64,000 nt of DNA from positions 1-64,000 of the forward strand of contig NZ_BSYI01000002.1 in NCBI RefSeq assembly GCF_030270585.1, read 5' to 3'. Source of the DNA: Paralimibaculum aggregatum. Its GTDB lineage: Bacteria > Pseudomonadota > Alphaproteobacteria > Rhodobacterales > Rhodobacteraceae. This document shows, piece after piece, positions 1 to 64,000 of this stretch. Numbering within the stretch: position 1 is the first letter of the stretch; each line of letters opens with the position of its first letter. The notes beneath the pieces were generated by a model. The model saw only the letters and a list, made by a program, of their open reading frames with translations. It was not told the origin of the DNA and ran no database searches. The translations under genes were made by a program, and so were the position numbers.

Positions 1-73
1 AGCCAAACGGGGGGCGTGGCCCACGAGACCAACGACGCCCAGGACGCAACACCGCACCGCAAAGGAGATCCCC

Positions 74-340
74 ATGGCGGACAGTGACAACGACAACGAC
101 AACGACTACTGGAAGGCGAACATACGCCTCGTGACCATCTGCCTGGTGATCTGGGCAGTGGTCTCCTTCGGCTTCGGCATCCTGCTGCGGCCGCTGCTCG
201 CGGGCATCGAGATCGGCGGCACCGATCTCGGCTTCTGGTTCGCCCAGCAGGGCTCGATCTACGTCTTCCTCATCCTGATCTTCGTCTATGCCGTCGCGAT
301 GAACGGCATCGACAAGAAATTCGGCGTGCAGGAGGACTGA
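74..340 (+). CDS. DUF4212 small subunit of sodium/solute symporter
   Basis: This 88-residue inner-membrane protein belongs to the DUF4212 family, whose members are encoded immediately before large sodium:solute symporters and are regarded as their small partner subunit. It has an acidic Asp/Asn-rich N-terminus (residues 2-11) and two hydrophobic segments (about residues 17-38 and 54-74). The ATG lies behind a good ribosome site (AAAGGAGAT). It ends 4 bp before the symporter start, so the two are almost certainly co-translated. Family assignment is by length, hydropathy and position; the subunit role is family knowledge, not visible in the sequence. Confidence 0.88.
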   Translation: MADSDNDNDNDYWKANIRLVTICLVIWAVVSFGFGILLRPLLAGIEIGGTDLGFWFAQQGSIYVFLILIFVYAVAMNGIDKKFGVQED

Positions 341-344
341 CGCG

Positions 345-2114
345 ATGGATCTCCAGACCCTTACCTACATCGTCGTCGGCGCCTCCTTCGCGCTCTATAT
401 CGGCATCGCCTTCTGGGCGCGGGCGAGCACCACGGGCGAGTTCTATGCCGCCGGCCGGGGCATCCACCCGGTGGCCAACGGCATGGCCACCGCGGCGGAC
501 TGGATGTCAGCCGCCTCCTTCATCTCGATGGCCGGACTGATCGCCTTCAAGGGCTATGACGCGAGCGTCTTCCTGATGGGCTGGACCGGCGGCTACGTGC
601 TGCTGGCGATGCTGCTCGCGCCCTATCTGCGCAAGTTCGGCAAGTTCACCGTGCCGGAGTTCATCGGCGACCGGTTCTACAGCTCGACCGCGCGCATCGT
701 CGCGGTGATCTGCCTGATCGTCGCCTCGATCACCTATGTGATCGGCCAGATGAAGGGCGTCGGCGTCGCCTTCTCGCGCTTCCTCGAGGTCGATGCGACC
801 ACCGGCCTGCTGATCGGCACCGTGATCGTCTTCCTCTATGCCGTGCAGGGCGGCATGAAGGGCATCACCTATACCCAGATCGCGCAGTACTGCGTGCTGA
901 TCGTCGCCTACACCATCCCGGCGGTGTTCATCTCGCTCGAGCTCACCGGCAACGTGCTGCCGCAGATCGGCCTGTTCTCCGAGCACACCGCCTCCGGCAT
1001 GCCGCTGCTGGCCAAGCTCGACCAGGTGGTGCAGGAGCTCGGCTTCACGCAATACACCGCGCAAGACGGCGGGACGCTCAACATCCTGCTCTACACCCTC
1101 TCGCTGATGATCGGCACCGCGGGCCTGCCGCATGTGATCATCCGCTTCTTCACCGTGCCGAAGGTGGCCGATGCGCGCTGGTCGGCGGGCTGGGCGCTGG
1201 TCTTCATCGCGCTGCTCTACACCGTCGCTCCCGGCGTCGGCGCCATGGCGCGGCTGAACCTGACCGACACGATCTACCCGAACGGCCCGCAGGCCGAGGC
1301 GCTGGCCTATGACGAGCGTCCGGACTGGTTCAAGAACTGGGAGACCACCGGCCTCCTGACCTTCGAGGACAAGAACGGCGACGGCCGCATCCAGTACTAC
1401 AACGACGCCGCCACCCCCGGCGAGGGCAACCTGATCGACCCCGCCTGGGCCGGCAACGAGCTGACCGTGGACCGCGACATCATGGTGCTCGCCAACCCCG
1501 AGATCGCGCAGCTCCCGAACTGGGTGATCGCGATCGTGGCGGCCGGCGGCCTGGCGGCAGCGCTCTCCACCGCGGCAGGGCTGCTGATGGCGATCTCCTC
1601 GGCCGTCTCGCACGATCTGCTGAAGGGCACCTTCATGCCGGACATGAGCGAGAAGGGCGAGCTGCTGGCGGCGCGGGTCTCGATGGGTGTCGCCATCGCC
1701 ATCGCGGCCTGGCTCGGGCTCAATCCTCCCGGCTTCGCGGCGCAGACGGTGGCCCTCGCCTTCGGCCTCGCGGCGAGCTCGATCTTCCCGGCGCTGATGA
1801 TGGGCATCTTCTCGACCCGCATCAACAATGTCGGCGCGACCACGGGCATGCTGGCGGGCCTTCTGGTGACGATCCTCTACATCTTCACCTTCAAGGGCTG
1901 GTTCTTCATCCCCGGCACGAACATGCTGGACAACACCACCGCAAACCACTTCCTCGGCATCGCGCCGGAGGCCTTCGGTGCGGTGGGTGCGCTGGTCAAC
2001 TTCGCGGTCGCCTACTTCGTCAGCCAGGCGACCAAGGAGCCGCCGAAGGAGATCCGCGAGCTGGTCGAGAGCATCCGTGTGCCGAAGGGCGCCGGCGCCG
2101 CGGTCGACCACTGA
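345..2114 (+). CDS. Sodium:solute symporter (SSS family, acetate/monocarboxylate type)
   Basis: A 589-residue polytopic inner-membrane protein with about 13 hydrophobic segments, matching the solute:sodium symporter family, in the subgroup paired with DUF4212 proteins and often called acetate permease-like. Typical family segments are visible, including GTAGLPH near residue 257 and an ATAADWMSAASF-type stretch in the second helix. A long hydrophilic loop (about residues 315-385) separates helices and contains an EF-hand-like loop, DKNGDGRI, at residues 342-349. The substrate cannot be read from sequence; small organic acids are the usual guess. The following genes for signal perception suggest uptake coupled to sensing. 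Confidence 0.9.
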   Translation: MDLQTLTYIVVGASFALYIGIAFWARASTTGEFYAAGRGIHPVANGMATAADWMSAASFISMAGLIAFKGYDASVFLMGWTGGYVLLAMLLAPYLRKFGKFTVPEFIGDRFYSSTARIVAVICLIVASITYVIGQMKGVGVAFSRFLEVDATTGLLIGTVIVFLYAVQGGMKGITYTQIAQYCVLIVAYTIPAVFISLELTGNVLPQIGLFSEHTASGMPLLAKLDQVVQELGFTQYTAQDGGTLNILLYTLSLMIGTAGLPHVIIRFFTVPKVADARWSAGWALVFIALLYTVAPGVGAMARLNLTDTIYPNGPQAEALAYDERPDWFKNWETTGLLTFEDKNGDGRIQYYNDAATPGEGNLIDPAWAGNELTVDRDIMVLANPEIAQLPNWVIAIVAAGGLAAALSTAAGLLMAISSAVSHDLLKGTFMPDMSEKGELLAARVSMGVAIAIAAWLGLNPPGFAAQTVALAFGLAASSIFPALMMGIFSTRINNVGATTGMLAGLLVTILYIFTFKGWFFIPGTNMLDNTTANHFLGIAPEAFGAVGALVNFAVAYFVSQATKEPPKEIRELVESIRVPKGAGAAVDH

Positions 2115-2129
2115 GCCGACGAGACCACC

Positions 2130-2154
2130 GGGAGGGGCGCATGCCGCCCCTCCC
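2130..2154 (+). terminator. Perfect 10-bp hairpin after the symporter gene
   Basis: GGGAGGGGCG and CGCCCCTCCC form a perfect 10-bp stem around a 5-nt loop (CATGC), 16 bp after the symporter stop and 75 bp before the next gene. There is no T-run, so it may act as a partial terminator or RNA-stabilising structure that lowers expression of the downstream signalling genes rather than as a full terminator. Confidence 0.5.
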
Positions 2155-2228
2155 CCTCCTGCCGGGCGGGCGCGTCCGGCAGGTATCCCGACCCGAAGCG
2201 CCGCATCCGGCGACCAGCAGGAGCCCCC

Positions 2229-4067
2229 ATGCCCCTCGACCGTGACGCCCGCCGCCGCTTCTTTGCCACGCATCACCCATTCGCGACCCTCGACGAGGCC
2301 ACCCGCGCCGCGCTCGCCGACCAGGCCGAGACCCTGCAGCGCGCGCCCGGCGAGGCGATCTACACCACCGGCGAGCGCCTTGCGGGCTTCTATGCCATCG
2401 CCGAGGGCAGCGTGGAGGTCAGCACCGCCAGCGGCGACCTGATCTCGCGCCTGCATGCCGGAGAATGCTTCGGCGAGCGCGGGCTGCTGGTCGACGGCAT
2501 CGCGCCCTATGACGCCCGGGCCGCCGCGGCGGCCACGCTCTTTCTGCTGCCGGCGGCCGAGTTCCGGGCGCTGATGCGCCGCGAGCCGGGCTTTGCGCAG
2601 TTCTTCGGGCGGCGGACCGACGAGACCGCCGCCGTACCCCGCCCGGCCGGCGCCGATCTGGCGACGCTGCGCATCGGCGAGATCATGACCGCCGCGCCGA
2701 TCACCGCCGCACCGGATGACAGCGCCGCCGAGACCGCGCGCACCATGCGCGACCACGGCATCTCCTGCGTGCTGGTGGCCGAGGGCGGGCGCCTCGTCGG
2801 CCTCGTCACCGCCAGCGATCTGGCCTCGCGCGTGCTGGCGGCGGAGCGTCCGGGCGACACGCCGCTGCGCGAGATCATGACCGGCGACCCGGTCTCGCTG
2901 AGCCCGGAGGCGATCGGCCTCGACGCCATGGCGGTGATGATCGAGCACGGCATCGGCCATCTGCCGGTGGTGGAGGGCGCGCGCCTCGCGGGCATCCTCA
3001 CCCGCACCGATCTCCTGCTGCGCCAGGCGCTCTCCTCGCCGATGCTGGTCGGCGAGATCGGGCGCAAGACCGACCTCGCCGGCCTGCGCGAGGTGATCGC
3101 CAAGGTGCCGGACCTGCTGGCCCAGCTCGTCGGCGCCGGCGCCGCGCCGCATGTCATCTGCCGGCTGATCACCGACGTCACCGACGCGCTCACGCGCAAG
3201 CTGATCGCCATGGCCGAGATCGAGTTCGGCGCCCCGCCGGTGCCCTATCTCTGGCTGGTCTGCGGCAGCCAGGGCCGGCAGGAGCAGACCGGTGTCTCCG
3301 ACCAGGACAACTGCATGATCCTCTCGGACGAGGCGACGCCGGAGCACGATGTCTGGTTCGCCGCCTTCGCGAAGTTCGTCTCCGACGGGCTCGACGCCTG
3401 CGGGTTCTACTACTGCCCCGGCGAGATGATGGCGACCAACCCGAAATGGCGCCAGCCGCTGGCCACCTGGCAGCGCTATTTCCGCGGCTGGATCGACACG
3501 CCGGACCCGATGGCGCGGATGCTCGCCTCGGTGATGTTCGACCTGCGGCCGATCGCGGGGGACATGACGCTGTTCGACGGGCTGCATGCCGAGACGCTGC
3601 GCCGGGCGCGGGCCAACTCGATCTTCATCGCGCACATGGTCGCCAACTCGCTCACCCACCAGCCGCCGCTCGGGCTGTTCCGCGGCTTTGCGCTGGTGCG
3701 CTCGGGCGAGCACAAGGACAGCCTCGACCTCAAGCTCAACGGGGTGGTGCCGATCACCGACCTGGCCCGGCTCTATGCGCTGATCGGCGGGCTGACCGAG
3801 GTCAACACCCGCGCCCGGCTGATCGCGGCGCGCGAGGCCGGGCTGGTGAGCGATGCCGGCGGGGCCGAGCTGCTCGATGCCTATGACATGATCGCCGAGA
3901 CCCGCCTGCAGCACCAGGCCGAGCAGATCCGCCGCGGCGCCAGGCCCGACAACTTCATGGCCCCGGCGCGGCTCTCCGATCTCGAACGCACCCATTTGCG
4001 CAACGCCTTCATCGTGGTGAAGACGATGCAGGCCGCGGCCGCCCAGGGCCGCCATACCGTCGTGTGA
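2229..4067 (+). CDS. Cyclic-nucleotide-binding/CBS/DUF294 nucleotidyltransferase-like signalling protein
   Basis: A 612-residue cytoplasmic protein of four parts. A Crp-type cyclic-nucleotide-binding fold spans about residues 15-110. A pair of CBS domains spans about 150-265. A DUF294 nucleotidyltransferase-like domain follows, with the signature GSQGRQEQ and aspartates D358 and D360 (motif starting G346-S347). A helical DUF294 C-terminal domain covers about 450-600. The family resembles GlnD/GlnE-type nucleotidyltransferases and regularly neighbours DUF4212/SSS symporters; its biochemical target is unknown. The start ATG has GCAGGAG upstream. The gene probably senses a nucleotide state and modulates transport or the neighbouring regulators, which is inference from context. 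Confidence 0.87.
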   Translation: MPLDRDARRRFFATHHPFATLDEATRAALADQAETLQRAPGEAIYTTGERLAGFYAIAEGSVEVSTASGDLISRLHAGECFGERGLLVDGIAPYDARAAAAATLFLLPAAEFRALMRREPGFAQFFGRRTDETAAVPRPAGADLATLRIGEIMTAAPITAAPDDSAAETARTMRDHGISCVLVAEGGRLVGLVTASDLASRVLAAERPGDTPLREIMTGDPVSLSPEAIGLDAMAVMIEHGIGHLPVVEGARLAGILTRTDLLLRQALSSPMLVGEIGRKTDLAGLREVIAKVPDLLAQLVGAGAAPHVICRLITDVTDALTRKLIAMAEIEFGAPPVPYLWLVCGSQGRQEQTGVSDQDNCMILSDEATPEHDVWFAAFAKFVSDGLDACGFYYCPGEMMATNPKWRQPLATWQRYFRGWIDTPDPMARMLASVMFDLRPIAGDMTLFDGLHAETLRRARANSIFIAHMVANSLTHQPPLGLFRGFALVRSGEHKDSLDLKLNGVVPITDLARLYALIGGLTEVNTRARLIAAREAGLVSDAGGAELLDAYDMIAETRLQHQAEQIRRGARPDNFMAPARLSDLERTHLRNAFIVVKTMQAAAAQGRHTVV

Positions 4068-4074
4068 GGCAGAC

Positions 4075-4614
4075 ATGATCTTCATCCTGATCGCGAGCAT
4101 CGCCCTCGGCCTCGGTGCCGCCGGCCTGGTCTGGGGGCTCGGGCGGCTGACCGGCCGGCGCCCGCCGCGCTTTCTGGCCCCGGTGGCGGGCGGGCTGGCG
4201 ATGTTCGCCTTCATGCTGTGGAACGAATACAGCTGGTTCGAGCGCAGCCGCGCCATGCTGCCGGAGGGCGCCGCGGTGGCCGAGAGCTACGACTATTCGA
4301 GCCTCGTGCAGCCCTGGACGCTGGCAGTGCCGCGCGTCGCGCGCTTTGCCGCGGTCGAGGTCTCCGGCACGCCCTGGCCCGAGCGCCCGGCGCTGCTGCT
4401 GGGCGCGGTGACGCTGCATGCCCGCTTCGAGCCTGCCGCGCGCATTCCCCACCTCTTCGATTGCGAGGGCCTTCGCCGCGCCGCCCTCACCCCCGCCGAG
4501 TGGGCCGCCTTCGAGCGCGGCGCGCCGCCGGAACCCGCCGCGCTTGCCTGGGCCGCTGCCGGCCCGGACGATGCCCTGACGAGCACGGCCTGCACGAACC
4601 GCGGCACCAACTGA
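4075..4614 (+). CDS. Small membrane protein of unknown function in the symporter operon
   Basis: A 179-residue protein with two N-terminal hydrophobic segments (about residues 2-24 and 36-50) and a soluble C-terminal part carrying two Cys residues (about 125 and 175). It starts 8 bp after the DUF294 gene and ends 10 bp before the response-regulator gene, so it belongs to the same operon. I recognise no named family. Its constant position between the signalling genes suggests a role tied to the symporter or sensor, but nothing in the sequence states it. Confidence 0.7.
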   Translation: MIFILIASIALGLGAAGLVWGLGRLTGRRPPRFLAPVAGGLAMFAFMLWNEYSWFERSRAMLPEGAAVAESYDYSSLVQPWTLAVPRVARFAAVEVSGTPWPERPALLLGAVTLHARFEPAARIPHLFDCEGLRRAALTPAEWAAFERGAPPEPAALAWAAAGPDDALTSTACTNRGTN

Positions 4615-4623
4615 GGAAACCCC

Positions 4624-5010
4624 ATGCCCCGATCCGTATTGCTGGTGGATGACGAACCGAACATTGCGTTCTCGCTCGAATATCTGATGAAGCGCGACGG
4701 CTACGAGGTGCGGGTGGCCGGCGACGGGGAGGCGGCGCTCGACAGCATCCGCGCGCAGAAGCCCGACCTGATCCTGCTCGACGTGATGATGCCGAAGCGC
4801 GACGGCTACGATGTGTGCCAGACCGTGCGCGCCGATCCGCGATATGCCGATGTGAAGATCATCGTGCTGACCGCGAAGGGCGGCGCGCTCGACGGCGAGA
4901 AGGCGCTGGCGCTCGGCGCGGATGCCTTCTTCAGCAAGCCCTTCGGTCTCGAGGAGCTGTCCTGCCGGGTGAAGGAGCTGCTCGCGGAAAGCCCGGGCGA
5001 CGATGGCTGA
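4624..5010 (+). CDS. Stand-alone response regulator receiver
   Basis: A 128-residue CheY-like receiver with no output domain. The acidic pocket is D9, D10 and E11, the phospho-acceptor is D53 in LLLDVMMP, the conserved Thr is T83 and the conserved Lys is K105 in FSKPF. All catalytic residues for phosphorylation are therefore present. The gene overlaps the next one by 8 bp, so the receiver and the PAS/exonuclease protein are translationally coupled. Since the coupled kinase-like protein lacks an obvious phospho-acceptor His, the phosphate donor is unclear. Without an output domain it probably acts by protein-protein contact. Confidence 0.92.
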   Translation: MPRSVLLVDDEPNIAFSLEYLMKRDGYEVRVAGDGEAALDSIRAQKPDLILLDVMMPKRDGYDVCQTVRADPRYADVKIIVLTAKGGALDGEKALALGADAFFSKPFGLEELSCRVKELLAESPGDDG

Positions 5011-7132
5011 GCGCTGGAGCCTGCGGCTGCGGATCTTCCTGTTCTTCGCGCTGGTCGGGCTCGGCGGGCTGGCGCTGTTCGCCGGCGCGCTGGTGCTGGC
5101 CGGGGCACGGATCGGGCCGGAGGCCACGCCGCACCTCGTGCTGGCGGGCGGCATCGGCGGGCTCGGGCTGCTGGTGCTCACCGCCTGGGTCTGGCAGCTC
5201 TTCGACGAGAACGTCGCGCGGCCGATCATGCTGCTCTCGGGCGAGCTCTCGGCCACCGCCGAGGCGAAGAGCACCGCGGCCCGGCTCTCCACCGACAAGG
5301 CGCGCTATCTCGGTGCGCTCGGCCCCGCGGCGGCCGGCATCGCCGAGGCGCTGGGGCGCGAGCGGAGCACCGCCGAGGGCGCGGTGAAGGCCGCCATCGA
5401 CGAGGTGCTGGCCGAGAAGGCCCAGCTCGAGGCGGTGCTGCGCGATCTCCGCGAATGCGTGCTGATCTGCAATCTCGAGCACGAGATCCTGCTCTACAAC
5501 GCCGAGGCGCAGCGGCTGCTGGGGCTCGATGCGCAGATCGGGCTCGGCCGGCCCCTCTTCCGCCTGGTGACCGAGCAGCCGGTGCGCCATGCGCTCGACC
5601 GGGTGAAGCTCCGCTTTGCCGACGGGCGCCACAGGACCCATCACGACTATCTCTCGGTCGCCGTGGTCTGCGCCACGCGCGACGGGCGGCTGACGCTGCA
5701 GGGGCGGCTCTCGCTGATCCTCGATGCCGCCGGCGATGCGGTGGACGGCTTCGTGCTGACGCTGCGCGATGCGACCCAGCCGATCGCCGACCATGCCGCG
5801 CGCGACCATCTGCTGAAGGAGATGCTGGAGGGGCTGCGCCGGCCCACCGCCAACCTGCGCGCGGCGGCCGAGATCCTCTCCGGCGGCATGGCGCCGGATG
5901 CCAAGACCCAGGCCCGCTTCGTCGGCGTGATGACCGAGGAGGCGGAGACGCTGGCCCGGCGCATCGACCGGCTGGCCGGGGCCTACAACGAGCTCCGCAT
6001 CGGCGGCTGGAGCATGAACGACGTCACCGCGATCGCGCTCGTGGCCTGCGCGCGCGACCGGCTGGCCGACCTGCCGGAGCTGGAGCTCGCCCATGCCGGC
6101 GCCGATTGCTGGCTCAACTGCGACAGCTTCTCGGTGGTCGAGATGCTCGCGCTGTTCTGCCGCGAGATCGCCGGCGCCACCGGGGTCGGCCGCATCGAGA
6201 TCGCCGCCACCCCGGATGGCGGGCATGTCTTCGTCGATCTGGTCTGGCAGGGCGTGCCGCTCGGCGAGAGCGCCTTCGAGCCCTGGCTCAACCGCCCGCT
6301 CGTGGAGGGGCTGGCCGGGCTCACCGCGCGCGACGTGCTGCTGCATCACCGCACCGAGATCTGGTCGGAGCGCGTCGGGCCGGATCATGCACGCCTGCGC
6401 CTGCCGCTGCAGCCGGCGGTGGAGGACCATGTCAGCGCCCCGGCCTCGGAACTGCCGGCGCGGCCGGAGTTCTACGACTTCTCGCTGCTGCGCCGCCGCG
6501 CCGCCGGCAAGATGGCCGAGACCCCGCTCACCGAGCTCGCCTGCGTGGTGTTCGACACCGAGACCACGGGCCTCTTCCCCTCCGCCGGCGACGAGATCGT
6601 GCAGATCGCCGGCGTGCGGGTGCTCAACGGCCGGGTGATCCGCGGCGAGCGCTTCGACCGGCTGATCGACCCGGGCCGGCGCATTCCCGCCGCCTCGACC
6701 CGCATCCACGGCATCACCGACGCGATGGTGGCCGACCAGCCGGATGCCCGCGCGGTGCTGCCGGCATTCCACGACTTCGCGGCGGATGCGGTGCTGGTGG
6801 CGCACAACGCGCCCTTCGACCTCAAGTTCCTGCAGCTCAAGGAGGGGCTGATCGGCCGGCGCTTCGACAACCCGGTGCTCGACACCGTGCTGCTCTCGGC
6901 GCATCTCTTCGGCCACGGCGCCGAGCACACGCTGGACGCGCTGGCCGAGCGTTTCGGCATCGGCTTCCCGGAGGGCCAGCGCCACACCGCCTTCGCCGAC
7001 GCGCTGGTCACGGCGGAGGTGCTCTGCATGCTGATCCCGGTGCTGAACGCGCGCGGGGTGAGGACGCTCGGCGATGCCCTCGCGGTCAGCGACGAGGCGG
7101 TGGCGATCCGGCGCAAGCAGGCGCGCTACTGA
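5003..7132 (+). CDS. Membrane PAS / degenerate histidine-kinase / DEDDh 3'-5' exonuclease fusion
   Basis: A 709-residue protein. Two N-terminal membrane segments lie at about residues 10-33 and 46-68, followed by a helical linker and a PAS-like domain at about 140-260. A kinase-like region at about 265-480 lacks the usual dimerisation-domain His: the segment where HELRTP is expected reads EGLRRPTA. Its ATP-binding region shows no clear G boxes. The C-terminus (about 510-690) is a DnaQ/PolC-type exonuclease with all acidic residues: D518 and E520 in FDTETTGL, D606 in HNAPFD, and H661 and D666 in HTAFAD. Such fusions are known near SSS symporters; their physiological role is not established. 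The reading frame is intact. Confidence 0.88.
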   Translation: MAERWSLRLRIFLFFALVGLGGLALFAGALVLAGARIGPEATPHLVLAGGIGGLGLLVLTAWVWQLFDENVARPIMLLSGELSATAEAKSTAARLSTDKARYLGALGPAAAGIAEALGRERSTAEGAVKAAIDEVLAEKAQLEAVLRDLRECVLICNLEHEILLYNAEAQRLLGLDAQIGLGRPLFRLVTEQPVRHALDRVKLRFADGRHRTHHDYLSVAVVCATRDGRLTLQGRLSLILDAAGDAVDGFVLTLRDATQPIADHAARDHLLKEMLEGLRRPTANLRAAAEILSGGMAPDAKTQARFVGVMTEEAETLARRIDRLAGAYNELRIGGWSMNDVTAIALVACARDRLADLPELELAHAGADCWLNCDSFSVVEMLALFCREIAGATGVGRIEIAATPDGGHVFVDLVWQGVPLGESAFEPWLNRPLVEGLAGLTARDVLLHHRTEIWSERVGPDHARLRLPLQPAVEDHVSAPASELPARPEFYDFSLLRRRAAGKMAETPLTELACVVFDTETTGLFPSAGDEIVQIAGVRVLNGRVIRGERFDRLIDPGRRIPAASTRIHGITDAMVADQPDARAVLPAFHDFAADAVLVAHNAPFDLKFLQLKEGLIGRRFDNPVLDTVLLSAHLFGHGAEHTLDALAERFGIGFPEGQRHTAFADALVTAEVLCMLIPVLNARGVRTLGDALAVSDEAVAIRRKQARY

Positions 7133-7776
7133 GCCCCGGCGGGCCGCCGCGCCGCCCCGGCCAGCAGCCCCAGCGCGCCGCAGAGCGCCAGCCAGCTCGC
7201 CGGCAGCGGCACCGTGCCGAGCCCCGGCTGGAGGGAGGCCACCGCGGCGCTGCTGAGGTTGTATTGTGCCACCAGCGCGCAGGGCCCGCCAAGGCCGCCG
7301 AGGCCGCCGGGATCGTCGAGGCAGCCGCCGACGCTGGTGAGGCCGATGGTCACGCCGTCCGCCGGCATGGCGAACGGCCCGATCAGGTCTCCGAGATCCA
7401 TGCCCACGATGCCCACCGGCGTCGCGCCGTCGCTGCTGCGAAAGGCGGTGATATCTCCGAACGGGCCGACCGTGCCGAGAACGTCGTAGCTGCCGTCGAG
7501 CGCCCCGTCGGCCGTGCCCGAGCCCGAGACGGTGCCGCTCACGGTGAAGTCCACCGCCGTCACGGTCATCGCCACGTCGTCGAAATCGAAGCTGCCGGTG
7601 AGCGTGCCCGCGCCGGTGGAGACCCCCGCAATCACCGGCGGGACACCGAAGGCGATGGTGCCGACATCATAGCTGACGACCGCCGCCGCGGCGGGGGGCG
7701 CCGCGAGACCGAGCGCCGCGGCGATCGCCACAATGCGCCAGGGGCCGGCCCTGCGGGGTTCTCCGTGCCTGTCCAT
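7126..7776 (-). CDS. VPLPA-CTERM sorted secreted protein
   Basis: A 216-residue exported protein with an N-terminal signal peptide (about residues 1-32, ending AAPPAAAA). A Gly/Asp-rich beta-type body follows. The C-terminal sorting tail is VPLPASWLALCGALGLL and a basic end (AARRPAGAQ), which is the PEP-CTERM-like VPLPA signal recognised by exosortase in Rhodobacterales. The body has repeated GTLTGSFDFDD-like strands but no catalytic motif that I recognise. It is convergent with the exonuclease gene and overlaps its end by 7 bp. It is probably processed and attached or released at the cell surface. The start is the ATG 33 bp before the hydrophobic core. Confidence 0.8.
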   Translation of the reverse strand: MDRHGEPRRAGPWRIVAIAAALGLAAPPAAAAVVSYDVGTIAFGVPPVIAGVSTGAGTLTGSFDFDDVAMTVTAVDFTVSGTVSGSGTADGALDGSYDVLGTVGPFGDITAFRSSDGATPVGIVGMDLGDLIGPFAMPADGVTIGLTSVGGCLDDPGGLGGLGGPCALVAQYNLSSAAVASLQPGLGTVPLPASWLALCGALGLLAGAARRPAGAQ

Positions 7777-8000
7777 CGCCCCGCCCCCTTGCCGATCCTG
7801 AAAATTCCCTTGCGGAACTCATAGCACCGCGCGACCCGGATCGGAAGGCGCTTCCGCTTCCGGCCTCCTCCCCTGTATGCTCCGCACGGCGGACAAGAGA
7901 CGGTTCGCCACCTTTCCATTCTGGCGGGATCCCGCTTAGCAGGGTTCCGTCGACCCATCCGGGATGCTATCCACCTCCACAGCCGGGCTTTCCGGCGGAT

Positions 8001-8017
8001 AACATTTCCGGAATGTT
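8001..8017. promoter_or_regulatory. Inverted repeat in the peroxiredoxin leader (candidate operator)
   Basis: AACATTTCCGGAATGTT is a near-perfect palindrome (arms AACATT/AATGTT, one central mismatch) that ends 23 bp before the peroxiredoxin ATG and overlaps a GGATAAC that could be a -10 element. Its position fits a repressor or redox-regulator operator. I cannot assign it to a named regulator from the sequence. Confidence 0.4.
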
Positions 8018-8040
8018 AAACAACCCCGAGGAGGCAACTC

Positions 8041-8697
8041 ATGGGCCTGCGCATCAACGACACCGCTCCCGACTTCACCGCCGACACCACCGAGGGCGAG
8101 ATCTCGTTCCACGACTGGATCGGCGACGGCTACGCGATCCTGTTCAGCCATCCGAAGGACTTCACCCCGGTCTGCACCACCGAGCTCGGCGCGATGACCC
8201 ACCTCAAGCAGGAATTCGCCAAGCGCAACACCAAGGTGATCGGCATCTCGGTCGATCCGGTCGAGAGCCATCGGAAATGGAAGGCCGATATCGAGCAGAT
8301 CGCGGGCGAGGCGGTGAACTACCCGCTGATCGGCGATCCCGAGCTGAAGGTCGCCAAGCTCTACGACATGCTGCCCGCCGCGGCCGGCGACAGCTCCGAG
8401 GGCCGCACGCCGGCCGACAACGCCACCGTGCGCTCGGTCTTCGTCGTCGGGCCGGACAAGAAGATCAAGCTGAGCCTCACCTATCCGATGACTACCGGGC
8501 GCAACTTCGACGAGCTGCTCCGCGCGATCGATTCGATCCAGCTCACCGCCCAGCACAAGGTGGCGACCCCGGCGAACTGGAAGCAGGGCGAGGACGTGAT
8601 CATCACCCCCGCGGTCTCCGACGAGGAGGCGCAGGAGAAGTTCGGCGGCTTCGAGAAGGTGCTGCCCTATCTGCGCCGGACCAAGCAGCCCGGCTGA
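8041..8697 (+). CDS. 1-Cys peroxiredoxin (Prx6 type)
   Basis: A 218-residue peroxidase that reduces hydrogen peroxide and alkyl hydroperoxides in the cytoplasm. The peroxidatic cysteine is C45 in FTPVCTTELG, which is the Prx6 signature, and no resolving Cys is present. The C-terminal dimerisation extension typical of Prx6 is present (about residues 155-218, including TPANWKQGEDVII). Length is normal for the family. A strong ribosome site (GAGGAGG) precedes the ATG. It stands alone, with a palindrome in the leader and a GC-rich hairpin after the stop, so it is probably monocistronic and stress-controlled. Confidence 0.95.
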   Translation: MGLRINDTAPDFTADTTEGEISFHDWIGDGYAILFSHPKDFTPVCTTELGAMTHLKQEFAKRNTKVIGISVDPVESHRKWKADIEQIAGEAVNYPLIGDPELKVAKLYDMLPAAAGDSSEGRTPADNATVRSVFVVGPDKKIKLSLTYPMTTGRNFDELLRAIDSIQLTAQHKVATPANWKQGEDVIITPAVSDEEAQEKFGGFEKVLPYLRRTKQPG

Positions 8698-8704
8698 CGC
8701 TCGC

Positions 8705-8730
8705 GCGGCGGCCTCGGACGGGGCCGCCGC
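8705..8730 (+). terminator. Hairpin after peroxiredoxin gene
   Basis: GCGGCGGCC (8705-8713) pairs perfectly with GGCCGCCGC (8722-8730) around an 8-nt loop, 8 bp after the stop codon and between convergent genes. It lacks a T-run but is the obvious candidate for transcription stop on either strand. Confidence 0.5.
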
Positions 8731-8751
8731 CTTCCGCCCCCGAGGGGCGTG

Positions 8752-9141
8752 TCACTCGGTCTGCAGCGCCGGCGCCGGCGGCATGTCGCAGATCTCCATG
8801 ATCGTCTCGTCGCCCACCGGCACGATGCGCCCGTCCGAGGTCAGCGCCAGCAGCTTGTGCCGCCCGGCATCGAGCTGCACCGGATAGGCGGCATAGCCGG
8901 TCTCCCACATCGCCTCGACGAGATAGGCCCCGGCGGTCGTCGAGACCTGCAGCGCGCAGCCCGGTGCCAGCAGCCCCTGGGTCTGGTAGTCGAGCACCAT
9001 CTCGACCCGCTCGTGCTCGAGCTTGTCACCCGGCAGCATGAGGCTGACCTCGGCCTGCTGCGGCGAACCGCAGGCCGCCAGCCCGCCGGCCAGCGCCAGC
9101 ACCGCGGCCCGCCCGGCCCACTTGATCCGCATCAACGACAT
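8752..9141 (-). CDS. Small lipoprotein of unknown function
   Basis: A 129-residue lipoprotein. The signal peptide ends in the lipobox LAAC with the lipid-modified cysteine at C24. The mature part of about 105 residues is beta-like (AYLVEAMWETGYAAYPVQLD) and carries two more Cys residues. The internal ATG at 9141 is chosen because GGGGAG lies at the right distance and the signal peptide starts there; a longer in-frame reading to 9237 would spoil the signal. It is divergent from the ABC membrane protein gene, with 109 bp between them. No family is recognised. Confidence 0.72.
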   Translation of the reverse strand: MSLMRIKWAGRAAVLALAGGLAACGSPQQAEVSLMLPGDKLEHERVEMVLDYQTQGLLAPGCALQVSTTAGAYLVEAMWETGYAAYPVQLDAGRHKLLALTSDGRIVPVGDETIMEICDMPPAPALQTE

Positions 9142-9250
9142 TCGTTCATCTCCCCAAGGATCATGACAGTGTTGTGACACGGCCGCGCCGCCTGCCATAT
9201 GGCGCAGATAATCGCGATCCGGGCCGCGTCCCGTCAACCGGGAGTTTGCG

Positions 9251-10264
9251 ATGCAGCGCGCGTCGAGCTGGCAGCGCGGGGCGAGCCTCTACTCGCTGAT
9301 CCTGCGCCAGACCTTCCCGCTCCAGGGCGGGGCGGTGCTGCTCGGCCTCGCGATCCCGGCGCTGGCGGTCTATCCGCTGCACCTGCAGCAGCAGATCATC
9401 GACGAGGCGATCCCGGCCGGCGACCTCGCGCTGGTGCTGACGCTCGGCGGGCTCTTCCTGCTGGCCAATGTCGCGCGCTCCGCGCTCAAGTTCTCGGTGG
9501 TCTACCTGCGCGGCTGGATCGCCGCGGTGGTCGCCCGGGTGCTGCGCACCGCGCTGATCGACGCCCAGCGCCGCCGCCCGGAGGCGCAGGCCCGCACCTC
9601 GCTCGGCTCGGTGACCTCGGTGCTCACCGGCGAGGTGCAGCCGCTCGGCGATTTCGCGGCAGAGGCGATCAACACGCCGCTGATCCAGGGCGGCACGCTG
9701 CTCGGGGTGTTCGGCTACATGCTGGTCACCGACTGGCGGCTCGCCGCGATCGGCATCGCCAGCCTGATCGCCGAGGGGGTGGTGACGCCGCTGCTCCAGC
9801 GCATCATCAACCGCCTGACCGCGCAGCGCATCCAGACGCTGCGCAAGGCCAGCCTCGACATGATCGACGCGGTCGATCCCTCGCACCACGTGCTGATCGT
9901 CCATGCGCTCAGGCTGATCCGGCAGGTCTACACGATCCTGTTGCGGATGAACTTCTACAAGGCGCTGCTCAAGGTGCTGCGCAACCTGATCGACCACTGC
10001 GCCGATATCGCGATCATCACGGTCGGGGCCTGGCTGGCGATCCGCGGCGAGATCCAGATCGGCGTGATCGTCGCCTTCCTCAGCGGGCTGCGCGAGGTGC
10101 GCGGCCCCTGGGGCGAGCTCGTGAGCTTCTACCGCCGCCTCGCCGATGCCGGGGTGAAGTACCGCCTGCTGCGGAAGGCGATGAACGGCGACCCGAACGA
10201 CATCGCGACGGCGCTCGAGCCGCAGGTGCCGCGCTCGGTGCCGCCGCGCCGGCGGGACGACTGA
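9251..10264 (+). CDS. ABC-transporter transmembrane domain protein without ATPase domain
   Basis: A 337-residue protein resembling the type-1 exporter membrane domain, with about six hydrophobic segments between residues 25 and 290. The loop sequences follow the MsbA/LagD-type order (PLHLQQQIIDEAIP, then LRTALIDAQRRRP, then LTGEVQPLGDF). The sequence ends shortly after the sixth helix with a basic tail (PPRRRDD), where a fused exporter would continue into the nucleotide-binding domain. No Walker A, signature or Walker B is present, and no separate ATPase gene is adjacent. The ribosome site is GGGAG. It either partners with an ATPase encoded elsewhere or has lost transport function. Confidence 0.78.
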   Translation: MQRASSWQRGASLYSLILRQTFPLQGGAVLLGLAIPALAVYPLHLQQQIIDEAIPAGDLALVLTLGGLFLLANVARSALKFSVVYLRGWIAAVVARVLRTALIDAQRRRPEAQARTSLGSVTSVLTGEVQPLGDFAAEAINTPLIQGGTLLGVFGYMLVTDWRLAAIGIASLIAEGVVTPLLQRIINRLTAQRIQTLRKASLDMIDAVDPSHHVLIVHALRLIRQVYTILLRMNFYKALLKVLRNLIDHCADIAIITVGAWLAIRGEIQIGVIVAFLSGLREVRGPWGELVSFYRRLADAGVKYRLLRKAMNGDPNDIATALEPQVPRSVPPRRRDD

Positions 10265-10319
10265 GCCGCCGCCCCGCTGCCGTGCCGGGCCCGCCGGTCC
10301 GGACCGGGCCCTTGCCGCC

Positions 10320-11621
10320 TCAGGCGTCCTCGAAGCGCGCCATCACCCCGGTCCAGAGCCGCTGTGCCTCGCGGGCGGCAGCGGGGTAGTCCTTGACCAT
10401 GCGGTCGGTCTCGGCGAGCAGGTCCTGCGACGGCTGCGCCGCCTCGGCGACACCGCGGTCCTCGCTCGAGTCGAGGATCGCGTTAAGCCGGGTGCGGTGC
10501 GTCTTGCACTTCTTCGCCGCCTCCGAGAAGCGCTTGGCCTCCTGCACCAGCTTCTTGATGTTCATGTCGAACTTCAGCTTCACGAAACTGCGGTCGGTGT
10601 TGTCGCCGACCACCATGTCGATGGTGTTCTGCGTGCCCCGCGCGGCCTCGAGGGTGCGGCCCATCTTCGAATGGTCGCTCAGGATGTCCTTGTGCAGCTT
10701 CTCGATCTTGGCGATCAGCTTTGCCGGGTCCTGCCCCTGCATCGAGAAGCTCTCGGCGAGATCCAGCGCCGCCTCCGCCTTCGAGAGCTCGGCATCGAGC
10801 GAGCGGATGTAGTCCGAGGCCTCCTTCAGCGTCGCCTCGACGACCTTCCAGACCCTGTGCGCCTCGCCGCCGACCTCCTTCTCGTACCATTTCGGCAGGT
10901 TCGAGATCGGCTGGTTGCTGCGCGCCTTCATGAAGGGCGAGGAGCCGTTCTGCACGTTCGCCTTGTCCCACTCCTTGATCCCGTCGATGATCTCGGTGAT
11001 CTCCTCGACGGCGCGGCTGGCCTTGGCGACCGCCTGGATGTTCTGGAAGGTCTCGCCGGCCCGCTTCGAGGCCTTGGCCTCCTTGGCGCCGTCATTGGCC
11101 ATGCGCACGAGATTGGCGATCGGCTTGGCGTCGGCCTTGTACTTGGCGAGCACCTTCTTCGATTCGCCCACCATCCGCTGGCGCAGCGCCAGATGCTCCT
11201 CGAACTTGCGCTTCTTCACCGGATCGAGCGGGTCCGCGCTCTTCTCCACGTCCTCCGAGGCATCGCCGTCGAAGCTGCCGGCCAGCGCATCGCCCGAGAC
11301 CACCTCCCGGAGCTGCACGATGATCTTCTCCAGCGCGTCGCCGACGATCTTGGCGCTCTTGAGCTGCGCCGAGTTCAGTGCCTTCTTGCCCTCCTTCACC
11401 TCCTTCTTGTGGATGGTGTTGAGGTATTTCTCCGACTTGGTGAGCGCCTTCTCGGCCTTCTTCTGGATATCCTTGGGTTTGCCGGCCTTCACGGCCTTGA
11501 TGTAGTCCTCGAGCAGCCCGCCGATGCCGGAGCTGTGGAAGATCCCCGAGTCGATCTTGCTGACCCCGGTCAGCTCCTTCGACTGCTTCTTGATCGACTG
11601 CCAGTAGGTCGAGATATCCAT
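10320..11621 (-). CDS. Lysine-rich coiled-coil protein of unknown function
   Basis: A 433-residue soluble protein, almost wholly helical by composition, with long charged heptad-like stretches (for example about residues 40-110, 130-215 and 270-330). It has neither a signal peptide nor a membrane segment. It is richer in Lys and poorer in Gly/Pro than its neighbours, which makes it look like a cytoplasmic scaffold or structural protein. The start at 11621 is chosen for GGAGGG just upstream; the in-frame start 27 bp earlier has none. I recognise no family. It is monocistronic, with a CRP-like palindrome about 120 bp upstream. Confidence 0.72.
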   Translation of the reverse strand: MDISTYWQSIKKQSKELTGVSKIDSGIFHSSGIGGLLEDYIKAVKAGKPKDIQKKAEKALTKSEKYLNTIHKKEVKEGKKALNSAQLKSAKIVGDALEKIIVQLREVVSGDALAGSFDGDASEDVEKSADPLDPVKKRKFEEHLALRQRMVGESKKVLAKYKADAKPIANLVRMANDGAKEAKASKRAGETFQNIQAVAKASRAVEEITEIIDGIKEWDKANVQNGSSPFMKARSNQPISNLPKWYEKEVGGEAHRVWKVVEATLKEASDYIRSLDAELSKAEAALDLAESFSMQGQDPAKLIAKIEKLHKDILSDHSKMGRTLEAARGTQNTIDMVVGDNTDRSFVKLKFDMNIKKLVQEAKRFSEAAKKCKTHRTRLNAILDSSEDRGVAEAAQPSQDLLAETDRMVKDYPAAAREAQRLWTGVMARFEDA

Positions 11622-11741
11622 CCGCGTTCCCTCCGCTGAAATACGCACCCATCACATGCTCGTCACAAACGATCATGCGCCCCCGATATGGCAAGCGCAA
11701 TTGTCTCGACAACACAGTCGTTCATCGGGACGCGCAGGCAT

Positions 11742-11759
11742 CTGTGATGCACGTCACAG
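11742..11759. promoter_or_regulatory. CRP-like palindrome TGTGA-N6-TCACA
   Basis: CTGTGATGCACGTCACAG contains TGTGA and TCACA separated by exactly 6 bp, the textbook Crp half-site arrangement. It lies 121 bp upstream of the coiled-coil gene (reverse strand) and 45 bp beyond the stop of the lysE-type gene. A second short palindrome, TTGTCTCGACAA, is at 11701-11712. A Crp-family regulator with matching recognition residues is encoded at 57426. Binding is inferred. Confidence 0.45.
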
Positions 11760-11803
11760 GCGGCCGGCGATTGCGCCGCCCGGGCGGCCCCGCCAGGCGC
11801 CGC

Positions 11804-12430
11804 TCAGCCCCGCTCCAGCGCCAGCTTCAGGCCCAGCGCGCCGAGCATGGTGCCGCCGAGCAGCCGCCCGATGCGCTCGGCCCGCGCGGCGCGCTTCATC
11901 CGCGAGACCACCTCGCCGGCGAAGGCGACGCAGAGCAGGTCGGCGGTCGAGAACAGCAGGTTGCAGATCGTGCCGAGCAGCAGGAACTGCAGCCAGACCG
12001 GCGCCGCGAGGCCCGGATCGGTGAACTGCGGCAGCAGCGCGACGAAGAAGAGCGCGGTCTTGGGATTCAGCACCTCCACCGTCACGCTTTCGAGAAAGGC
12101 CCGGCGCGGGGTCGGCGCCGGCCGCGGCGCCTCCGACGGGCCGCGCTCGCCGCGGATCATCTGCCAGCCGAGCCAGAGCAGATAGGCGGCGCCGACCAGC
12201 TTCAGCGCCAGATAGGCCTCTGGCACCAGGCGGAAGATCGCCGAGAGCCCGAGCGTCGCCGCCAGCACGTGCACCATGCCGCCGAGGCCGAGCCCGAGCG
12301 CCGCCATCAGCCCGGCGCGGCGCCCGCGCGCCACCGTCTGCGCGGCGCAGTAGAGCAGCGCCGGCCCCGGCATGAAGGCGAAGACCAGCGCGGCGGCGAG
12401 AAAGGCGAGGAAGAGATCGGCGTCGAGCAT
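11804..12430 (-). CDS. LysE/RhtB-family amino-acid exporter
   Basis: A 208-residue inner-membrane protein with six hydrophobic segments and the family-typical N-terminal MPGPALLYC motif (about residues 20-28). The middle segment VEVLNPKTALFFVALLPQF (about residues 110-128) is a hallmark of LysE/RhtB exporters. It probably exports an amino acid or derivative using the proton gradient; the substrate cannot be told. The start at 12430 is chosen because the hydrophobic N-terminus begins there; upstream in-frame codons encode a charged, non-family stretch. It is divergent from the FG-GAP repeat gene. Confidence 0.9.
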   Translation of the reverse strand: MLDADLFLAFLAAALVFAFMPGPALLYCAAQTVARGRRAGLMAALGLGLGGMVHVLAATLGLSAIFRLVPEAYLALKLVGAAYLLWLGWQMIRGERGPSEAPRPAPTPRRAFLESVTVEVLNPKTALFFVALLPQFTDPGLAAPVWLQFLLLGTICNLLFSTADLLCVAFAGEVVSRMKRAARAERIGRLLGGTMLGALGLKLALERG

Positions 12431-12511
12431 CGGCAGCCCCCGGATCGTGCGCCTCCGAAGCTGCCCGAGCAGCATCCGCGGCGCAAGCGCACCGGGGCCG
12501 GCGGGCAGGTC

Positions 12512-12540
12512 TTGACGCATTTGCGTTGAGTTTGCAGACT
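12512..12540 (+). promoter_or_regulatory. Possible promoter of the FG-GAP repeat gene
   Basis: TTGACG (12512-12517) is followed after 17 bp by CAGACT (12535-12540), in a locally AT-richer stretch 39 bp before the start codon. The -35 is good and the -10 poor, so this is a tentative sigma-70-type assignment. Confidence 0.3.
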
Positions 12541-12578
12541 AATCCCGGAGTATTTGAGCCTGCGTGAGGTATCTCATC

Positions 12579-13814
12579 ATGCGCATTCTGATGGCAGCAT
12601 GCCTTCTGACGGCGCTCGCGGCACCGGCTTGGGCGGCGAGCGTGACCTTCCTGGGAAAATTCACGGCTAGCGACGGCAGCGGAGGCGACAATTTCGGCTA
12701 TGCCGTCGCGCTCTCCGGCACCACCGCGCTGATCGGCGCCCAGGGCGACGACGACAACGGGTCGGGCAGCGGCGCGGCCTATCTCATCGACACCGTGACG
12801 CTCGCCGAGACCAAGCTGACGCCGAGCGACGGCAGCATAGGCGACAATTTCGGCGCCTCCGTCGCGCTCTCCGGCTCCACCGCGCTGATCGGCGCCCGGT
12901 ACGACGACGACAACGGGGCTTCCAGCGGCAGCGCCTATCTCTTCGACACCGGCACGCTGGCCGAGACCAAGCTCACGGCGAGCGACGGCGCGATGTTCGA
13001 CGAGTTCGGCTATGCCGTCGCGCTCTCCGGCAGCACCGCGCTGATCGGCGCCAGGCATGACGGCGACAACGGCTTCTACAGCGGCTCGGCCTATCTCTTC
13101 GACACCGGCACGCTGGCCGAGACCAAGCTGACACCGAGCGACGGCGCGATGTTCGACGAATTCGGCAGCACCGTCGCGATCGACGGCAGCACGGCGCTGG
13201 TCGGCGCCGCCCGCGACGGCGACAACGGGGCTTCCAGCGGCAGCGCCTATCTCTTCGACACCGGCACGCTGGCCGAGACCAAGCTGACACCGGGCGACGG
13301 CGAGGCCTCCGCCCAGTTCGGCTTTTCGGTCGCGCTCGAAGGGACCACGGCGCTCGTCGGCGCCCAGTTCGACGACGGCAACGGCTCCGCCTATCTCCTC
13401 GACACCGGCACGCTGGCCGAGACCAAGCTGACCGCCGGCGAAGCGCCGGAGAACGACCGCTTCGGCTATGCCGTCGCGCTCGACGGGACCACGGCGCTGG
13501 TCGGCGCCTGGGGCGACGACGCCAATGGCGACGACAGCGGCGCGGCCTTCCTCTTCAACACCACCGACGGGATGCTGATCGCCAAGCTGCTGGCACCGGA
13601 TGGTGTGGAGTCGGACAATTTCGGCCTGTCGGTGGCGGTCTCCGGCAACCTCGTGCTGGTCGGCGCGCCCTATGCGGATATAGGCGACAACCCGGGCCAG
13701 GGCGCCGCCTATCTGTTCCGCATCGAGGCGGATGGCGAGGTGCCGCTGCCCGCGCCCGCATGGCTGCTGCTCACCGGGCTCGGCTCCCTCGCGCTCCTGC
13801 GCCGCCGCCGCTGA
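12579..13814 (+). CDS. FG-GAP-type repeat surface protein with VPLPA-CTERM tail
   Basis: A 411-residue exported protein. It has a signal peptide (residues 1-20, ending APAWAA) and seven repeats of about 52 residues following the pattern DNFGxxVALSGxTALIGAxxDDDNGxxSGSAYLFDTGTLAETKL. A VPLPAPAWLLL tail with a terminal RRRR gives the exosortase sorting signal. The repeats resemble integrin-type FG-GAP beta-propeller blades with calcium-binding Asp clusters (DDDNG), so the protein is probably a seven-bladed propeller displayed at the surface. Start 12579 (ATG) is preferred over an in-frame GTG 15 bp earlier because GAGGT is well placed for it. Central repeats are nearly identical in DNA. Confidence 0.83.
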   Translation: MRILMAACLLTALAAPAWAASVTFLGKFTASDGSGGDNFGYAVALSGTTALIGAQGDDDNGSGSGAAYLIDTVTLAETKLTPSDGSIGDNFGASVALSGSTALIGARYDDDNGASSGSAYLFDTGTLAETKLTASDGAMFDEFGYAVALSGSTALIGARHDGDNGFYSGSAYLFDTGTLAETKLTPSDGAMFDEFGSTVAIDGSTALVGAARDGDNGASSGSAYLFDTGTLAETKLTPGDGEASAQFGFSVALEGTTALVGAQFDDGNGSAYLLDTGTLAETKLTAGEAPENDRFGYAVALDGTTALVGAWGDDANGDDSGAAFLFNTTDGMLIAKLLAPDGVESDNFGLSVAVSGNLVLVGAPYADIGDNPGQGAAYLFRIEADGEVPLPAPAWLLLTGLGSLALLRRRR

Positions 13815-13829
13815 CGGCGCCGGCCTGCC

Positions 13830-14927
13830 TCAGGCCGCCTTGCGGTCGAGGAAGGGATAGTCGGTGTAGCCCCGCGCATCGCCGCCATAGAAGGTATTGT
13901 GGTCCGGCGCGGCGAGCGCGGCGCCGAGGCGCAGCCGCTCCGGCAGGTCCGGGTTGGCGATGAAGGGCCGGCCGAAGGCCACCGCATCGGCGCGGCCCCT
14001 GGCGATCCAGTCCGCCGCGGTGGCCCCGTCGAAATCGCCGTTGGCGATGTAGGCACCGCGCCAGAGCCCGCGCATCCGGGTGAGCGCGGCGGCCTGCTCC
14101 GCGGTCACCTCGGCACCGGGGAACTTCTCCACGACGTGGAGATAGGCCAGCCCCAGCCGGTCGAAGGCGCGGTAGATCTCGGAGAAATGCGCCTCCGGGT
14201 CGCTGTCGCCCATGTCGTTCGCGGTGCCGAAGGGGGAGAGGCGCAGGCCCACCCGGTCGGCGCCCCAGACCTTCGCCACCGCCTCGGTGACCGCGAGCGG
14301 GAATCGCAGCCGCGCCGCCACCGAGCCGCCATAGCGGTCGGTGCGGCGGTTGGTGCGGTCGGAGAGGAACGCGTCGAGCAGATAGCCGTTGGCGCCGTGG
14401 ACCTCGACGCCGTCGAAGCCGGCGGCAAGGGCGTTCTCGGCGGCGCGGACGAAATCCGCGAGCACCCGCGGCAGCTCGTCCGTCTCCAGCGCGCGCGGCG
14501 CCGAGACATCCGCCGGGCCGGTGGCGAGGAAGGTCTGCGCATTGGCCCGGATCGCCGAGGGCGCCACCGGGGCCTGGCCGCCCGGCTGCAGCGCGGTGTG
14601 GCTGATCCGGCCGACATGCCAGAGCTGCAGGAAGATCCGCCCGCCGGCGGCATGCACCGCCTCGGTGATGGCCTTCCAGCCGGCCACCTGCGCCTCGGAA
14701 TGGATGCCCGGGGTGCCGACATAGCCCTTGCCCTCGGGCGAGATCTGCGTCGCCTCGGTGACGATCAGCCCGGCGCTGGCGCGCTGGCGGTAGTATTCCA
14801 GCGCCAGTTCGGAGGGGGTGCCGTCGTCATGCGCGCGGCTGCGGGTGAGCGGGGCCATCAGCACGCGGTTCGGCAGGGAGGTGGCACCGATCGCGAGCGG
14901 CGTGAAGAGCGGGGCGGTTTCGGCCAT
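13830..14927 (-). CDS. Old Yellow Enzyme family alkene reductase (NemA-like)
   Basis: A 365-residue FMN-dependent, NAD(P)H-using reductase of activated alkenes, nitro compounds and related electrophiles. The TIM-barrel begins with LFTPLAIGATSLPNRVLMAPL. The substrate-binding HGANGYLLDAFLSDRTNRR segment carries the family His/Asn pair, and FGRPFIANPDLPERLRLG near the end binds FMN phosphate. Length is typical. Start 14927 is chosen for GGAG 6 bp upstream and the family-typical N-terminus. It is convergent with the FG-GAP gene (15 bp apart) and probably a stand-alone detoxification gene. Confidence 0.95.
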   Translation of the reverse strand: MAETAPLFTPLAIGATSLPNRVLMAPLTRSRAHDDGTPSELALEYYRQRASAGLIVTEATQISPEGKGYVGTPGIHSEAQVAGWKAITEAVHAAGGRIFLQLWHVGRISHTALQPGGQAPVAPSAIRANAQTFLATGPADVSAPRALETDELPRVLADFVRAAENALAAGFDGVEVHGANGYLLDAFLSDRTNRRTDRYGGSVAARLRFPLAVTEAVAKVWGADRVGLRLSPFGTANDMGDSDPEAHFSEIYRAFDRLGLAYLHVVEKFPGAEVTAEQAAALTRMRGLWRGAYIANGDFDGATAADWIARGRADAVAFGRPFIANPDLPERLRLGAALAAPDHNTFYGGDARGYTDYPFLDRKAA

Positions 14928-15195
14928 TGTCAGGCTCCGATATCTGCGTGTCGGGACTGTGCAATCCGGCGAACTGCACGGGCCGCGTGTCATTGCGGTC
15001 CTACACGAAATATGGATGTGAAATCTGTCGGCAAGCGGCCCGCCGCGGAAAGCACCATTGCCAAACGGGCAACAATCCCCCCTTGCATCGGGGCCTGCCG
15101 TGCCCCGTGCCCGGCGCGGGCCGATGGAGGGGGGCGGCGATGCCGGGCGGCTGGCGGCGGCGCCGGGCCGGGCCGGGCAGGCGCGCGGGCTGCCC

Positions 15196-18657
<3,462 letters not shown>

Positions 18658-18736
18658 GGGCTGGCAGGTAGCCGCAGCGCGGGCGTTTGGCAAGCACCGC
18701 CGCCCGCCCGGCGCCGCGCGGCGGTGCAAATCCGCC

Positions 18737-19108
18737 TCAGCCGGCCGGCGCCGCGCCGCTCCGGCCGCCGCCCAGCCCGTCGAAGGCGGCCAGCGCCTCG
18801 GCGCCATAGATCATCGAGGGGCCACCCCCCATGTAGACCGCCACCCCGATCGCCTCGACGATCTCCGCGCGGGTCGCCCCGTGCCGCGCCGCGGCGCGCG
18901 CGTGATAGGCGAGGCAGCCGTCGCAGCGCGCCGCGATGCCGATGGCCAGCGCGATCAGCTCCTTGGTGCGCGGGTCGAGCGCGCCATCCGCCGTCGCCGC
19001 CCGCGCCAGCCCGCCGAAGGCCGCCGCGACATCGCCCATCCCGTCGCGCAGCCGCGCCATCCGCGCATCGGTCTGCGCCACGAAGCCCGTCCAGTCGGTC
19101 ACCGCCAT
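18737..19108 (-). CDS. Carboxymuconolactone decarboxylase / AhpD-like protein
   Basis: A 123-residue all-helical protein of the CMD/AhpD family. It carries the redox motif CDGCLAYHARAA (C-x-x-C with the downstream His), the pattern of AhpD-like disulfide reductases, plus the GVAVYMGGGPS segment typical of small CMD proteins. It is probably an antioxidant thiol enzyme or trimeric decarboxylase-like protein. The start at 19108 has GGAGGGCGAG directly upstream; the longer open frame is spurious. It precedes mfd on the same strand. Confidence 0.9.
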   Translation of the reverse strand: MAVTDWTGFVAQTDARMARLRDGMGDVAAAFGGLARAATADGALDPRTKELIALAIGIAARCDGCLAYHARAAARHGATRAEIVEAIGVAVYMGGGPSMIYGAEALAAFDGLGGGRSGAAPAG

Positions 19109-19280
19109 CTCGCCCTCCAGTGCTGCGATCGCTCCGGCGCCCTCTCTCGGCCGCCGCGCGGCGCCCCGCATTGACATCGCGCAAGCGGCTCCTCGCTTGT
19201 CTGCCGGCCCGCCCCGCGGTAAGCCTTTTTGCGGACCACATGCCCCGCCGGGGGGCTGAATTGCAGGGAGAATCACGGCG

Positions 19281-19652
19281 ATGGCAGAGGCAGACGGCAT
19301 CCGCCCCCCCGGGCTGCACGAAATGGCGCCGGAGCACATCCCCATATGGCTGCCGGGCGCCGACGGCTCTGACCCGCTGTTCACCGCCATGGCGGTGGTG
19401 CTGGTCGGCAGCATTCTCGGCATCGGCGCGCTCTACTTCACGCTGCATGCCCTGCCCGAGCGCCTGGCGCACAAGGAGAGCCACGTCCAGATGCAGGCGG
19501 TCGGCATCCTCGCGCTGCTGGCCCTGTTCACCCACAACAACGTCTTCTGGGTGCTGGCGCTGCTGCTCGCCGCGCTGCGTCTGCCGGACGTCACCGGCCC
19601 GCTGTCCTCGATCGCCCGCTCGCTCGATACGCTGGCAAGGCGGGAGCGCTGA
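19281..19652 (+). CDS. Small membrane protein paired with HlyD-like protein
   Basis: A 123-residue inner-membrane protein with about three hydrophobic segments (residues 34-58, 70-86 and 88-102). The N-terminus is soluble and acidic (PPGLHEMAPEHIP). It ends 3 bp before the HlyD-like gene and is surely co-translated with it. The arrangement resembles pairs of a small membrane protein with an HlyD-type protein such as YiaW/YiaV, but I cannot confirm membership of that family. GGGAGAATC precedes the start. Confidence 0.75.
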   Translation: MAEADGIRPPGLHEMAPEHIPIWLPGADGSDPLFTAMAVVLVGSILGIGALYFTLHALPERLAHKESHVQMQAVGILALLALFTHNNVFWVLALLLAALRLPDVTGPLSSIARSLDTLARRER

Positions 19653-19655
19653 GAC

Positions 19656-20888
19656 ATGCTCGAATTCCTGCTCTGCTCGGTCTTCACGATCCTGCCGGAC
19701 TACCTGTTCCGCCGCTATGCCCAGGGCAAGCGGCTCGGGCGGGAGATCAACTTCTTCTCGGTCTGGTTCGAGCTGCGCTGGGGCATCACCGCCTGCCTGA
19801 TCCTGACGATCTCGCTGATCACGGTGATCTTCTACTACCACCCCTCCACCTCCAATGCCGGCTCGATCTTCCGCACGGTGTCGATCCTGCCGCAGAAGGG
19901 CGGGCGGGTCTCCGAGGTGATGGTCACGCTCGGCCAGGAGGTCGAGGCCGGCGCCCCGATCTTCCGCCTCGAGGATTCCAGCGAGCGCACCGCCGTGGAG
20001 ACCGCGAAGCGCCGCATCGCCGAGGTCGAGGCCTCGATGGTGGTGGCGAAATCCGAGCTCGCCAAGGCACAGGGCACGCTGACCGAGGCCAGGGCCGCCT
20101 ATGCCGGCACCAAGGACGAGTATGACCGCAAGATCGTGCTCTACAACGAGGGCTCCGCGGCGGTGACCGAGCGCGAGGTCGAGCGGCTGACGATCCTGCT
20201 CGAGCAGCGCCAGGGCGGGATCGATGCGGCGCAGGCCGGCCTGAACGCGGTGCAGAGCCAGATCGACACGCTGTTGCCGGCCCAGAAGGCCAGCGCCGAG
20301 GCCTCGCTGGCCCAGGCCCAGGCCGAGCTCGACAAGATGCTGGTGGTCGCCGGGGTCGCCGGACGGGTCGAGCAGTTCACCCTGCGCGTCGGCGATTTCG
20401 TGAGCCCGGTGCTGCGCCCCGCGGGCATCCTGGTGCCGCGGGATGCCGGGCAGGACTCGATCCTCGCCGGCTTCGGCCAGATCGGCGCGCAGGTCATCCG
20501 CACCGGCATGCTCGTCGAGATCAACTGCGTCTCCAAGCCCTTCACGGTGATCCCGATGGTGGTGACCGAGGTGCAGGACGTGATCGCCGGCGGGCAGTTC
20601 CGGCCCACCGACCAGCTCATCGACCTGCAGGACCGGGCCCCGCCGGGCACGCTGACGGTCTTCCTCGAGCCGCTCTATGCCGGCCAGACGGACGACCTGC
20701 CCCGCGGCAGCCGCTGCATCGCCAACGCCTATTCCAACTTCCACGACGAGATCGCCAGCGGCAATCTCTCCACCGGAAGCTGGCTGTTCTACCACATGGT
20801 CGACACGGTCGGCATCGTGCATGCGGTGCTGCTGCGCATCCAGGCGCTGGTGCTGCCGGTGCAGACGCTGGTGTTCTCCGGCCACTGA
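19656..20888 (+). CDS. HlyD-family membrane-fusion protein
   Basis: A 410-residue periplasmic adaptor anchored by hydrophobic segments near the N-terminus (about residues 2-14 and 43-63). A biotinyl-lipoyl-like strand region follows (SEVMVTLGQEVEAGAPIFRLED, about 87-108), then a coiled-coil hairpin (about 115-215) and a C-terminal beta barrel. HlyD-type proteins bridge inner-membrane transporters to the outer membrane; no ATPase or RND pump is adjacent, so its partner may be the preceding small membrane protein. The final 49 codons and the 3' flank are copied three more times directly downstream. The TGA at 20886-20888 is the only stop kept in the four copies. Confidence 0.88.
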   Translation: MLEFLLCSVFTILPDYLFRRYAQGKRLGREINFFSVWFELRWGITACLILTISLITVIFYYHPSTSNAGSIFRTVSILPQKGGRVSEVMVTLGQEVEAGAPIFRLEDSSERTAVETAKRRIAEVEASMVVAKSELAKAQGTLTEARAAYAGTKDEYDRKIVLYNEGSAAVTEREVERLTILLEQRQGGIDAAQAGLNAVQSQIDTLLPAQKASAEASLAQAQAELDKMLVVAGVAGRVEQFTLRVGDFVSPVLRPAGILVPRDAGQDSILAGFGQIGAQVIRTGMLVEINCVSKPFTVIPMVVTEVQDVIAGGQFRPTDQLIDLQDRAPPGTLTVFLEPLYAGQTDDLPRGSRCIANAYSNFHDEIASGNLSTGSWLFYHMVDTVGIVHAVLLRIQALVLPVQTLVFSGH

Positions 20889-21563
20889 GCCGGTTCCCGC
20901 GGCGGGGCGGAAGCGCTCCGCTGCCCGGCGCCCAGCACGTTGCACGACGAGATCGCCAGCGGCACACTCTCCACCGGCCGCTGGCGGACCTCCCACATGG
21001 CCGACACAGTGGGCATCGTGCATGCATGGCCGACACGGTGGGCGTCGTGCATGCGGCGCTGCTGCGCATCCAGGCGCCGGTGCTGCCAGTGCAGACGCTG
21101 GTGTTCTCCGGCCACCGAGCCGGTTCCCGCGGCGGGGCGGAAGCGCCCCGCCGCCCGGGGCCTGATGCTCTCCACGACGAGATCGCCAGCGGCAATCTCT
21201 CCACCGGAAGCTGGCTGTTCTACCACATGGTCGACACGGCCGGCATCGTGCATGCGGTGCTGCTGCGCATCCAGGCGCTGGTGCTGCCGGTGCAGACGCT
21301 GGTGTTCTCCGGCCACCGAGCCGGTTCCCGCGGCGGGGCGGAAGCGCTCCGCCGCCCGGCGCCCGGCGCGTTGCACGACGAGATCGCCAGCGGCACACTC
21401 TCCACCGGCCGCTGGCGGTTCTGCCAAATGGTCGACACGGTCGGCATCGTGCCTGCGGTGCTGCTGCGCATCCAGGCGCTGGTGCTGCCGGTGCAAACGC
21501 TGGTGTTCTCCGGCCACCGGGCCGGTTCCCGCGGCGGGGCGGAAACACCCCGCCGCCCGGCGC
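20742..21563 (+). repeat. 201-bp tandem array of copies of the HlyD-gene 3' end
   Basis: The unit begins at CACGACGAGATCGCCAGCGG and recurs at 20742 (inside the gene), 20943, 21173 and 21374. Spacings are 201, 230 and 201 bp; 201 bp is 67 codons. Each unit holds the last 49 codons of the HlyD gene plus the 3' flank (CCGGTTCCCGCGGCGGGGCGG). Where the gene has CAC TGA, the copies have CAC CGA, CAC CGA and CAC CGG, so the stop is removed every time. The second unit has gained a 29-bp internal duplication, seen as the ATGGCCGACAC..GTGGGC phrase occurring twice around 20996-21050. That shifts later units out of the gene's frame but keeps the last two in frame with each other. No ribosome site suited to an independent gene was found. 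Confidence 0.9.
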
Positions 21564-22493
21564 CTAGCGCAGGTCGCCGAAGGCGCTGCCGGCAAACATC
21601 CCCCGCCAGTCCGCCGCATGGGCCGGGCCGGCCACCTCGAAGCGCTCGATCGCGGCGCGGTGGCGCGCGCCGGGCAGCGGCACCCGCCCGTAGAGCCTGA
21701 GCGCCACCGGCAGCCCGTCGCCCGGAAGGCCGAGCGCCACCAGCCGCTCGCCGGCGCCGCCATCGCCCCGGGCCGCCCCCGCCGGGGGCCGCACCCCGCG
21801 CCCGGAGCCGGTGACCCGCGTGCCGAAGCCGAGCCGAAGATGCACCCGCTCGATCCGCCAGCCGGGGCGCAGCGCGCCGCGGTCGAGCAGCACCAGGTTG
21901 CAGTCCGCCCCGCCGGCCAGCGCCCGGTGCCAAACCACCACCGCGCCATGCCCGATATCGAGGTTGCAGAAGGTGCCCGCCAGCAGCCCGTAGGCGGCAT
22001 GGTCGAAGCCGAGCCCCTGCGCATAGCCGAGCACGCTCGCGGCATCGACCGAGAACCGCGCCGGGGCCGGCCGGGGCGCCGGCCCGGCCAGCGTCGCTGC
22101 CGCCAAGCCGGGCCGGAGATGCGCCGCCGCGAGGCCGCCGGCCGGCCCGACCGCCGCGCCCAGGGCCCGGCCGAGCGCGGCCGTGCCGGCGCGCACCGCC
22201 TGCCGCACCGCCCCGGACCCCGCGGCAGCGGCCGTCGCGGGAGCGGCTTCGGATGCCGGCGGCGGCGAGACGACGGTTGTCCGCCAGGGCGCGCCCTCCG
22301 CCTTCGCCGCGGCGATATCGGCGACCGGCACGGCGGCGCCGGGCCATTGCCAGCGCGCGTCCGGCGGCCAGAGGATCGCCGGGCCGAGCACCGAGACCGC
22401 CAGCATCGCCACTGCCCCGAGGCAGGCGAAGCCCAGCCCCGCAAGGCTCAGCCCGGCCATCCGGACCGCCCGCCGCCACAGATCGTCGCCCAT
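21564..22493 (-). CDS. Membrane-anchored periplasmic protein of unknown function
   Basis: A 309-residue protein with one N-terminal membrane segment (about residues 8-38), a Pro/Ala-rich linker (about 60-150) and a globular C-terminal domain of about 160 residues. The C-terminal domain has alternating strands (VVVWHRALAGGADCNLVLLDR, LRPGWRIERVHLRLGFG). Start 22493 is chosen because GGAGG lies 7 bp upstream; an ATG 6 bp earlier would touch the ribosome site. I do not recognise a family. A CtrA-type box lies 84 bp upstream, suggesting cell-cycle or motility-linked control. The gene is convergent with the repeat array and ends exactly where the array ends. Confidence 0.72.
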   Translation of the reverse strand: MGDDLWRRAVRMAGLSLAGLGFACLGAVAMLAVSVLGPAILWPPDARWQWPGAAVPVADIAAAKAEGAPWRTTVVSPPPASEAAPATAAAAGSGAVRQAVRAGTAALGRALGAAVGPAGGLAAAHLRPGLAAATLAGPAPRPAPARFSVDAASVLGYAQGLGFDHAAYGLLAGTFCNLDIGHGAVVVWHRALAGGADCNLVLLDRGALRPGWRIERVHLRLGFGTRVTGSGRGVRPPAGAARGDGGAGERLVALGLPGDGLPVALRLYGRVPLPGARHRAAIERFEVAGPAHAADWRGMFAGSAFGDLR

Positions 22494-22576
22494 CGGCATA
22501 CCTCCGCCTGCGCCCTCCGGCCGGCACGCCGCCCTCACCACACGACCGGGGTTGCAATTTGTCTAAGATTGCAGGG

Positions 22577-22592
22577 TTAACGCCCGGTTAAC
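22577..22592. promoter_or_regulatory. CtrA-type box TTAA-N7-TTAAC
   Basis: TTAA (22577-22580), seven bases, TTAAC (22588-22592) is a perfect match to the alphaproteobacterial CtrA consensus. It also forms an inverted repeat GGGTTAAC-5-GTTAACCC (22574-22594). It lies between the patatin stop and the unknown membrane-protein gene (both reverse strand), 84 bp before the latter's start. TTAA is rare in this GC-rich window, so the pairing is unlikely to be chance. Confidence 0.55.
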
Positions 22593-22723
22593 CCCGCGGG
22601 CGGCAGATCGCCCGGCGCGGCGCAGCCGGCGCACATGGCCGCCCGGGTGCTACGCCCACCGCGCCGGAAATCTCGGGGAAAGCTGCGGAGGCTGCGCCCG
22701 TACAGGCTGCCCCGGGCCGCCGC

Positions 22724-23896
22724 TCAGTCGCGCTTCAGCGGCACCACGGTTCCGCCCGCCACGGCCGCGCCATCACCATCGCCGCCCCTGTCACCGTCAT
22801 CGCTGCCGAGCCCTGCCGCGGCATGGTCGGCAAGGCTGCCATCGGGCAGGTTGGTCGGATCGGTCGGCCTGCCGAACATCGCCGGGATGTCGAGCGTGGA
22901 GCGCATGCCGATATCGTCGAAATGCGCGGCCAGCCAGCGCTCCGCCGCGCCGCGGCCGATCTCGAAGAGATGCAGCAGGAAATTCCATTCGGTGTTGAGC
23001 TTGGAGGAGGCGCCGAGCGGGCGCATCCGCTTGCGCGCCTCGATCATGTGCAGGCGCATCTGCCGGCGGTTCTCGGCCGGGATCTCGTGGCGCTCGAGCA
23101 GCTCGTTCATCAGGTGGAAGGCGCGCAGTTCCTTCATCAGCGAGCTGTTGAAGGTAATCTCGTTGACCCGGCTGAGGATGTCGCGCGCCGATTTCGGCAC
23201 GCCCTCGCGATACATCGGGTTGATCTGCACGATCACGATGTCGCAGGCCGGCGAGTGCTCGACGAAGGGAAACAGCACCGGGTTGCCGACATAGCCGCCG
23301 TCCCAGTAGTGCTCCTCGCCGATCTTCACCGCGTGGAACATGAAGGGCAGGCAGGCCGAGGCCATCACCACGTCGATGCTGATCTCGTGGCGGTGGAATA
23401 CCCGCGCCCGGCCGGTCTCGACATTGGTGGCGGAGAGGAAGACGCCCATCTTGTTGCAGGCGCGCACGCGGTCGAAATCCACCTGCCGCTCGACCACCTC
23501 GCGCAGCGGGTTGAGCCCGAGCGGGTTGAGGTCGTAGGGCGAGGCGAGGCGGTTCAGCAGGTCGAAGAAGAGATAGGCCGGCGAATTGTCGAGCGACCAG
23601 TTGCCGAAGACCACGTCGAAGGGCGAGCGCTTGAGCGGGCTGGCCTGGCCGGCCTCGGAGATCGCCTCCCAGAACTCGGCGAGCCGGCTGCGCGCGCCCT
23701 CGGCGCCGCCCTCGGTCATGCCCTGCGCGGCGACCACGGCGTTCATCGCGCCGGCGGAGGTGCCGGAGATCGCCTCGACCCAGATCCGGTCGTCCTCGAA
23801 CAGCCGGTCGAGCACGCCCCAGGTGAAGGCCCCGTGCGCCCCGCCTCCCTGCAGCGCGAGGTTGACGGTCTTGACGTGCCGCGGCTTGCGTCCCAT
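22724..23896 (-). CDS. Patatin-like phospholipase family protein
   Basis: A 390-residue serine lipase-like enzyme. The oxyanion loop GGGAHGAFTWG is near residue 17, the nucleophile elbow GTSAG (Ser in ISGTSAGAMN) near residue 47 and the catalytic Asp in WDGGYVGNP near residue 205, so the Ser-Asp dyad is complete. The C-terminal half resembles the DUF3734 extension found in many proteobacterial patatins. It is probably a cytoplasmic or membrane-associated acyl hydrolase. It carries no signal peptide. The start ATG has GGGAGG about 8 bp upstream. Confidence 0.92.
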   Translation of the reverse strand: MGRKPRHVKTVNLALQGGGAHGAFTWGVLDRLFEDDRIWVEAISGTSAGAMNAVVAAQGMTEGGAEGARSRLAEFWEAISEAGQASPLKRSPFDVVFGNWSLDNSPAYLFFDLLNRLASPYDLNPLGLNPLREVVERQVDFDRVRACNKMGVFLSATNVETGRARVFHRHEISIDVVMASACLPFMFHAVKIGEEHYWDGGYVGNPVLFPFVEHSPACDIVIVQINPMYREGVPKSARDILSRVNEITFNSSLMKELRAFHLMNELLERHEIPAENRRQMRLHMIEARKRMRPLGASSKLNTEWNFLLHLFEIGRGAAERWLAAHFDDIGMRSTLDIPAMFGRPTDPTNLPDGSLADHAAAGLGSDDGDRGGDGDGAAVAGGTVVPLKRD

Positions 23897-24069
23897 GGGC
23901 GGGCCTCCCTCTGGCTCGCCCGAGCCCTAAGCCCCGCCGCCGCGATAATCAAGCGCCGGGGCCGGCGGCGGGCGGCGGCAGGGTTTCCGCCCGGGCGCTG
24001 TCGGCGGGGGGACCGCGCCCGGCCGGGGCGGCGTCTGGGCGAGGCGGGCCGGCCCTGCGACCGCCTCCC

Positions 24070-24429
24070 ATGATCCCCCCGATCGCCGCCGGACTGATCG
24101 GGGCGGCAGCGGTGCTGGCGGTGCCGGGCGCCGCGCGCGCCGAGGGCCGGCAACCCTACCCCGCCGGCGAGATCGCGGAGGATCTCGTCTGCACCTGCGC
24201 CTGCGCCTGCGTGCGCATCGAGGCCGGCGCCGAAACCGGCCGGCTCTCGGTGCGGATCGGCTGCGCCGTGACCACGCCCGCGGATCCCTGCCCGGCGCTG
24301 AACGGCTCGGTCTGCCGGCTGGAGCCGGAGGGCGATCTGCCCGGGCTCGGCTGCACCCGGGAATTCGTCGAGCCCCGGCACTGGCGGGCGGCACGCCTGG
24401 TCAGGGCAGCGGCGGGCCCTTCAGCGTGA
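24070..24429 (+). CDS. Possible small secreted Cys-rich protein
   Basis: A 119-residue open frame with a plausible signal peptide (residues 1-24, ending GAARA) and eight Cys residues in the mature part. These include a tight cluster, LVCTCACACVRIE, and further cysteines at CAVTT, DPCPA, SVCRL and LGCTR. The regular Cys spacing is unlike random antisense coding. However, there is no convincing ribosome site, and the last 29 bp overlap the convergent cobU gene. I treat it as a probable but unproven gene of unknown function. Confidence 0.4.
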   Translation: MIPPIAAGLIGAAAVLAVPGAARAEGRQPYPAGEIAEDLVCTCACACVRIEAGAETGRLSVRIGCAVTTPADPCPALNGSVCRLEPEGDLPGLGCTREFVEPRHWRAARLVRAAAGPSA

Positions 24430-24916
24430 GCGGCAGCCCGGCGGCGACGAACTCGACCCGGTCGGCCGCCGCGGCGATGCGCTGGTTGAGCCGGCCCTGG
24501 GCGTCGCGAAACGCGCGGCCGAGGGCGTTCATCGGCGCCAGCCCCATGCCGAGCTCGTTGGAGACCAGCACGGCCGCGCCCGGCGCCGCGGCCAGCGCGG
24601 CCAGCAAGGCCGCCGTCTCCGCCTCCGGGTCGCGCCCGTGATGCAGCAGGTTGGAGAGCCAGAGCGTCAGGCAGTCGACCAGCAGGTGCCGTCCGGGCCG
24701 GGCCGCCGCGGTCACCGCCGCGGCAAGTTCGAGCGGCGCCTCGACCGCCTCCCAGTCCGGCCCACGCTCGGCCCGGTGCGCGGCGATGCGCGCGGCCATC
24801 TCCGCGTCGAGCGGCTCGGCGGTGGCGATGAAGGCATGCGGCGCCGGGCAGAGCGCCAGCGCCCGGGCCGACTTGCCCGAGCGGGCGCCGCCGAGCACCA
24901 GCGTCAGGCGGTCCAT
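24401..24916 (-). CDS. cobU: Adenosylcobinamide kinase / guanylyltransferase CobU (CobP)
   Basis: A 171-residue bifunctional enzyme that phosphorylates adenosylcobinamide and adds GMP, in assembly of the cobalamin nucleotide loop. The P-loop GGARSGKS is at residues 9-16, followed by the family segments ATAEPLDAEMAARIAAHRAERG and LLVDCLTLWLSNLL and the C-terminal VSNELGMGLAPMNALGRAFRDAQGRLNQ. Length is normal. Its start overlaps the end of the upstream cobC-like gene by 13 bp, so it is the last gene of the cob operon. Confidence 0.96.
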   Translation of the reverse strand: MDRLTLVLGGARSGKSARALALCPAPHAFIATAEPLDAEMAARIAAHRAERGPDWEAVEAPLELAAAVTAAARPGRHLLVDCLTLWLSNLLHHGRDPEAETAALLAALAAAPGAAVLVSNELGMGLAPMNALGRAFRDAQGRLNQRIAAAADRVEFVAAGLPLTLKGPPLP

Positions 24917-25491
24917 GCGGCGCCCTCCCCGTCCGGCGTGTCGCGGCTCGGCGCGCCCGGCCCGATCGGCAGCGGCGCCGCATGGGGCACCGGGGCGGCG
25001 AAGGCGGCGGCGAAGCCCACCCCCTCCAGCAGCATGCGCGCGGCGCGGATCGGCCCGGCATGGCAGACCACCGCAGCCCCCGGCGGCAGCTCGGCGAGCG
25101 CGGCATGCACCCGCGCCAGCAGGTCGGCGAAGCGCTCCCCGCCCGGCGGTGCCAGGCGGAACGGGTCCGCCGCCCAGGGATCGCTCTCGGCGCGCGGGAT
25201 CTCGGCCCAGGGCCGCCCCTCCCAGGCGCCGAAATCGAGCTCCCGGAGCCGCGGGTCGAGGCTCAGCGCCACGCCGTCGCGCGCCGCCAGGCGCTCGGCC
25301 AGGCGACGGCAGCGCAGCGCCGGGCTCGCCACCACCGCGCTGACCGCCGGCGCCGCCCGCAGCGCCGCGGCGATCTCCACCGAGGCGCGCGGCCCCTCGG
25401 GCAGGTCGAGCCGGCCATAGCAGGTGCCCGGCGCGACCGCGGGCCGCGGATGGCGCAGGAACACCGCCCCGACCGGCGCCGCGCCGCTCAC
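24904..25491 (-). CDS. Histidine phosphatase family protein (CobC-like)
   Basis: A 195-residue phosphoglycerate-mutase-fold phosphatase. The catalytic loop is LRHPRPAVAPGTCYGRLDLP, in which the usual RHG/RHA appears as RHP, and the second His is in VVCHAGPIRA. It contains the family motif LRELDFGAWEGRPWAEIP. By context it probably dephosphorylates alpha-ribazole-5'-phosphate or adenosylcobalamin-5'-phosphate. The start is a GTG at 25491 whose last two bases overlap the TGA of cobS (GTGA), implying translational coupling. The much longer open frame upstream is the shadow of cobS. Confidence 0.88.
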   Translation of the reverse strand: MSGAAPVGAVFLRHPRPAVAPGTCYGRLDLPEGPRASVEIAAALRAAPAVSAVVASPALRCRRLAERLAARDGVALSLDPRLRELDFGAWEGRPWAEIPRAESDPWAADPFRLAPPGGERFADLLARVHAALAELPPGAAVVCHAGPIRAARMLLEGVGFAAAFAAPVPHAAPLPIGPGAPSRDTPDGEGAAWTA

Positions 25492-26255
25492 CCCTGCCCC
25501 CAGGCGCCGGCGAGCGCGACCAGCACCGCGGTCTCCGACAGCGCGGCGATCGCCCCCAGCCCGTCGCCGGTATAGCCGCCGAGCCAGCGTTTCAGCCCCA
25601 GCAGCACCGCGAAGGCGACCAGCGCCGCGGCGGCCAGGGCGAGCCCCCCGGCGGCCCCGGCGAGCGCGCCGGCGAGCAGCGCCGCGGCGAGCGCCCCGCC
25701 GATCTCCGTGGGCCCGGCCCCCGGCCCCATGGCGGCGCCGAGCCCGGTCTCGCGGGCATAGGGCGCCAGCGCCGTCGCCGGGACGATCAGCGCCCGCCCG
25801 GCGGTGGCCGCCAGCATCAGCGCCAGCGCCCCCTCGCCGGCGGACATCCCCGACAGCGCCGCCCAGCGCAGCCCGAGCAGCAGCACCAGCGCCGCCGCGC
25901 CATAGCTGCCGAGCCGGCTGTCGCGCATGATCTCGAGCGCGCGCGCCCGGTCGCCGCGGGCGCCGAGCGCATCGGCGCAGTCCGCCAGCCCGTCCTCGTG
26001 CAGTGCGCCGGTGACCGCGAGCCCGGCCGCCAGCGCCAGCCCGGCCGCCACCGGCCCCGGCAGCAGCGCCGAGGCGGCCAGCCAGACCAGCCCGGCAAGC
26101 GTGCCGACGAGCAGCCCGACCAGCCCGAAATAGCGGCTCGCCCGGCGCATCCGCCCGGCCTCCCAGCCCGGATCGGGCACCGGCAGCCGGGTCAGGAACT
26201 GCAGCGCGCTCAGCACGAGCCGCGCCTCGGCCGCGAGTGCCGGCGGCGGGGTCAC
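25488..26255 (-). CDS. cobS: Adenosylcobinamide-GDP ribazoletransferase CobS (CobV)
   Basis: A 255-residue polytopic inner-membrane enzyme that joins adenosylcobinamide-GDP with alpha-ribazole to make cobalamin. The N-terminal ALQFLTRLPVPDP and the loop GALHEDGLADCADALGA with its acidic metal-binding residues (about residues 82-98) are characteristic. Six to seven hydrophobic segments follow. The ATG overlaps the cobT stop codon (ATGA). Length is normal. Confidence 0.96.
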   Translation of the reverse strand: MTPPPALAAEARLVLSALQFLTRLPVPDPGWEAGRMRRASRYFGLVGLLVGTLAGLVWLAASALLPGPVAAGLALAAGLAVTGALHEDGLADCADALGARGDRARALEIMRDSRLGSYGAAALVLLLGLRWAALSGMSAGEGALALMLAATAGRALIVPATALAPYARETGLGAAMGPGAGPTEIGGALAAALLAGALAGAAGGLALAAAALVAFAVLLGLKRWLGGYTGDGLGAIAALSETAVLVALAGAWGQG

Positions 26256-27397
26256 GGCTGCTCCGTCGGGTCCGGCTGCGGGGCGGGGGAGCCGCCCGGG
26301 GCACCCTCCGCCGAGGCGGCTGCGTCCCGGGCCCCCTCGGCCGGGACATCCGCGTCGCGGGCGCCTTCCGAGACCCCGGCATCGGCGAAGCTCGCCATCT
26401 CGCGCAGCATCGCCGCCGCGGCGCGGATCAGCGGCAGCGCCAGCAGCGCCCCGGTGCCCTCGCCGAGACGCAGCTCGAGATCGAGCAGCGGCCGCTCGCC
26501 GAGATGCGCCAGAAGCAGGTCGTGCCCCGGCTCCGCCGAGCGATGCGCGAAGATGCAGAAGGGCCGCGCCTCGGGCCGGGCGGCCAGCGCCGCCAGCGCC
26601 GCCGCGGTGGTGATGAAGCCGTCGACCACCACCGCGCGGCCGGCCGATGCGGCGCCGATCACCGCCCCCGCCATGGCCGCGATCTCGAGCCCGCCGAAGG
26701 CCGCCAGCGCCGCCTCCGGGGCGAGCCGCCCGGGGCGCCGCGCCGCGGCGCGCAGCAGCGCCGCGCGCTTGGCATCGAGCCCGCCGGCGCCGAGCCCGGC
26801 GCCGGGGCCGACCAGCCGGTCGAGCGCGATGCCGCTCACCGCGGCGCCGAGCAGCGCCGCCGCCGAGCTGTTGCCGATGCCCATCTCGCCGAGCGCGATC
26901 ACCTGCGCGCCATCCGCCGCCGCGGCAAGCGCGGCATCCGCGCCGAAGCGCAGCGCCGCGGTCACCTCGGCCGCGGTCAGCGCATCCTCGCGGGCGGCGT
27001 TGCGCGTGCCGGCCCGGATGCCCGCCTGCCGCAGCCCCGGCGCCGGCGCCAGCGGCCCGGCGACCCCGGCATCGAAGAGCCGGAGCTCGGCGCCCGCGGC
27101 CCGCGCGAAGGCATTGGCCGCCGCCCCGCCGGCGAGGAAGTTGGCGACCATCTGCGCCGTCACCGCCTGCGGCCAGGCCGAGACGCCCTCCGCCACCAGC
27201 CCGTGATCGCCGGCGAAGAGCAGCAGCACCGCAGGATCGGCCGCGGGCGCCTCCGAGCCGAGCGCGAGCCCGAGGCGCAGCGCCAGCGCCTCGATCCGGC
27301 CGAGCGAGCCCGGCGGCTTGGTCTTGAGGTCGATCGCCCGGCGGATCCGGGCCTCGAGCCCGTGCGGCGGCGGCGTGATGGCGAGATCGGTCAGCAT
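26252..27397 (-). CDS. cobT: Nicotinate-nucleotide:dimethylbenzimidazole phosphoribosyltransferase CobT
   Basis: A 381-residue enzyme making alpha-ribazole phosphate for the lower ligand of cobalamin. Recognisable segments are KTKPPGSLGRIEALALRL near the N-terminus, LLFAGDHGLVAEGVSAWPQ, ALGEMGIGNSSAAALL and the C-terminal HRSAEPGHDLLLAHLGERPLLDLELRLGEG that contains the catalytic Glu. A low-complexity acidic tail of about 45 residues (GARDADVPAEGARDAA) follows the normal end. Start 27397 is chosen for GGAG upstream. It heads the cobT-cobS-cobC-cobU operon; no cobalamin riboswitch is visible in the 78 bp before it. Confidence 0.96.
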   Translation of the reverse strand: MLTDLAITPPPHGLEARIRRAIDLKTKPPGSLGRIEALALRLGLALGSEAPAADPAVLLLFAGDHGLVAEGVSAWPQAVTAQMVANFLAGGAAANAFARAAGAELRLFDAGVAGPLAPAPGLRQAGIRAGTRNAAREDALTAAEVTAALRFGADAALAAAADGAQVIALGEMGIGNSSAAALLGAAVSGIALDRLVGPGAGLGAGGLDAKRAALLRAAARRPGRLAPEAALAAFGGLEIAAMAGAVIGAASAGRAVVVDGFITTAAALAALAARPEARPFCIFAHRSAEPGHDLLLAHLGERPLLDLELRLGEGTGALLALPLIRAAAAMLREMASFADAGVSEGARDADVPAEGARDAAASAEGAPGGSPAPQPDPTEQP

Positions 27398-27475
27398 GGG
27401 CGCTCCGTCGGTCTGCGTTTCGCCCCGCTTAGCGCGGGCCGGGCGCGCCCGCAATCGGCCCCGTCGCGCGGCCGC

Positions 27476-28057
27476 TCAGCCGGCGCAGGCGCCCTGCGCG
27501 GCGGCGATGGCGGCACCGGCGCCGGCGGTGTCGAACCGGTCCATGATGGTGACCCCGCCCGGGGTGATGGTGGCGACATAGACCTCCGGCGCGCGCAGCA
27601 GCTCGGCGGCGATCGCGCCGCTCTGCCCGAGATCCTGCGGGCGGGCGCTGTCGGGGCGCTGCGGATCGCGCGCGAGCGGGTACTCGGCCTGCTCCGGCCC
27701 GGCCAGGATCGCCATCTGGTCCGCCGCCGAGATCTCGGTGCCGGCCTTGTAGAAGGGCATCACGCCGAGGCTCGGATGCGACGCCAGCGCCAGCCCCGAG
27801 AGCCCGCGCGAGACCGGCCGCGATTCCGGCGGCAGCGGCGTGCGCCCGCGGAAATACTGCGTCAGGCGGTCGGTGTTGAGCGCGAGGCAGGTGGTCTCGC
27901 CGCGGCGGCGGATCTTCAGCACCCGCCAGTCCGCGTGGCGCGCGATCTCCTCGACATCGCGCCAGGCATCGCCAACCTGCGGCGCCCCGGCGCAGGCGGC
28001 GAGCCCGAGGAGCGCCAGCAGCGCCGGCAGATGTGTCACGGGAAACGCGCGCGGCAT
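27476..28057 (-). CDS. Lipoprotein of unknown function
   Basis: A 193-residue lipoprotein with lipobox LAAC (modified cysteine C22) and a mature domain of about 170 residues. The mature part has three further cysteines, of which CLALN and the terminal GACAG could form a disulfide. It carries no catalytic motif that I recognise. Start 28057 is selected by the GAGGAGG ribosome site and the signal peptide. It is divergent from the thioesterase gene (182 bp) and 78 bp upstream of cobT on the same strand, so it could be co-transcribed with the cob operon. Confidence 0.75.
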   Translation of the reverse strand: MPRAFPVTHLPALLALLGLAACAGAPQVGDAWRDVEEIARHADWRVLKIRRRGETTCLALNTDRLTQYFRGRTPLPPESRPVSRGLSGLALASHPSLGVMPFYKAGTEISAADQMAILAGPEQAEYPLARDPQRPDSARPQDLGQSGAIAAELLRAPEVYVATITPGGVTIMDRFDTAGAGAAIAAAQGACAG

Positions 28058-28239
28058 GGGGGCCTCCTCGGGATGTCGCGGCGTCAGCCTACGGCCCGCC
28101 CGGCCGGCGGCGCAAGGGGCGGCCGGCCCGCCCCGCGCCCCGCACCCGGCCCGCGCCCGACCCCGGGGCCTTGACCGCGGGGCCGCGCCTCGGCCAAGAC
28201 CGGGGCCCGCACCGCACCGCACATCCCGAGGAGACCGCG

Positions 28240-28680
28240 ATGGAGTTCGACCCCGCCCTGCCCTGGCGCGAGATCCGCGGCACCGGCTTCAACGCCCATA
28301 TCGGCCCGGTGCGCTTCGCCGAGATCGCGCCCACCCGCTTCGCCGCGGCGCTGGAGCTCGGCGAGCATCACCTCAACCAGGGCGGCGTCTGCCATGGCGG
28401 GGTGCTGATGACGCTGGCCGATGTCGCGATGGGCGCCGGCTCCTTCGCGGCGGGCGGCGAGCACCCCTGCGCCACGATCGCCTTCGACGCGCAGTTCCTC
28501 GCCGCCGCCAAGCAGGGCACGCTGCTGCTGGCCGAATCGCGCCAGCTGCGCCGGGTGCGCGAGCTGAGCTTCATGGACTGTGCGCTGTGGTCCGGCGGGC
28601 GCCAGGTGATGCAGGCGAGCGGCATCTGGAAATATCTCGCCTCGCGCGCGCCCGGCGCCGCGACGATGTCGGACGGCTGA
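28240..28680 (+). CDS. PaaI-family hotdog-fold thioesterase
   Basis: A 146-residue acyl-CoA thioesterase of the PaaI/4HBT type. The motif HLNQGGVCHGGVLMTLADVAMG (about residues 44-65) carries the HGG active-site loop and the catalytic Asp, and VQFLAAAKQGTLLLAES-like strands follow. Length is typical. The start ATG follows CGAGGAGACC. It is a single gene converging on the mlaC-like gene; 221 bp of GC-rich sequence with nothing recognisable lies between them. Confidence 0.92.
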   Translation: MEFDPALPWREIRGTGFNAHIGPVRFAEIAPTRFAAALELGEHHLNQGGVCHGGVLMTLADVAMGAGSFAAGGEHPCATIAFDAQFLAAAKQGTLLLAESRQLRRVRELSFMDCALWSGGRQVMQASGIWKYLASRAPGAATMSDG

Positions 28681-28901
28681 CGGGCGCCGCCCCGGCGGGG
28701 CCGGCACCCGCGCGCAGATCCCGGCGCCGGCGGGGCGGCCGATCCGGGCGCGGCCTGCCCGCGGATCAGGGCGCGGCCCCGGCGGACTATCCCGCTCGCC
28801 CGGGCGCTGCGGCGGACCGGCGGGAGCGCGCAGGGGCGCCGGCGGCACGCGCGCGCCGCCGGGCCTTCGGGCGGGTCGCCCCGCCCGCCCGGGCGCGCCG
28901 G

Positions 28902-29513
28902 TCAGGAGGCGGCGAGATCGGCGATCAGCCGCTCCACGTCGCCGTTGCGGGCCGAGAGCATCGCGCCGACCTCCTCGCGCTGGGTGACCAGCAGCGAGAC
29001 CCCCTCGATCACGATATCGGCGATCACCACGCGGCCCGGCCGGTCGGAGACCAGCCAGTCCACCATCACCGGGGTCGAGCTCGGCTGGCTGACCTGGCTC
29101 TTGACGCGCAGGCCCCGGCGGCCGTCGTCCTCGACCTTGTCGATGGTCACCGACTGCCCGGCATAATCGGCGAAGCGGCGGGCATAGACGCCGGAGAGGA
29201 AGGTCAGGAAGGCCTTCTCGAAGCGGCCCTGCTGGTCGGCGTTCATCTCGCGCCAGATCGGCCCGGCGGCGAAGCGCGCGATCTGCGGCATCGCGGCATA
29301 CTGGGTGAGGATCCGCGCCAGCGGCTTGGCCTTGGTTTCCGCCGCGCCGGGGCTCGAGGCGAGCGCGATCACCTCGTCGACGGCGGCGCGCACATGCTCC
29401 ATCGCGGCCTCCGCCTCGAGCGCGGCCGCCGCGGAGGGCGCGAGCACCGCGGTGCCGGCGGCCAGGAATGCGGCGGCGCCGCCATGCAGGATGGTCCGAC
29501 GGGTGAGGCTCAT
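28902..29513 (-). CDS. MlaC/Ttg2D-family phospholipid-binding protein, Tat-type signal
   Basis: A 203-residue periplasmic protein of the MlaC family, which shuttles phospholipids for outer-membrane lipid asymmetry. The N-terminus MSLTRRTILHGGAAAFLAAG has twin arginines, consistent with Tat export. The mature part has the family pattern of a LTFLSGVYARRFADYAGQSV-like stretch and WLVSDRPGRVVIADIVIEGVSLLVTQREE. GAGGAG precedes the start. The other Mla genes are not adjacent, so it is an orphan member in this window. Confidence 0.9.
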   Translation of the reverse strand: MSLTRRTILHGGAAAFLAAGTAVLAPSAAAALEAEAAMEHVRAAVDEVIALASSPGAAETKAKPLARILTQYAAMPQIARFAAGPIWREMNADQQGRFEKAFLTFLSGVYARRFADYAGQSVTIDKVEDDGRRGLRVKSQVSQPSSTPVMVDWLVSDRPGRVVIADIVIEGVSLLVTQREEVGAMLSARNGDVERLIADLAAS

Positions 29514-29887
29514 CTTGTGGCTCTCCTCTTCGCTTGCTGTGGCGGGGCTCGCCCGCGCGCGCCGGCCGTCAGGCCGACCTGTCCGGGACCTGACTTATGC
29601 GATCCGGATGCGGCTGCAAATGGGCGATCGCATGGCCGGCCAGGTGTGTTGCGCTTAACCGTCTGTTACGGCTTGACCGGCAAGGCTGATGGCGCTTGCC
29701 GTGGCTGGGGCAAAGCGGTAGTGACGGAGCCATGCGGGTCGGTCACCGACCCGGAATGCGGGCGCAACGCACCGACGGGCCGTGGTGCCAGTCCCGCAGC
29801 GGATAGAGCGGCCCAGGCGGCCGGGGCGACGGCACAGCGCCATATGCGCGGCTCACGCGCCCCGCCCACCGCGAGACGGAACCGGAT
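29514..29887. other. Divergent intergenic region between mlaC-like and type I secretion genes
   Basis: This 374-bp gap holds promoters for both flanking genes, but no strong -35/-10 pair is visible. It contains a 7-bp perfect hairpin, GGGTCGG-TCA-CCGACCC (29736-29752), which could be an operator or leader structure. It also has a near-CtrA element, TTAA-N7-TTAC (29655-29669), with one mismatch to the consensus. No coding sequence is supported. Confidence 0.4.
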
Positions 29888-31783
29888 ATGAAGAGAGAAC
29901 ACGGCGTAGCCGAATTGCGCAAGGCCATGGGCGAATGCCGATGGCACTTCACCAACGTCGCAATCTTCAGCGTATTCGTGAACCTGCTGATGCTCACGGG
30001 TCCGCTGTTCATGCTCCAGACCTATGACCGGGTGCTGACCAGCCGCTCGGAGGAGACGCTCGTCGCGCTGCTGATCCTCGTCACGGCGCTGTTCGGGATG
30101 TTCGGCATCCTCGACTTCGCCCGCGGCCGGGTGCTGGCCCGCGCCGGCGCGCGGTTCCAGAGCCTGCTCGACAGCCGGGTGTTCTCGGCGATCCTGCGCC
30201 GCTCGGTCTCGCCGGCCGAGCGGGCCCGGCCGAACACCGCCGCGCGCGATCTCGATTCGATCCGCGGCCTGCTCTCGAGCCCGGCGCCCTTCGCCCTCTT
30301 CGACGTGCCCTGGACGCCGATCTTCCTGGCGCTGATCTTCCTCTTCCACCCGCTGATGGGCTTCGTCGCGGTCGGCGGCGGGATCATCCTGATCACCCTC
30401 ACCGCGCTCAACCAGCAGCGCTCGAAGGAGCCCAACGCCGAATACCAGGCGGCGAGCTACGAGGCGGAGAACCTCGGCGAGGCGATGCGCCAGAACGCCG
30501 AGGTGGTGCAGGGCCTCGGCATGCACAAGGCCGGCAAGGCGCGCTGGGAGGCGCTCCGCCAGGAGGCGCTGGAGAAGCAGCTGCTGGCCTCGGACCGGAC
30601 CTCGTCCTACTCCTCCTCCTCGAAGGCGCTGCGCTTCTACCTGCAGTCGGTGATGCTCGCGGTCGGCGCCTGGCTGGTGCTCTACCAGGAGATCTCGCCC
30701 GGCATGATGATCGCCGGCTCGATCCTGATGGGCCGCGCGCTGGCGCCGATCGAGCAGGCCATCGGCCAGTGGTCCGGCGCGCAGCGGGCGGTGCGCGGCT
30801 GGCGCTCGCTCGGCGAGATGCTGGAGCGCATCGCGCCGGAGGGCCGCAAGACCGAGCTGCCGAAGCCGAAGGGCTATCTCGACGTGCAGAAGGTCTCGGT
30901 GCTGGCGCCCGGCGAGGACGTGCCGGCGCTGCGCGGCATCTCCTTCAAGGTCGAGCCCGGCCAGGCAATCGGCGTGATCGGCCCCTCGGGCGCCGGCAAG
31001 TCGACGCTGGCCAAGGTGCTCACCGGGGTCTGGCCGCCGGCCGCCGGCAAGGTGCGGCTCGACGGCGCCGCGCTCGACCAGTGGCCGCACGAGGAGCTCG
31101 GCAAGCATATCGGCTATCTCGCGCAGGATATCGGCCTCTTCGCCGGCTCGGTGGCGGAGAACATCGCCCGCCTCTCGACGCAGCCGGACGACGCCCAGGT
31201 GGTGCTCGCCTCGCAGCGCGCCGGGGCGCATGACCTGCTGCTGAGCCTGCCGCAGGGCTACAACACCCAGATCGGCTATGGCGGCGGCCGGCTCTCGGGC
31301 GGCCAGCGCCAGCGCGTGGCGCTGGCCCGCGCGCTCTATGGCGATCCGCCGGTGCTGGTGCTCGACGAGCCCAACGCCAACCTCGACGCCCAGGGCGAGC
31401 AGGCGCTGGTCGACGCGATCCGCGACGCCAAGTCCCGCGGCAAGACCGTGGTGGTGATGGCGCACCGGCCCTCGGCGATCGCCGCCTGCGACCTGCTGCT
31501 GATGATCGACAAGGGCCTGCAGGTGGACTTCGGCCCGCGCGACGAGGTGCTGAAGAAACGCACGCGCAACTATCCCCAGCTGGTCGGCGGCAAGGGCGGC
31601 GCCCGGAGCGGCGCGGCCGGTGCCCAGGCCGGCCAGGCGGCCACGGCGGGCCAGGCGGCGCAGCCCGCGGCCGCGGCTGCCCAGCCCGCGGCGGGCCAGC
31701 CCTCCAAGCCCGGCCAGCCGGCGATCGGCGCGACCATCTCGATGGATCCCGCCTCGATGTTCGGCAAGGGGGACAAGCAATGA
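29888..31783 (+). CDS. Type I secretion system permease/ATPase (PrtD/HlyB-like)
   Basis: A 631-residue inner-membrane ABC exporter. Membrane helices span about residues 20-300, with the PrtD-type N-terminus (LLMLTGPLFMLQTYDRVLTSRS). The ATPase domain has Walker A GPSGAGKS (365-372), signature LSGGQRQRVALARAL and Walker B VLVLDEPNANLD. After the ATPase domain a low-complexity Ala/Gln/Pro tail of about 70 residues (GQAATAGQAAQPAAAAAQ) is present, longer than usual. Its stop overlaps the next gene's ATG (ATGA). With the downstream adaptor it exports a protein in one step; no RTX-type substrate or TolC is adjacent. Confidence 0.95.
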   Translation: MKREHGVAELRKAMGECRWHFTNVAIFSVFVNLLMLTGPLFMLQTYDRVLTSRSEETLVALLILVTALFGMFGILDFARGRVLARAGARFQSLLDSRVFSAILRRSVSPAERARPNTAARDLDSIRGLLSSPAPFALFDVPWTPIFLALIFLFHPLMGFVAVGGGIILITLTALNQQRSKEPNAEYQAASYEAENLGEAMRQNAEVVQGLGMHKAGKARWEALRQEALEKQLLASDRTSSYSSSSKALRFYLQSVMLAVGAWLVLYQEISPGMMIAGSILMGRALAPIEQAIGQWSGAQRAVRGWRSLGEMLERIAPEGRKTELPKPKGYLDVQKVSVLAPGEDVPALRGISFKVEPGQAIGVIGPSGAGKSTLAKVLTGVWPPAAGKVRLDGAALDQWPHEELGKHIGYLAQDIGLFAGSVAENIARLSTQPDDAQVVLASQRAGAHDLLLSLPQGYNTQIGYGGGRLSGGQRQRVALARALYGDPPVLVLDEPNANLDAQGEQALVDAIRDAKSRGKTVVVMAHRPSAIAACDLLLMIDKGLQVDFGPRDEVLKKRTRNYPQLVGGKGGARSGAAGAQAGQAATAGQAAQPAAAAAQPAAGQPSKPGQPAIGATISMDPASMFGKGDKQ

Positions 31784-33135
31784 CGCTCAAGCTGCAAGGG
31801 CCGGCACCGGCCCCCGCCGCCCAGGCCGCCCCCGCCGCCAAGGGCGACAAGTGGAGCGCCCGCGGCTATGTCCGGCTCGGGCTGATCGGCGTGGCGCTGC
31901 TGGTCGGCGGCCTCGGCACCTGGGGCGCCACCGCCAAGCTCGCCGGCGCCGTGGTGGCGCAGGGCTCGCTGCGCGTCACCGGGCAGCAGCAGGTGGTGCA
32001 GCACCCCGATGGCGGGGTGGTCGGCGAGATCCTCGTCGAGGAGGGCGACCGGGTCGAGGGCGGCGAGGTCCTCGTGCGGCTCGACGGCACCTCGCTGCGC
32101 TCCGAGCTGATCGCGCTCGAGGGCCAGCTGTTCGAGCTGATGGCCCGGCGCGGCCGGCTGATGGCCGAGCAGGCCGAGCTCGACACCATCACCTTCGACC
32201 AGGAGCTGCTGGAGGCGGCGGAGGCCGATCCCGACGTGGCGATCCTCGTGCAGGGCCAGCGCAACCTCTTCGAGGCGCGGCGCCAGACCATGGATCGCGA
32301 GATCGAGGTGATGGGCGAGCGCCAGGCGCAGATCGAGGAGCAGATCCTCGGCACCGAGGCCGAGCTCAACGCGCTCGGCGAGCAGATCGCCCTGATCGAG
32401 GACGAGCTCGAGGATCTCGTGAGCCTCGCCGACCGGGGCCTCACCACCAACGAGCGCGTCGTCAGCCGCAAGCGCGAGAAGGCCCGCCTCGCCGGCCAGC
32501 TCGGGCAGATGACCTCGCAGAACGCCCGGCTCAAGGGGCAGATCTCGGAGATCGAGATCGAGCAGCTCCGGATGAAGGACACCCGCCGCGAGGAGGCGAT
32601 CTCCGAGCTGCGCGAGATCGGCTTCCGCGAGCTCGAGCTGAAGCAGCGGCGGATCCAGCTCAAGGAGCAGCTCGACCGGCTCGACATCCGCGCGCCGCGC
32701 GGCGGCATCGTCTACGACAAGCGGGTCTTCGCGCTGAAATCGGTGATCCGCCCGGCCGATCCGATCCTGTTCATCGTGCCCACCGATACCGGCATGGTGA
32801 TCGAGGCCAAGGTCGAGCCGATCAACATCGACGTGGTCTATCCCGGCCAGGACACGGTGCTGCGCTTCTCCGCCTTCAACACCCGCACCACGCCGGAGCT
32901 GTTCGGCTATGTCGTGCGCAAGTCGCCCGACGTGTTCACCGACGAGGCCACCGGCGCGCAGTTCTACAAGGTCGATATCGAGCTGAAGGACGGCGAGCTG
33001 GAGAAGCTCGAGGGGCTGGAGCTGGTCGCCGGCATGCCGGTGGAGACCCATATCCAGACCGGCGAGCGCACGCCGCTGAACTACATCGTCAAGCCGATGA
33101 TGGACTATATCAACCGGGCGGCGCGCGAGGAGTGA
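31780..33135 (+). CDS. HlyD-family type I secretion periplasmic adaptor
   Basis: A 451-residue membrane-fusion protein with one N-terminal membrane helix (about residues 30-52). A lipoyl half-motif follows (QHPDGGVVGEILVEEGDRVEGGEVLVRLDG, about 68-97), then a long coiled coil (about 105-290), the second lipoyl half and a beta-barrel ending with the family-typical GMPVETHIQTGERTPLNYIVKPMMDYINRA. It links the preceding ATPase to an outer-membrane channel. The 4-bp overlap with the ATPase gene indicates stoichiometric co-translation. Pro/Ala residues at positions 5-22 are low-complexity. Confidence 0.95.
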   Translation: MTLKLQGPAPAPAAQAAPAAKGDKWSARGYVRLGLIGVALLVGGLGTWGATAKLAGAVVAQGSLRVTGQQQVVQHPDGGVVGEILVEEGDRVEGGEVLVRLDGTSLRSELIALEGQLFELMARRGRLMAEQAELDTITFDQELLEAAEADPDVAILVQGQRNLFEARRQTMDREIEVMGERQAQIEEQILGTEAELNALGEQIALIEDELEDLVSLADRGLTTNERVVSRKREKARLAGQLGQMTSQNARLKGQISEIEIEQLRMKDTRREEAISELREIGFRELELKQRRIQLKEQLDRLDIRAPRGGIVYDKRVFALKSVIRPADPILFIVPTDTGMVIEAKVEPINIDVVYPGQDTVLRFSAFNTRTTPELFGYVVRKSPDVFTDEATGAQFYKVDIELKDGELEKLEGLELVAGMPVETHIQTGERTPLNYIVKPMMDYINRAAREE

Positions 33136-33143
33136 GCCGCCCC

Positions 33144-33170
33144 GGCCCCGCCGGCGCGGCGGGGCCATTT
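33144..33170 (+). terminator. Terminator hairpin after the type I secretion operon
   Basis: GGCCCCGCC (33144-33152) pairs perfectly with GGCGGGGCC (33158-33166) around GGCGC, followed by ATTTC. It lies 9 bp after the adaptor stop, the expected place for an intrinsic terminator in a GC-rich genome. Confidence 0.6.
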
Positions 33171-33197
33171 CCCGCGCCGCCGCCCGGCCTTCGCCGC

Positions 33198-33262
33198 GAC
33201 CCCGGTCACGGTCCCGGCCACGGGCCCAGTCACGAACCCCGTCGCGGGCCGAACCGCGGGCC
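33198..33262 (+). repeat. Degenerate 12-bp tandem repeat
   Basis: About five imperfect copies of a 12-bp phrase (CCCGGTCACGGT, CCCGGCCACGGG, CCCAGTCACGAA, CCCGTCGCGGGC) sit between the secretion operon terminator and the next gene. No coding role is seen. Confidence 0.5.
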
Positions 33263-33323
33263 TTGACGGCGGCGCCGGATCCCCCAACCTCTCGGTTGTG
33301 CTGCGGTTGCGAGGGAGGCCCCG

Positions 33324-34556
33324 ATGGCGGCGATGGATGGCGAGCCCGAGGACCCCTCTGCCGGGCCAGCGGCGGAGGACGGCGCCGAGCTGCAGGTCGA
33401 GCTGCACCGCGGCATGGAGAGCATCCCGGCGGCCGACTGGGATGCCTGCGCGGCGCCCGAGCGCGCCGATGGCGGGCGCCCGCTGCAACCCTTCCTGACC
33501 CATGCCTGGCTCGCCGCCTTCGAGGAGAGCGGCTCGGCCACGCCCGAGACCGGCTGGGCGCCGCACCACCTCGTCGCCCGCATCGACGGGCGCGCGGTGG
33601 CGGCGATGCCGCTCTATCTCAAGGGCCACAGCCAGGGCGAGTATGTCTTCGACCATTCCTGGGCCCATGCCTTCCACCATGCCGGCGGGGACTACTATCC
33701 CAAGCTGCAGTCGGCGGTGCCCTTCACCCCGGCCACCGGCCCGCGGCTGCTGGTGCGGCCGGATGCGCCGGTGGCCGCCGACAGCCTGCGCGGCGCGCTG
33801 CTGCAGGCGGCGGTGGAGATCGCCGAGGCCAGCGAGCTCTCCTCGCTGCACGTGACCTTCTGCACCGAGGCGGAATGGCGCCTCGGCGGCCGGCTCGGCC
33901 TGCTGCAGCGCACCGACCAGCAGTTCCACTGGGAGAACCGCGGCTATGGCAGCTTCGAGGGTTTCCTCGCCGATCTGGCCTCGCGCAAGCGCAAGGCGGT
34001 GCGGAAGGAGCGCGCCCGCGCCACCGAGAACGGCGTGACCATCCACTGGCTCACCGGCGACGACATCCGCCCCGAGCACTGGGACGCCTTCTGGCGCTTC
34101 TACCAGGACACCGGCAGCCGCAAATGGGGCACGCCCTATCTCACCCGCGCCTTCTTCGAGATCGCGCAGGCGCGGCTGCGCGACGACATCCTCCTGGTGT
34201 TCTGCGCCCGCGAGGGCCGCTGGATCGCCGGGGCGATGAACGTGATCGGGCGGGAGGTGCTGTTCGGGCGCTACTGGGGCTGCACCGAGCACCACCCCTG
34301 CCTGCATTTCGAGACCTGCTACTATCAGGCGATCGACTTCGCCATCGCCGAGGGGCTGGCCCGGGTCGAGGCCGGCGCGCAGGGCGATCACAAGCTGGCC
34401 CGCGGCTATGCGCCGGTGACCACGCATTCGCTGCACCACCTGACCCATCCGGGGCTGCAGGCGGCGGTGCGGCGCTATCTCAAGGGCGAGCGCCAGGCGG
34501 TCGCCGAGGAGAGCGCGGCGCTGGCGCGGATGACGCCGTTCCGCAAGGGCGACTGA
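33324..34556 (+). CDS. FemAB/GNAT-like N-acyltransferase family protein (DUF482 type)
   Basis: A 410-residue cytoplasmic protein of the GNAT superfamily branch annotated as DUF482 or peptidogalycan biosynthesis. Conserved-looking blocks are FLTHAWLAAFEESG, EYVFDHSWAHAFHHAGGDYYPKLQ, ENRGYGSFEGFLADLASRKRKAVRKERA and the C-terminal GCTEHHPCLHFETCYYQAIDFAIAEG followed by EAGAQGDHKLARGYAPV. The acyl acceptor is unknown. The N-terminal 25 residues are acidic and low-complexity, so a slightly later start is possible. A 16-18-bp repeat tract follows the stop. Confidence 0.85.
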   Translation: MAAMDGEPEDPSAGPAAEDGAELQVELHRGMESIPAADWDACAAPERADGGRPLQPFLTHAWLAAFEESGSATPETGWAPHHLVARIDGRAVAAMPLYLKGHSQGEYVFDHSWAHAFHHAGGDYYPKLQSAVPFTPATGPRLLVRPDAPVAADSLRGALLQAAVEIAEASELSSLHVTFCTEAEWRLGGRLGLLQRTDQQFHWENRGYGSFEGFLADLASRKRKAVRKERARATENGVTIHWLTGDDIRPEHWDAFWRFYQDTGSRKWGTPYLTRAFFEIAQARLRDDILLVFCAREGRWIAGAMNVIGREVLFGRYWGCTEHHPCLHFETCYYQAIDFAIAEGLARVEAGAQGDHKLARGYAPVTTHSLHHLTHPGLQAAVRRYLKGERQAVAEESAALARMTPFRKGD

Positions 34557-34645
34557 GCGCAGGGGCGACCGGCCGCAGGGGCGACTGGGCGCAGGGGCGA
34601 CAGGCCGCAGGGGCCACAGGCCGCAGGGGCGACCGCGCGCAGGCA
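34557..34645 (+). repeat. 16-18-bp tandem repeat (CGCAGGGGCGAC type)
   Basis: Directly after the FemAB-like stop, the phrase (G/C)CGCAGGGGC(G/C)AC(C/T/A)GG recurs five to six times with a 16-18-bp spacing. It is non-coding and lies between convergent genes. Confidence 0.7.
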
Positions 34646-34698
34646 GGGCGCCGGCGCCCGGGGAAGGCCCCCGGATGCCGGCCGGATCGGGCGGCGCC

Positions 34699-35190
34699 TC
34701 AGCCCGCCATCGCGGCCATCAGGGCCTCGGCGGAGGTGTTGCCCGCCTCGCCCGGATTGTCCTCGATCTTCAGCACCTTGACCGTGCCGTCCTCGACCAG
34801 CGCGGCGAAGCGCTTGGCGCGGCCGACGAGGCCCACCACATCGGCCGAGAAGTCGAGCCCCATTGCCTTGACGAAGCCGCCCGCCGGGTCGCCCACCATG
34901 CGGATGCCGGCCTCCGAGGCGCCGGTCGCGGCCCCCCAGGCACCCATCACGAAGGGGTCGTTCACCGAGAGGCAGACCACCGCGTCGACGCCCCGCGCCT
35001 TCAGCGCGTCCATGCCGTTGACGAAGCTCGGCACATGGGTGTTGGAGCAGGTCGGCGTGAAGGCGCCGGGCACCGCGAAGAGCGCCACGGTCTTGCCGCC
35101 GAAGAGCTCGGCGGTGGTGACCTGGCCGGGGCCTTCCGCGGTCATCTCGAGCAGCGTCGCCTCGGGGAGCTTCTGTCCGGTCTCGATCAT
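34699..35190 (-). CDS. Peroxiredoxin, Prx5/atypical 2-Cys group
   Basis: A 163-residue thiol peroxidase of the Prx5 (PMP20-like) family. The peroxidatic Cys is C48 in VPGAFTPTCSNTHVPSF. The family helix DALKARGVDAVVCLSVNDPFVMGAW follows, with a second Cys that could serve as partner. It probably uses glutathione/glutaredoxin or thioredoxin to reduce peroxides. Length is normal. The leader contains AAGGAC before the ATG. It is the second peroxiredoxin type in this window. Confidence 0.95.
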   Translation of the reverse strand: MIETGQKLPEATLLEMTAEGPGQVTTAELFGGKTVALFAVPGAFTPTCSNTHVPSFVNGMDALKARGVDAVVCLSVNDPFVMGAWGAATGASEAGIRMVGDPAGGFVKAMGLDFSADVVGLVGRAKRFAALVEDGTVKVLKIEDNPGEAGNTSAEALMAAMAG

Positions 35191-35260
35191 CGCATGTCCT
35201 TCCCTGGTTGCATGACGGTCCGCGCCAGCATCTAGCCGGATTCGTCGCCGCAGGGAACAG

Positions 35261-36016
35261 TCACGCGCGCGCGGCCGCCGCCCGCCGCCGCAGCAGGCCC
35301 AGCATCCCGAGCGCCGAGAGCAGCAGCGGCAGCGCCGCCGGCACCGGCACCACCGGCCCCTCCGCCCCGGTCACGCCGCCGCCCCAGACGATGTCCGGGT
35401 CGTGGTCGAGCAGGCTCGCCGAATTGCCGAACACCAGCGAGCTGACGAAATCGCCCTCGGCCAGCCCGAGATCGCCGAGATCGAGCCCCAGCACATAGAC
35501 GCCGAAGCTGGTGGCGGAGCCGCCGACCTGGGCATCGGTGAGAAAGCCGAGCACGGTGAAATCGGCAAACGTGCCGGCCGCGCCGGTGAGGCTGGCGGAG
35601 AGGTTCTCCACCTCGTCGTTGGTCGGGTCGTTCGCCGGCACCGGGTTGTTCGCGGCATCGGTCGGGGTATCGCCCGATTCGAAGGCGATGATGTCGATGC
35701 CGGGAATGTTGAGGATGGTGTTGATGAAGAACGCCTCGAGATAGACATTGGCGTTGCCCGCCCCGGGATCGGAGCCGAGGAAGTTGAGCCGGCGCTGGGC
35801 GGCGCTGTCGTCGATGAACACCCCGCCCCAGTTGTTCCCGAGCGCGCCGATATCGGCATAGCTGTGGGAGTTCGTCGAGTAGCTCCCGGTTGCCGGTCCG
35901 AAACTCTCCACTCCGAGGGCGGGATTGACGTCATAGCTGCCGCCGATCACCACCGCCTGCGCCGCACCGGCACCAAGACCGAGAGAGAGGGCGACGGCTG
36001 AAACGAGACTGCGCAT
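35261..36016 (-). CDS. VPLPA-CTERM-like sorted secreted protein
   Basis: A 251-residue exported protein. A signal peptide (residues 1-22) is followed by a beta-rich body that is Asn/Asp-rich (SGDTPTDAANNPVPANDPTNDEVEN). The C-terminal tail is VPVPAALPLLLSALGMLGLLRRR, the PEP-CTERM/VPLPA type of sorting signal. The body resembles dispersed secreted proteins of this class with no enzyme motif. A good ribosome site (AAGGAG) and an AT-rich promoter region precede it. Confidence 0.8.
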   Translation of the reverse strand: MRSLVSAVALSLGLGAGAAQAVVIGGSYDVNPALGVESFGPATGSYSTNSHSYADIGALGNNWGGVFIDDSAAQRRLNFLGSDPGAGNANVYLEAFFINTILNIPGIDIIAFESGDTPTDAANNPVPANDPTNDEVENLSASLTGAAGTFADFTVLGFLTDAQVGGSATSFGVYVLGLDLGDLGLAEGDFVSSLVFGNSASLLDHDPDIVWGGGVTGAEGPVVPVPAALPLLLSALGMLGLLRRRAAAARA

Positions 36017-36051
36017 ATTTCACTCCTTGAATAATCATACTTACGAACTAC

Positions 36052-36085
36052 ATCTGAAATTGTATAGGATTCGGCGAAAACGAGA
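36052..36085 (-). promoter_or_regulatory. Possible promoter for the VPLPA-CTERM gene
   Basis: On the reverse strand, TATACA sits about 40-45 bp before the start codon in a clearly AT-rich island, with TACTTC 17 bp upstream as a weak -35. The AT-richness of 36017-36110 contrasts sharply with the surroundings and fits a promoter, but the -35 match is poor. Confidence 0.35.
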
Positions 36086-36153
36086 AGTATCAAACTGCCT
36101 CGACGTAATCCGGGGCAGGCCGGGCGGTCAGCGGTGCGGGATCGGGGCGGCGC

Positions 36154-36921
36154 TCAGCGCATCCCCATGCGGATCGCGCCGTCGATGCGGATCACCTCGC
36201 CGTTCATGTAGGCGGTCTCGACGATGAAGCCGGCGAGGCGCGCGAACTCCGCCGGGTCGCCGAGGCGGGAGGGATAGGGCACCTGCTGCGCGAGGCTGGC
36301 CTGCACCTCCTCCGGCAGCGCCTTCAGCATCGGCGTCGCGAAGGTGCCGGGCGCGATGGCGCAGACGCGGATGCCGTCGCGGGTCAGATCGCGCGCCGCC
36401 GGCAGGGTGAGCGCCGCGACGCCGCCCTTCGACGCGGCATAGGCGGCCTGCCCGATCTGCCCCTCATAGGCGGCGACCGAGGCGGTGTTGACGATCACCC
36501 CGCGCTCGCCGTCCGCGCCAAGCGGCTCGAGCCCGCGCATCGCCTGCGCCGCCATCGCCATCACCCGCATGGTGCCGAAGAGGTTGACCGCGACCACCGC
36601 CTCGAAGAGATCCATCGGATGCGCGCCCTTCGAGCCCGCGACCTTGGCCGCCGGCGCGATCCCGGCGCAGTTGATGGCGATCCGCGCCGGCCCGTGCGCC
36701 GCCGACGCGGCCTCGAGCGCCGCCGCCACGCTGTCGTCGCGGGTGACGTCGGTCTCGGCGAAGCGCGCGCCGATCTCGGCCGCCACCGCCTGGCCGCGCG
36801 CCGCGTCGCGGTCGAGCAGCGTCACCGGCGCGCCGCGCCCGGCCAGCAGCCGCGCGCAGGCCTCGCCGAGGCCGCTCGCCCCCCCGGTCACCACCGCCGG
36901 CGTCTCCGCTCCGATCTTCAT
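36154..36921 (-). CDS. Short-chain dehydrogenase (3-hydroxyacyl-CoA dehydrogenase type)
   Basis: A 255-residue NAD(P)-dependent oxidoreductase of the classical SDR family. The cofactor motif VTGGASGLGEA is at about residues 11-21, NCAGI is present, and the catalytic Tyr-x-x-x-Lys is in AAYAASKGGV with Ser in NTASVAAYEG. The sequence order MDLFEAVVAVNLFGTMRVM and RVCAIAPGTFATPML matches type-2 3-hydroxyacyl-CoA dehydrogenases, so beta-oxidation of short branched acyl-CoAs is the likely role. Start 36921 is supported by GGAGAGACG upstream. Confidence 0.9.
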   Translation of the reverse strand: MKIGAETPAVVTGGASGLGEACARLLAGRGAPVTLLDRDAARGQAVAAEIGARFAETDVTRDDSVAAALEAASAAHGPARIAINCAGIAPAAKVAGSKGAHPMDLFEAVVAVNLFGTMRVMAMAAQAMRGLEPLGADGERGVIVNTASVAAYEGQIGQAAYAASKGGVAALTLPAARDLTRDGIRVCAIAPGTFATPMLKALPEEVQASLAQQVPYPSRLGDPAEFARLAGFIVETAYMNGEVIRIDGAIRMGMR

Positions 36922-37011
36922 GGGCCGTCTCTCCCTGTCTGGGCTGCCCCGTCGTGCGCGCCCCGGTCTGCCTGGCGATCTCATAGCAGAGCGCCGCGGC
37001 GGGTGCACGGG

Positions 37012-37590
37012 CTAGCCCGCGGCGGCGCCCTGGAGCAGCAGCGTGATCCGGCTCTCGCCATAGCGGCGGCTGTCCACCGCCTCGGCGCCCTCGGGCGCCG
37101 GCGCCGGCTCGGCCGCGGGGCTCTCCCAGACCAGCAGCGCCCCCGGCGCCAGCCAGCCCCCGGCCAGCGCCGAGCCATGCGCCCGCAGGCCGAGATCGCT
37201 GCCATAGGGCGGGTCGAGGAACACGAGGTCGAAGGGCGCGTCGCGGCACGGGCCGAGGCGGGTGGCGTCGCGCCGCCAGATCTTGCTGACCCCGGTGAGG
37301 CCGAGCCGCTCGACATTCTCGCGAATCAGCGCGCGGGACTTCGGGAAATCGTCGACGAAGACCGCCCGCGCCGCGCCGCGCGAGAGCGCCTCGAGCCCGA
37401 GCGCCCCGGTGCCGGCGAAGAGATCCAGCACCCGGGCGCCCTCGAGCGGCGGATAGGCGCCATGCGCCAGAAGGTTGAAGAGCGCCTCGCGCACCCGGTC
37501 GGAGGTCGGGCGCAGATGCGCCGCGCCGCCGCCATCGGCCCCGGGAGCCGCCAGCCGATGCCCGCCGAACCGCCCGCCGACGATGCGCAT
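37012..37590 (-). CDS. rsmD: 16S rRNA (guanine966-N2)-methyltransferase RsmD
   Basis: A 192-residue SAM-dependent methyltransferase that modifies G966 of 16S rRNA. It opens with the family-typical MRIVGGRFGGHRL. It contains RPTSDRVREALFNLL, the SAM-binding VLDLFAGTGALGLEALSRGA and the catalytic DPPYG (in VFLDPPYGSDLG). Length is normal. It starts 5 bp after the stop of the upstream cysteine-desulfurase-like gene, so they form a two-gene unit. Confidence 0.96.
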   Translation of the reverse strand: MRIVGGRFGGHRLAAPGADGGGAAHLRPTSDRVREALFNLLAHGAYPPLEGARVLDLFAGTGALGLEALSRGAARAVFVDDFPKSRALIRENVERLGLTGVSKIWRRDATRLGPCRDAPFDLVFLDPPYGSDLGLRAHGSALAGGWLAPGALLVWESPAAEPAPAPEGAEAVDSRRYGESRITLLLQGAAAG

Positions 37591-37595
37591 CGCGC

Positions 37596-38873
37596 TCAGA
37601 GCACCCGGTCGAGCGCGGCGATCAGCCGGTCGATCTCCTCCGCGCTGGTATAGTGCACGAAGGAGAGCCGCAGCACGCCGTGCTCCGGGTCCTCGCCCAT
37701 GGCGCGGATCACACGCGGGGCATAGAAATCGCCGCCGCCGGCCATGATCCGGTGCTCCGCCAGCGCCGCCGCCAGCGCCTCGCCGGGGCGGGCATGGGCG
37801 ATCGACACGGTGGGGGCGCGGCCGGCCGGATCGGTCGGCCCGAGCACGCGCAGATCGTTGCGGCCCTCGAGATAGGCGAGCAGCGGCGCCGCCCGCGCGA
37901 TCTCGGCCCCGCGCATCAGGCCGCGCACCCGGGCGGCCCGGCCGTCCGCCGCGGCGTTGCTGGCGAAGTGATGGCTGTGCAGGTCGTCGAAATAGTCGGC
38001 GATGCCGGCCAGCGCCGCCACCTGGGCATGGTCCGGCCCGGCCGGGGTGAGCCGCTTGGCGCGGTAGCCGGCGTTGAAGCCGTGCCCCTCGCAGGGCAGC
38101 CGGTCGACCAGCGCCGGGTCGGCCACCATCACCCCCTGATGCGGCCCGTAGGTCTTGTAGGCCGAGAACAGGTAGACATCCGCCCCGAGCGCGGCCACGT
38201 CCGGCAGCCCGTGCGGCGCATAGGAGACCCCGTCGACCACCGAGACGGCACCGGCGGCGCGCACCTTCGCGGTGATCTCCGCCACCGGGTTGATCGCGCC
38301 GACGATGTTGGAGCAGTGCGGGAAGGCGACCAGCGCCGTGCGCTCGGAGAGCAGCGCGTCGAGCGCCGCCGGGTCGAGCCGGCCGGTGCCGGGGTCCACC
38401 TGCCACTCGCGGATCGTGATGCCCTCCTCGGCGAGCCGGCGCCAGACGCCGCTGTTGGCCTCGTGGTCCTGCTCGGTGACGACGATCTCGGCGCCGGCGC
38501 GGCCCCTGAGATGCCGCCGGAAGGCCTGCGCCAGCACATAGGTGTTCTGGCTGGTCGAGGGCCCGACATGCAGCCAGTCCGGCGCGACGCCGAGCCAGGG
38601 CGCGAGCCGCTCGACCGCCTCGTCCATCCAGGCCCCGGCGCGGCGCGCGGCCGGATAGGGCGCATAGGGCTGCACCTTGGTGCGGGTGTAGAACTCGGTC
38701 AGCCGGCGCAGCACCTGGCGGCAGGGATAGGAGCCGCCGGCATTCTCGAAGAAGGCCCAGCCGGCGAGCGTCGGCTCGGCCAGGGCCGGGAACGCGGCGC
38801 GGACATGCGCGATGTCGAGCGCGGGTGCGGCGGCGGCGGTGTCGGTGATGTCGGTGTCGGCAGTGGCGGTCAT
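37596..38873 (-). CDS. Cysteine-desulfurase-like aminotransferase class V protein
   Basis: A 425-residue PLP-dependent enzyme of the cysteine desulfurase-like subgroup (TIGR01976-type). The N-terminus ALAEPTLAGWAFFENAGGSYPCRQVLRRL and LHVGPSTSQNTYVLAQAF match the subgroup. The PLP lysine is K240 in FSAYKTYGPHQG. The Cys-containing loop of true NifS/IscS enzymes is not obvious. The exact substrate is unknown. Start 38873 is chosen for GGGGAGGG upstream. The N-terminal 20 residues are Thr/Asp/Ala low-complexity. Confidence 0.88.
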   Translation of the reverse strand: MTATADTDITDTAAAAPALDIAHVRAAFPALAEPTLAGWAFFENAGGSYPCRQVLRRLTEFYTRTKVQPYAPYPAARRAGAWMDEAVERLAPWLGVAPDWLHVGPSTSQNTYVLAQAFRRHLRGRAGAEIVVTEQDHEANSGVWRRLAEEGITIREWQVDPGTGRLDPAALDALLSERTALVAFPHCSNIVGAINPVAEITAKVRAAGAVSVVDGVSYAPHGLPDVAALGADVYLFSAYKTYGPHQGVMVADPALVDRLPCEGHGFNAGYRAKRLTPAGPDHAQVAALAGIADYFDDLHSHHFASNAAADGRAARVRGLMRGAEIARAAPLLAYLEGRNDLRVLGPTDPAGRAPTVSIAHARPGEALAAALAEHRIMAGGGDFYAPRVIRAMGEDPEHGVLRLSFVHYTSAEEIDRLIAALDRVL

Positions 38874-39055
38874 GCGTCTTGCCCTCCCCTCGGGTCGCGG
38901 TTCAGGGGAGTGCCGGCCCGGACAGGGGCACACCCCGATCAGGCAGGTCTTCCAGCCGAGCCGGCCGGCCAGGGCGGCCGCCGGCAGCCCGCGCAGGGCA
39001 CGGACGCCTCCCGATTAGGCGATGGTCCGGGAGAGGTCAAGCAGGGCGGCGCGCG

Positions 39056-39108
39056 CCCCACCCCTGCACCGTCGCGGCGGCTTCGCGGGCATCGCGGCCC
39101 ACCCACGG
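39056..39108 (-). repeat. 53-bp dispersed repeat, copy 1
   Basis: Read on the reverse strand, this stretch runs from GTGGGTGGGCCGCGATG to GCAGGGGTGGGG. It matches the forward-strand copy at 41950-42002 with about nine mismatches in 53 bases. Both copies are intergenic, 2.9 kb apart and in opposite orientation, pointing to a dispersed extragenic repeat family. Confidence 0.65.
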
Positions 39109-39193
39109 CGCGCGCCGCCATCGCCAATCGGTGCGCCGCCGCGGGGCCGCGGCGCTCGGTCCAGCGAAGCGACGGACCGAGCAAGGGGGGAAT

Positions 39194-39220
39194 CTCCGTC
39201 CCGGCGCAGCCGGGGCGGAG
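39194..39220 (-). terminator. Hairpin downstream of acuI
   Basis: CTCCGTCCCGGC and GCCGGGGCGGAG pair over 12 bp (one wobble) around GCA, about 40 bp beyond the acuI stop. It is the strongest stem in the gap; no T-run follows. Confidence 0.45.
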
Positions 39221-39260
39221 GCCGCAAGGTCGGGCCGCCTCCCCGCGCCGCGCCGGCGGC

Positions 39261-40256
39261 TCAGAGCGCCACCACCACGCGGCCCTTGACCCCGCCCTCG
39301 AGGATCTTCGGCCCGAGCGCCGGCAGCTCCTCCAGCGTCGCCGCGACCGTCATGCTGTCGAGCAGGTCCATGTCGAGATCGCGGGCGATCCGGCCCCAGG
39401 CGGCGATCCGGTCGGCGCGCGGGCGCATCACCGAATCGATTCCGAGCAGGTTCACCCCGCGCAGCAGGAAGGGGATCACCGTGGCCGGCAGCGCCGCGCC
39501 GCCGGCGAGCCCCACCGAGGCCACCGAGCAGCCGTATTTCATCTGCCCGAGCACCCGGGCCAGCATCGCCCCGCCGACGGCATCGACGCAGCCCGCCCAG
39601 GTCTCGCTCTCCAGCGGCCGCTTGACCGTCTCGTTGATCTCGTCGCGGGGCAGGATGCGCGCTGCGCCGAGGCGCCTGAGATAGTCCCCGGTCTCCGGCC
39701 GCCCGGTCACCGCCACCACCTCGTAGCCGAGCCGGCCGAGGATCGCGGTCGCCACCGAGCCGACGCCGCCGGCCGCCCCGGTCACCAGCACCGGGCCGTT
39801 CTCCGGCTTCAGCCCGTGATCCTCCAGCGCCATCACCGCCAGCATCGCGGTGAAGCCCGCGGTGCCCACCGCCATCGCCTGCGCCGCGCTCAGCCCCTCG
39901 GGCAGCGGCACCAGCCACTTGCCCTTGACCCGCGCCCGCTCGGCATAGCCGCCCCACCAGGCCTCGCCGACGCGCCAGCCGGTCAGCACCACCGGATCGC
40001 CCGGCGAGAACTCCGCCACCTCGGAGCTGCGCACGGTGCCGGCGAAGTCGATCCCCGGCACATGCGGATACTTGCGCACCAGCCCGCCGCCGCCGGTGAG
40101 GCAGAGCCCGTCCTTGTAGTTCAGCGTGGTGTGGCTGACATCCACGGTGACGCTCTCGCCCGGGGCCTCGGGCAGGCGGTCCTCCTCGATGGACTGGATC
40201 GCGGGGGTGACGGTCCCGTCCTCGGCCTTGTCGACGATCAGCGCGCGAAACGGCAT
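39261..40256 (-). CDS. acuI: Acrylyl-CoA reductase / YhdH-family quinone oxidoreductase
   Basis: A 331-residue zinc-free MDR-superfamily enzyme that reduces acrylyl-CoA to propionyl-CoA using NADPH, important in DMSP and propionate metabolism of marine Rhodobacterales. It starts MPFRALIVDKAEDG and has the family segments TTLNYKDGLCLTG, VPGIDFAGTV and GWRVGEAWWGGYAERARV, with cofactor motif VTGAAGGVGSVA. Length is typical. GGAGGG lies 8 bp before the start. A GntR-type regulator is divergently encoded and is the likely local controller. The symbol rests on sequence resemblance; YhdH-type members without that activity exist. Confidence 0.9.
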   Translation of the reverse strand: MPFRALIVDKAEDGTVTPAIQSIEEDRLPEAPGESVTVDVSHTTLNYKDGLCLTGGGGLVRKYPHVPGIDFAGTVRSSEVAEFSPGDPVVLTGWRVGEAWWGGYAERARVKGKWLVPLPEGLSAAQAMAVGTAGFTAMLAVMALEDHGLKPENGPVLVTGAAGGVGSVATAILGRLGYEVVAVTGRPETGDYLRRLGAARILPRDEINETVKRPLESETWAGCVDAVGGAMLARVLGQMKYGCSVASVGLAGGAALPATVIPFLLRGVNLLGIDSVMRPRADRIAAWGRIARDLDMDLLDSMTVAATLEELPALGPKILEGGVKGRVVVAL

Positions 40257-40299
40257 GGGTTCCCTCCATCTGTGCTGCCGCTGGGGTTGCGCCACAATG

Positions 40300-40313
40300 G
40301 TCAGACATTTGAC
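40300..40313. promoter_or_regulatory. Candidate GntR operator GTCA-N6-TGAC
   Basis: GTCAGACATTTGAC is an inverted repeat in an AT-richer stretch of the 136-bp acuI/gntR divergent region. FadR-subfamily regulators usually bind short palindromes of this kind between divergent genes, so it is the prime operator candidate. A further TTTGACAAGAC follows at 40316. Confidence 0.4.
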
Positions 40314-40392
40314 GGTTTGACAAGACATCGCGGATTCGCTGAGGCAAAAGGGAGCAGGACACCGCCCGTGCGGCACGGGCAGCAGCGGCAGG

Positions 40393-41265
40393 ATGGCGCG
40401 GAACGGCATGGCAGGCAGCGGCAGCGACCACGAGGACGGCGCGGAGACCGGGCGCGCGGAAGCCGGGCGCGCGGAGAGCGGGCGCGAGGGCGCCGGCGCC
40501 CCGGCGCCGGAGCGCATCGCGGCGGAGATCCGCCAGCTCATCGTCGAGGGCCGGCTCGGGCCGGATGCAAGGCTGCCCGGCGAGCAGGAGCTGGCGGCGC
40601 GCTTCGCGGTGTCGCGCCCGACCCTGCGCGAGGCGCTGAAGCGGCTGGCGGCGCAGAACCTGATCCGCACCCGGCGCGGCGCCGCGGGCGGCAGCTTCGT
40701 CAACCGGCTCGGCTGGGCCGAGGCGCGCGAGCAGACCGCGGCGACGCTGACCCTGATGCTCGGCATGGACCCGACCTCGCCCGACGCGGTGGCCGAGGCG
40801 CGGCTGGCGCTGCTCACCGCCTGCGCGCCGCTGGCGGTGGCGCGGCGCGGCGCCGGGCATCTCGCGGCGATGCGGGCGGAGATCGCGCTGCAGCGGGCGG
40901 AGGCGACGACGGATGTCGAGTTCTGCGCCTCGGATGTGCGCTTCCACCGGGTCTTCGCCGAGGCCACCGGCAACCCGCTGCTGACGCTGCAGGCGGCGGC
41001 GGTGATCGATGCGATCCAGCCGCTGCTCAACCGGCTGACCTATCGCGGGCACGACCGCGCGGCGATCGCGCTGCGCCATGCCCGGATCGCGGCGCGGCTC
41101 GAGCGGCGCGACCTCGCCGGGCTGCTGGCCGAGCTCACCGCGGCGAGCGCCGAGACCGCGCGCCAGGTCGAGGCGGCGCAGGCGCTGCGCGCCGGGCGCG
41201 CCGCTGCGCCGCCGGCGCTCGAGACCGGAACCGGCCCGGCGGCCGACAGGGGAAGCAGGCGATGA
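40393..41265 (+). CDS. FadR-subfamily GntR transcriptional regulator
   Basis: A 290-residue repressor-type regulator. An unusual N-terminal tail of about 38 residues is built of repeated [13 protein letters not shown] phrases. A winged-helix domain follows ([57 protein letters not shown], about residues 38-95). The C-terminal all-helical FCD effector domain (about 125-265) has [17 protein letters not shown]. It probably senses an organic acid or acyl-CoA and regulates acuI, which is divergent. Its TGA overlaps the start of the next gene (ATGA). Confidence 0.9.
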
Positions 41266-41927
41266 CGGCAGGCACGAAAACGGCAGGCGCGAAAACAGCG
41301 GGCACGAAGATGGCAGGCGGGACGACGGCAAGCACGAGACCGGCGGGCGAGAAGGCGGCGGGCAGCTGGCAGTCGGGCTCCCGGCTCGGGCACAACCAGG
41401 GCCCGCCGCTCGACGCCGGGCGCGCCTGGCGGGCCTTCGCCTGGAAGAAGGCGCGGGCCGAGGGGCTGCCGAAGGCGCCGCTCGAGCTCGTCCGCCGGCA
41501 TGTGGCGCGGGCCGCGGCGCTGGGGCTGCCCTACCCGGTCTATGCCTCGATCCGCCTCGGCACCGGGCGCGACGTCGCGGCGCTGCTGCTGACCGGCGGC
41601 GCCCTGCTGGCCGCCCCGGCGGCGCTGCGCCAGGCCCGGCTCGGCGGCCTCGCGCCCGGCGAGCGGCTGCTGCTGGCCGGGCGCGGCGGCGCGGCGCGGG
41701 CCCCGGCCGAGGCGCTGGGCATCGCCTTCGCCGCCCGCGGCCCGCTGCCCGACCCGGAGCCGAGCAACGGCGCCCGGCGCCGGGCGATCCGCGCGGTGCT
41801 CGACCTGCAGCGGCTGCCCGGCGACACCGTGGTGCTGATCGGCCCGGACCGGCGCCAGAAGGCCTGGGGCGAGGCCGCGCGGCTCGCCGGATTCGTCGCC
41901 GCCGAGGATTATTTCGCCGGCGGCTGA
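41262..41927 (+). CDS. Conserved hypothetical protein with TAGxK N-terminal repeats
   Basis: A 221-residue protein whose first 36 residues are a degenerate five-residue repeat ([19 protein letters not shown]) encoded by a 15-bp DNA repeat. The rest has [27 protein letters not shown], a signature I associate with small conserved alphaproteobacterial proteins of unknown function. Helical segments follow, then an Ala/Gly/Arg-rich C-terminus ending in [31 protein letters not shown]. It is translationally coupled to the gntR-type gene, which is odd for an unrelated protein. Function is unknown; nucleic-acid contact is possible but unproven. Confidence 0.72.
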
Positions 41928-41949
41928 GCCCGCCCCGCCCCGCCGCCGA

Positions 41950-42002
41950 CCATGGGTGGGCCACGATGTCCTCGCAACCGCCGCGACATCGCAGGGGTGG
42001 GG
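41950..42002 (+). repeat. 53-bp dispersed repeat, copy 2
   Basis: This forward copy starts ATGGGTGGGCCACGATG and ends GCAGGGGTGGGG. Its centre contains CGATGTC and GACATCG, which could pair as a stem of 7 bp; the copy at 39056 has lost that pairing. It lies in the 194-bp gap before prs. Confidence 0.65.
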
Positions 42003-42121
42003 GAGGCGGCGGGCCCGCCTTGCGGCATCGCCGGCGGTGTGCAAGAAGGCGCCCGACTCTCCGCCGGTTGCGCGGGCGCGGGCCCGGCGGCGGGGGCGGA
42101 GCGCGGCGTGTGGGGGAAGAG

Positions 42122-43138
42122 ATGCGGCCATCCGACGAAATGAAGATCATCGCGGGCAATGCCAATGCACCGCTGGCCGAGGCCATCGCCCGGCGCATCG
42201 GGGTGCACCAGGGCGGGCAGTTCGGGCCGACCTCGGCGCGGGTCGAGCGCTTCAACGACAGCGAGGTCTGGGTCGAGATCCACGACAATGTCCGCGGCGA
42301 GGACGTCTTCATCGTGCAGCCGACCTCGAAGCCGGCCAACGACAACCTGATGGAGCTGCTCATCATCACCGATGCGCTGCGCCGCTCCTCGGCCAAGCGG
42401 ATCACCGCGGTGATGCCCTATTTCGGCTATGCCCGGCAGGACCGGCGGACCTCGGCGCGCACGCCGATCTCCTCCAAGCTGGTCGCCAACATGATCGAGG
42501 CCGCCGGCATCGACCGGGTGCTGACCCTCGACCTGCATGCCGGGCAGATCCAGGGCTTCTTCGACATTCCCGTCGACAACCTCTATGCGGCGCCGCTGTT
42601 CGCGCTCGACATCAAGCACCGGCTGAAGCCGGAGGCCGGGATCACCGTGGTCAGCCCCGATGTCGGCGGCGTGGTGCGCGCCCGCGACCTGGCCAAGCGG
42701 ATCGATGCCGGGCTCGCCATCGTCGACAAGAACCGCCCGCGCGCCGGGGTGATCGACGAGATGGTGCTGATCGGCAATGTCGAGGGCAAGGCCTGCATCA
42801 TCGTCGACGACATCTGCGACACCGCCGGCACGCTCTGCAAGGCGGCCAAGCTGCTGAAGGACGAGGGCGCCGCCGAGGTCCATGCCTACATCTCGCACGG
42901 CGTGCTCTCGGGCCCGGCGGTGGAGCGCATCAGCTCCTCGGTGATGTCGAGCCTCGTGATCACCGATTCGATCGCCCCGACCGAGGCGGTGCGCGCGGCG
43001 CCGAACATCCGCGTGGTCTCGGTGGCGCCGCTGTTCGCCCAGGCCATCGTCAATGTCAGCAAGGATACCTCGGTCAGCTCGCTGTTCTCCGAGCACAGCC
43101 TGGCGCCGCTCTACGAGGCGCATTACGGCACCGCCTGA
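42122..43138 (+). CDS. prs: Ribose-phosphate pyrophosphokinase (PRPP synthetase)
   Basis: A 338-residue enzyme converting ribose-5-phosphate and ATP to PRPP for nucleotide, His and Trp synthesis. Signature regions are [31 protein letters not shown], the flexible loop [27 protein letters not shown], the metal-binding [21 protein letters not shown] and the PRPP-binding [15 protein letters not shown]. The start at 42122 follows GGGGGAAGAG; an in-frame ATG 18 bp later has no ribosome site. Length is close to the usual 310-340 for alphaproteobacteria. Confidence 0.97.
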
Positions 43139-43147
43139 GGAGGCCCG

Positions 43148-43387
43148 ATGCCCGAGACCGACCGCCTGGTCTTCTATGCCGTCTGGATCGGCGGCGCCGC
43201 GTTGGCCGCCTGGATCGGGCGCCGGCAGGGGCGCAACCCGTTCACCTGCTTCGTCGCCGGCATCGTGGTGACGCCGCTGCTGGCGGTGCCGGTGCTGCTG
43301 TGGATCGGCCGCCCGGCACCGAAGCGCGGGGCGGCCGACGGGGCAGGCGGGGCCGACAGGGCCAACGGGGCCGACGGCGAGGGCTGA
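43148..43387 (+). CDS. Small membrane protein of unknown function
   Basis: A 79-residue protein with two hydrophobic segments (about residues 6-22 and 33-53) and a low-complexity GADGAGGADRANGADGEG tail. GAGGAGG overlaps the end of prs and lies just before the ATG, so it is co-expressed with prs. No family is recognised. Confidence 0.65.
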   Translation: MPETDRLVFYAVWIGGAALAAWIGRRQGRNPFTCFVAGIVVTPLLAVPVLLWIGRPAPKRGAADGAGGADRANGADGEG

Positions 43388-43406
43388 GCCCCGCCGCCGG
43401 CATCGC

Positions 43407-43643
43407 TCACTTGCCCTCCTGGCGGGCGGCGGCGATCAGCAGCCGGTCCTGCCGGGCAAACTCGCGCTCCAGCTCGCTGTTCGCCCGGTCGAAGCGGCGG
43501 CGGATCGGCGCCAGCTCCTCCTCCGAGAGATTCGGGTTGTTGAGCTGGCGGCAGAGCTGCTCCTCGGTCTGCATCAGCTTGTCGATCGCCCGGCGAACCT
43601 TGTTGGCCTGGGCGCGGATCGGGCGAATGTGCTTCATGTCCAT
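43407..43643 (-). CDS. Small charged coiled-coil protein of unknown function
   Basis: A 78-residue soluble helical protein (KHIRPIRAQANKVRRAIDKLMQTEEQL and IRRRFDRANSELEREFARQDRLL) with one Cys. It has the look of a small conserved alphaproteobacterial protein that may bind another protein or nucleic acid. AAAGGAC lies 9 bp before the start. It converges with the preceding small membrane gene, with 19 bp between. Confidence 0.68.
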   Translation of the reverse strand: MDMKHIRPIRAQANKVRRAIDKLMQTEEQLCRQLNNPNLSEEELAPIRRRFDRANSELEREFARQDRLLIAAARQEGK

Positions 43644-43968
43644 CGGTCTTGTCCTTTCGCTTGGTCCGTGTCTCCGGGGGGCTCGTCGGCGAGCGCTGCC
43701 CGGTCATGCTCCGGGCAATCGCGGGGCCAAGGAAAATTTTCGCGCTCTGAAGATTATTTTTATTGACATGGCGGATAAGGCTTGATTCGCCCCGCGCGGC
43801 ACCCGATATGCTGACGTTCGCGTAAACCTGGGCGCCGCCGCCGCCCCGCGCCTTGCGGGGACTTGCAGGCCGGCGCCAAATCGCCTATCAGGCCGGTTCC
43901 GAATTGCTGCGCCGCCGGGCACCGACCCGCCGGCAGAGTTGCGACCCGCCAGACGAGAGATCCGACCG
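43644..43968. promoter_or_regulatory. AT-rich intergenic region upstream of rpmE, with a possible promoter
   Basis: This 325-bp gap contains the most AT-rich stretch of its neighbourhood (43730-43790, including GATTATTTTTATTGACATGG). A possible forward promoter is TTGATT (43782-43787), 17 bp, GATATG (43805-43810). TTGACA at 43763-43768 has no good -10 partner. The AT island may also serve the reverse-strand gene ending the gap. No coding sequence is supported. Confidence 0.35.
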
Positions 43969-44190
43969 ATGAAAGCCGACATCCATCCCGAATACCACGT
44001 CGTCGACGTCAAGATGACCAATGGCGACATCGTCCAGATGCGCTCGACCTATGGCGCCGAGGGCGACACGATCGCGCTCGAGATCGACCCCACCGTGCAT
44101 CCGGCCTGGACCGGCGGCAACCAGCGGCTCATGGATGCCGGCGGCCGGGTCTCCAAGTTCAAGAAGAAGTTCGAGGGCTTCGGCTTCTGA
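43969..44190 (+). CDS. rpmE: 50S ribosomal protein L31
   Basis: A 73-residue large-subunit ribosomal protein. It has the alphaproteobacterial L31 form [20 protein letters not shown] with [30 protein letters not shown] at the end. It lacks the zinc-binding Cys set, as is common in this group. The ATG at 43969 is chosen because the upstream in-frame codons are not conserved in L31; GAGAGATCC serves as ribosome site. A perfect hairpin follows the stop. Confidence 0.95.
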
Positions 44191-44193
44191 TCG

Positions 44194-44214
44194 CGGGCGC
44201 CCCGGGGGCGCCCG
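44194..44214 (+). terminator. Hairpin after rpmE
   Basis: CGGGCGCCC (44194-44202) pairs perfectly with GGGCGCCCG (44206-44214) around CGG, starting 3 bp after the rpmE stop. It probably separates rpmE from mipZ transcription. Confidence 0.55.
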
Positions 44215-44268
44215 AAGCAGGCGGGCCCGGCCGACCGCGGCCCGCGCCAGACGAGGGGTGGCGGCGCG

Positions 44269-45084
44269 ATGGCGCGAGCGCATGTGATCGTGCTCGGCAA
44301 CGAGAAGGGCGGGTCCGGCAAGTCGACCACCGCGATGCACCTTCTCGTGGCGCTGCTGCGTGACGGCCACGAGGTCGGCGCGCTCGACCTCGACCTGCGC
44401 CAGAAGAGCTTCTTCCGCTATCTCGAGAACCGCCACGCCTACGGCGCGCGCGAGGGCACGCCGCTCAAGCTGCCGCGGATGATCGAGCTGGCCCGCTCCG
44501 GCGCCTCGCATCGCGAGACCGCGAACGAGGAGGACCGGGCCAATCTCGAGGGCGCCATCGACAAGCTCTCCTCGACCTGCGCCTTCATCGTGATCGACAC
44601 CCCCGGCGCGGTCAGCGCGCTGACCCAGTCGGCCCATGCCGCGGCCGACACGCTGATCACCCCGATCAACGATTCGATGGTGGATTTCGACCTGCTCGGC
44701 CGGGTCGATCCGGCGACCAACAAGGTCAAGGGCCCCTCGGTCTATTCCGAGATGGTCTGGACCTCGCGCCAGCGCCGCGCCTCGGCCCGCCTCGGCCCGA
44801 CCGACTGGGTGGTGCTGCGCAACCGCATGGCCCAGCTCGAGAGCCGCAACAAGCGCAAGGTCTCCAACGTGCTCGAGGACCTGGCCTCGCGGATCGGCTT
44901 CCGCATCGTGCCCGGCTTCTCCGAGCGGGTGATCTTCCGTGAGCTGTTTCTCAACGGGCTGACCCTGCTCGATCTCAAGCAGTCCGGCTTCATCAATCTC
45001 ACCCTCAGCCATATCGCTGCGCGGCAGGAAGTGCGCGACATGGTGAAGGCGCTCAAACTGCCCGGGGTCGGCCCGGTCCGCTGA
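44269..45084 (+). CDS. mipZ: Division-plane positioning ATPase MipZ
   Basis: A 271-residue ParA/MinD-type ATPase that forms polar gradients and keeps FtsZ at midcell in alphaproteobacteria. The deviant Walker A GNEKGGSGKST is at residues 10-20, with GALDLDLRQKSFFRYLENR next and the Walker B-like FIVIDTPGAVSALTQ. MipZ-specific stretches such as DWVVLRNRMAQLESRNKRKV and NGLTLLDLKQSGF are present. Length is typical. The ATG is behind GAGGGGTGG. Confidence 0.96.
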   Translation: MARAHVIVLGNEKGGSGKSTTAMHLLVALLRDGHEVGALDLDLRQKSFFRYLENRHAYGAREGTPLKLPRMIELARSGASHRETANEEDRANLEGAIDKLSSTCAFIVIDTPGAVSALTQSAHAAADTLITPINDSMVDFDLLGRVDPATNKVKGPSVYSEMVWTSRQRRASARLGPTDWVVLRNRMAQLESRNKRKVSNVLEDLASRIGFRIVPGFSERVIFRELFLNGLTLLDLKQSGFINLTLSHIAARQEVRDMVKALKLPGVGPVR

Positions 45085-45129
45085 GGCCGCGTTCCCCGGG
45101 GAGCCATCTGGCAAACGGCGGAGGATGCC

Positions 45130-46434
45130 ATGCGGATCGTGATGATCGGGTCGGGCTATGTCGGCCTCGTCTCCGGCACCTGCTTCTCGGATTTCGGGCA
45201 TGATGTCGTCTGCGTCGACAACAACGCCGCCAAGATCGAGGAGCTGAGGGCCGGCCGGGTGCCGATCTTCGAGCCCGGGCTCGACGACCTGCTGGCCCGC
45301 AACACCGCCGCCGGGCGGCTCGCCTTCTCCACCGACCTGGCCGGCGCGGTGGCCGAGGCCGACGCGGTGTTCATCGCCGTCGGCACCCCGACCCGCCGCG
45401 GCGACGGCCATGCCGATCTCACCTTCGTCTATGCCGCGGCGCGCGAGATCGCGCGGCATCTCAGCGGCTACACGGTGGTGGTCACCAAGTCGACCGTGCC
45501 GGTGGGCACCAACCGCGAGGTCGGCCGGATCATCGCCGAGGTCGCGCCGGAGGCCGATGTCGACATCGCCTCCAACCCCGAATTCCTGCGCGAGGGCGCG
45601 GCGATCGAGGATTTCATGCGCCCCGACCGCGTGGTCTGCGGCACCGCCAGCCCGCGCGCGCAGGCGGTGCTCAACGAGATCTACCGCCCGCTCAACCTCC
45701 GCGAGACGCCGGTGCTGTTCACCGATGTCGAGAGCGCCGAGATGATCAAGTATGCCGCCAATGCCTTCCTGGCGACCAAGATCACCTTCATCAACGAGAT
45801 CGCCGATCTCTGCGAGAAGACCGGCGCCGACGTGCAGCAGGTCGCCAAGGGGATCGGGCTCGACGGGCGCATCGGGCCGAAATTCCTGCATCCGGGCCCG
45901 GGCTATGGCGGCTCCTGCTTCCCCAAGGACACCGCGGCGCTGGCCCAGACCGGGCGCCAGCACGCCGCGCCGGTGCGCATCGTCGAGACCGTGATGGAGG
46001 TCAACGCGGCGCGCAAGCGGGCGATGGTCGAGCGCATCATGCTGGCGATGGACGACCGCGTCGCCGGCCGGCGCATCGGCGTGCTCGGCGTCACCTTCAA
46101 GCCCAACACCGACGACATGCGCGACGCGCCGGCGCTGACCATCGTGCCGGCGCTGATCGGCGCCGGCGCCGAGGTGCGGGTCTGCGATCCGGAGGGCCGC
46201 AAGGAGGGCGAGGCGCTGCTGCCCGGGGTGATCTGGGAGGCCGACCCCTATGCCGCGGCGGCCGAGGCGGATGCGCTGGTGCTGCTGACCGAGTGGAACG
46301 CGTTCCGCGCGCTCGACCTCGTGCGGCTGAAGGCGGCCATGCACGGCGACGTGCTGGTCGACCTGCGCAACGTCTACCGCCCGGCCGAGGCGCGCGCGGC
46401 GGGCTTCGCCTACAGCTCGATCGGCCGGCGCTGA
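45130..46434 (+). CDS. UDP-glucose 6-dehydrogenase
   Basis: A 434-residue NAD-dependent enzyme that oxidises UDP-glucose to UDP-glucuronate for surface polysaccharides. The N-terminal dinucleotide fold is IGSGYVGLVSGTCFSDFGHDVVCVDNN. The catalytic Cys is C263 in GYGGSCFPKDT. The UDP-binding domain contains GVTFKPNTDDMRDAPAL. Length and order match Ugd-type enzymes. Ribosome site GGCGGAGGATGCC. It stands alone, separated from mipZ by 45 bp. A second, TviB-type sugar dehydrogenase is encoded at 58968. Confidence 0.95.
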   Translation: MRIVMIGSGYVGLVSGTCFSDFGHDVVCVDNNAAKIEELRAGRVPIFEPGLDDLLARNTAAGRLAFSTDLAGAVAEADAVFIAVGTPTRRGDGHADLTFVYAAAREIARHLSGYTVVVTKSTVPVGTNREVGRIIAEVAPEADVDIASNPEFLREGAAIEDFMRPDRVVCGTASPRAQAVLNEIYRPLNLRETPVLFTDVESAEMIKYAANAFLATKITFINEIADLCEKTGADVQQVAKGIGLDGRIGPKFLHPGPGYGGSCFPKDTAALAQTGRQHAAPVRIVETVMEVNAARKRAMVERIMLAMDDRVAGRRIGVLGVTFKPNTDDMRDAPALTIVPALIGAGAEVRVCDPEGRKEGEALLPGVIWEADPYAAAAEADALVLLTEWNAFRALDLVRLKAAMHGDVLVDLRNVYRPAEARAAGFAYSSIGRR

Positions 46435-46909
46435 GACCGCGGGCGGAGCGCCGCGCCGGGCCGGGCGCCGCGTGGCCGTCGTCCCGCCCGCGGCGCGGTC
46501 CCGCCGATCCGCCCGGTGGCAACCGGCGCCTTTGCCGCACGAAGCACGAGTGACCGGCCCCTGGCGGCGCGGCGGCGCCGGGCGGGGCCCTGCACAACCG
46601 CCGCGCCCCTTCTCCGGCCGCCTCGAGGGCGCCGCGTCCGGCGTCGCCCTGTCTCGCCCCCGCCCCGCCCGCGGCGCGTTTCGAAGTGTGCACCGGCTGC
46701 AACGGGCGCCCCTCCGCCGGGGCCCGCGAAACGCCCGCCGCCGCGCCGCGGGAGACCGGTGCCGGCCTGCGCGACGCCGGACGCGGCGCCCTGGAGGCTG
46801 CTGGAGAGGGGGGCGTTTCGCCGAAGCGGGGCGGGTTTTGCGGTCCGGCTCCGGGCGGCGGGGTGGGGCGGGCGCAGGCGCCTGCCCCGTCGTCCCGGAT
46901 CCTGGCGGA
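46435..46909. other. Convergent intergenic region with large inverted repeats
   Basis: A 475-bp gap lies between convergent genes. It contains a perfect 21-bp inverted repeat with arms at 46627-46647 and 46771-46791; one further mismatch allows extension to about 28 bp. A second 11-bp perfect inverted repeat has arms at 46726-46736 and 46811-46821, which interleave with the first. A 7-bp pair GCACCGG/CCGGTGC is nested inside. It may be a strong bidirectional terminator or a small structured RNA. I see no coding sequence. Confidence 0.6.
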
Positions 46910-48310
46910 TCAGCGGCTGGGCGCGATCGCCATGCAGTCCTTGCCCGAGGCCTCGAGCTGGCTGCAGGCGCTGCGGGCCTCGTCCGCGCCGAGGCCCTGC
47001 ACCCGCACGAGATACATCGCGCGCCCCGCCCGGCGGCGCTGGGCGATCGCCGGGCTGCCCTCGCTCAGCACCGGGATGCCGGCGCTGGCGATGGTGCGCA
47101 CGCGCCGCTCGGCGCTCTGCCGGTCGCGATAGGCGCCGAGCTGGATCTGCCAGTCCCCCGCCGCGCCGCGCGGCCGCGCCGCCGGCACCGGCACGCCGCC
47201 CGCCGGCACCACGAGGCTGCCGGCCGAGGCGAGCCGCACGGTCTTCGGCTCGGGCCGTGCCGCGCGCCGGCCGGGCGCCGGGCGCGGCAGCTCGGCATAG
47301 AGCGGCGCGTGGCGGCTGAGATCGCGCGCCGCGGCGGCGGCCGGGCTGGCGAGCGCCGAGCCGAGCGCGGCGATGCCGGTGGCGGCGGCGCCGGGCCTCG
47401 GCTGCGGCAGCGGCGCCTTCGCCACCGCGCCGTCGCCCTTGCCGGCCCGCTGCGGCGGGATCTCGGCGACCCGCGCCGGCACCCGCTTGAAGCCCATGTC
47501 GAGCAGCCGGGCGATGCGCTGGTTGCGCCAGCGCGAGCTCTTGCCGCCCATCAGCACGGCGACGACGCGCCGGTTGCCGCGCTTCGCCGCCGCCACGAGG
47601 TTGTAGCCGGCGGCGCGGGTGTAGCCGGTCTTCATCCCCTCCGCGCCGCTGTAGCTCGCGAGCAGGCGGTTGGTGGTGTAGACCCGCTTGCCGGCGGCGG
47701 TGGCCGAGCGGCGGCCGAAGATGTTGTAGTATTGCGGGAAGTCGAAATAGAGCGCGCGCGCGAGCTGCGCCATGTCGCGCGCGGTGGAGAGGTGCCCCGA
47801 CTGGGTCAGCCCGTGCGGGTTGCGGAAGGTGGTCTGCGCCATGCCGAGATCGCGGGCCTTGTTGGTCATCAGCCGGGCGAAGCCGCGCTGGCTGCCGCCG
47901 ATCGCCTCGGCCAGCGCCATCGCGGCGTCGTTGGCGGACTTGATTGCGGTGGCGCGGATCAGGCTGCGCACGCTGACCCGCTGGCCCGGGCGCATGCCCA
48001 GCTTGGAGGGCGGCTGGCGCGCCGCCTTGCGCGAGATCCGCACCTTCTGGTCGAGCCGGAGCTGGCCGGTCTCGAGCGCCTCGAAGGCGAGATAGAGCGT
48101 CATCAGCTTGGTCAGCGAGGCCGGGTGCTGGCGCCGGTCCGCGCCGCGGGCGTGGACGACCTTGCCGGTTCGCATGTCCATGACGATGGCGGCATAGGGC
48201 GCGGCCGCCGCCGGGCCGGGGGCCGCGAGCCCCGCCCCCAGCGCGACCGAGAGCGCCACCGCCATGATTCCGAATAGCCTGCGGACTGCCCGCGGTATCT
48301 CCTGCACCAT
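46910..48310 (-). CDS. D-alanyl-D-alanine carboxypeptidase with SPOR domain
   Basis: A 466-residue penicillin-binding protein of the DacA/DacF class. Signal peptide 1-37, then serine carboxypeptidase motifs S65-L-T-K68 in [10 protein letters not shown]125-A-N127 and K227-T-G. After a Pro/Ala linker (about 270-380) a C-terminal SPOR domain (about 385-466, containing [21 protein letters not shown]) would target it to denuded septal peptidoglycan. It trims pentapeptides in the periplasm, probably at division sites. Start 48310 is chosen as the beginning of the signal peptide. Confidence 0.95.
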
Positions 48311-48338
48311 CGCTTGCCTCTTCGCCCCTCTGGTGGGG

Positions 48339-48366
48339 GTTATCGTTATGTTGCCGGGATCGTTAA
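48339..48366 (-). promoter_or_regulatory. Possible promoter of the carboxypeptidase gene
   Basis: On the reverse strand TTAACG (48366-48361) is followed after 16 bp by GATAAC (48344-48339), about 29 bp before the start codon. Both boxes are partial matches to sigma-70-type elements. Confidence 0.3.
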
Positions 48367-48483
48367 CACCCCGTTGCCGTGCCTGCCTGTTCTGCCAGCC
48401 TAGCATAGGCCGTGACTTTAGAGAATCCCTCTTTGCTACGGCAATGCAAGGAAATTCCACGGCGGGTCGGGAGTGGGCCGGCG

Positions 48484-48560
48484 GCGAGTCGGGGCCGGGC
48501 CGGGGGCGAAGCGGGAGGCAAACCGGGGGGCGAGCCGGGGCCGGGCCGGGGGCGAAGCGG
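48484..48560 (+). repeat. 46-bp direct repeat upstream of the phasin gene
   Basis: GCGAG(T/C)CGGGGCCGGGCCGGGGGCGAAGCGGG occurs at 48484 and 48530, a 46-bp spacing, in the 434-bp gap between the carboxypeptidase and phasin genes. It is GC-rich and non-coding. Confidence 0.6.
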
Positions 48561-48622
48561 GGGCGCGCCGCGGCGCCGGCGGGGCGGACGGGCGGGCGGG
48601 CGCGAGGGCCCTTCGGAATTTT

Positions 48623-48674
48623 TTGTGCAGCGCAGCAAATCTCTCTTGACGCAGTGCAGCACAGGCCCCATCTT
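48623..48674 (+). promoter_or_regulatory. Phasin promoter with TGC-rich (PhaR-type) sites
   Basis: TTGTGCAGCGCAGCAAA (48623-48639) and GCAGTGCAGCAC (48651-48662) are TGC/GCA-rich elements of the kind bound by the PHA repressor PhaR in Paracoccus-type bacteria. They flank and overlap a promoter-like TTGACG (48646-48651), 17 bp, CATCTT (48669-48674), placed 71 bp before the phasin ATG. Control by PhaR is inferred from this pattern. Confidence 0.55.
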
Positions 48675-48744
48675 CGCTCCTGTGATACACGGGGCGCCGC
48701 CGGATGGTCCCGAGCGCCCGAGACCAGAAAGCGAGGATCATATT

Positions 48745-49176
48745 ATGAACACCGAAGCCACCCGCACCGTCGAAGAGTTCACCGCCGAAGCCCAGAAAAC
48801 CATGGAGACCTCTGTGGAGAAGATGACCCAGTCGGTCGAGGACGTCAGCAACTTCTCGCGCGAGAACGTCGAGGCCGTCGTCGCGTCCTCGAAGCGTGCC
48901 GCCAAGGCCGCCGAGGAGATGAACGCCGAGATCGCCGCCTATGCCAAGCGGTCCTACGAGGACGGCCTGGCCGCCGCGAAGGACATGACCGGCGCCAAGT
49001 CGATGACCGAGTTCTTCGAGAAGCAGACCACCTTCGCGAAATCGGCCCTCGAGGCCTATGTCGCCGAGGCGACCAAGCTCAACGAGATGATGACCTCCGC
49101 CACCAAGGAGATCTTCGAGCCGCTGAACGCGCGCTTCACCGCCGCCAGCGACATGGTCAAGTCCGAGCTCGCCTGA
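48745..49176 (+). CDS. Phasin family protein
   Basis: A 143-residue amphipathic helical protein of the phasin family, which coats polyhydroxyalkanoate granules. The family segments [41 protein letters not shown] and [24 protein letters not shown] are evident, and there is no signal peptide. It is Lys/Glu/Ala-rich. The ATG at 48745 follows GCGAGGATC. A strong terminator follows the stop, so it is monocistronic. The TGC-rich promoter supports the assignment. Confidence 0.94.
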
Positions 49177-49204
49177 GCCGGACCAAGAACATCGAGGGAC
49201 AGCG

Positions 49205-49230
49205 AAAAGGGGGCCCCGGCCCCCTTTTCT
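49205..49230 (+). terminator. Rho-independent terminator of the phasin gene
   Basis: AAAAGGGGG (49205-49213) pairs with CCCCCTTTT (49220-49228) around CCCCGG and ends in TTTTCT. This is the clearest classical terminator in the window. Confidence 0.85.
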
Positions 49231-49292
49231 CGTCGCACCGCATGGATATATTCAGCCCGGTGAGACAGGATGACGACAGAGCGGACGGCGTG

Positions 49293-49691
49293 ATGGACAT
49301 GCAGCTAGCACGGCAGCTTCCCGGAACGCTTTTCCGGCCCGGCCCGGCCCCGCGCCTGGCCAGCCCCGAGGACGACGAGCCGAAGGGCCCGGCCGGCCCC
49401 GGCACCGACATCGCGGTCAAGACCCGGGCGCAGACCAAGCGGCCCTCGCTCTACAAGGTGCTGCTGCTCAACGACGACTACACGCCGATGGAGTTCGTCG
49501 TCTACGTGCTCGAGCGGTTCTTCAACATGAGCACCGACAGCGCCTATCACGTGATGATGACCGTCCACACCAAGGGTGTCGCGGTGGTCGGCGTCTACCC
49601 CTACGAGGTCGCCGAGACCAAGGTGACCCAGGTGATGGACTGCGCCCGCTCGAACCAGCACCCGTTGCAGTGCACGATGGAGAAGGAGTGA
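49293..49691 (+). CDS. clpS: ATP-dependent Clp protease adaptor ClpS
   Basis: A 132-residue adaptor that delivers N-end-rule substrates to ClpAP. The conserved core is [28 protein letters not shown] with the [10 protein letters not shown]-degron pocket, and the end is [20 protein letters not shown]. The N-terminal 60 residues are an unstructured tail longer than in most ClpS proteins. I choose ATG 49293; an in-frame ATG at 49242 lies just after the phasin terminator and has no ribosome site. clpA follows after 176 bp. Confidence 0.94.
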
Positions 49692-49867
49692 CGGGGGGCT
49701 TGATCCCGCGCCGCTTTGGGAATAAGGGCGCGCCCCGCTCACGGCTTCGCAACGCTTGCGCTGCAAACTTCTTCTTGATCGCAAGCCGCTCAGGCCCAAA
49801 CTATCTGGGAGGGACTGGCCTTTCCGGCCGTGTTCCCCACAGCCCCTAGGCTAGGAAGGAGTCCGCG

Positions 49868-52189
<2,322 letters not shown>

Positions 52190-52192
52190 CCG

Positions 52193-52221
52193 CGGGCGCC
52201 CCGGCCGGCCCGGGGCGCCCG
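52193..52221 (+). terminator. Perfect 12-bp terminator hairpin after clpA
   Basis: CGGGCGCCCCGG (52193-52204) pairs perfectly with CCGGGGCGCCCG (52210-52221) around CCGGC, 4 bp after the clpA stop. It is followed by TCTCCGCTCC, with no true T-run. Confidence 0.6.
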
Positions 52222-52381
52222 TCTCCGCTCCTCCCGTCCCCGCCTCGCCGCACGCGGCGCCGGCGGGCGCGCATCCCGGGCCCCACCCGCCCGGGCAGCG
52301 CGGCGCCAGGCACCGCCGTCCCGCGGCCCCCCAGCCCGGGATGCGCGCCCGCCCCCTCCTCCCCTCCAGCGGAGCCGCCAG

Positions 52382-53470
52382 ATGCACCCTCCGATCCCTC
52401 GTGCAACGCCGCCGCGCCGGCGCGGGCCCCGAGCGGTGGGGGAGCGTGAGCCCTGCCACCGGGCGCGGCGCCGGCCGGGGTGGGTGGGGCTCGGGGCCCG
52501 CGCCGGCGCGGCGCTCGCCCTGCTCGCCGCGCTCGCCCCGGAGGCGCTGGCCGGGCCGCCCGGCCTCGCCTTCCCCGCCGCCTGCAGCCTCGGCACCGAC
52601 TGCCACATCCAGCAGCTCACCGACCGCGACCCCGGCCCCGGCGCCGCCGATCACCGCTGCGGCCAGCTCGTCTATGACGGGCACAAGGGCACCGATATCC
52701 GCCTCGTCGACCGTGCCGCGATGCTGCGCGGCGTCGATGTGCTGGCCGCCGCGCCCGGCGTGGTGCGCGGCCTGCGCGACGGGATGCCGGACCGCCGGCT
52801 CGGCGACCCGGAGGCCCCGGCGCTCGCCGGGCGGGACTGCGGCAACGGCGTCGCGATCCGCCATGACGGCGGCTGGGAGACCCAGTACTGCCACCTCGCC
52901 GAGGGCAGCATCGCCGTGCGCAGGAGCGACCGGGTGACCGCCGGCCAGCGGCTCGGGCGCATCGGCCTCTCCGGCGCCACCGAGTTCCCGCACCTGCATT
53001 TCGCGCTGCGCGATCCGGAGGGCCGCCCGGTCGACCCCTTCGACGGGCAGACCGCCGACACCCCCTGCGGCAGCGGCGGCGCCGCGCTCTGGGCCGAGCC
53101 CCTGCCCCATCCCCCCGGCGGGCTGCTCGGGCACGGCTTCCTCGACCGGATGCCGGACTATGCCGAGGTGCGCGCCGGCACCGTCGCCCGCGACGCGCTG
53201 CCCGCCGATGCGCCGGCGCTGGTGTTCTGGGTCTCGGCCTTCGGGCTGCTCGCCGGCGACCGGCTCGCGCTCACGCTCTACGGCCCGGACGGCGCGGTGC
53301 TGGCCGAGGCCGAGGACCCGCTGCCGCGGAACCGCGCCCAGCTCTTCCGCGGGGTCGGGCGCAAGGCGCGCGGCGCCTGGCCGGAGGGCCGCTACGAGGG
53401 CCTCGCGGTGATCCGCCGCGACGGCACCGAGATCGCCCGCCGCCGCGCGGTGCTGGCGGTGGTGCGCTGA
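52382..53470 (+). CDS. M23-family peptidoglycan endopeptidase (LytM-like)
   Basis: A 362-residue exported zinc metallopeptidase. After a long basic N-terminus and a hydrophobic segment (about residues 38-56), the lysostaphin-type domain (about 75-210) carries the metal ligands H and D in DGHKGTDIRL, YCHLAEG and H-x-H in FPHLHFAL. The catalytic set looks complete, so it should be an active murein hydrolase. The C-terminal 140 residues form a beta-type domain of unknown role. The start at 52382 follows GGAG; later GTG or TTG starts in the basic N-terminus are possible. Confidence 0.85.
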   Translation: MHPPIPRATPPRRRGPRAVGEREPCHRARRRPGWVGLGARAGAALALLAALAPEALAGPPGLAFPAACSLGTDCHIQQLTDRDPGPGAADHRCGQLVYDGHKGTDIRLVDRAAMLRGVDVLAAAPGVVRGLRDGMPDRRLGDPEAPALAGRDCGNGVAIRHDGGWETQYCHLAEGSIAVRRSDRVTAGQRLGRIGLSGATEFPHLHFALRDPEGRPVDPFDGQTADTPCGSGGAALWAEPLPHPPGGLLGHGFLDRMPDYAEVRAGTVARDALPADAPALVFWVSAFGLLAGDRLALTLYGPDGAVLAEAEDPLPRNRAQLFRGVGRKARGAWPEGRYEGLAVIRRDGTEIARRRAVLAVVR

Positions 53471-53735
53471 GCCGCACGCCGCCGCGGGCGCCGGGGCCCA
53501 TCCCGGGCGGCCGCGCCGCCGGAACCGCCGCACCGGCCCTGCGGCGCCGGACAGGACGCGCCCCGCGCCGCAGTCGTCGCCGCGCCCGCCGCCGCGCCCG
53601 CCGTGCCGCCACGCCCCCACCCGGATCAGCCGCGCCCTGCCCCGGCGCCCCGCCACAACACGCTGCCCGGGCGGGCGACGCACGCACCCCGCCGGACCCC
53701 GCCACCAGGGACCGCGAAGCCGCGCACGGTCGAGG

Positions 53736-56105
53736 CACGCCGTCCGGGCCGGAGGACGATGCAGACGCGCCGCCAGCGCAGGTCACCGGAAAGCAAGGCA
53801 GGCCGTGCCGCCGGACCGGTTTGGCCGGGAGCCTGACGCGGGCCCCCGCGGGCAACCTGCCAGAGGCCCGATGCAGCCGCGCCACCGAAGCACACTGCCG
53901 GAGAACGAAGCGAGCCTGCCACCGGACCGGTTCGGCAGGGAGCATGGCGCAAGCACCCCGCAGGACATGCTGTCGGAGGCGCGATGCAGCAGCACCACCG
54001 GAGCCCTCTGCCGGCGGGCGGTGCTGGCGTTCGGCAGGGAGCATGGCGCAAGCACCCCGCAGGACATGCTGCCGGAGGCACGATGCAGACGCACTACCGG
54101 AGCACACTGCCGGCGGACGGTGCAGGCGTGCCGCCAGACCAGTTTGACAGGGAGCGTGGCGCAAGCCCCCCGCAGGGCATGCTGCCGGAGGCGCGATGCA
54201 GCAGCGCCACCGGAGCCCTCTGCCGGCGGGCGGTGCTGGCGTGCCACCGGACCGGTTCGGCAGGGAACGTGGCGCGAGCCCCCCGCAGGGCAACCTGCCA
54301 GAGGCGCGACGCAGCCGCACCACCGGAGCCCACTGCCGGCGGACGGTGCTGGCGTGCCGCCGGACCGGTTCGGCCGGGCGCATGGCGCAAGCGCCCCGCA
54401 GGGCATGCTGCCGGAGGCGCGATGCAGCCGCGCCACCGGAACCCCTATCAAGGACCGTGATGCACGCGCACCGTCGGACACGCCGTCCGGGACAGGCTTG
54501 CCCGCAGCGCAGGGACACGCCGCCGGCGGGGCAACAGCACCGCGCGCCGTGAGGCACCCTGCCGGGACAAGGTTCCAGCCGCGCGCCACTCCGGCACGTT
54601 GCGGGGGCTGCACTGCAGCCGCGCACCGCCGAAACGCACCGCGGCGCAGCATTGCGGCCGCACGCCGCCGTGGCACGGTCTCGCGAGGAGCGATCCGCGC
54701 ACACCGCCAGCACACATTGTAGGCGGGCGATGCAGGCGTGCAGCCGGAGGGCATCGTCAAGCGGCGAGGCACGCGCGCGCCGTGGGGCACGCTGTCCGGA
54801 AGGACGCACAACCGCGCCGGAGTGGCGCGCCGCCGGCGGCAACAGCGCTGAGCGACAAGGCCCCCCTGTCGCGGGAGAGATGCCGCCGCGCACCGGCAAT
54901 ACGCACCGCGGGGCGATCTCGTGGCCACTGGCACCGGAATGCATCGCAGGGCGGTCTTGCGGCCGCGCGATGTCGGCGTACGGTTTCGGGGGAGATCTAT
55001 CCGCGTACACCGCCGGCGCACGGCACCAATGGGCGATGCAGGCGCGCGGCCGGAGGGCATCGTCAGGGGGCGAGGCACGCGCCCCATGGGGCACGCCGTC
55101 CGGAGGGGTGCTTGCCCGCCGCGCGGAGAGATGCCGTTGGCGGCAACAGCGCCGCACGCCATGAGGCGTCCTGACGGAGCATGGCTGCTGCCGCGTGCCG
55201 CGGGCGCGCACCGCTGGGCAGCATTGAGGCAGCGTACCGCCCGGACGCACTGTGGGGCGATATTGTGGACAACGCACCGGAGCGCATCGCGGGGCGGTGT
55301 TGCGACCGCGCGCTGCACGGCCACGGGTCCGAGGGGAGCGAACCGCTCGCACCGCTGGCGCAGGTCACCGGAGGGCGATGCAGGCGTGCGGCCGGAGGGC
55401 AACGTCAGGGGGCGAGGCACGCGCCCCATGGGGCACGCCGTCCGGAGGGGTGCTTGCCCGCCGCGCGGAGAGATGTCGCCGGCGGCGACAGCGCCGTACG
55501 CCATGAGGCATCCTGTCGGAGCATGGCTGCTGCCGCGTGCCGCGGGGGCGCATCGCTGGGCAGCATTGAGGCGACGTACCGCCCGGATGCACTGTGGGGC
55601 GATATTGTGGACACACGCACCGGAGCGCATCGCGGGGCGGTGTTGCGACCGCGCGCCGCACGGCCACGGGTCCGAGGGGTGCGATCCGCTCGCACCGCTG
55701 GCGCACATCGCCAATGGGCGATGCAGGCGCGCGGCCGGAGGCCATCGCCAGGCGGCAAGGCGCGCGCACCATGGACACGCTGTCCGTAACCCCGTGAGGA
55801 CAAAACCCGCGCCGTGGTGGCACGCCACTGGCGGCAACGGCGCCGCATGCCGTGGGGCTCCCTGCCGGGACCAAGCTGCCGCCGTGTGGCGCAGGGGTGC
55901 ACCACCGGGCGGCATTGTGGCCGCGCACCGCCGGGAGGCACCGAGGGGCGGTGTCGTGGCCATGCGCACCGGGCGCAGCGCGAGGCGGTGTTTCGGCCGC
56001 GCGCTGTCGGGGCGCGGCTTCGGCGAGAGCGACTAACGCGCACCGCCGGCGCACATCGCAGCCGGGCGATGCTGGTGCGCTGCAGGAAGGAGGTGCAGGC
56101 ACGCC
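53736..56105 (+). repeat. Higher-order repeat, unit 304-342 bp
   Basis: The landmark CACGC(C/T)GTCCGG recurs at 53736, 54479, 54788, 55092, 55434 and 55776. A second landmark GGGCGATGCAGGCG recurs at 54725, 55031, 55373 and 55716, with a decayed copy at 56064. Spacings are 304-348 bp except the first (743 bp), where the 113-bp array is inserted. Units starting at 55092 and 55434 are nearly identical over most of their length. Inside a unit, GGGC-phrases recur about every 37-39 bp (55216, 55255, 55292). Confidence 0.85.
53820..54470 (+). repeat. 113-bp minisatellite, six copies
   Basis: Aligned on the phrase ACCGGTTCGGCAGGGA, copies fall at 53820, 53931, 54030, 54143, 54256 and 54369. Spacings are 111, 99, 113, 113 and 113 bp. 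The 99-bp unit has lost about 14 bp (the TGCCACCGGACCGG part). Other shared phrases are GGCGCAAGC-CCCCGCAGG, CTGCCGGAGGCGCGATGCAG and CACCGGAGCC. Because 113 is not a multiple of three, no single reading frame is conserved. Confidence 0.88.
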
Positions 56106-56205
56106 GGCGGAGAACACCGCCGGGCGGAGTGATCTGCGCCTCCGCTGCCGCGGCATGCAGGGGCGCGGAGGGAAGCTGGCGCGCACGGCCCGGCACCTCC
56201 CGGGG

Positions 56206-57190
56206 CGGCGGTTCGGCCGGACGTTTCGGGGCGCGCCGAGGCGGGTGAGGCTCGCAGGCCGGCGGCACTTCGGGGCGCGCCGGGGCGGCTGAGGCGACCG
56301 GACCGCCGGCGCTAACAGGCGCACCGGGGCGGGCGCCGCGGGCAGGCCGGCGGCGCTACCAGACCCTCGGAGGAGGGTGAGGCGACGGGGCCGGCTGCGC
56401 TGCGTCGCGCCGGGGCGGATGAGGCACCCGGGCCGGTTGCGCTACGTGGCGCGTCGAGGCAGGCGAGGCGGTCAGGCCGGTTGCGCTGCAGGGCGCTGGG
56501 GCGGGTGAGGCAGCAGGGCCGGCCGCGCGACAAGGCGTGCCGAAGCGGGTGAGGCGGGCATGAAGACCGCGCCACGGCGCGCGTCGAGGCAGGCGAGGTC
56601 GTCGGGCCGGTAGCGCTGCAACGCGGGTCGCGGCGGGGGCGGCGGGCAGGCCTGCGGCACTGCGGGGCGCGCCAGGGCGGGTGCGGCGGGCAGGCCGCTG
56701 CGCTGTGGGCGCGCGCCGGGGCGGGTGAGGCGTCCAGGCCGCGGTGCCACGGGGCGCGCCGAGGCTGGCGAGGTGGTCAGGCCGGCGGCGCTATGAGGCG
56801 CGCTGAGGCGGGCGCGGCGGGCAGGCCGGCGGCGCTTCCGGGCGGGTCAGGGCTGGCGCGGCTGGCAGGCTGCTGCGCTGTGGGGTGCGTCGAGGCGGGT
56901 GAGGCGGCCGGGCGGCGCTGCGGAGCGCGCAGGCGAGGGTTGGCCGGTTGCGCCGCGAGGGCGCGCCGGGGCGGCCAGGCCGAGCTGCGGCGCGAGGAGG
57001 CGCCGGGGGCGAGGCCGACTGCGGCGCCGGCGGCGAGGCCGAACTGCGCCGCCAGTGGTGAGGCCGGTAGCGGCGTCGGGGGCCTGGCCGAGCTGTGGCA
57101 CCGGGGGTGAGGCCGGTAGCGGCGTCGGGGGCCGGGCCGAGCTGCGGCACCCGGGGCCGGGCCGAGCTGCGGCGCCGGGGGCCTCGCCCC
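56206..57190 (+). repeat. About 42-bp degenerate minisatellite, some 20 copies
   Basis: A consensus like GGCGCGCCGGGGCGGGTGAGGCGG-CAGGCCGGCGGCGCTG recurs with a spacing of 38-46 bp through this stretch, with copies diverging freely. Towards the right end it grades into GGGGGCGAGGCCGANCTGCGGCGCC phrases. No coding frame is conserved. Confidence 0.8.
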
Positions 57191-57425
57191 GCGCCAACGC
57201 CGTTGCGCGGACGGCCCGAAAGGGAAACCGTCCGCCTACGCAACGCCAACACCACTCCACTCAACAACACCGGCCCGGTCCGGGGACCGGAGACCGCCGT
57301 GACCGGGCGCGAATTCGTGCCCACCGCCACCTGTGCCTTGAGAGCTACGGAAATTCGGTTAAGAAAAGGTGAAGACCCGGCGTGTGGCGCGCCTGTGAAC
57401 ACCATCCCTTGGGGGGACGGGGCCA

Positions 57426-58109
57426 ATGGACAACGGCATCTGGGAGACCCTGCCCCCGGGCAGCATGCTGCGTGCCTGCGGGCCCGACGGCTTTGCCGCG
57501 CTGACCGCGCACTGGAGCGAGCTGTCGGTCGCGGCCGGCACCTCGATCGTCAGCATCGAGGACCACGACAACGACGTCTATTTCATCCTCGCCGGCCGGG
57601 TGCGCGCGACCACCTATGCCAGCAGCGGGCGCGAGGTGGCGTTCTCGGAGCTGCGGCCGGGCGACAGCTTCGGCGAGCTCGCGGCGATCGACGGCGGCCC
57701 GCGCTCGACCAATGTCGTCGCGCTGACCGCGGTGCGGCTGGGTCGGCTCCCGGCGACGCAGTTCAACGCGCTGATCGACGGCGACCGGGCGGTGATGCGC
57801 GCCGTGCTGCAGCTGCTGGCGGGCCGGGTGCGTGGGCTCTCGGCGCGGATGGTCGATGTCACCACGATGAACGCGCGCAAGCGGCTGATCGCCTTTATGC
57901 TGCAGCTCTCGGAGCCCGACGGGGCGGACCGCGCGGTGATCCCGGCGCTGCCGACGCAGCAGGCGCTGGCGGATGCCATCCTCGGCCAGCGCGAGGCGGT
58001 GGGGCGCGAGATGAGCCGGCTGCGCAAGAAGGGCTGGATCCTGCGCGAGGGCCGGCGGCTGCGCATCCTCAGCGTCTCCCGGCTGCGCGCCGAGCTGGCC
58101 GCGGACTGA
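57426..58109 (+). CDS. Crp/Fnr-family transcriptional regulator (Crp-like)
   Basis: A 227-residue regulator. The N-terminal cyclic-nucleotide-binding domain (about residues 15-130) has the Crp phosphate-binding cassette FGELAAIDGGPRSTNVV, with G-E-L and R-S both kept. Only one Cys (C18) is present, so it is not an FNR-type iron-sulfur sensor. The C-terminal winged helix has recognition helix GQREAVGREMSRL, whose R189, E190 and R194 correspond to the DNA-contacting Arg, Glu and Arg of E. coli Crp. It therefore probably binds TGTGA-type sites in response to cAMP. It is flanked on both sides by gene-free repeat blocks. Confidence 0.92.
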   Translation: MDNGIWETLPPGSMLRACGPDGFAALTAHWSELSVAAGTSIVSIEDHDNDVYFILAGRVRATTYASSGREVAFSELRPGDSFGELAAIDGGPRSTNVVALTAVRLGRLPATQFNALIDGDRAVMRAVLQLLAGRVRGLSARMVDVTTMNARKRLIAFMLQLSEPDGADRAVIPALPTQQALADAILGQREAVGREMSRLRKKGWILREGRRLRILSVSRLRAELAAD

Positions 58110-58149
58110 CCGGGCCGCCGGCCGCAGCGCGGGGGCGCGGCACCGGGGC

Positions 58150-58910
58150 GGCAGCGCCGGGGGCAGAAACACCGGGGCCGCAGCACGGGGCTACTGCACG
58201 GGGCCGCAGCACCAGGACCGCAGCGCGGGGGCCGTGGCAAACGGGGGCCGCAGCGCGGAGGTCGCACCACAGGGGCCGCACCACACGGGCCGCAGCACAC
58301 GGGCCGCAGCACCAGGACTGCAGCGCGGGGGCCGTGGCAAACGGGGGCCGCAGCGCGGAGGTCGCGGCACTCGGGCCGCAGCACACAGGCGGCAGAGCGG
58401 GTGGCCGCGGCACCGGAGCCGCAGCACTCGGGCCGCGACCGCGGGGCCCGCGACCCGGCCGCAGGGCGTCCCGCAACGGGACGGCCGGCACGGCGGCCGC
58501 AGCACACGGGCCGCAGCACCAGGACTGCAGCGCGAGGGCCGTGGCAAACGGGGGCCGCAGCGCGGAGGTCGCGGCACTCGGGCCGCAGCACACAGGCGGC
58601 AGAGCGGGTGGCCGCGGCACCGGGGCCGCAGCATTTGGGCCGCGACCGCGGGGCCCGCGACCCGGCCGCAGGGCGTCCCGCAACGGGACGGCCGGCACGG
58701 CGGCCGCAGCACGGGGGCCGCAGCACCGGGGCCGCGACCGAGGGGCCTGCGACCCGGCCGCAGGGAGTCCCTCAACGGGACGACCGCACGGCGGCCGCGG
58801 CACACGGGCCGCATCACCGGGGCCGCAGCGCTCGGGCCGATCCCCGCGGGGCCCGCGGCCCGGCCGCGGGGTGTCCCGCGGCGGGACGGCCGGCACGGGG
58901 GCGCGGCTTG
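58150..58910 (+). repeat. GGGCCGCAGCAC minisatellite with 207-bp higher-order unit
   Basis: Short 13-15-bp phrases of the type GGGCCGCAGCAC(C/A) fill the stretch. A larger 207-bp unit is duplicated: CAGGACTGCAGCG at 58313 and 58520, and GCAGGGCGTCCCGCAACGGG at 58461 and 58668. Shorter derivatives follow at 58760 and about 58860. Each unit carries a hairpin CGTCCCG-CAA-CGGGACG. The block separates the Crp gene from the polysaccharide operon, and no ORF with a plausible protein is seen. Confidence 0.85.
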
Positions 58911-58967
58911 ACACCGGCCATGCGGCGCCGCAAACCGCGCCGAGGGGATCCGTGGGAGCACAGAGCG

Positions 58968-60254
58968 ATGGCAGGAACGCAGGAGCGCGTCGCGGTGGTC
59001 GGTCTTGGCTATGTCGGCCTGCCGGTGGCGCTGGCCTTCGCCCGGGCCGCCGGCGGCGCGGTCGGCTTCGATGTCAGCGCGCGCCGCATCGCCGAGCTGC
59101 GCGCCGGCCACGACGCCACCGGCGAGATCGACCCCGAGACCCTGGCCGGGAGCGCGCTGACGCTCTCGGACGACCCGGAGGCGCTGGCCGGGGCGAGCCT
59201 CGTGATCGTCACCGTGCCGACCCCGATCGACGCCGCCAAGCGCCCGGATTTCGGGCCGCTGCGCGCCGCCTGCGCCGCCATCGGGCCGCGGCTGGCGAAG
59301 GGCGCGGCGGTGGTCTTCGAATCCACCGTCTATCCCGGCGCCACCGAGGAGATCTGCGGGCCGGCGCTGGAGGCCGCCTCGGGCATGACCGCGGGGCGCG
59401 ACTTCCACCTCGGCTACAGCCCGGAGCGGATCAACCCGGGCGATGCGGCGCACCGGCTCGAGAGCATCGTCAAGGTGGTGGCGGGCGACACGCCGGAGAC
59501 CCGCGCCCGGGTCGCCGCGGCCTATCGCGCGATCGTGCCGGCCGGGGTCTTCGAGGCCGCCTCGATCGCCACCGCCGAGGCCGCCAAGGTGATCGAGAAC
59601 ACCCAGCGCGACATCAACATCGCGCTGATGAACGAGCTCTCGCTGATCTTCGAGCGGCTCGGGCTCGACACCGCCGAGGTGCTGGCGGCGGCGCGCACCA
59701 AGTGGAACTTCCTGCCGTTCACGCCGGGGCTGGTCGGCGGGCACTGCATCGGCGTCGATCCCTACTACCTCACCGCCCGGGCCGAGGCGGTGGGCCACCA
59801 CCCCGAGGTGATCCTGGCCGGGCGGCGGATCAACGACGCCATGGGCCGGGTCGTGGCGCGCAAGACCGTGAAGCTGATGGTGGCGGCGGGGATCGGGCTG
59901 ACCGGCGCGCGGGTCGGGCTGCTCGGCCTGACCTTCAAGGAGAACGTGCCGGACCTGCGCAACTCGCGCTGCCCGGACATCCTCGACGAACTGGCCAGCT
60001 TCGGCATCGCGGCGGCGGCGGCGGATGCGGCGGCGCCGGCGGCGATGCTGCGCGAGGAGGCCGGCATCGAGCCGGCGCCGGAGAGCGCCTTCGCCGGGCT
60101 CGACGCGCTGATCCTCGCGGTGCCGCATGCCGCCTATCTGGCCGAGCCGGAGCGGATCGTCGCGATGGTGCGCCCGGGCGGCGTGCTGGTCGATGTGAAG
60201 CGGGCGCTGCCGGCGGCGGCGCTGCGCCCCGATCTGACGGTCTGGGGCCTGTGA
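58968..60254 (+). CDS. Nucleotide-sugar dehydrogenase, TviB/VipA type
   Basis: A 428-residue NAD-dependent UDP-sugar 6-dehydrogenase. The NAD-binding motif is VVGLGYVGLPVALAFARAAG, GYSPERINPGD and ENTQRDINIALMNELSLIFERLGL follow, and the catalytic Cys is C260 in LVGGHCIGVDPYYLT. GLTFKENVPDLRNSRC is in the C-terminal domain. The order and wording match TviB/WbpO-type enzymes that make UDP-GlcNAc or UDP-GalNAc uronates rather than Ugd. Start 58968 follows GGGAG; the longer upstream frame is repeat DNA. It overlaps the glycosyltransferase by 4 bp. Confidence 0.93.
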   Translation: MAGTQERVAVVGLGYVGLPVALAFARAAGGAVGFDVSARRIAELRAGHDATGEIDPETLAGSALTLSDDPEALAGASLVIVTVPTPIDAAKRPDFGPLRAACAAIGPRLAKGAAVVFESTVYPGATEEICGPALEAASGMTAGRDFHLGYSPERINPGDAAHRLESIVKVVAGDTPETRARVAAAYRAIVPAGVFEAASIATAEAAKVIENTQRDINIALMNELSLIFERLGLDTAEVLAAARTKWNFLPFTPGLVGGHCIGVDPYYLTARAEAVGHHPEVILAGRRINDAMGRVVARKTVKLMVAAGIGLTGARVGLLGLTFKENVPDLRNSRCPDILDELASFGIAAAAADAAAPAAMLREEAGIEPAPESAFAGLDALILAVPHAAYLAEPERIVAMVRPGGVLVDVKRALPAAALRPDLTVWGL

Positions 60255-61417
60255 GGGGGCCGGCGCCAGGCGCCCGCCGGCTGGCCCTCGTGGTCAACGA
60301 CCCGGCGTTCTTCCTGTCGCACCGGCTGGAGATCGCCCGCGCCGCCCGCGATGCCGGCTGGGAGGTCTGGCTGGTGACGCCGCCGGAGCCGGCCGCGGCG
60401 GTGGCGCGGATCCGCGCCGAGGGCTTCGCCCATGCCGCCGTCGAGATGGGCCGCGGGCGCATCCAGCCGCGGCGCGACATCGCGGTGATCGGCCGGCTGG
60501 CCCGGCTGTTCCGCGAGATCAGGCCGGATCTGGTGCACCTCGTCACCATCAAGCCGGTGCTCTATGGCGGCGTCGCGGCGCGGCTGGCGCGGGTGCCGGC
60601 GGTGGCGGCGGCGATCTCCGGGCTCGGCTATCTCTTCATCAGCAAGGGGGCGCGGGCGCGGGCGATCCGGGCGGCGCTGGTGCCGCTCTACCGGCTGGCG
60701 CTCAACCGGCCCTGCGCCGCCGCGATCTTCCAGAACGCCGACGACCGCGCGGTGATCGAGGGGCTCGGCGTGCGCCCGGGCGGCGGCGTCGAGATGATCC
60801 GCGGCTCGGGCACCATGCTGGCCGCCTTCCGCCCCGAGGCGGCGCCGGAGACGCCGCCGCTGGTGGTGGTGCCGGCGCGGCTGCTGCGCGACAAGGGCGC
60901 GCGCGAATTCGTCGAGGCGGCGCGGCTGCTGCGCCGGCGCGGCGTCGCCGCCCGCTTCGCCTGGATCGGCGCGCCCGACCCGGCCAACCCGGCCTGCGTC
61001 GATGCCGCCACCCGCGCCGGCTGGGAGGCCGAGGGCGCGGCGGAGTTCTGGGGCCAGCGCGGCGACGTGCCGGAGATCCTCGCGCGCGCCAGCCTCGTGG
61101 TGCTGCCGTCCTATCGCGAGGGCATGCCGAAGGCGCTGATCGAGGCCGCCGCGGCCGGCCGCGCGGTGGTCACCACCGACGTGCCGGGCTGCCGCGACGC
61201 CATCGAGCCGGGGGTCACCGGGCTGCTGGTGCCGCCGCGCGACGGCGCCGCGCTGGCCGAGGCGATCGCCGCGCTGCTGGCCGATCCGGCGCGCCGCGCC
61301 GCGATGGGCCGGGCCGGGCGGGCGCTGGCCGAGCGGGCCTTCGCGGTGGAGGATGTCGCGGCCCGCCATCTCGCGCTCTGGGAGCGGCTGCTGGCGGCGC
61401 GCGGGGCGGTGTCCTGA
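60251..61417 (+). CDS. GT4-family glycosyltransferase
   Basis: A 388-residue sugar transferase with the GT-B fold. The N-terminal FFLSHRLEIARAARDAGWEVWLVTP and GRIQPRRDIAVIGRLARLFREIRPDLVHLVTIKPVLYGGVAARLA resemble the PglA/WbpX-like group. The C-terminal donor site has PSYREGMPKALIEAAAAGRAVVTTDVPGC with the E-x7-E type motif. The GTG start overlaps the previous stop (GTGA). It probably adds a uronic-acid or acetamido sugar to a lipid-linked glycan. The last base of its stop is the first base of the next start (TGATG). Confidence 0.92.
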   Translation: MRGPAPGARRLALVVNDPAFFLSHRLEIARAARDAGWEVWLVTPPEPAAAVARIRAEGFAHAAVEMGRGRIQPRRDIAVIGRLARLFREIRPDLVHLVTIKPVLYGGVAARLARVPAVAAAISGLGYLFISKGARARAIRAALVPLYRLALNRPCAAAIFQNADDRAVIEGLGVRPGGGVEMIRGSGTMLAAFRPEAAPETPPLVVVPARLLRDKGAREFVEAARLLRRRGVAARFAWIGAPDPANPACVDAATRAGWEAEGAAEFWGQRGDVPEILARASLVVLPSYREGMPKALIEAAAAGRAVVTTDVPGCRDAIEPGVTGLLVPPRDGAALAEAIAALLADPARRAAMGRAGRALAERAFAVEDVAARHLALWERLLAARGAVS

Positions 61418-63339
61418 TGTGCGGCATCGCCGGCAGCCTCGGCCCGGGCATCGCCGCCGAGGCGCTCGGCCGGCGCCTTGCCGCGATGTCCGCCGCCATC
61501 GCCCATCGCGGGCCGGATGCCGACGGGCACTGGGCCGACCCGGAGGCCGGCATCGGCCTCGCCCATACCCGCCTCGCGATCCAGGATCTCTCGGCGGCCG
61601 GCGCGCAGCCCATGGTCTCGGCCTGCGGGCGCTGGGTGATCTCCTACAACGGCGAGGTGTTCTCCGGCGCGGCGCTGCGCGCCGCCCTGCCCGGCCATGC
61701 CTGGCGAGGCCATTCCGACACCGAGGCGCTGCTCGAGAGCATCGCGGCGCGCGGGCTCGAGGCGACGCTGGCCGGGGCGGTCGGCCAGTTCGCCTTCGCG
61801 CTCTGGGACCGGCGCGCGCGCGAGCTGACCCTGGTGCGCGACCGGCTCGGCATCAAGCCGCTGTACTGGACGGCGCGCGCCGGCGGGCTGCTGTTCGCCT
61901 CCGAGCTCGGCGCGCTGATGGCGGCGATGCCGCGCCCGGAGATCGACCCCGAGGCGCTGGCCGCCTATCTCAGGCTCGGCTACGTGCCGGCGCCGCGCTC
62001 GATCTATGCCGGGGTGCAGAAGCTGGCGCCCGGCCAGGTGCTGCGCATCCGCGCCGGCGGCCCGCCGCGCATCACGCCGTTCTACGACCTCGCCGCCGAG
62101 CTCGAGGGCATCGGCGCCGGCGAGCGCATCGCCGACCCGGCCGAGGCCGAGGCGGAGATCGAGGCGCGGCTCTCGGAGGCGGTGCGGATCCGGCTGATCT
62201 CGGACGTGCCGCTCGGCGCCTTCCTCTCCGGCGGGATCGATTCGACGCTGATCACCGCGCTGATGCAGGAGGCGAGCCCGCGCCCGGTGCGCAGCTTCTC
62301 GATCGGCAACCCGCGCGCCGAGTATGACGAGGCCCGCCATGCCCGCGCCGTGGCCGCCCGTCTCGGCACCGAGCACACCGAGCTCGAGGTCGGCGAGGCC
62401 GAGGCGCTGGCGGTGGTGCCGGGGCTGATGGCGGTCTATGGCGAGCCGTTCGGCGACAGCTCGGGGCTGCCGACGCTGCTGCTCTCGAAGCTGGCGCGGG
62501 CGCATGTCACGGTGGCGCTCTCGGGCGATGGCGGCGACGAGCTCTTCGCCGGCTACAACCGCTATCGCTGGTTCGCGCGGCTGGCGCATATCGGCCCGGT
62601 GCCCGGCTGGCTGCGGCGCGCGGCGGGCGGCGCGCTGACCCGGCTGCCGCCGGCGCTGGTCGACCGGGCCGGCCGCGCCGCCGGGCTCGCCGGGGCCGGG
62701 CGGCGGGTGCACAAGCTGGCGGCGATGCTGGGGGCGAGCACCCCCGAGGCGGCGCTGGAGGCGGCGGTGACGCAGTGGCGCGAGCTCGCCCCGGCGCCCG
62801 AGCTGATGGCGCGGCCGGCGCCGGCCGGGCTCGACCCGGTGGGCCGGATGCAGGCGATGGACCTCGCCGCCTATCTGCCGGACGACATCCTGACCAAGGT
62901 CGACCGCGCCTCGATGGCGCATGCCCTCGAGGTCCGCGTGCCGTTCCTCGATCACCGGGTGGTGCGGGCGGCCTTCCGCCTCGCCCCCGAGCTCAAGCTG
63001 CGCGGCGGGCGGACCAAGTGGATCCTGCGGCAGATGCTGGAGAAACGGGTGCCGCGGGCGCTGGTCGAGCGCCCGAAGCAGGGCTTCGCGATTCCCGTGG
63101 AGCGCTGGCTCGGCGGCCAGCTCCGGCCCTGGGCCGAGGCGCTGCTGGCGGAGACCGACTGGGAGGGCCGCTTCGGCCTCGCCCCCGGCCCGATCCGCGC
63201 CGCCTGGGAGGCGCATCTGGCCGGCCGGGCCGATCATGGCGACCGGCTCTGGACGGTGCTGATGCTCGCCGCATGGGCCGAGGGACCGGGCGCCGGCAGC
63301 GCCGTGGCGGCGGCGCCGCTGGCGGACACGGCGGGCTGA
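61417..63339 (+). CDS. Asparagine synthase (glutamine-hydrolysing) family protein
   Basis: A 640-residue two-domain enzyme. The N-terminal class-II amidotransferase domain begins MCGIAG with the catalytic Cys2 exposed after Met removal, followed by the family RLAIQDLS and YNGEVF segments. The C-terminal synthetase domain has the PP-loop LSGGIDSTLITAL and LSGDGGDELFAGYNRYRW. In glycan clusters such proteins often amidate uronic-acid residues (WbpS-like), which fits the dehydrogenase two genes upstream. A true asparagine synthetase role cannot be excluded. Length and motifs are complete. Confidence 0.93.
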   Translation: MCGIAGSLGPGIAAEALGRRLAAMSAAIAHRGPDADGHWADPEAGIGLAHTRLAIQDLSAAGAQPMVSACGRWVISYNGEVFSGAALRAALPGHAWRGHSDTEALLESIAARGLEATLAGAVGQFAFALWDRRARELTLVRDRLGIKPLYWTARAGGLLFASELGALMAAMPRPEIDPEALAAYLRLGYVPAPRSIYAGVQKLAPGQVLRIRAGGPPRITPFYDLAAELEGIGAGERIADPAEAEAEIEARLSEAVRIRLISDVPLGAFLSGGIDSTLITALMQEASPRPVRSFSIGNPRAEYDEARHARAVAARLGTEHTELEVGEAEALAVVPGLMAVYGEPFGDSSGLPTLLLSKLARAHVTVALSGDGGDELFAGYNRYRWFARLAHIGPVPGWLRRAAGGALTRLPPALVDRAGRAAGLAGAGRRVHKLAAMLGASTPEAALEAAVTQWRELAPAPELMARPAPAGLDPVGRMQAMDLAAYLPDDILTKVDRASMAHALEVRVPFLDHRVVRAAFRLAPELKLRGGRTKWILRQMLEKRVPRALVERPKQGFAIPVERWLGGQLRPWAEALLAETDWEGRFGLAPGPIRAAWEAHLAGRADHGDRLWTVLMLAAWAEGPGAGSAVAAAPLADTAG

Positions 63340-63359
63340 CCCCGCCGCGCCGCCGCCGC

Positions 63360-64000
63360 TCACGCCTCGGCGAGGCCGCCGACCAGCAGGTAGCTGTCGG
63401 GCGCGACGCAGATCAGCGAGGCGATGGCGTGCTGGCCGCGGAGCGCGAGGGCGAACTCGCTGTCGACCGTGACCCCGGCCCCCGCCGCCACCGAGACCGC
63501 GCCGCTGCCCGCCTGCAGCAGGCTCACCTGCTCGCCGACCGCCAGCGTGCCGGCTTCCACCGTCAGCACCTGCGGGCCGGCGCCGGTGAAGCGCAGCAGC
63601 CCGAAGGCCTCCGCCGCGGCGAGCGTCGCATCGGCGGATTTCTCGGTGACCGGCACCGCGCGGAGATCGCGCCATGCCGCGCCGTCGGAGACCGCCGGGA
63701 TGCCGCGCTCGGCCTGCTGCACCAGGGTGCCGGCATGGCCCGCCGCGCCCGCCGCGGCCCGCGCCGCGGCATCCAGCGCGGGCAGCGTCACCGCGCCGTC
63801 GAGGCTCGGCACCTGCCAGAGCGCGCGGTAGCTGCCGGCGACCCCGTCGGCATCGTGATCGGCCAGCCAGAGCCAGCCGGCGGGCTGCCCCCCGGCAGGC
63901 TGGCTCTGCAGCACCAGATCGCCGCGGGCATGGTCCTGATCGGCCATCGCGTCGTCGTGGAACACGAACTGGCGCCCGTTGTTCTCGTCGCCGTGGAAGG
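63360..64000 (-). CDS. 3' part of a structural-type protein cut by the window edge
   Basis: The reverse-strand frame is open from its stop at 63360 to the end of the window, giving at least 213 residues. The edge sequence reads FHGDENNGRQFVFHDDAMADQ, which looks like genuine coding rather than an upstream region, so the real start probably lies beyond 64000. An ATG at 63947 is an alternative. The C-terminus (DSEFALALRGQHAIASLICVAPDSYLLVGGLAEA) resembles beta-sandwich ends of phage-tail or DUF2793-like proteins; I do not assign a function. Confidence 0.6.
   Translation of the reverse strand, partial: FHGDENNGRQFVFHDDAMADQDHARGDLVLQSQPAGGQPAGWLWLADHDADGVAGSYRALWQVPSLDGAVTLPALDAAARAAAGAAGHAGTLVQQAERGIPAVSDGAAWRDLRAVPVTEKSADATLAAAEAFGLLRFTGAGPQVLTVEAGTLAVGEQVSLLQAGSGAVSVAAGAGVTVDSEFALALRGQHAIASLICVAPDSYLLVGGLAEA

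Follow-up and report, generated by a model that had tools for sequence, protein, structure and literature searches.

The window analysed in this study, a stretch of 64,000 nucleotides from the marine bacterium Paralimibaculum aggregatum, has a gene-free gap between an M23 peptidase gene and the crp gene, as delimited by the gene model, and four tandem-repeat zones follow one another in this gap, with units or spacings of 113 bp, 304-349 bp, 44 bp and 25/49 bp (Table 1). The non-repeated stretch directly before crp is presumed to be its promoter region. Repeated 12-mers (recurring within 2 kb) cover 0.544 of the bases of the block; in 200 dinucleotide shuffles this share averaged 0.042 and never exceeded 0.084, and the layered repeats are hence beyond what shuffling gives. 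The block is satellite-like, gene-free and nested, a rare kind for bacteria; this organisation had been claimed in an initial annotation and was upheld when tandem-repeat detection was run on the block.

Table 1. Genes and repeat features of the window (positions are those of the 64,000-nt stretch).
Feature	Position	Strand	Evidence
Gene taken to be HlyD-like; an array was seeded by its 3' end	19,656-20,888	+	Tail comparison; relatives
Young array in a convergent gap, made of tandem copies of the final ~150 bp of the HlyD-like gene	20,676-21,601		TRF; tail comparison
Small 16-bp array at a gene end and in the gap to the convergent gene	34,541-34,643		TRF; gene model
ClpA-type AAA+ ATPase gene, synteny anchor	49,868-52,189	+	Pfam AAA_2, ClpB_D2-small, Clp_N; relatives
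M23 peptidase gene (possible start 52,382)	52,484-53,470	+	Pfam PF01551; gene model
Gene-free gap with arrays	53,471-57,425		Gene model; loss of codon-phase contrast
Short GC-rich 12/29-bp repeats, soon 3' of the M23 stop codon	53,559-53,616		TRF
113-bp tandem array, 5.8 copies	53,804-54,444		TRF; copy comparison; lag analysis
Higher-order array, copies 304-349 bp apart	54,460-56,120		Spacing of copies
44-bp array with 15.6 copies; multiples seen at 88, 130 and 174	56,227-56,921		TRF; lags
25/37/49-bp array	56,942-57,183		TRF; lags
Non-repeated, less GC-rich stretch directly 5' of crp	57,191-57,425	+	GC 0.665; no TRF row
Crp/Fnr-type regulator gene	57,426-58,109	+	Pfam cNMP_binding, HTH_Crp_2
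Second array without genes, 207-bp unit containing a 14-bp sub-unit, in the gap from crp to a UDP-glucose/GDP-mannose dehydrogenase gene	58,110-58,967		TRF; Pfam; codon-phase contrast; shuffles; gene model

The 113-bp layer was found as first described, and a single spacing of 99 bp in it marks one copy that is 14 bp shorter. Its unit comprises about three phrases of 36-39 bp, which were read by eye and are supported by lags of 37, 39 and 76. The phrase-layer lags were 37 (z 9.5), 39 (z 6.6), 13 (z 6.6) and 76 (z 6.0); of the phrase length of about 38-39 bp given initially, 39 was confirmed and joined by 37, and 38 itself was not significant (z 0.4). The proposed layer of 304-342 bp is present as spacings of 304, 306, 342, 343, 348 and 349 bp, so that its range extends to 349, and 304 is a spacing between some copies rather than a significant lag of the zone 53,804-56,120 (z 0.2). 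One pair of copies spaced by 342 bp is 90% identical over 286 nt, against 60-76% for the other long copies, which points to layered growth. What had been described as a separate 42-bp family has in reality a unit of 44 bp (lag 44, z 12.4; lag 42, z 0.2). TRF places the 25/49-bp array at 56,999-57,183. Our own approximation of the SATFIND rule (a decamer occurring at least 4 times in 800 nt with at least 60% equal spacing, non-coding status not being required) picked out 54,008-54,445 and 58,204-58,924, and did not pick out the 304-349-bp, 44-bp and 25/49-bp zones.

In the twelve 300-bp windows of the block (53,701-57,300), GC differs between codon phases by 0.02-0.14; the flanking genes show a contrast of about 0.33-0.63. 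Pfam gave no match for the four ORFs of the block that were tested. Remnants of decayed protein genes, or of a repetitive surface-protein gene, could show open frames such as those of up to 750 codons (stop to stop) present in the block, and a pyridine-nucleotide oxidoreductase gene occupies the locus in four of four relatives and is missing here. However, frames as long were obtained in 9.7% of 300 shuffles, so that ORF length shows no excess, and no codon-phase signal was found; moreover, neither of the unit lengths 113 and 44 is divisible by 3, the differences between two block copies are distributed 12/10/7 over the codon positions, and a search of the gap with the oxidoreductase protein gave no match. 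A decayed-gene origin is therefore very unlikely. A conserved translated protein, which the initial annotation had named as the finding that would speak against its reading, was looked for through Pfam, ORF length and relatives with a negative outcome, the block matching just 26-93 bp in 8 of the 40 relatives searched and nothing in the other 32. Neither of the marks of a structured non-coding RNA was seen: Rfam gave no match in the 64-kb window at the gathering threshold, and one of 29 predicted pairs changed on both sides in a comparison of six copies, confined to the 113-bp unit, so that a structured RNA is without support.

In 800 kb of the P. aggregatum genome (40 stretches), 22 mostly non-coding repeat blocks were found in 10 of the stretches, with a share of 2.4% of the bases (bootstrap interval 0.9-4.1%), whereas three relatives placed in the same genus (G001-G003) had none in 700 kb (0/35 stretches). 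This density figure excludes set A (20 stretches), as six of its stretches were picked through BLAST matches to the block; set A and the window do enter the counts by array class and by gap orientation. Sets B and C were hand-picked at regular positions before the sequence was viewed, not randomly drawn, and block density is uneven between them (3.8% in B, 1.0% in C). TRF arrays likewise number 61.2 per Mb in P. aggregatum and 2.9 per Mb in G001-G003. The 80 named clpA loci (1.52 Mb in total; judging by their titles, almost all from alphaproteobacteria) had no block; TRF gave one 130-bp non-coding array there, so these controls are not wholly empty. Twenty other genomes of the family (one stretch each, 387 kb) gave one candidate block of 1,054 bp, counted as non-coding and by eye made of duplicated small genes. 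A further genome, G004, a fragmented bin sampled with just 33-38 kb and excluded from the congener totals, gave one 166-bp non-coding block in 33 kb. The gene caller was our own codon model, which, trained singly on the control loci, called too few genes there (coding 0.64); this inflates the control non-coding counts, and the bias therefore runs against the contrast. Relatives have no arrays at the syntenic locus of the block. Over the 1.26 Mb examined, 40 non-coding blocks were found in total, with some arrays kilobases long, and the best reading is an excess of local tandem duplication specific to the P. aggregatum lineage. A GC domain was rejected as an explanation, the coding GC of stretches with and without arrays showing no clear difference (p 0.13; GC3 p 0.01).

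An assembly artefact might be suspected in a draft genome of 201 contigs, two of which (C13 and C66) end within a repeat block, but it is extremely unlikely, as the copies differ by 3-40%, which is not something assemblers invent, the coding arrays keep their reading frame, and blocks show no enrichment at contig ends (one among the 20 ends taken). Near-identical copies may, on the other hand, have been collapsed in the assembly, and true array lengths may be greater.

The blocks were found to share almost no sequence. Among 35 blocks selected by codon-phase contrast, 2 of 595 pairs matched at E 1e-6 or better, both involving the block at 56,177-57,219. Periods and units vary from block to block, and a common period was rejected, since lags 42, 22 and 13 are slightly prominent on pooling but the top lags of each block differ. 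Spread by a mobile or transposed family of satellites (REP/RAYT-like, MITE-borne or retroelement-copied) would account for the many sites within one genome, which also encodes one reverse transcriptase. However, this reverse transcriptase match, the sole one of the genome, is a Cas1 fusion near a RAMP gene and thus belongs to CRISPR; the Y1 transposase of REP/BIME elements with RAYT (Y1_Tnp, PF01797) was found in none of four genomes, and the block has no match among plasmids and phages. Dispersed arrays with one common repeat, as in transposed families of the Leptospira type, were not seen in the pair comparison either. Leptospira interrogans likewise has many intergenic long-unit satellites in a single bacterial genome, but most of them belong to transposed families, whereas the present blocks are nearly all unrelated. 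Sequence-based spread of the arrays is hence largely refuted, and a mobile family is highly improbable.

The period was divisible by 3 in all 18 coding arrays and in 25 of 62 non-coding ones (Fisher p 1.8e-6; one mixed array excluded). Among gaps of at least 150 bp, at least 100 repeat bases were found in 16 of 47 convergent, 12 of 137 codirectional and 2 of 111 divergent gaps; within set C by itself, arrays were no rarer in divergent gaps (1/36) than in codirectional ones (0/45). Of the 25 gaps that contain a block, 14 have it reaching a stop codon, edges being blurred by 200-bp smoothing, and codirectional gaps gave no clear 3'-side preference (7 of 11 nearer the 3' side, p 0.27). The preference for convergent gaps would be expected of arrays that selection maintains for a function, be it insulation of neighbouring transcription units, transcription termination or the binding of a nucleoid protein, and the folding z of array units (mean -0.53 in 43 units, 14% below -2) is also closer to that of ordinary 3' flanks (-0.67) than of 5' flanks (-0.06). 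Such maintenance is nevertheless unlikely, given the scarcity of shared sequence, the inconstant periods and units, the nearly nil RNA covariation in the 113-bp unit and the relatives which do without arrays at the matching locus. Hairpins as array seeds were rejected, as the units are barely more structured than shuffles and akin to ordinary 3' flanks, a weak signal. Of the roles suggested initially, a putative hypervariable spacer is plausible, a structured RNA source is unsupported, and a nucleoid-protein landing site is putative, with the near absence of alignable sequence common to the blocks making one shared by the arrays less likely. Since the genome has many arrays of this kind, the block is unlikely to serve crp or the polysaccharide operon in particular.

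In some arrays an origin by copying of the neighbouring gene's 3' end is still visible. Downstream of the putative HlyD-like gene, for which Pfam gave no match, copies of its tail are 99, 93 and 75% identical. In the four relatives with a full-length homologue (G001, G002, G009 and G011, of 24 searched) the tail is single, and no repeat block was found in their 4.2-kb loci. Units matched the 3' end of the neighbouring gene in 5 of 40 non-coding blocks (34 and 6 blocks, selected by gene overlap, a list that overlaps with the codon-phase list and is not identical to it). This origin was undetectable in the other 35, including the block at 53,471-57,425 and all six of set C.

The block is probably an old, repeatedly re-amplified product of local tandem duplication 3' of a gene, persisting where harm is least. 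In this lineage, segments of about 10-500 bp would undergo tandem duplication at a much higher rate than in relatives, or loss at a much lower one. Within genes such duplications would survive only when in frame, and those 3' of stop codons, above all between convergent genes, would be nearly neutral and so persist and diverge; composite units duplicated again would give the nested 13/38/113/342-bp layers. Replication slippage, template switching or unequal exchange may be the responsible copying step, and the arrays themselves are presumably neutral. A repair defect was rejected as the cause, and no causal gene was found, since the genes compared in four genomes showed no difference able to explain the excess: MutS_V and RecJ are present and Y1_Tnp and Ku absent alike in P. 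aggregatum and G001-G003, and SbcD gave sub-threshold matches only, in three of the four. It can be speculated, quite tentatively, that the lineage is a tandem-duplication mutator through a change in replication, repair or the handling of transcription-replication encounters, acting by preference at convergent transcript ends. If so, the arrays would be a genome-wide fossil record of duplication sites, and gene tails would rank among the chief sources of satellite DNA in bacteria.

The common view is that bacteria clear non-coding repeats from their genomes. The mycobacterial MIRU/VNTR loci are minisatellites of tens of bp used in typing; compared with these, some P. aggregatum arrays are kilobase-long and nested, and their sequence is not constant between blocks. 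In eukaryotic higher-order satellites composite units are re-amplified as blocks, a feature common to both, but the present arrays are far shorter, dispersed after genes, and without a shared monomer or known centromere role. According to Subirana and Messeguer 2019 (PMC6749651), prokaryotic satellites are tandem arrays of unique, locally born repeats, the coding ones mostly multiples of 3, and those of C. difficile are all mutually unrelated; the P. aggregatum arrays are alike in being locally born and nearly all unrelated and in keeping frame when coding. Bacterial density peaks in that study at 23.0 per Mb (chromosome II of B. pseudomallei, where most repeats are short), with 9.68 in Leptospira and up to 89 in archaeal Methanosarcina. 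By our approximate re-implementation of the rule, P. aggregatum has 38.9 per Mb (window and set A) and 37.5 per Mb (set B), set C lying outside this count, with 22 of 33 satellites non-coding; the controls gave 3.3 per Mb for G001-G003 (300 kb) and none in the two remaining control sets.

Our literature search, which had most subscription papers outside its reach, found no report of such a genome; in the literature searched, the genus is mentioned only by the species description, whose main text does not contain the word 'repeat', and a names list. One cultured species, with its type strain deposited, appears to build up satellite arrays, and the sampled parts of three relatives are without them. 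The stages from gene-tail duplication to nested arrays are visible together, which offers a tractable setting for studying the beginnings of satellite DNA and the means by which it is normally kept in check. In the window itself, a second block at 58,046-58,924, directly 3' of crp and absent from the initial annotation, has a 207-bp unit whose copies match at 97%.

The gap between the M23 peptidase gene and the crp-type gene (53,471-57,425) was found to contain zero genes when called with a codon model trained on the source genome, and the codon-phase contrast seen in the flanking genes vanishes across it. Repetition in the block reaches 0.544 vs at most 0.084 in 200 dinucleotide shuffles. The non-coding, higher-order tandem character described in the initial annotation is real, and the block is of a known kind, the bacterial satellites. 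The layers themselves needed revision: the phrase of about 38-39 bp is seen at lags 37 (z 9.5) and 39 (z 6.6) but not at 38 (z 0.4), the supposed 42-bp family gives way to a lag of 44, and the 304-bp unit occurs just as a spacing between some copies. The regulatory roles specifically proposed earlier were not supported.

Tandem repeat zones of the block and the neighbouring repeat block
Feature	Position	Description
113-bp zone	53,804-54,444	tandem repeats
304-349-bp zone	about 54,460-56,120	tandem repeats
44-bp zone	56,227-56,921	tandem repeats
25/49-bp zone	56,999-57,183	tandem repeats
Second repeat block	58,046-58,924	3' of crp

In all four same-genus relatives (loci L116, L120, L125 and L130) clpA and crp are separated by 1.66-1.83 kb with a pyridine-nucleotide oxidoreductase gene between them, identified by Pfam in G001 and G004 and, with the protein of G001 as tblastn query, in G002, G003 and G004. 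This protein gave zero matches to window positions 52,001-58,200, where the M23 peptidase gene and the arrays (52,190-57,425) occupy the oxidoreductase position. Past crp, a dehydrogenase gene follows after about 0.25-0.33 kb in G004, and the corresponding distance in the window is 858 bp, mostly repeats.

Blocks were defined genome-wide by the density of 12-mers recurring within 2 kb, with a length of at least 150 bp, and were classed by gene overlap; each of the first-found 35 exceeded all 50 of its own shuffles. The P. aggregatum NKW23T genome comprises 201 contigs and 5,505,440 bp with an N50 of 105,891 (PMC11426391). Sets B and C comprise 40 stretches at regular positions, in which 22 mostly non-coding blocks cover 19,223 bp, or 2.4% of 800 kb (bootstrap over stretches, 0.9-4.1%). 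All 22 fall in 10 of the 40 stretches, the density being 3.8% in set B vs 1.0% in set C, and this uneven spread may stem from chromosome position or from replicon. Extrapolated at 2.4%, the arrays would total roughly 0.13 Mb, which cannot explain the about 1.1-1.5 Mb by which this genome exceeds G001-G003. These three relatives showed no such block in 35 stretches (700 kb), nor did 80 named clpA loci (1.52 Mb), in which TRF reported one 130-bp non-coding array; TRF arrays per Mb were 61.2 in sets B and C vs 2.9 in G001-G003. Twenty other family genomes, one stretch each (387 kb), gave one candidate block, which from its sequence reads as duplicated small genes. At this place (G005, L215 234-1287) at least two near-identical small genes stand in tandem, spaced about 265 bp, each judged by eye to start like a secreted protein.

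The densest bacterial replicon listed by Subirana and Messeguer (PMC6749651) has 23.0 satellites per Mb, chiefly with short units, and their values for archaeal Methanosarcina go up to 89. High GC alone is insufficient for the density seen here, since the same source gives 4.2 per Mb for Streptomyces coelicolor at 72% GC. An approximation of their rule yielded 38.9 per Mb in the window plus set A (18 satellites) and 37.5 in set B (15), a comparison with 23.0 that is rough because our own program is uncalibrated on their genomes. Non-coding satellites number 22 among these 33, and the unit exceeds 30 nt in 23; as controls, G001-G003 gave 3.3 per Mb (one satellite in 300 kb), and both remaining control sets gave 0. 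The genome-wide density looks very unusual for a bacterium, with informative intermediates.

Matches of the block elsewhere in the genome (six) and in 8 of 40 relatives are short or weak, and among the 35 blocks only 2 of 595 pairs matched, both including 56,177-57,219, which argues that nearly every array was born in place. The period is divisible by three in 18/18 coding arrays vs 25/62 non-coding ones (p 1.8e-6). This contrast points to one duplication process which seems to be active genome-wide, selection retaining only in-frame products within genes. The FG-GAP repeat protein gene at 12642-13814, bearing 156/312-bp in-frame DNA repeats, is a coding counterpart of this duplication habit. 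A large block in a sampled stretch (L096 12547-15771) begins within a gene, with 48-bp repeats at 12731-13731, and continues as non-coding 92/106-bp repeats.

The birth of an array can be followed at 20,676-21,601, where the final ~150 bp of the gene 19,656-20,888, stop codon included, has been recopied downstream at 99, 93 and 75% identity. A full-length homologue was found in 4 of the 24 relatives searched; the same protein tail is present once in each and their 4.2-kb loci hold no repeat block, which makes the gene end ancestral and its downstream copies derived. In 5/40 non-coding blocks (5/34 and 0/6) the units match the 3' terminus of an adjacent gene, and a further 2/34 had just 26-30 bp matches internal to an adjacent gene. 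The block in the 53,471-57,425 gap is outside these five and, as its copies have diverged, is probably older.

A model in which DNA is duplicated locally in tandem and composite units are later amplified again would account for the nested periods, for arrays unrelated in sequence, for the in-frame rule and for where the arrays lie. Replication slippage, template switching or unequal exchange would be the copying step. No genetic cause of the excess emerged from six family searches and a Pfam scan. Regarding placement, at least 100 repeat bases occur in 16/47 convergent, 12/137 codirectional and 2/111 divergent gaps (convergent vs divergent, p 4e-8), a count of gaps of at least 150 bp that takes in the window and set A, partly picked for block similarity; set C alone gave 3/11, 0/45 and 1/36, respectively. 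In the window and sets A and B, the block extends to a stop codon in 14/25 block-bearing gaps, and codirectional gaps have no clear preference for the 3' side (7/11). Selection sparing promoters and birth at convergent transcript ends both fit this placement.

In a further sampled stretch (L255 3211-9633, contig C61 of the source genome) a gene for an RT-Cas1 fusion lies close to one of the RAMP family. This is apparently a type III CRISPR locus, whose arrays may be the repeat blocks found at 6680-7423 and 9702-10662.
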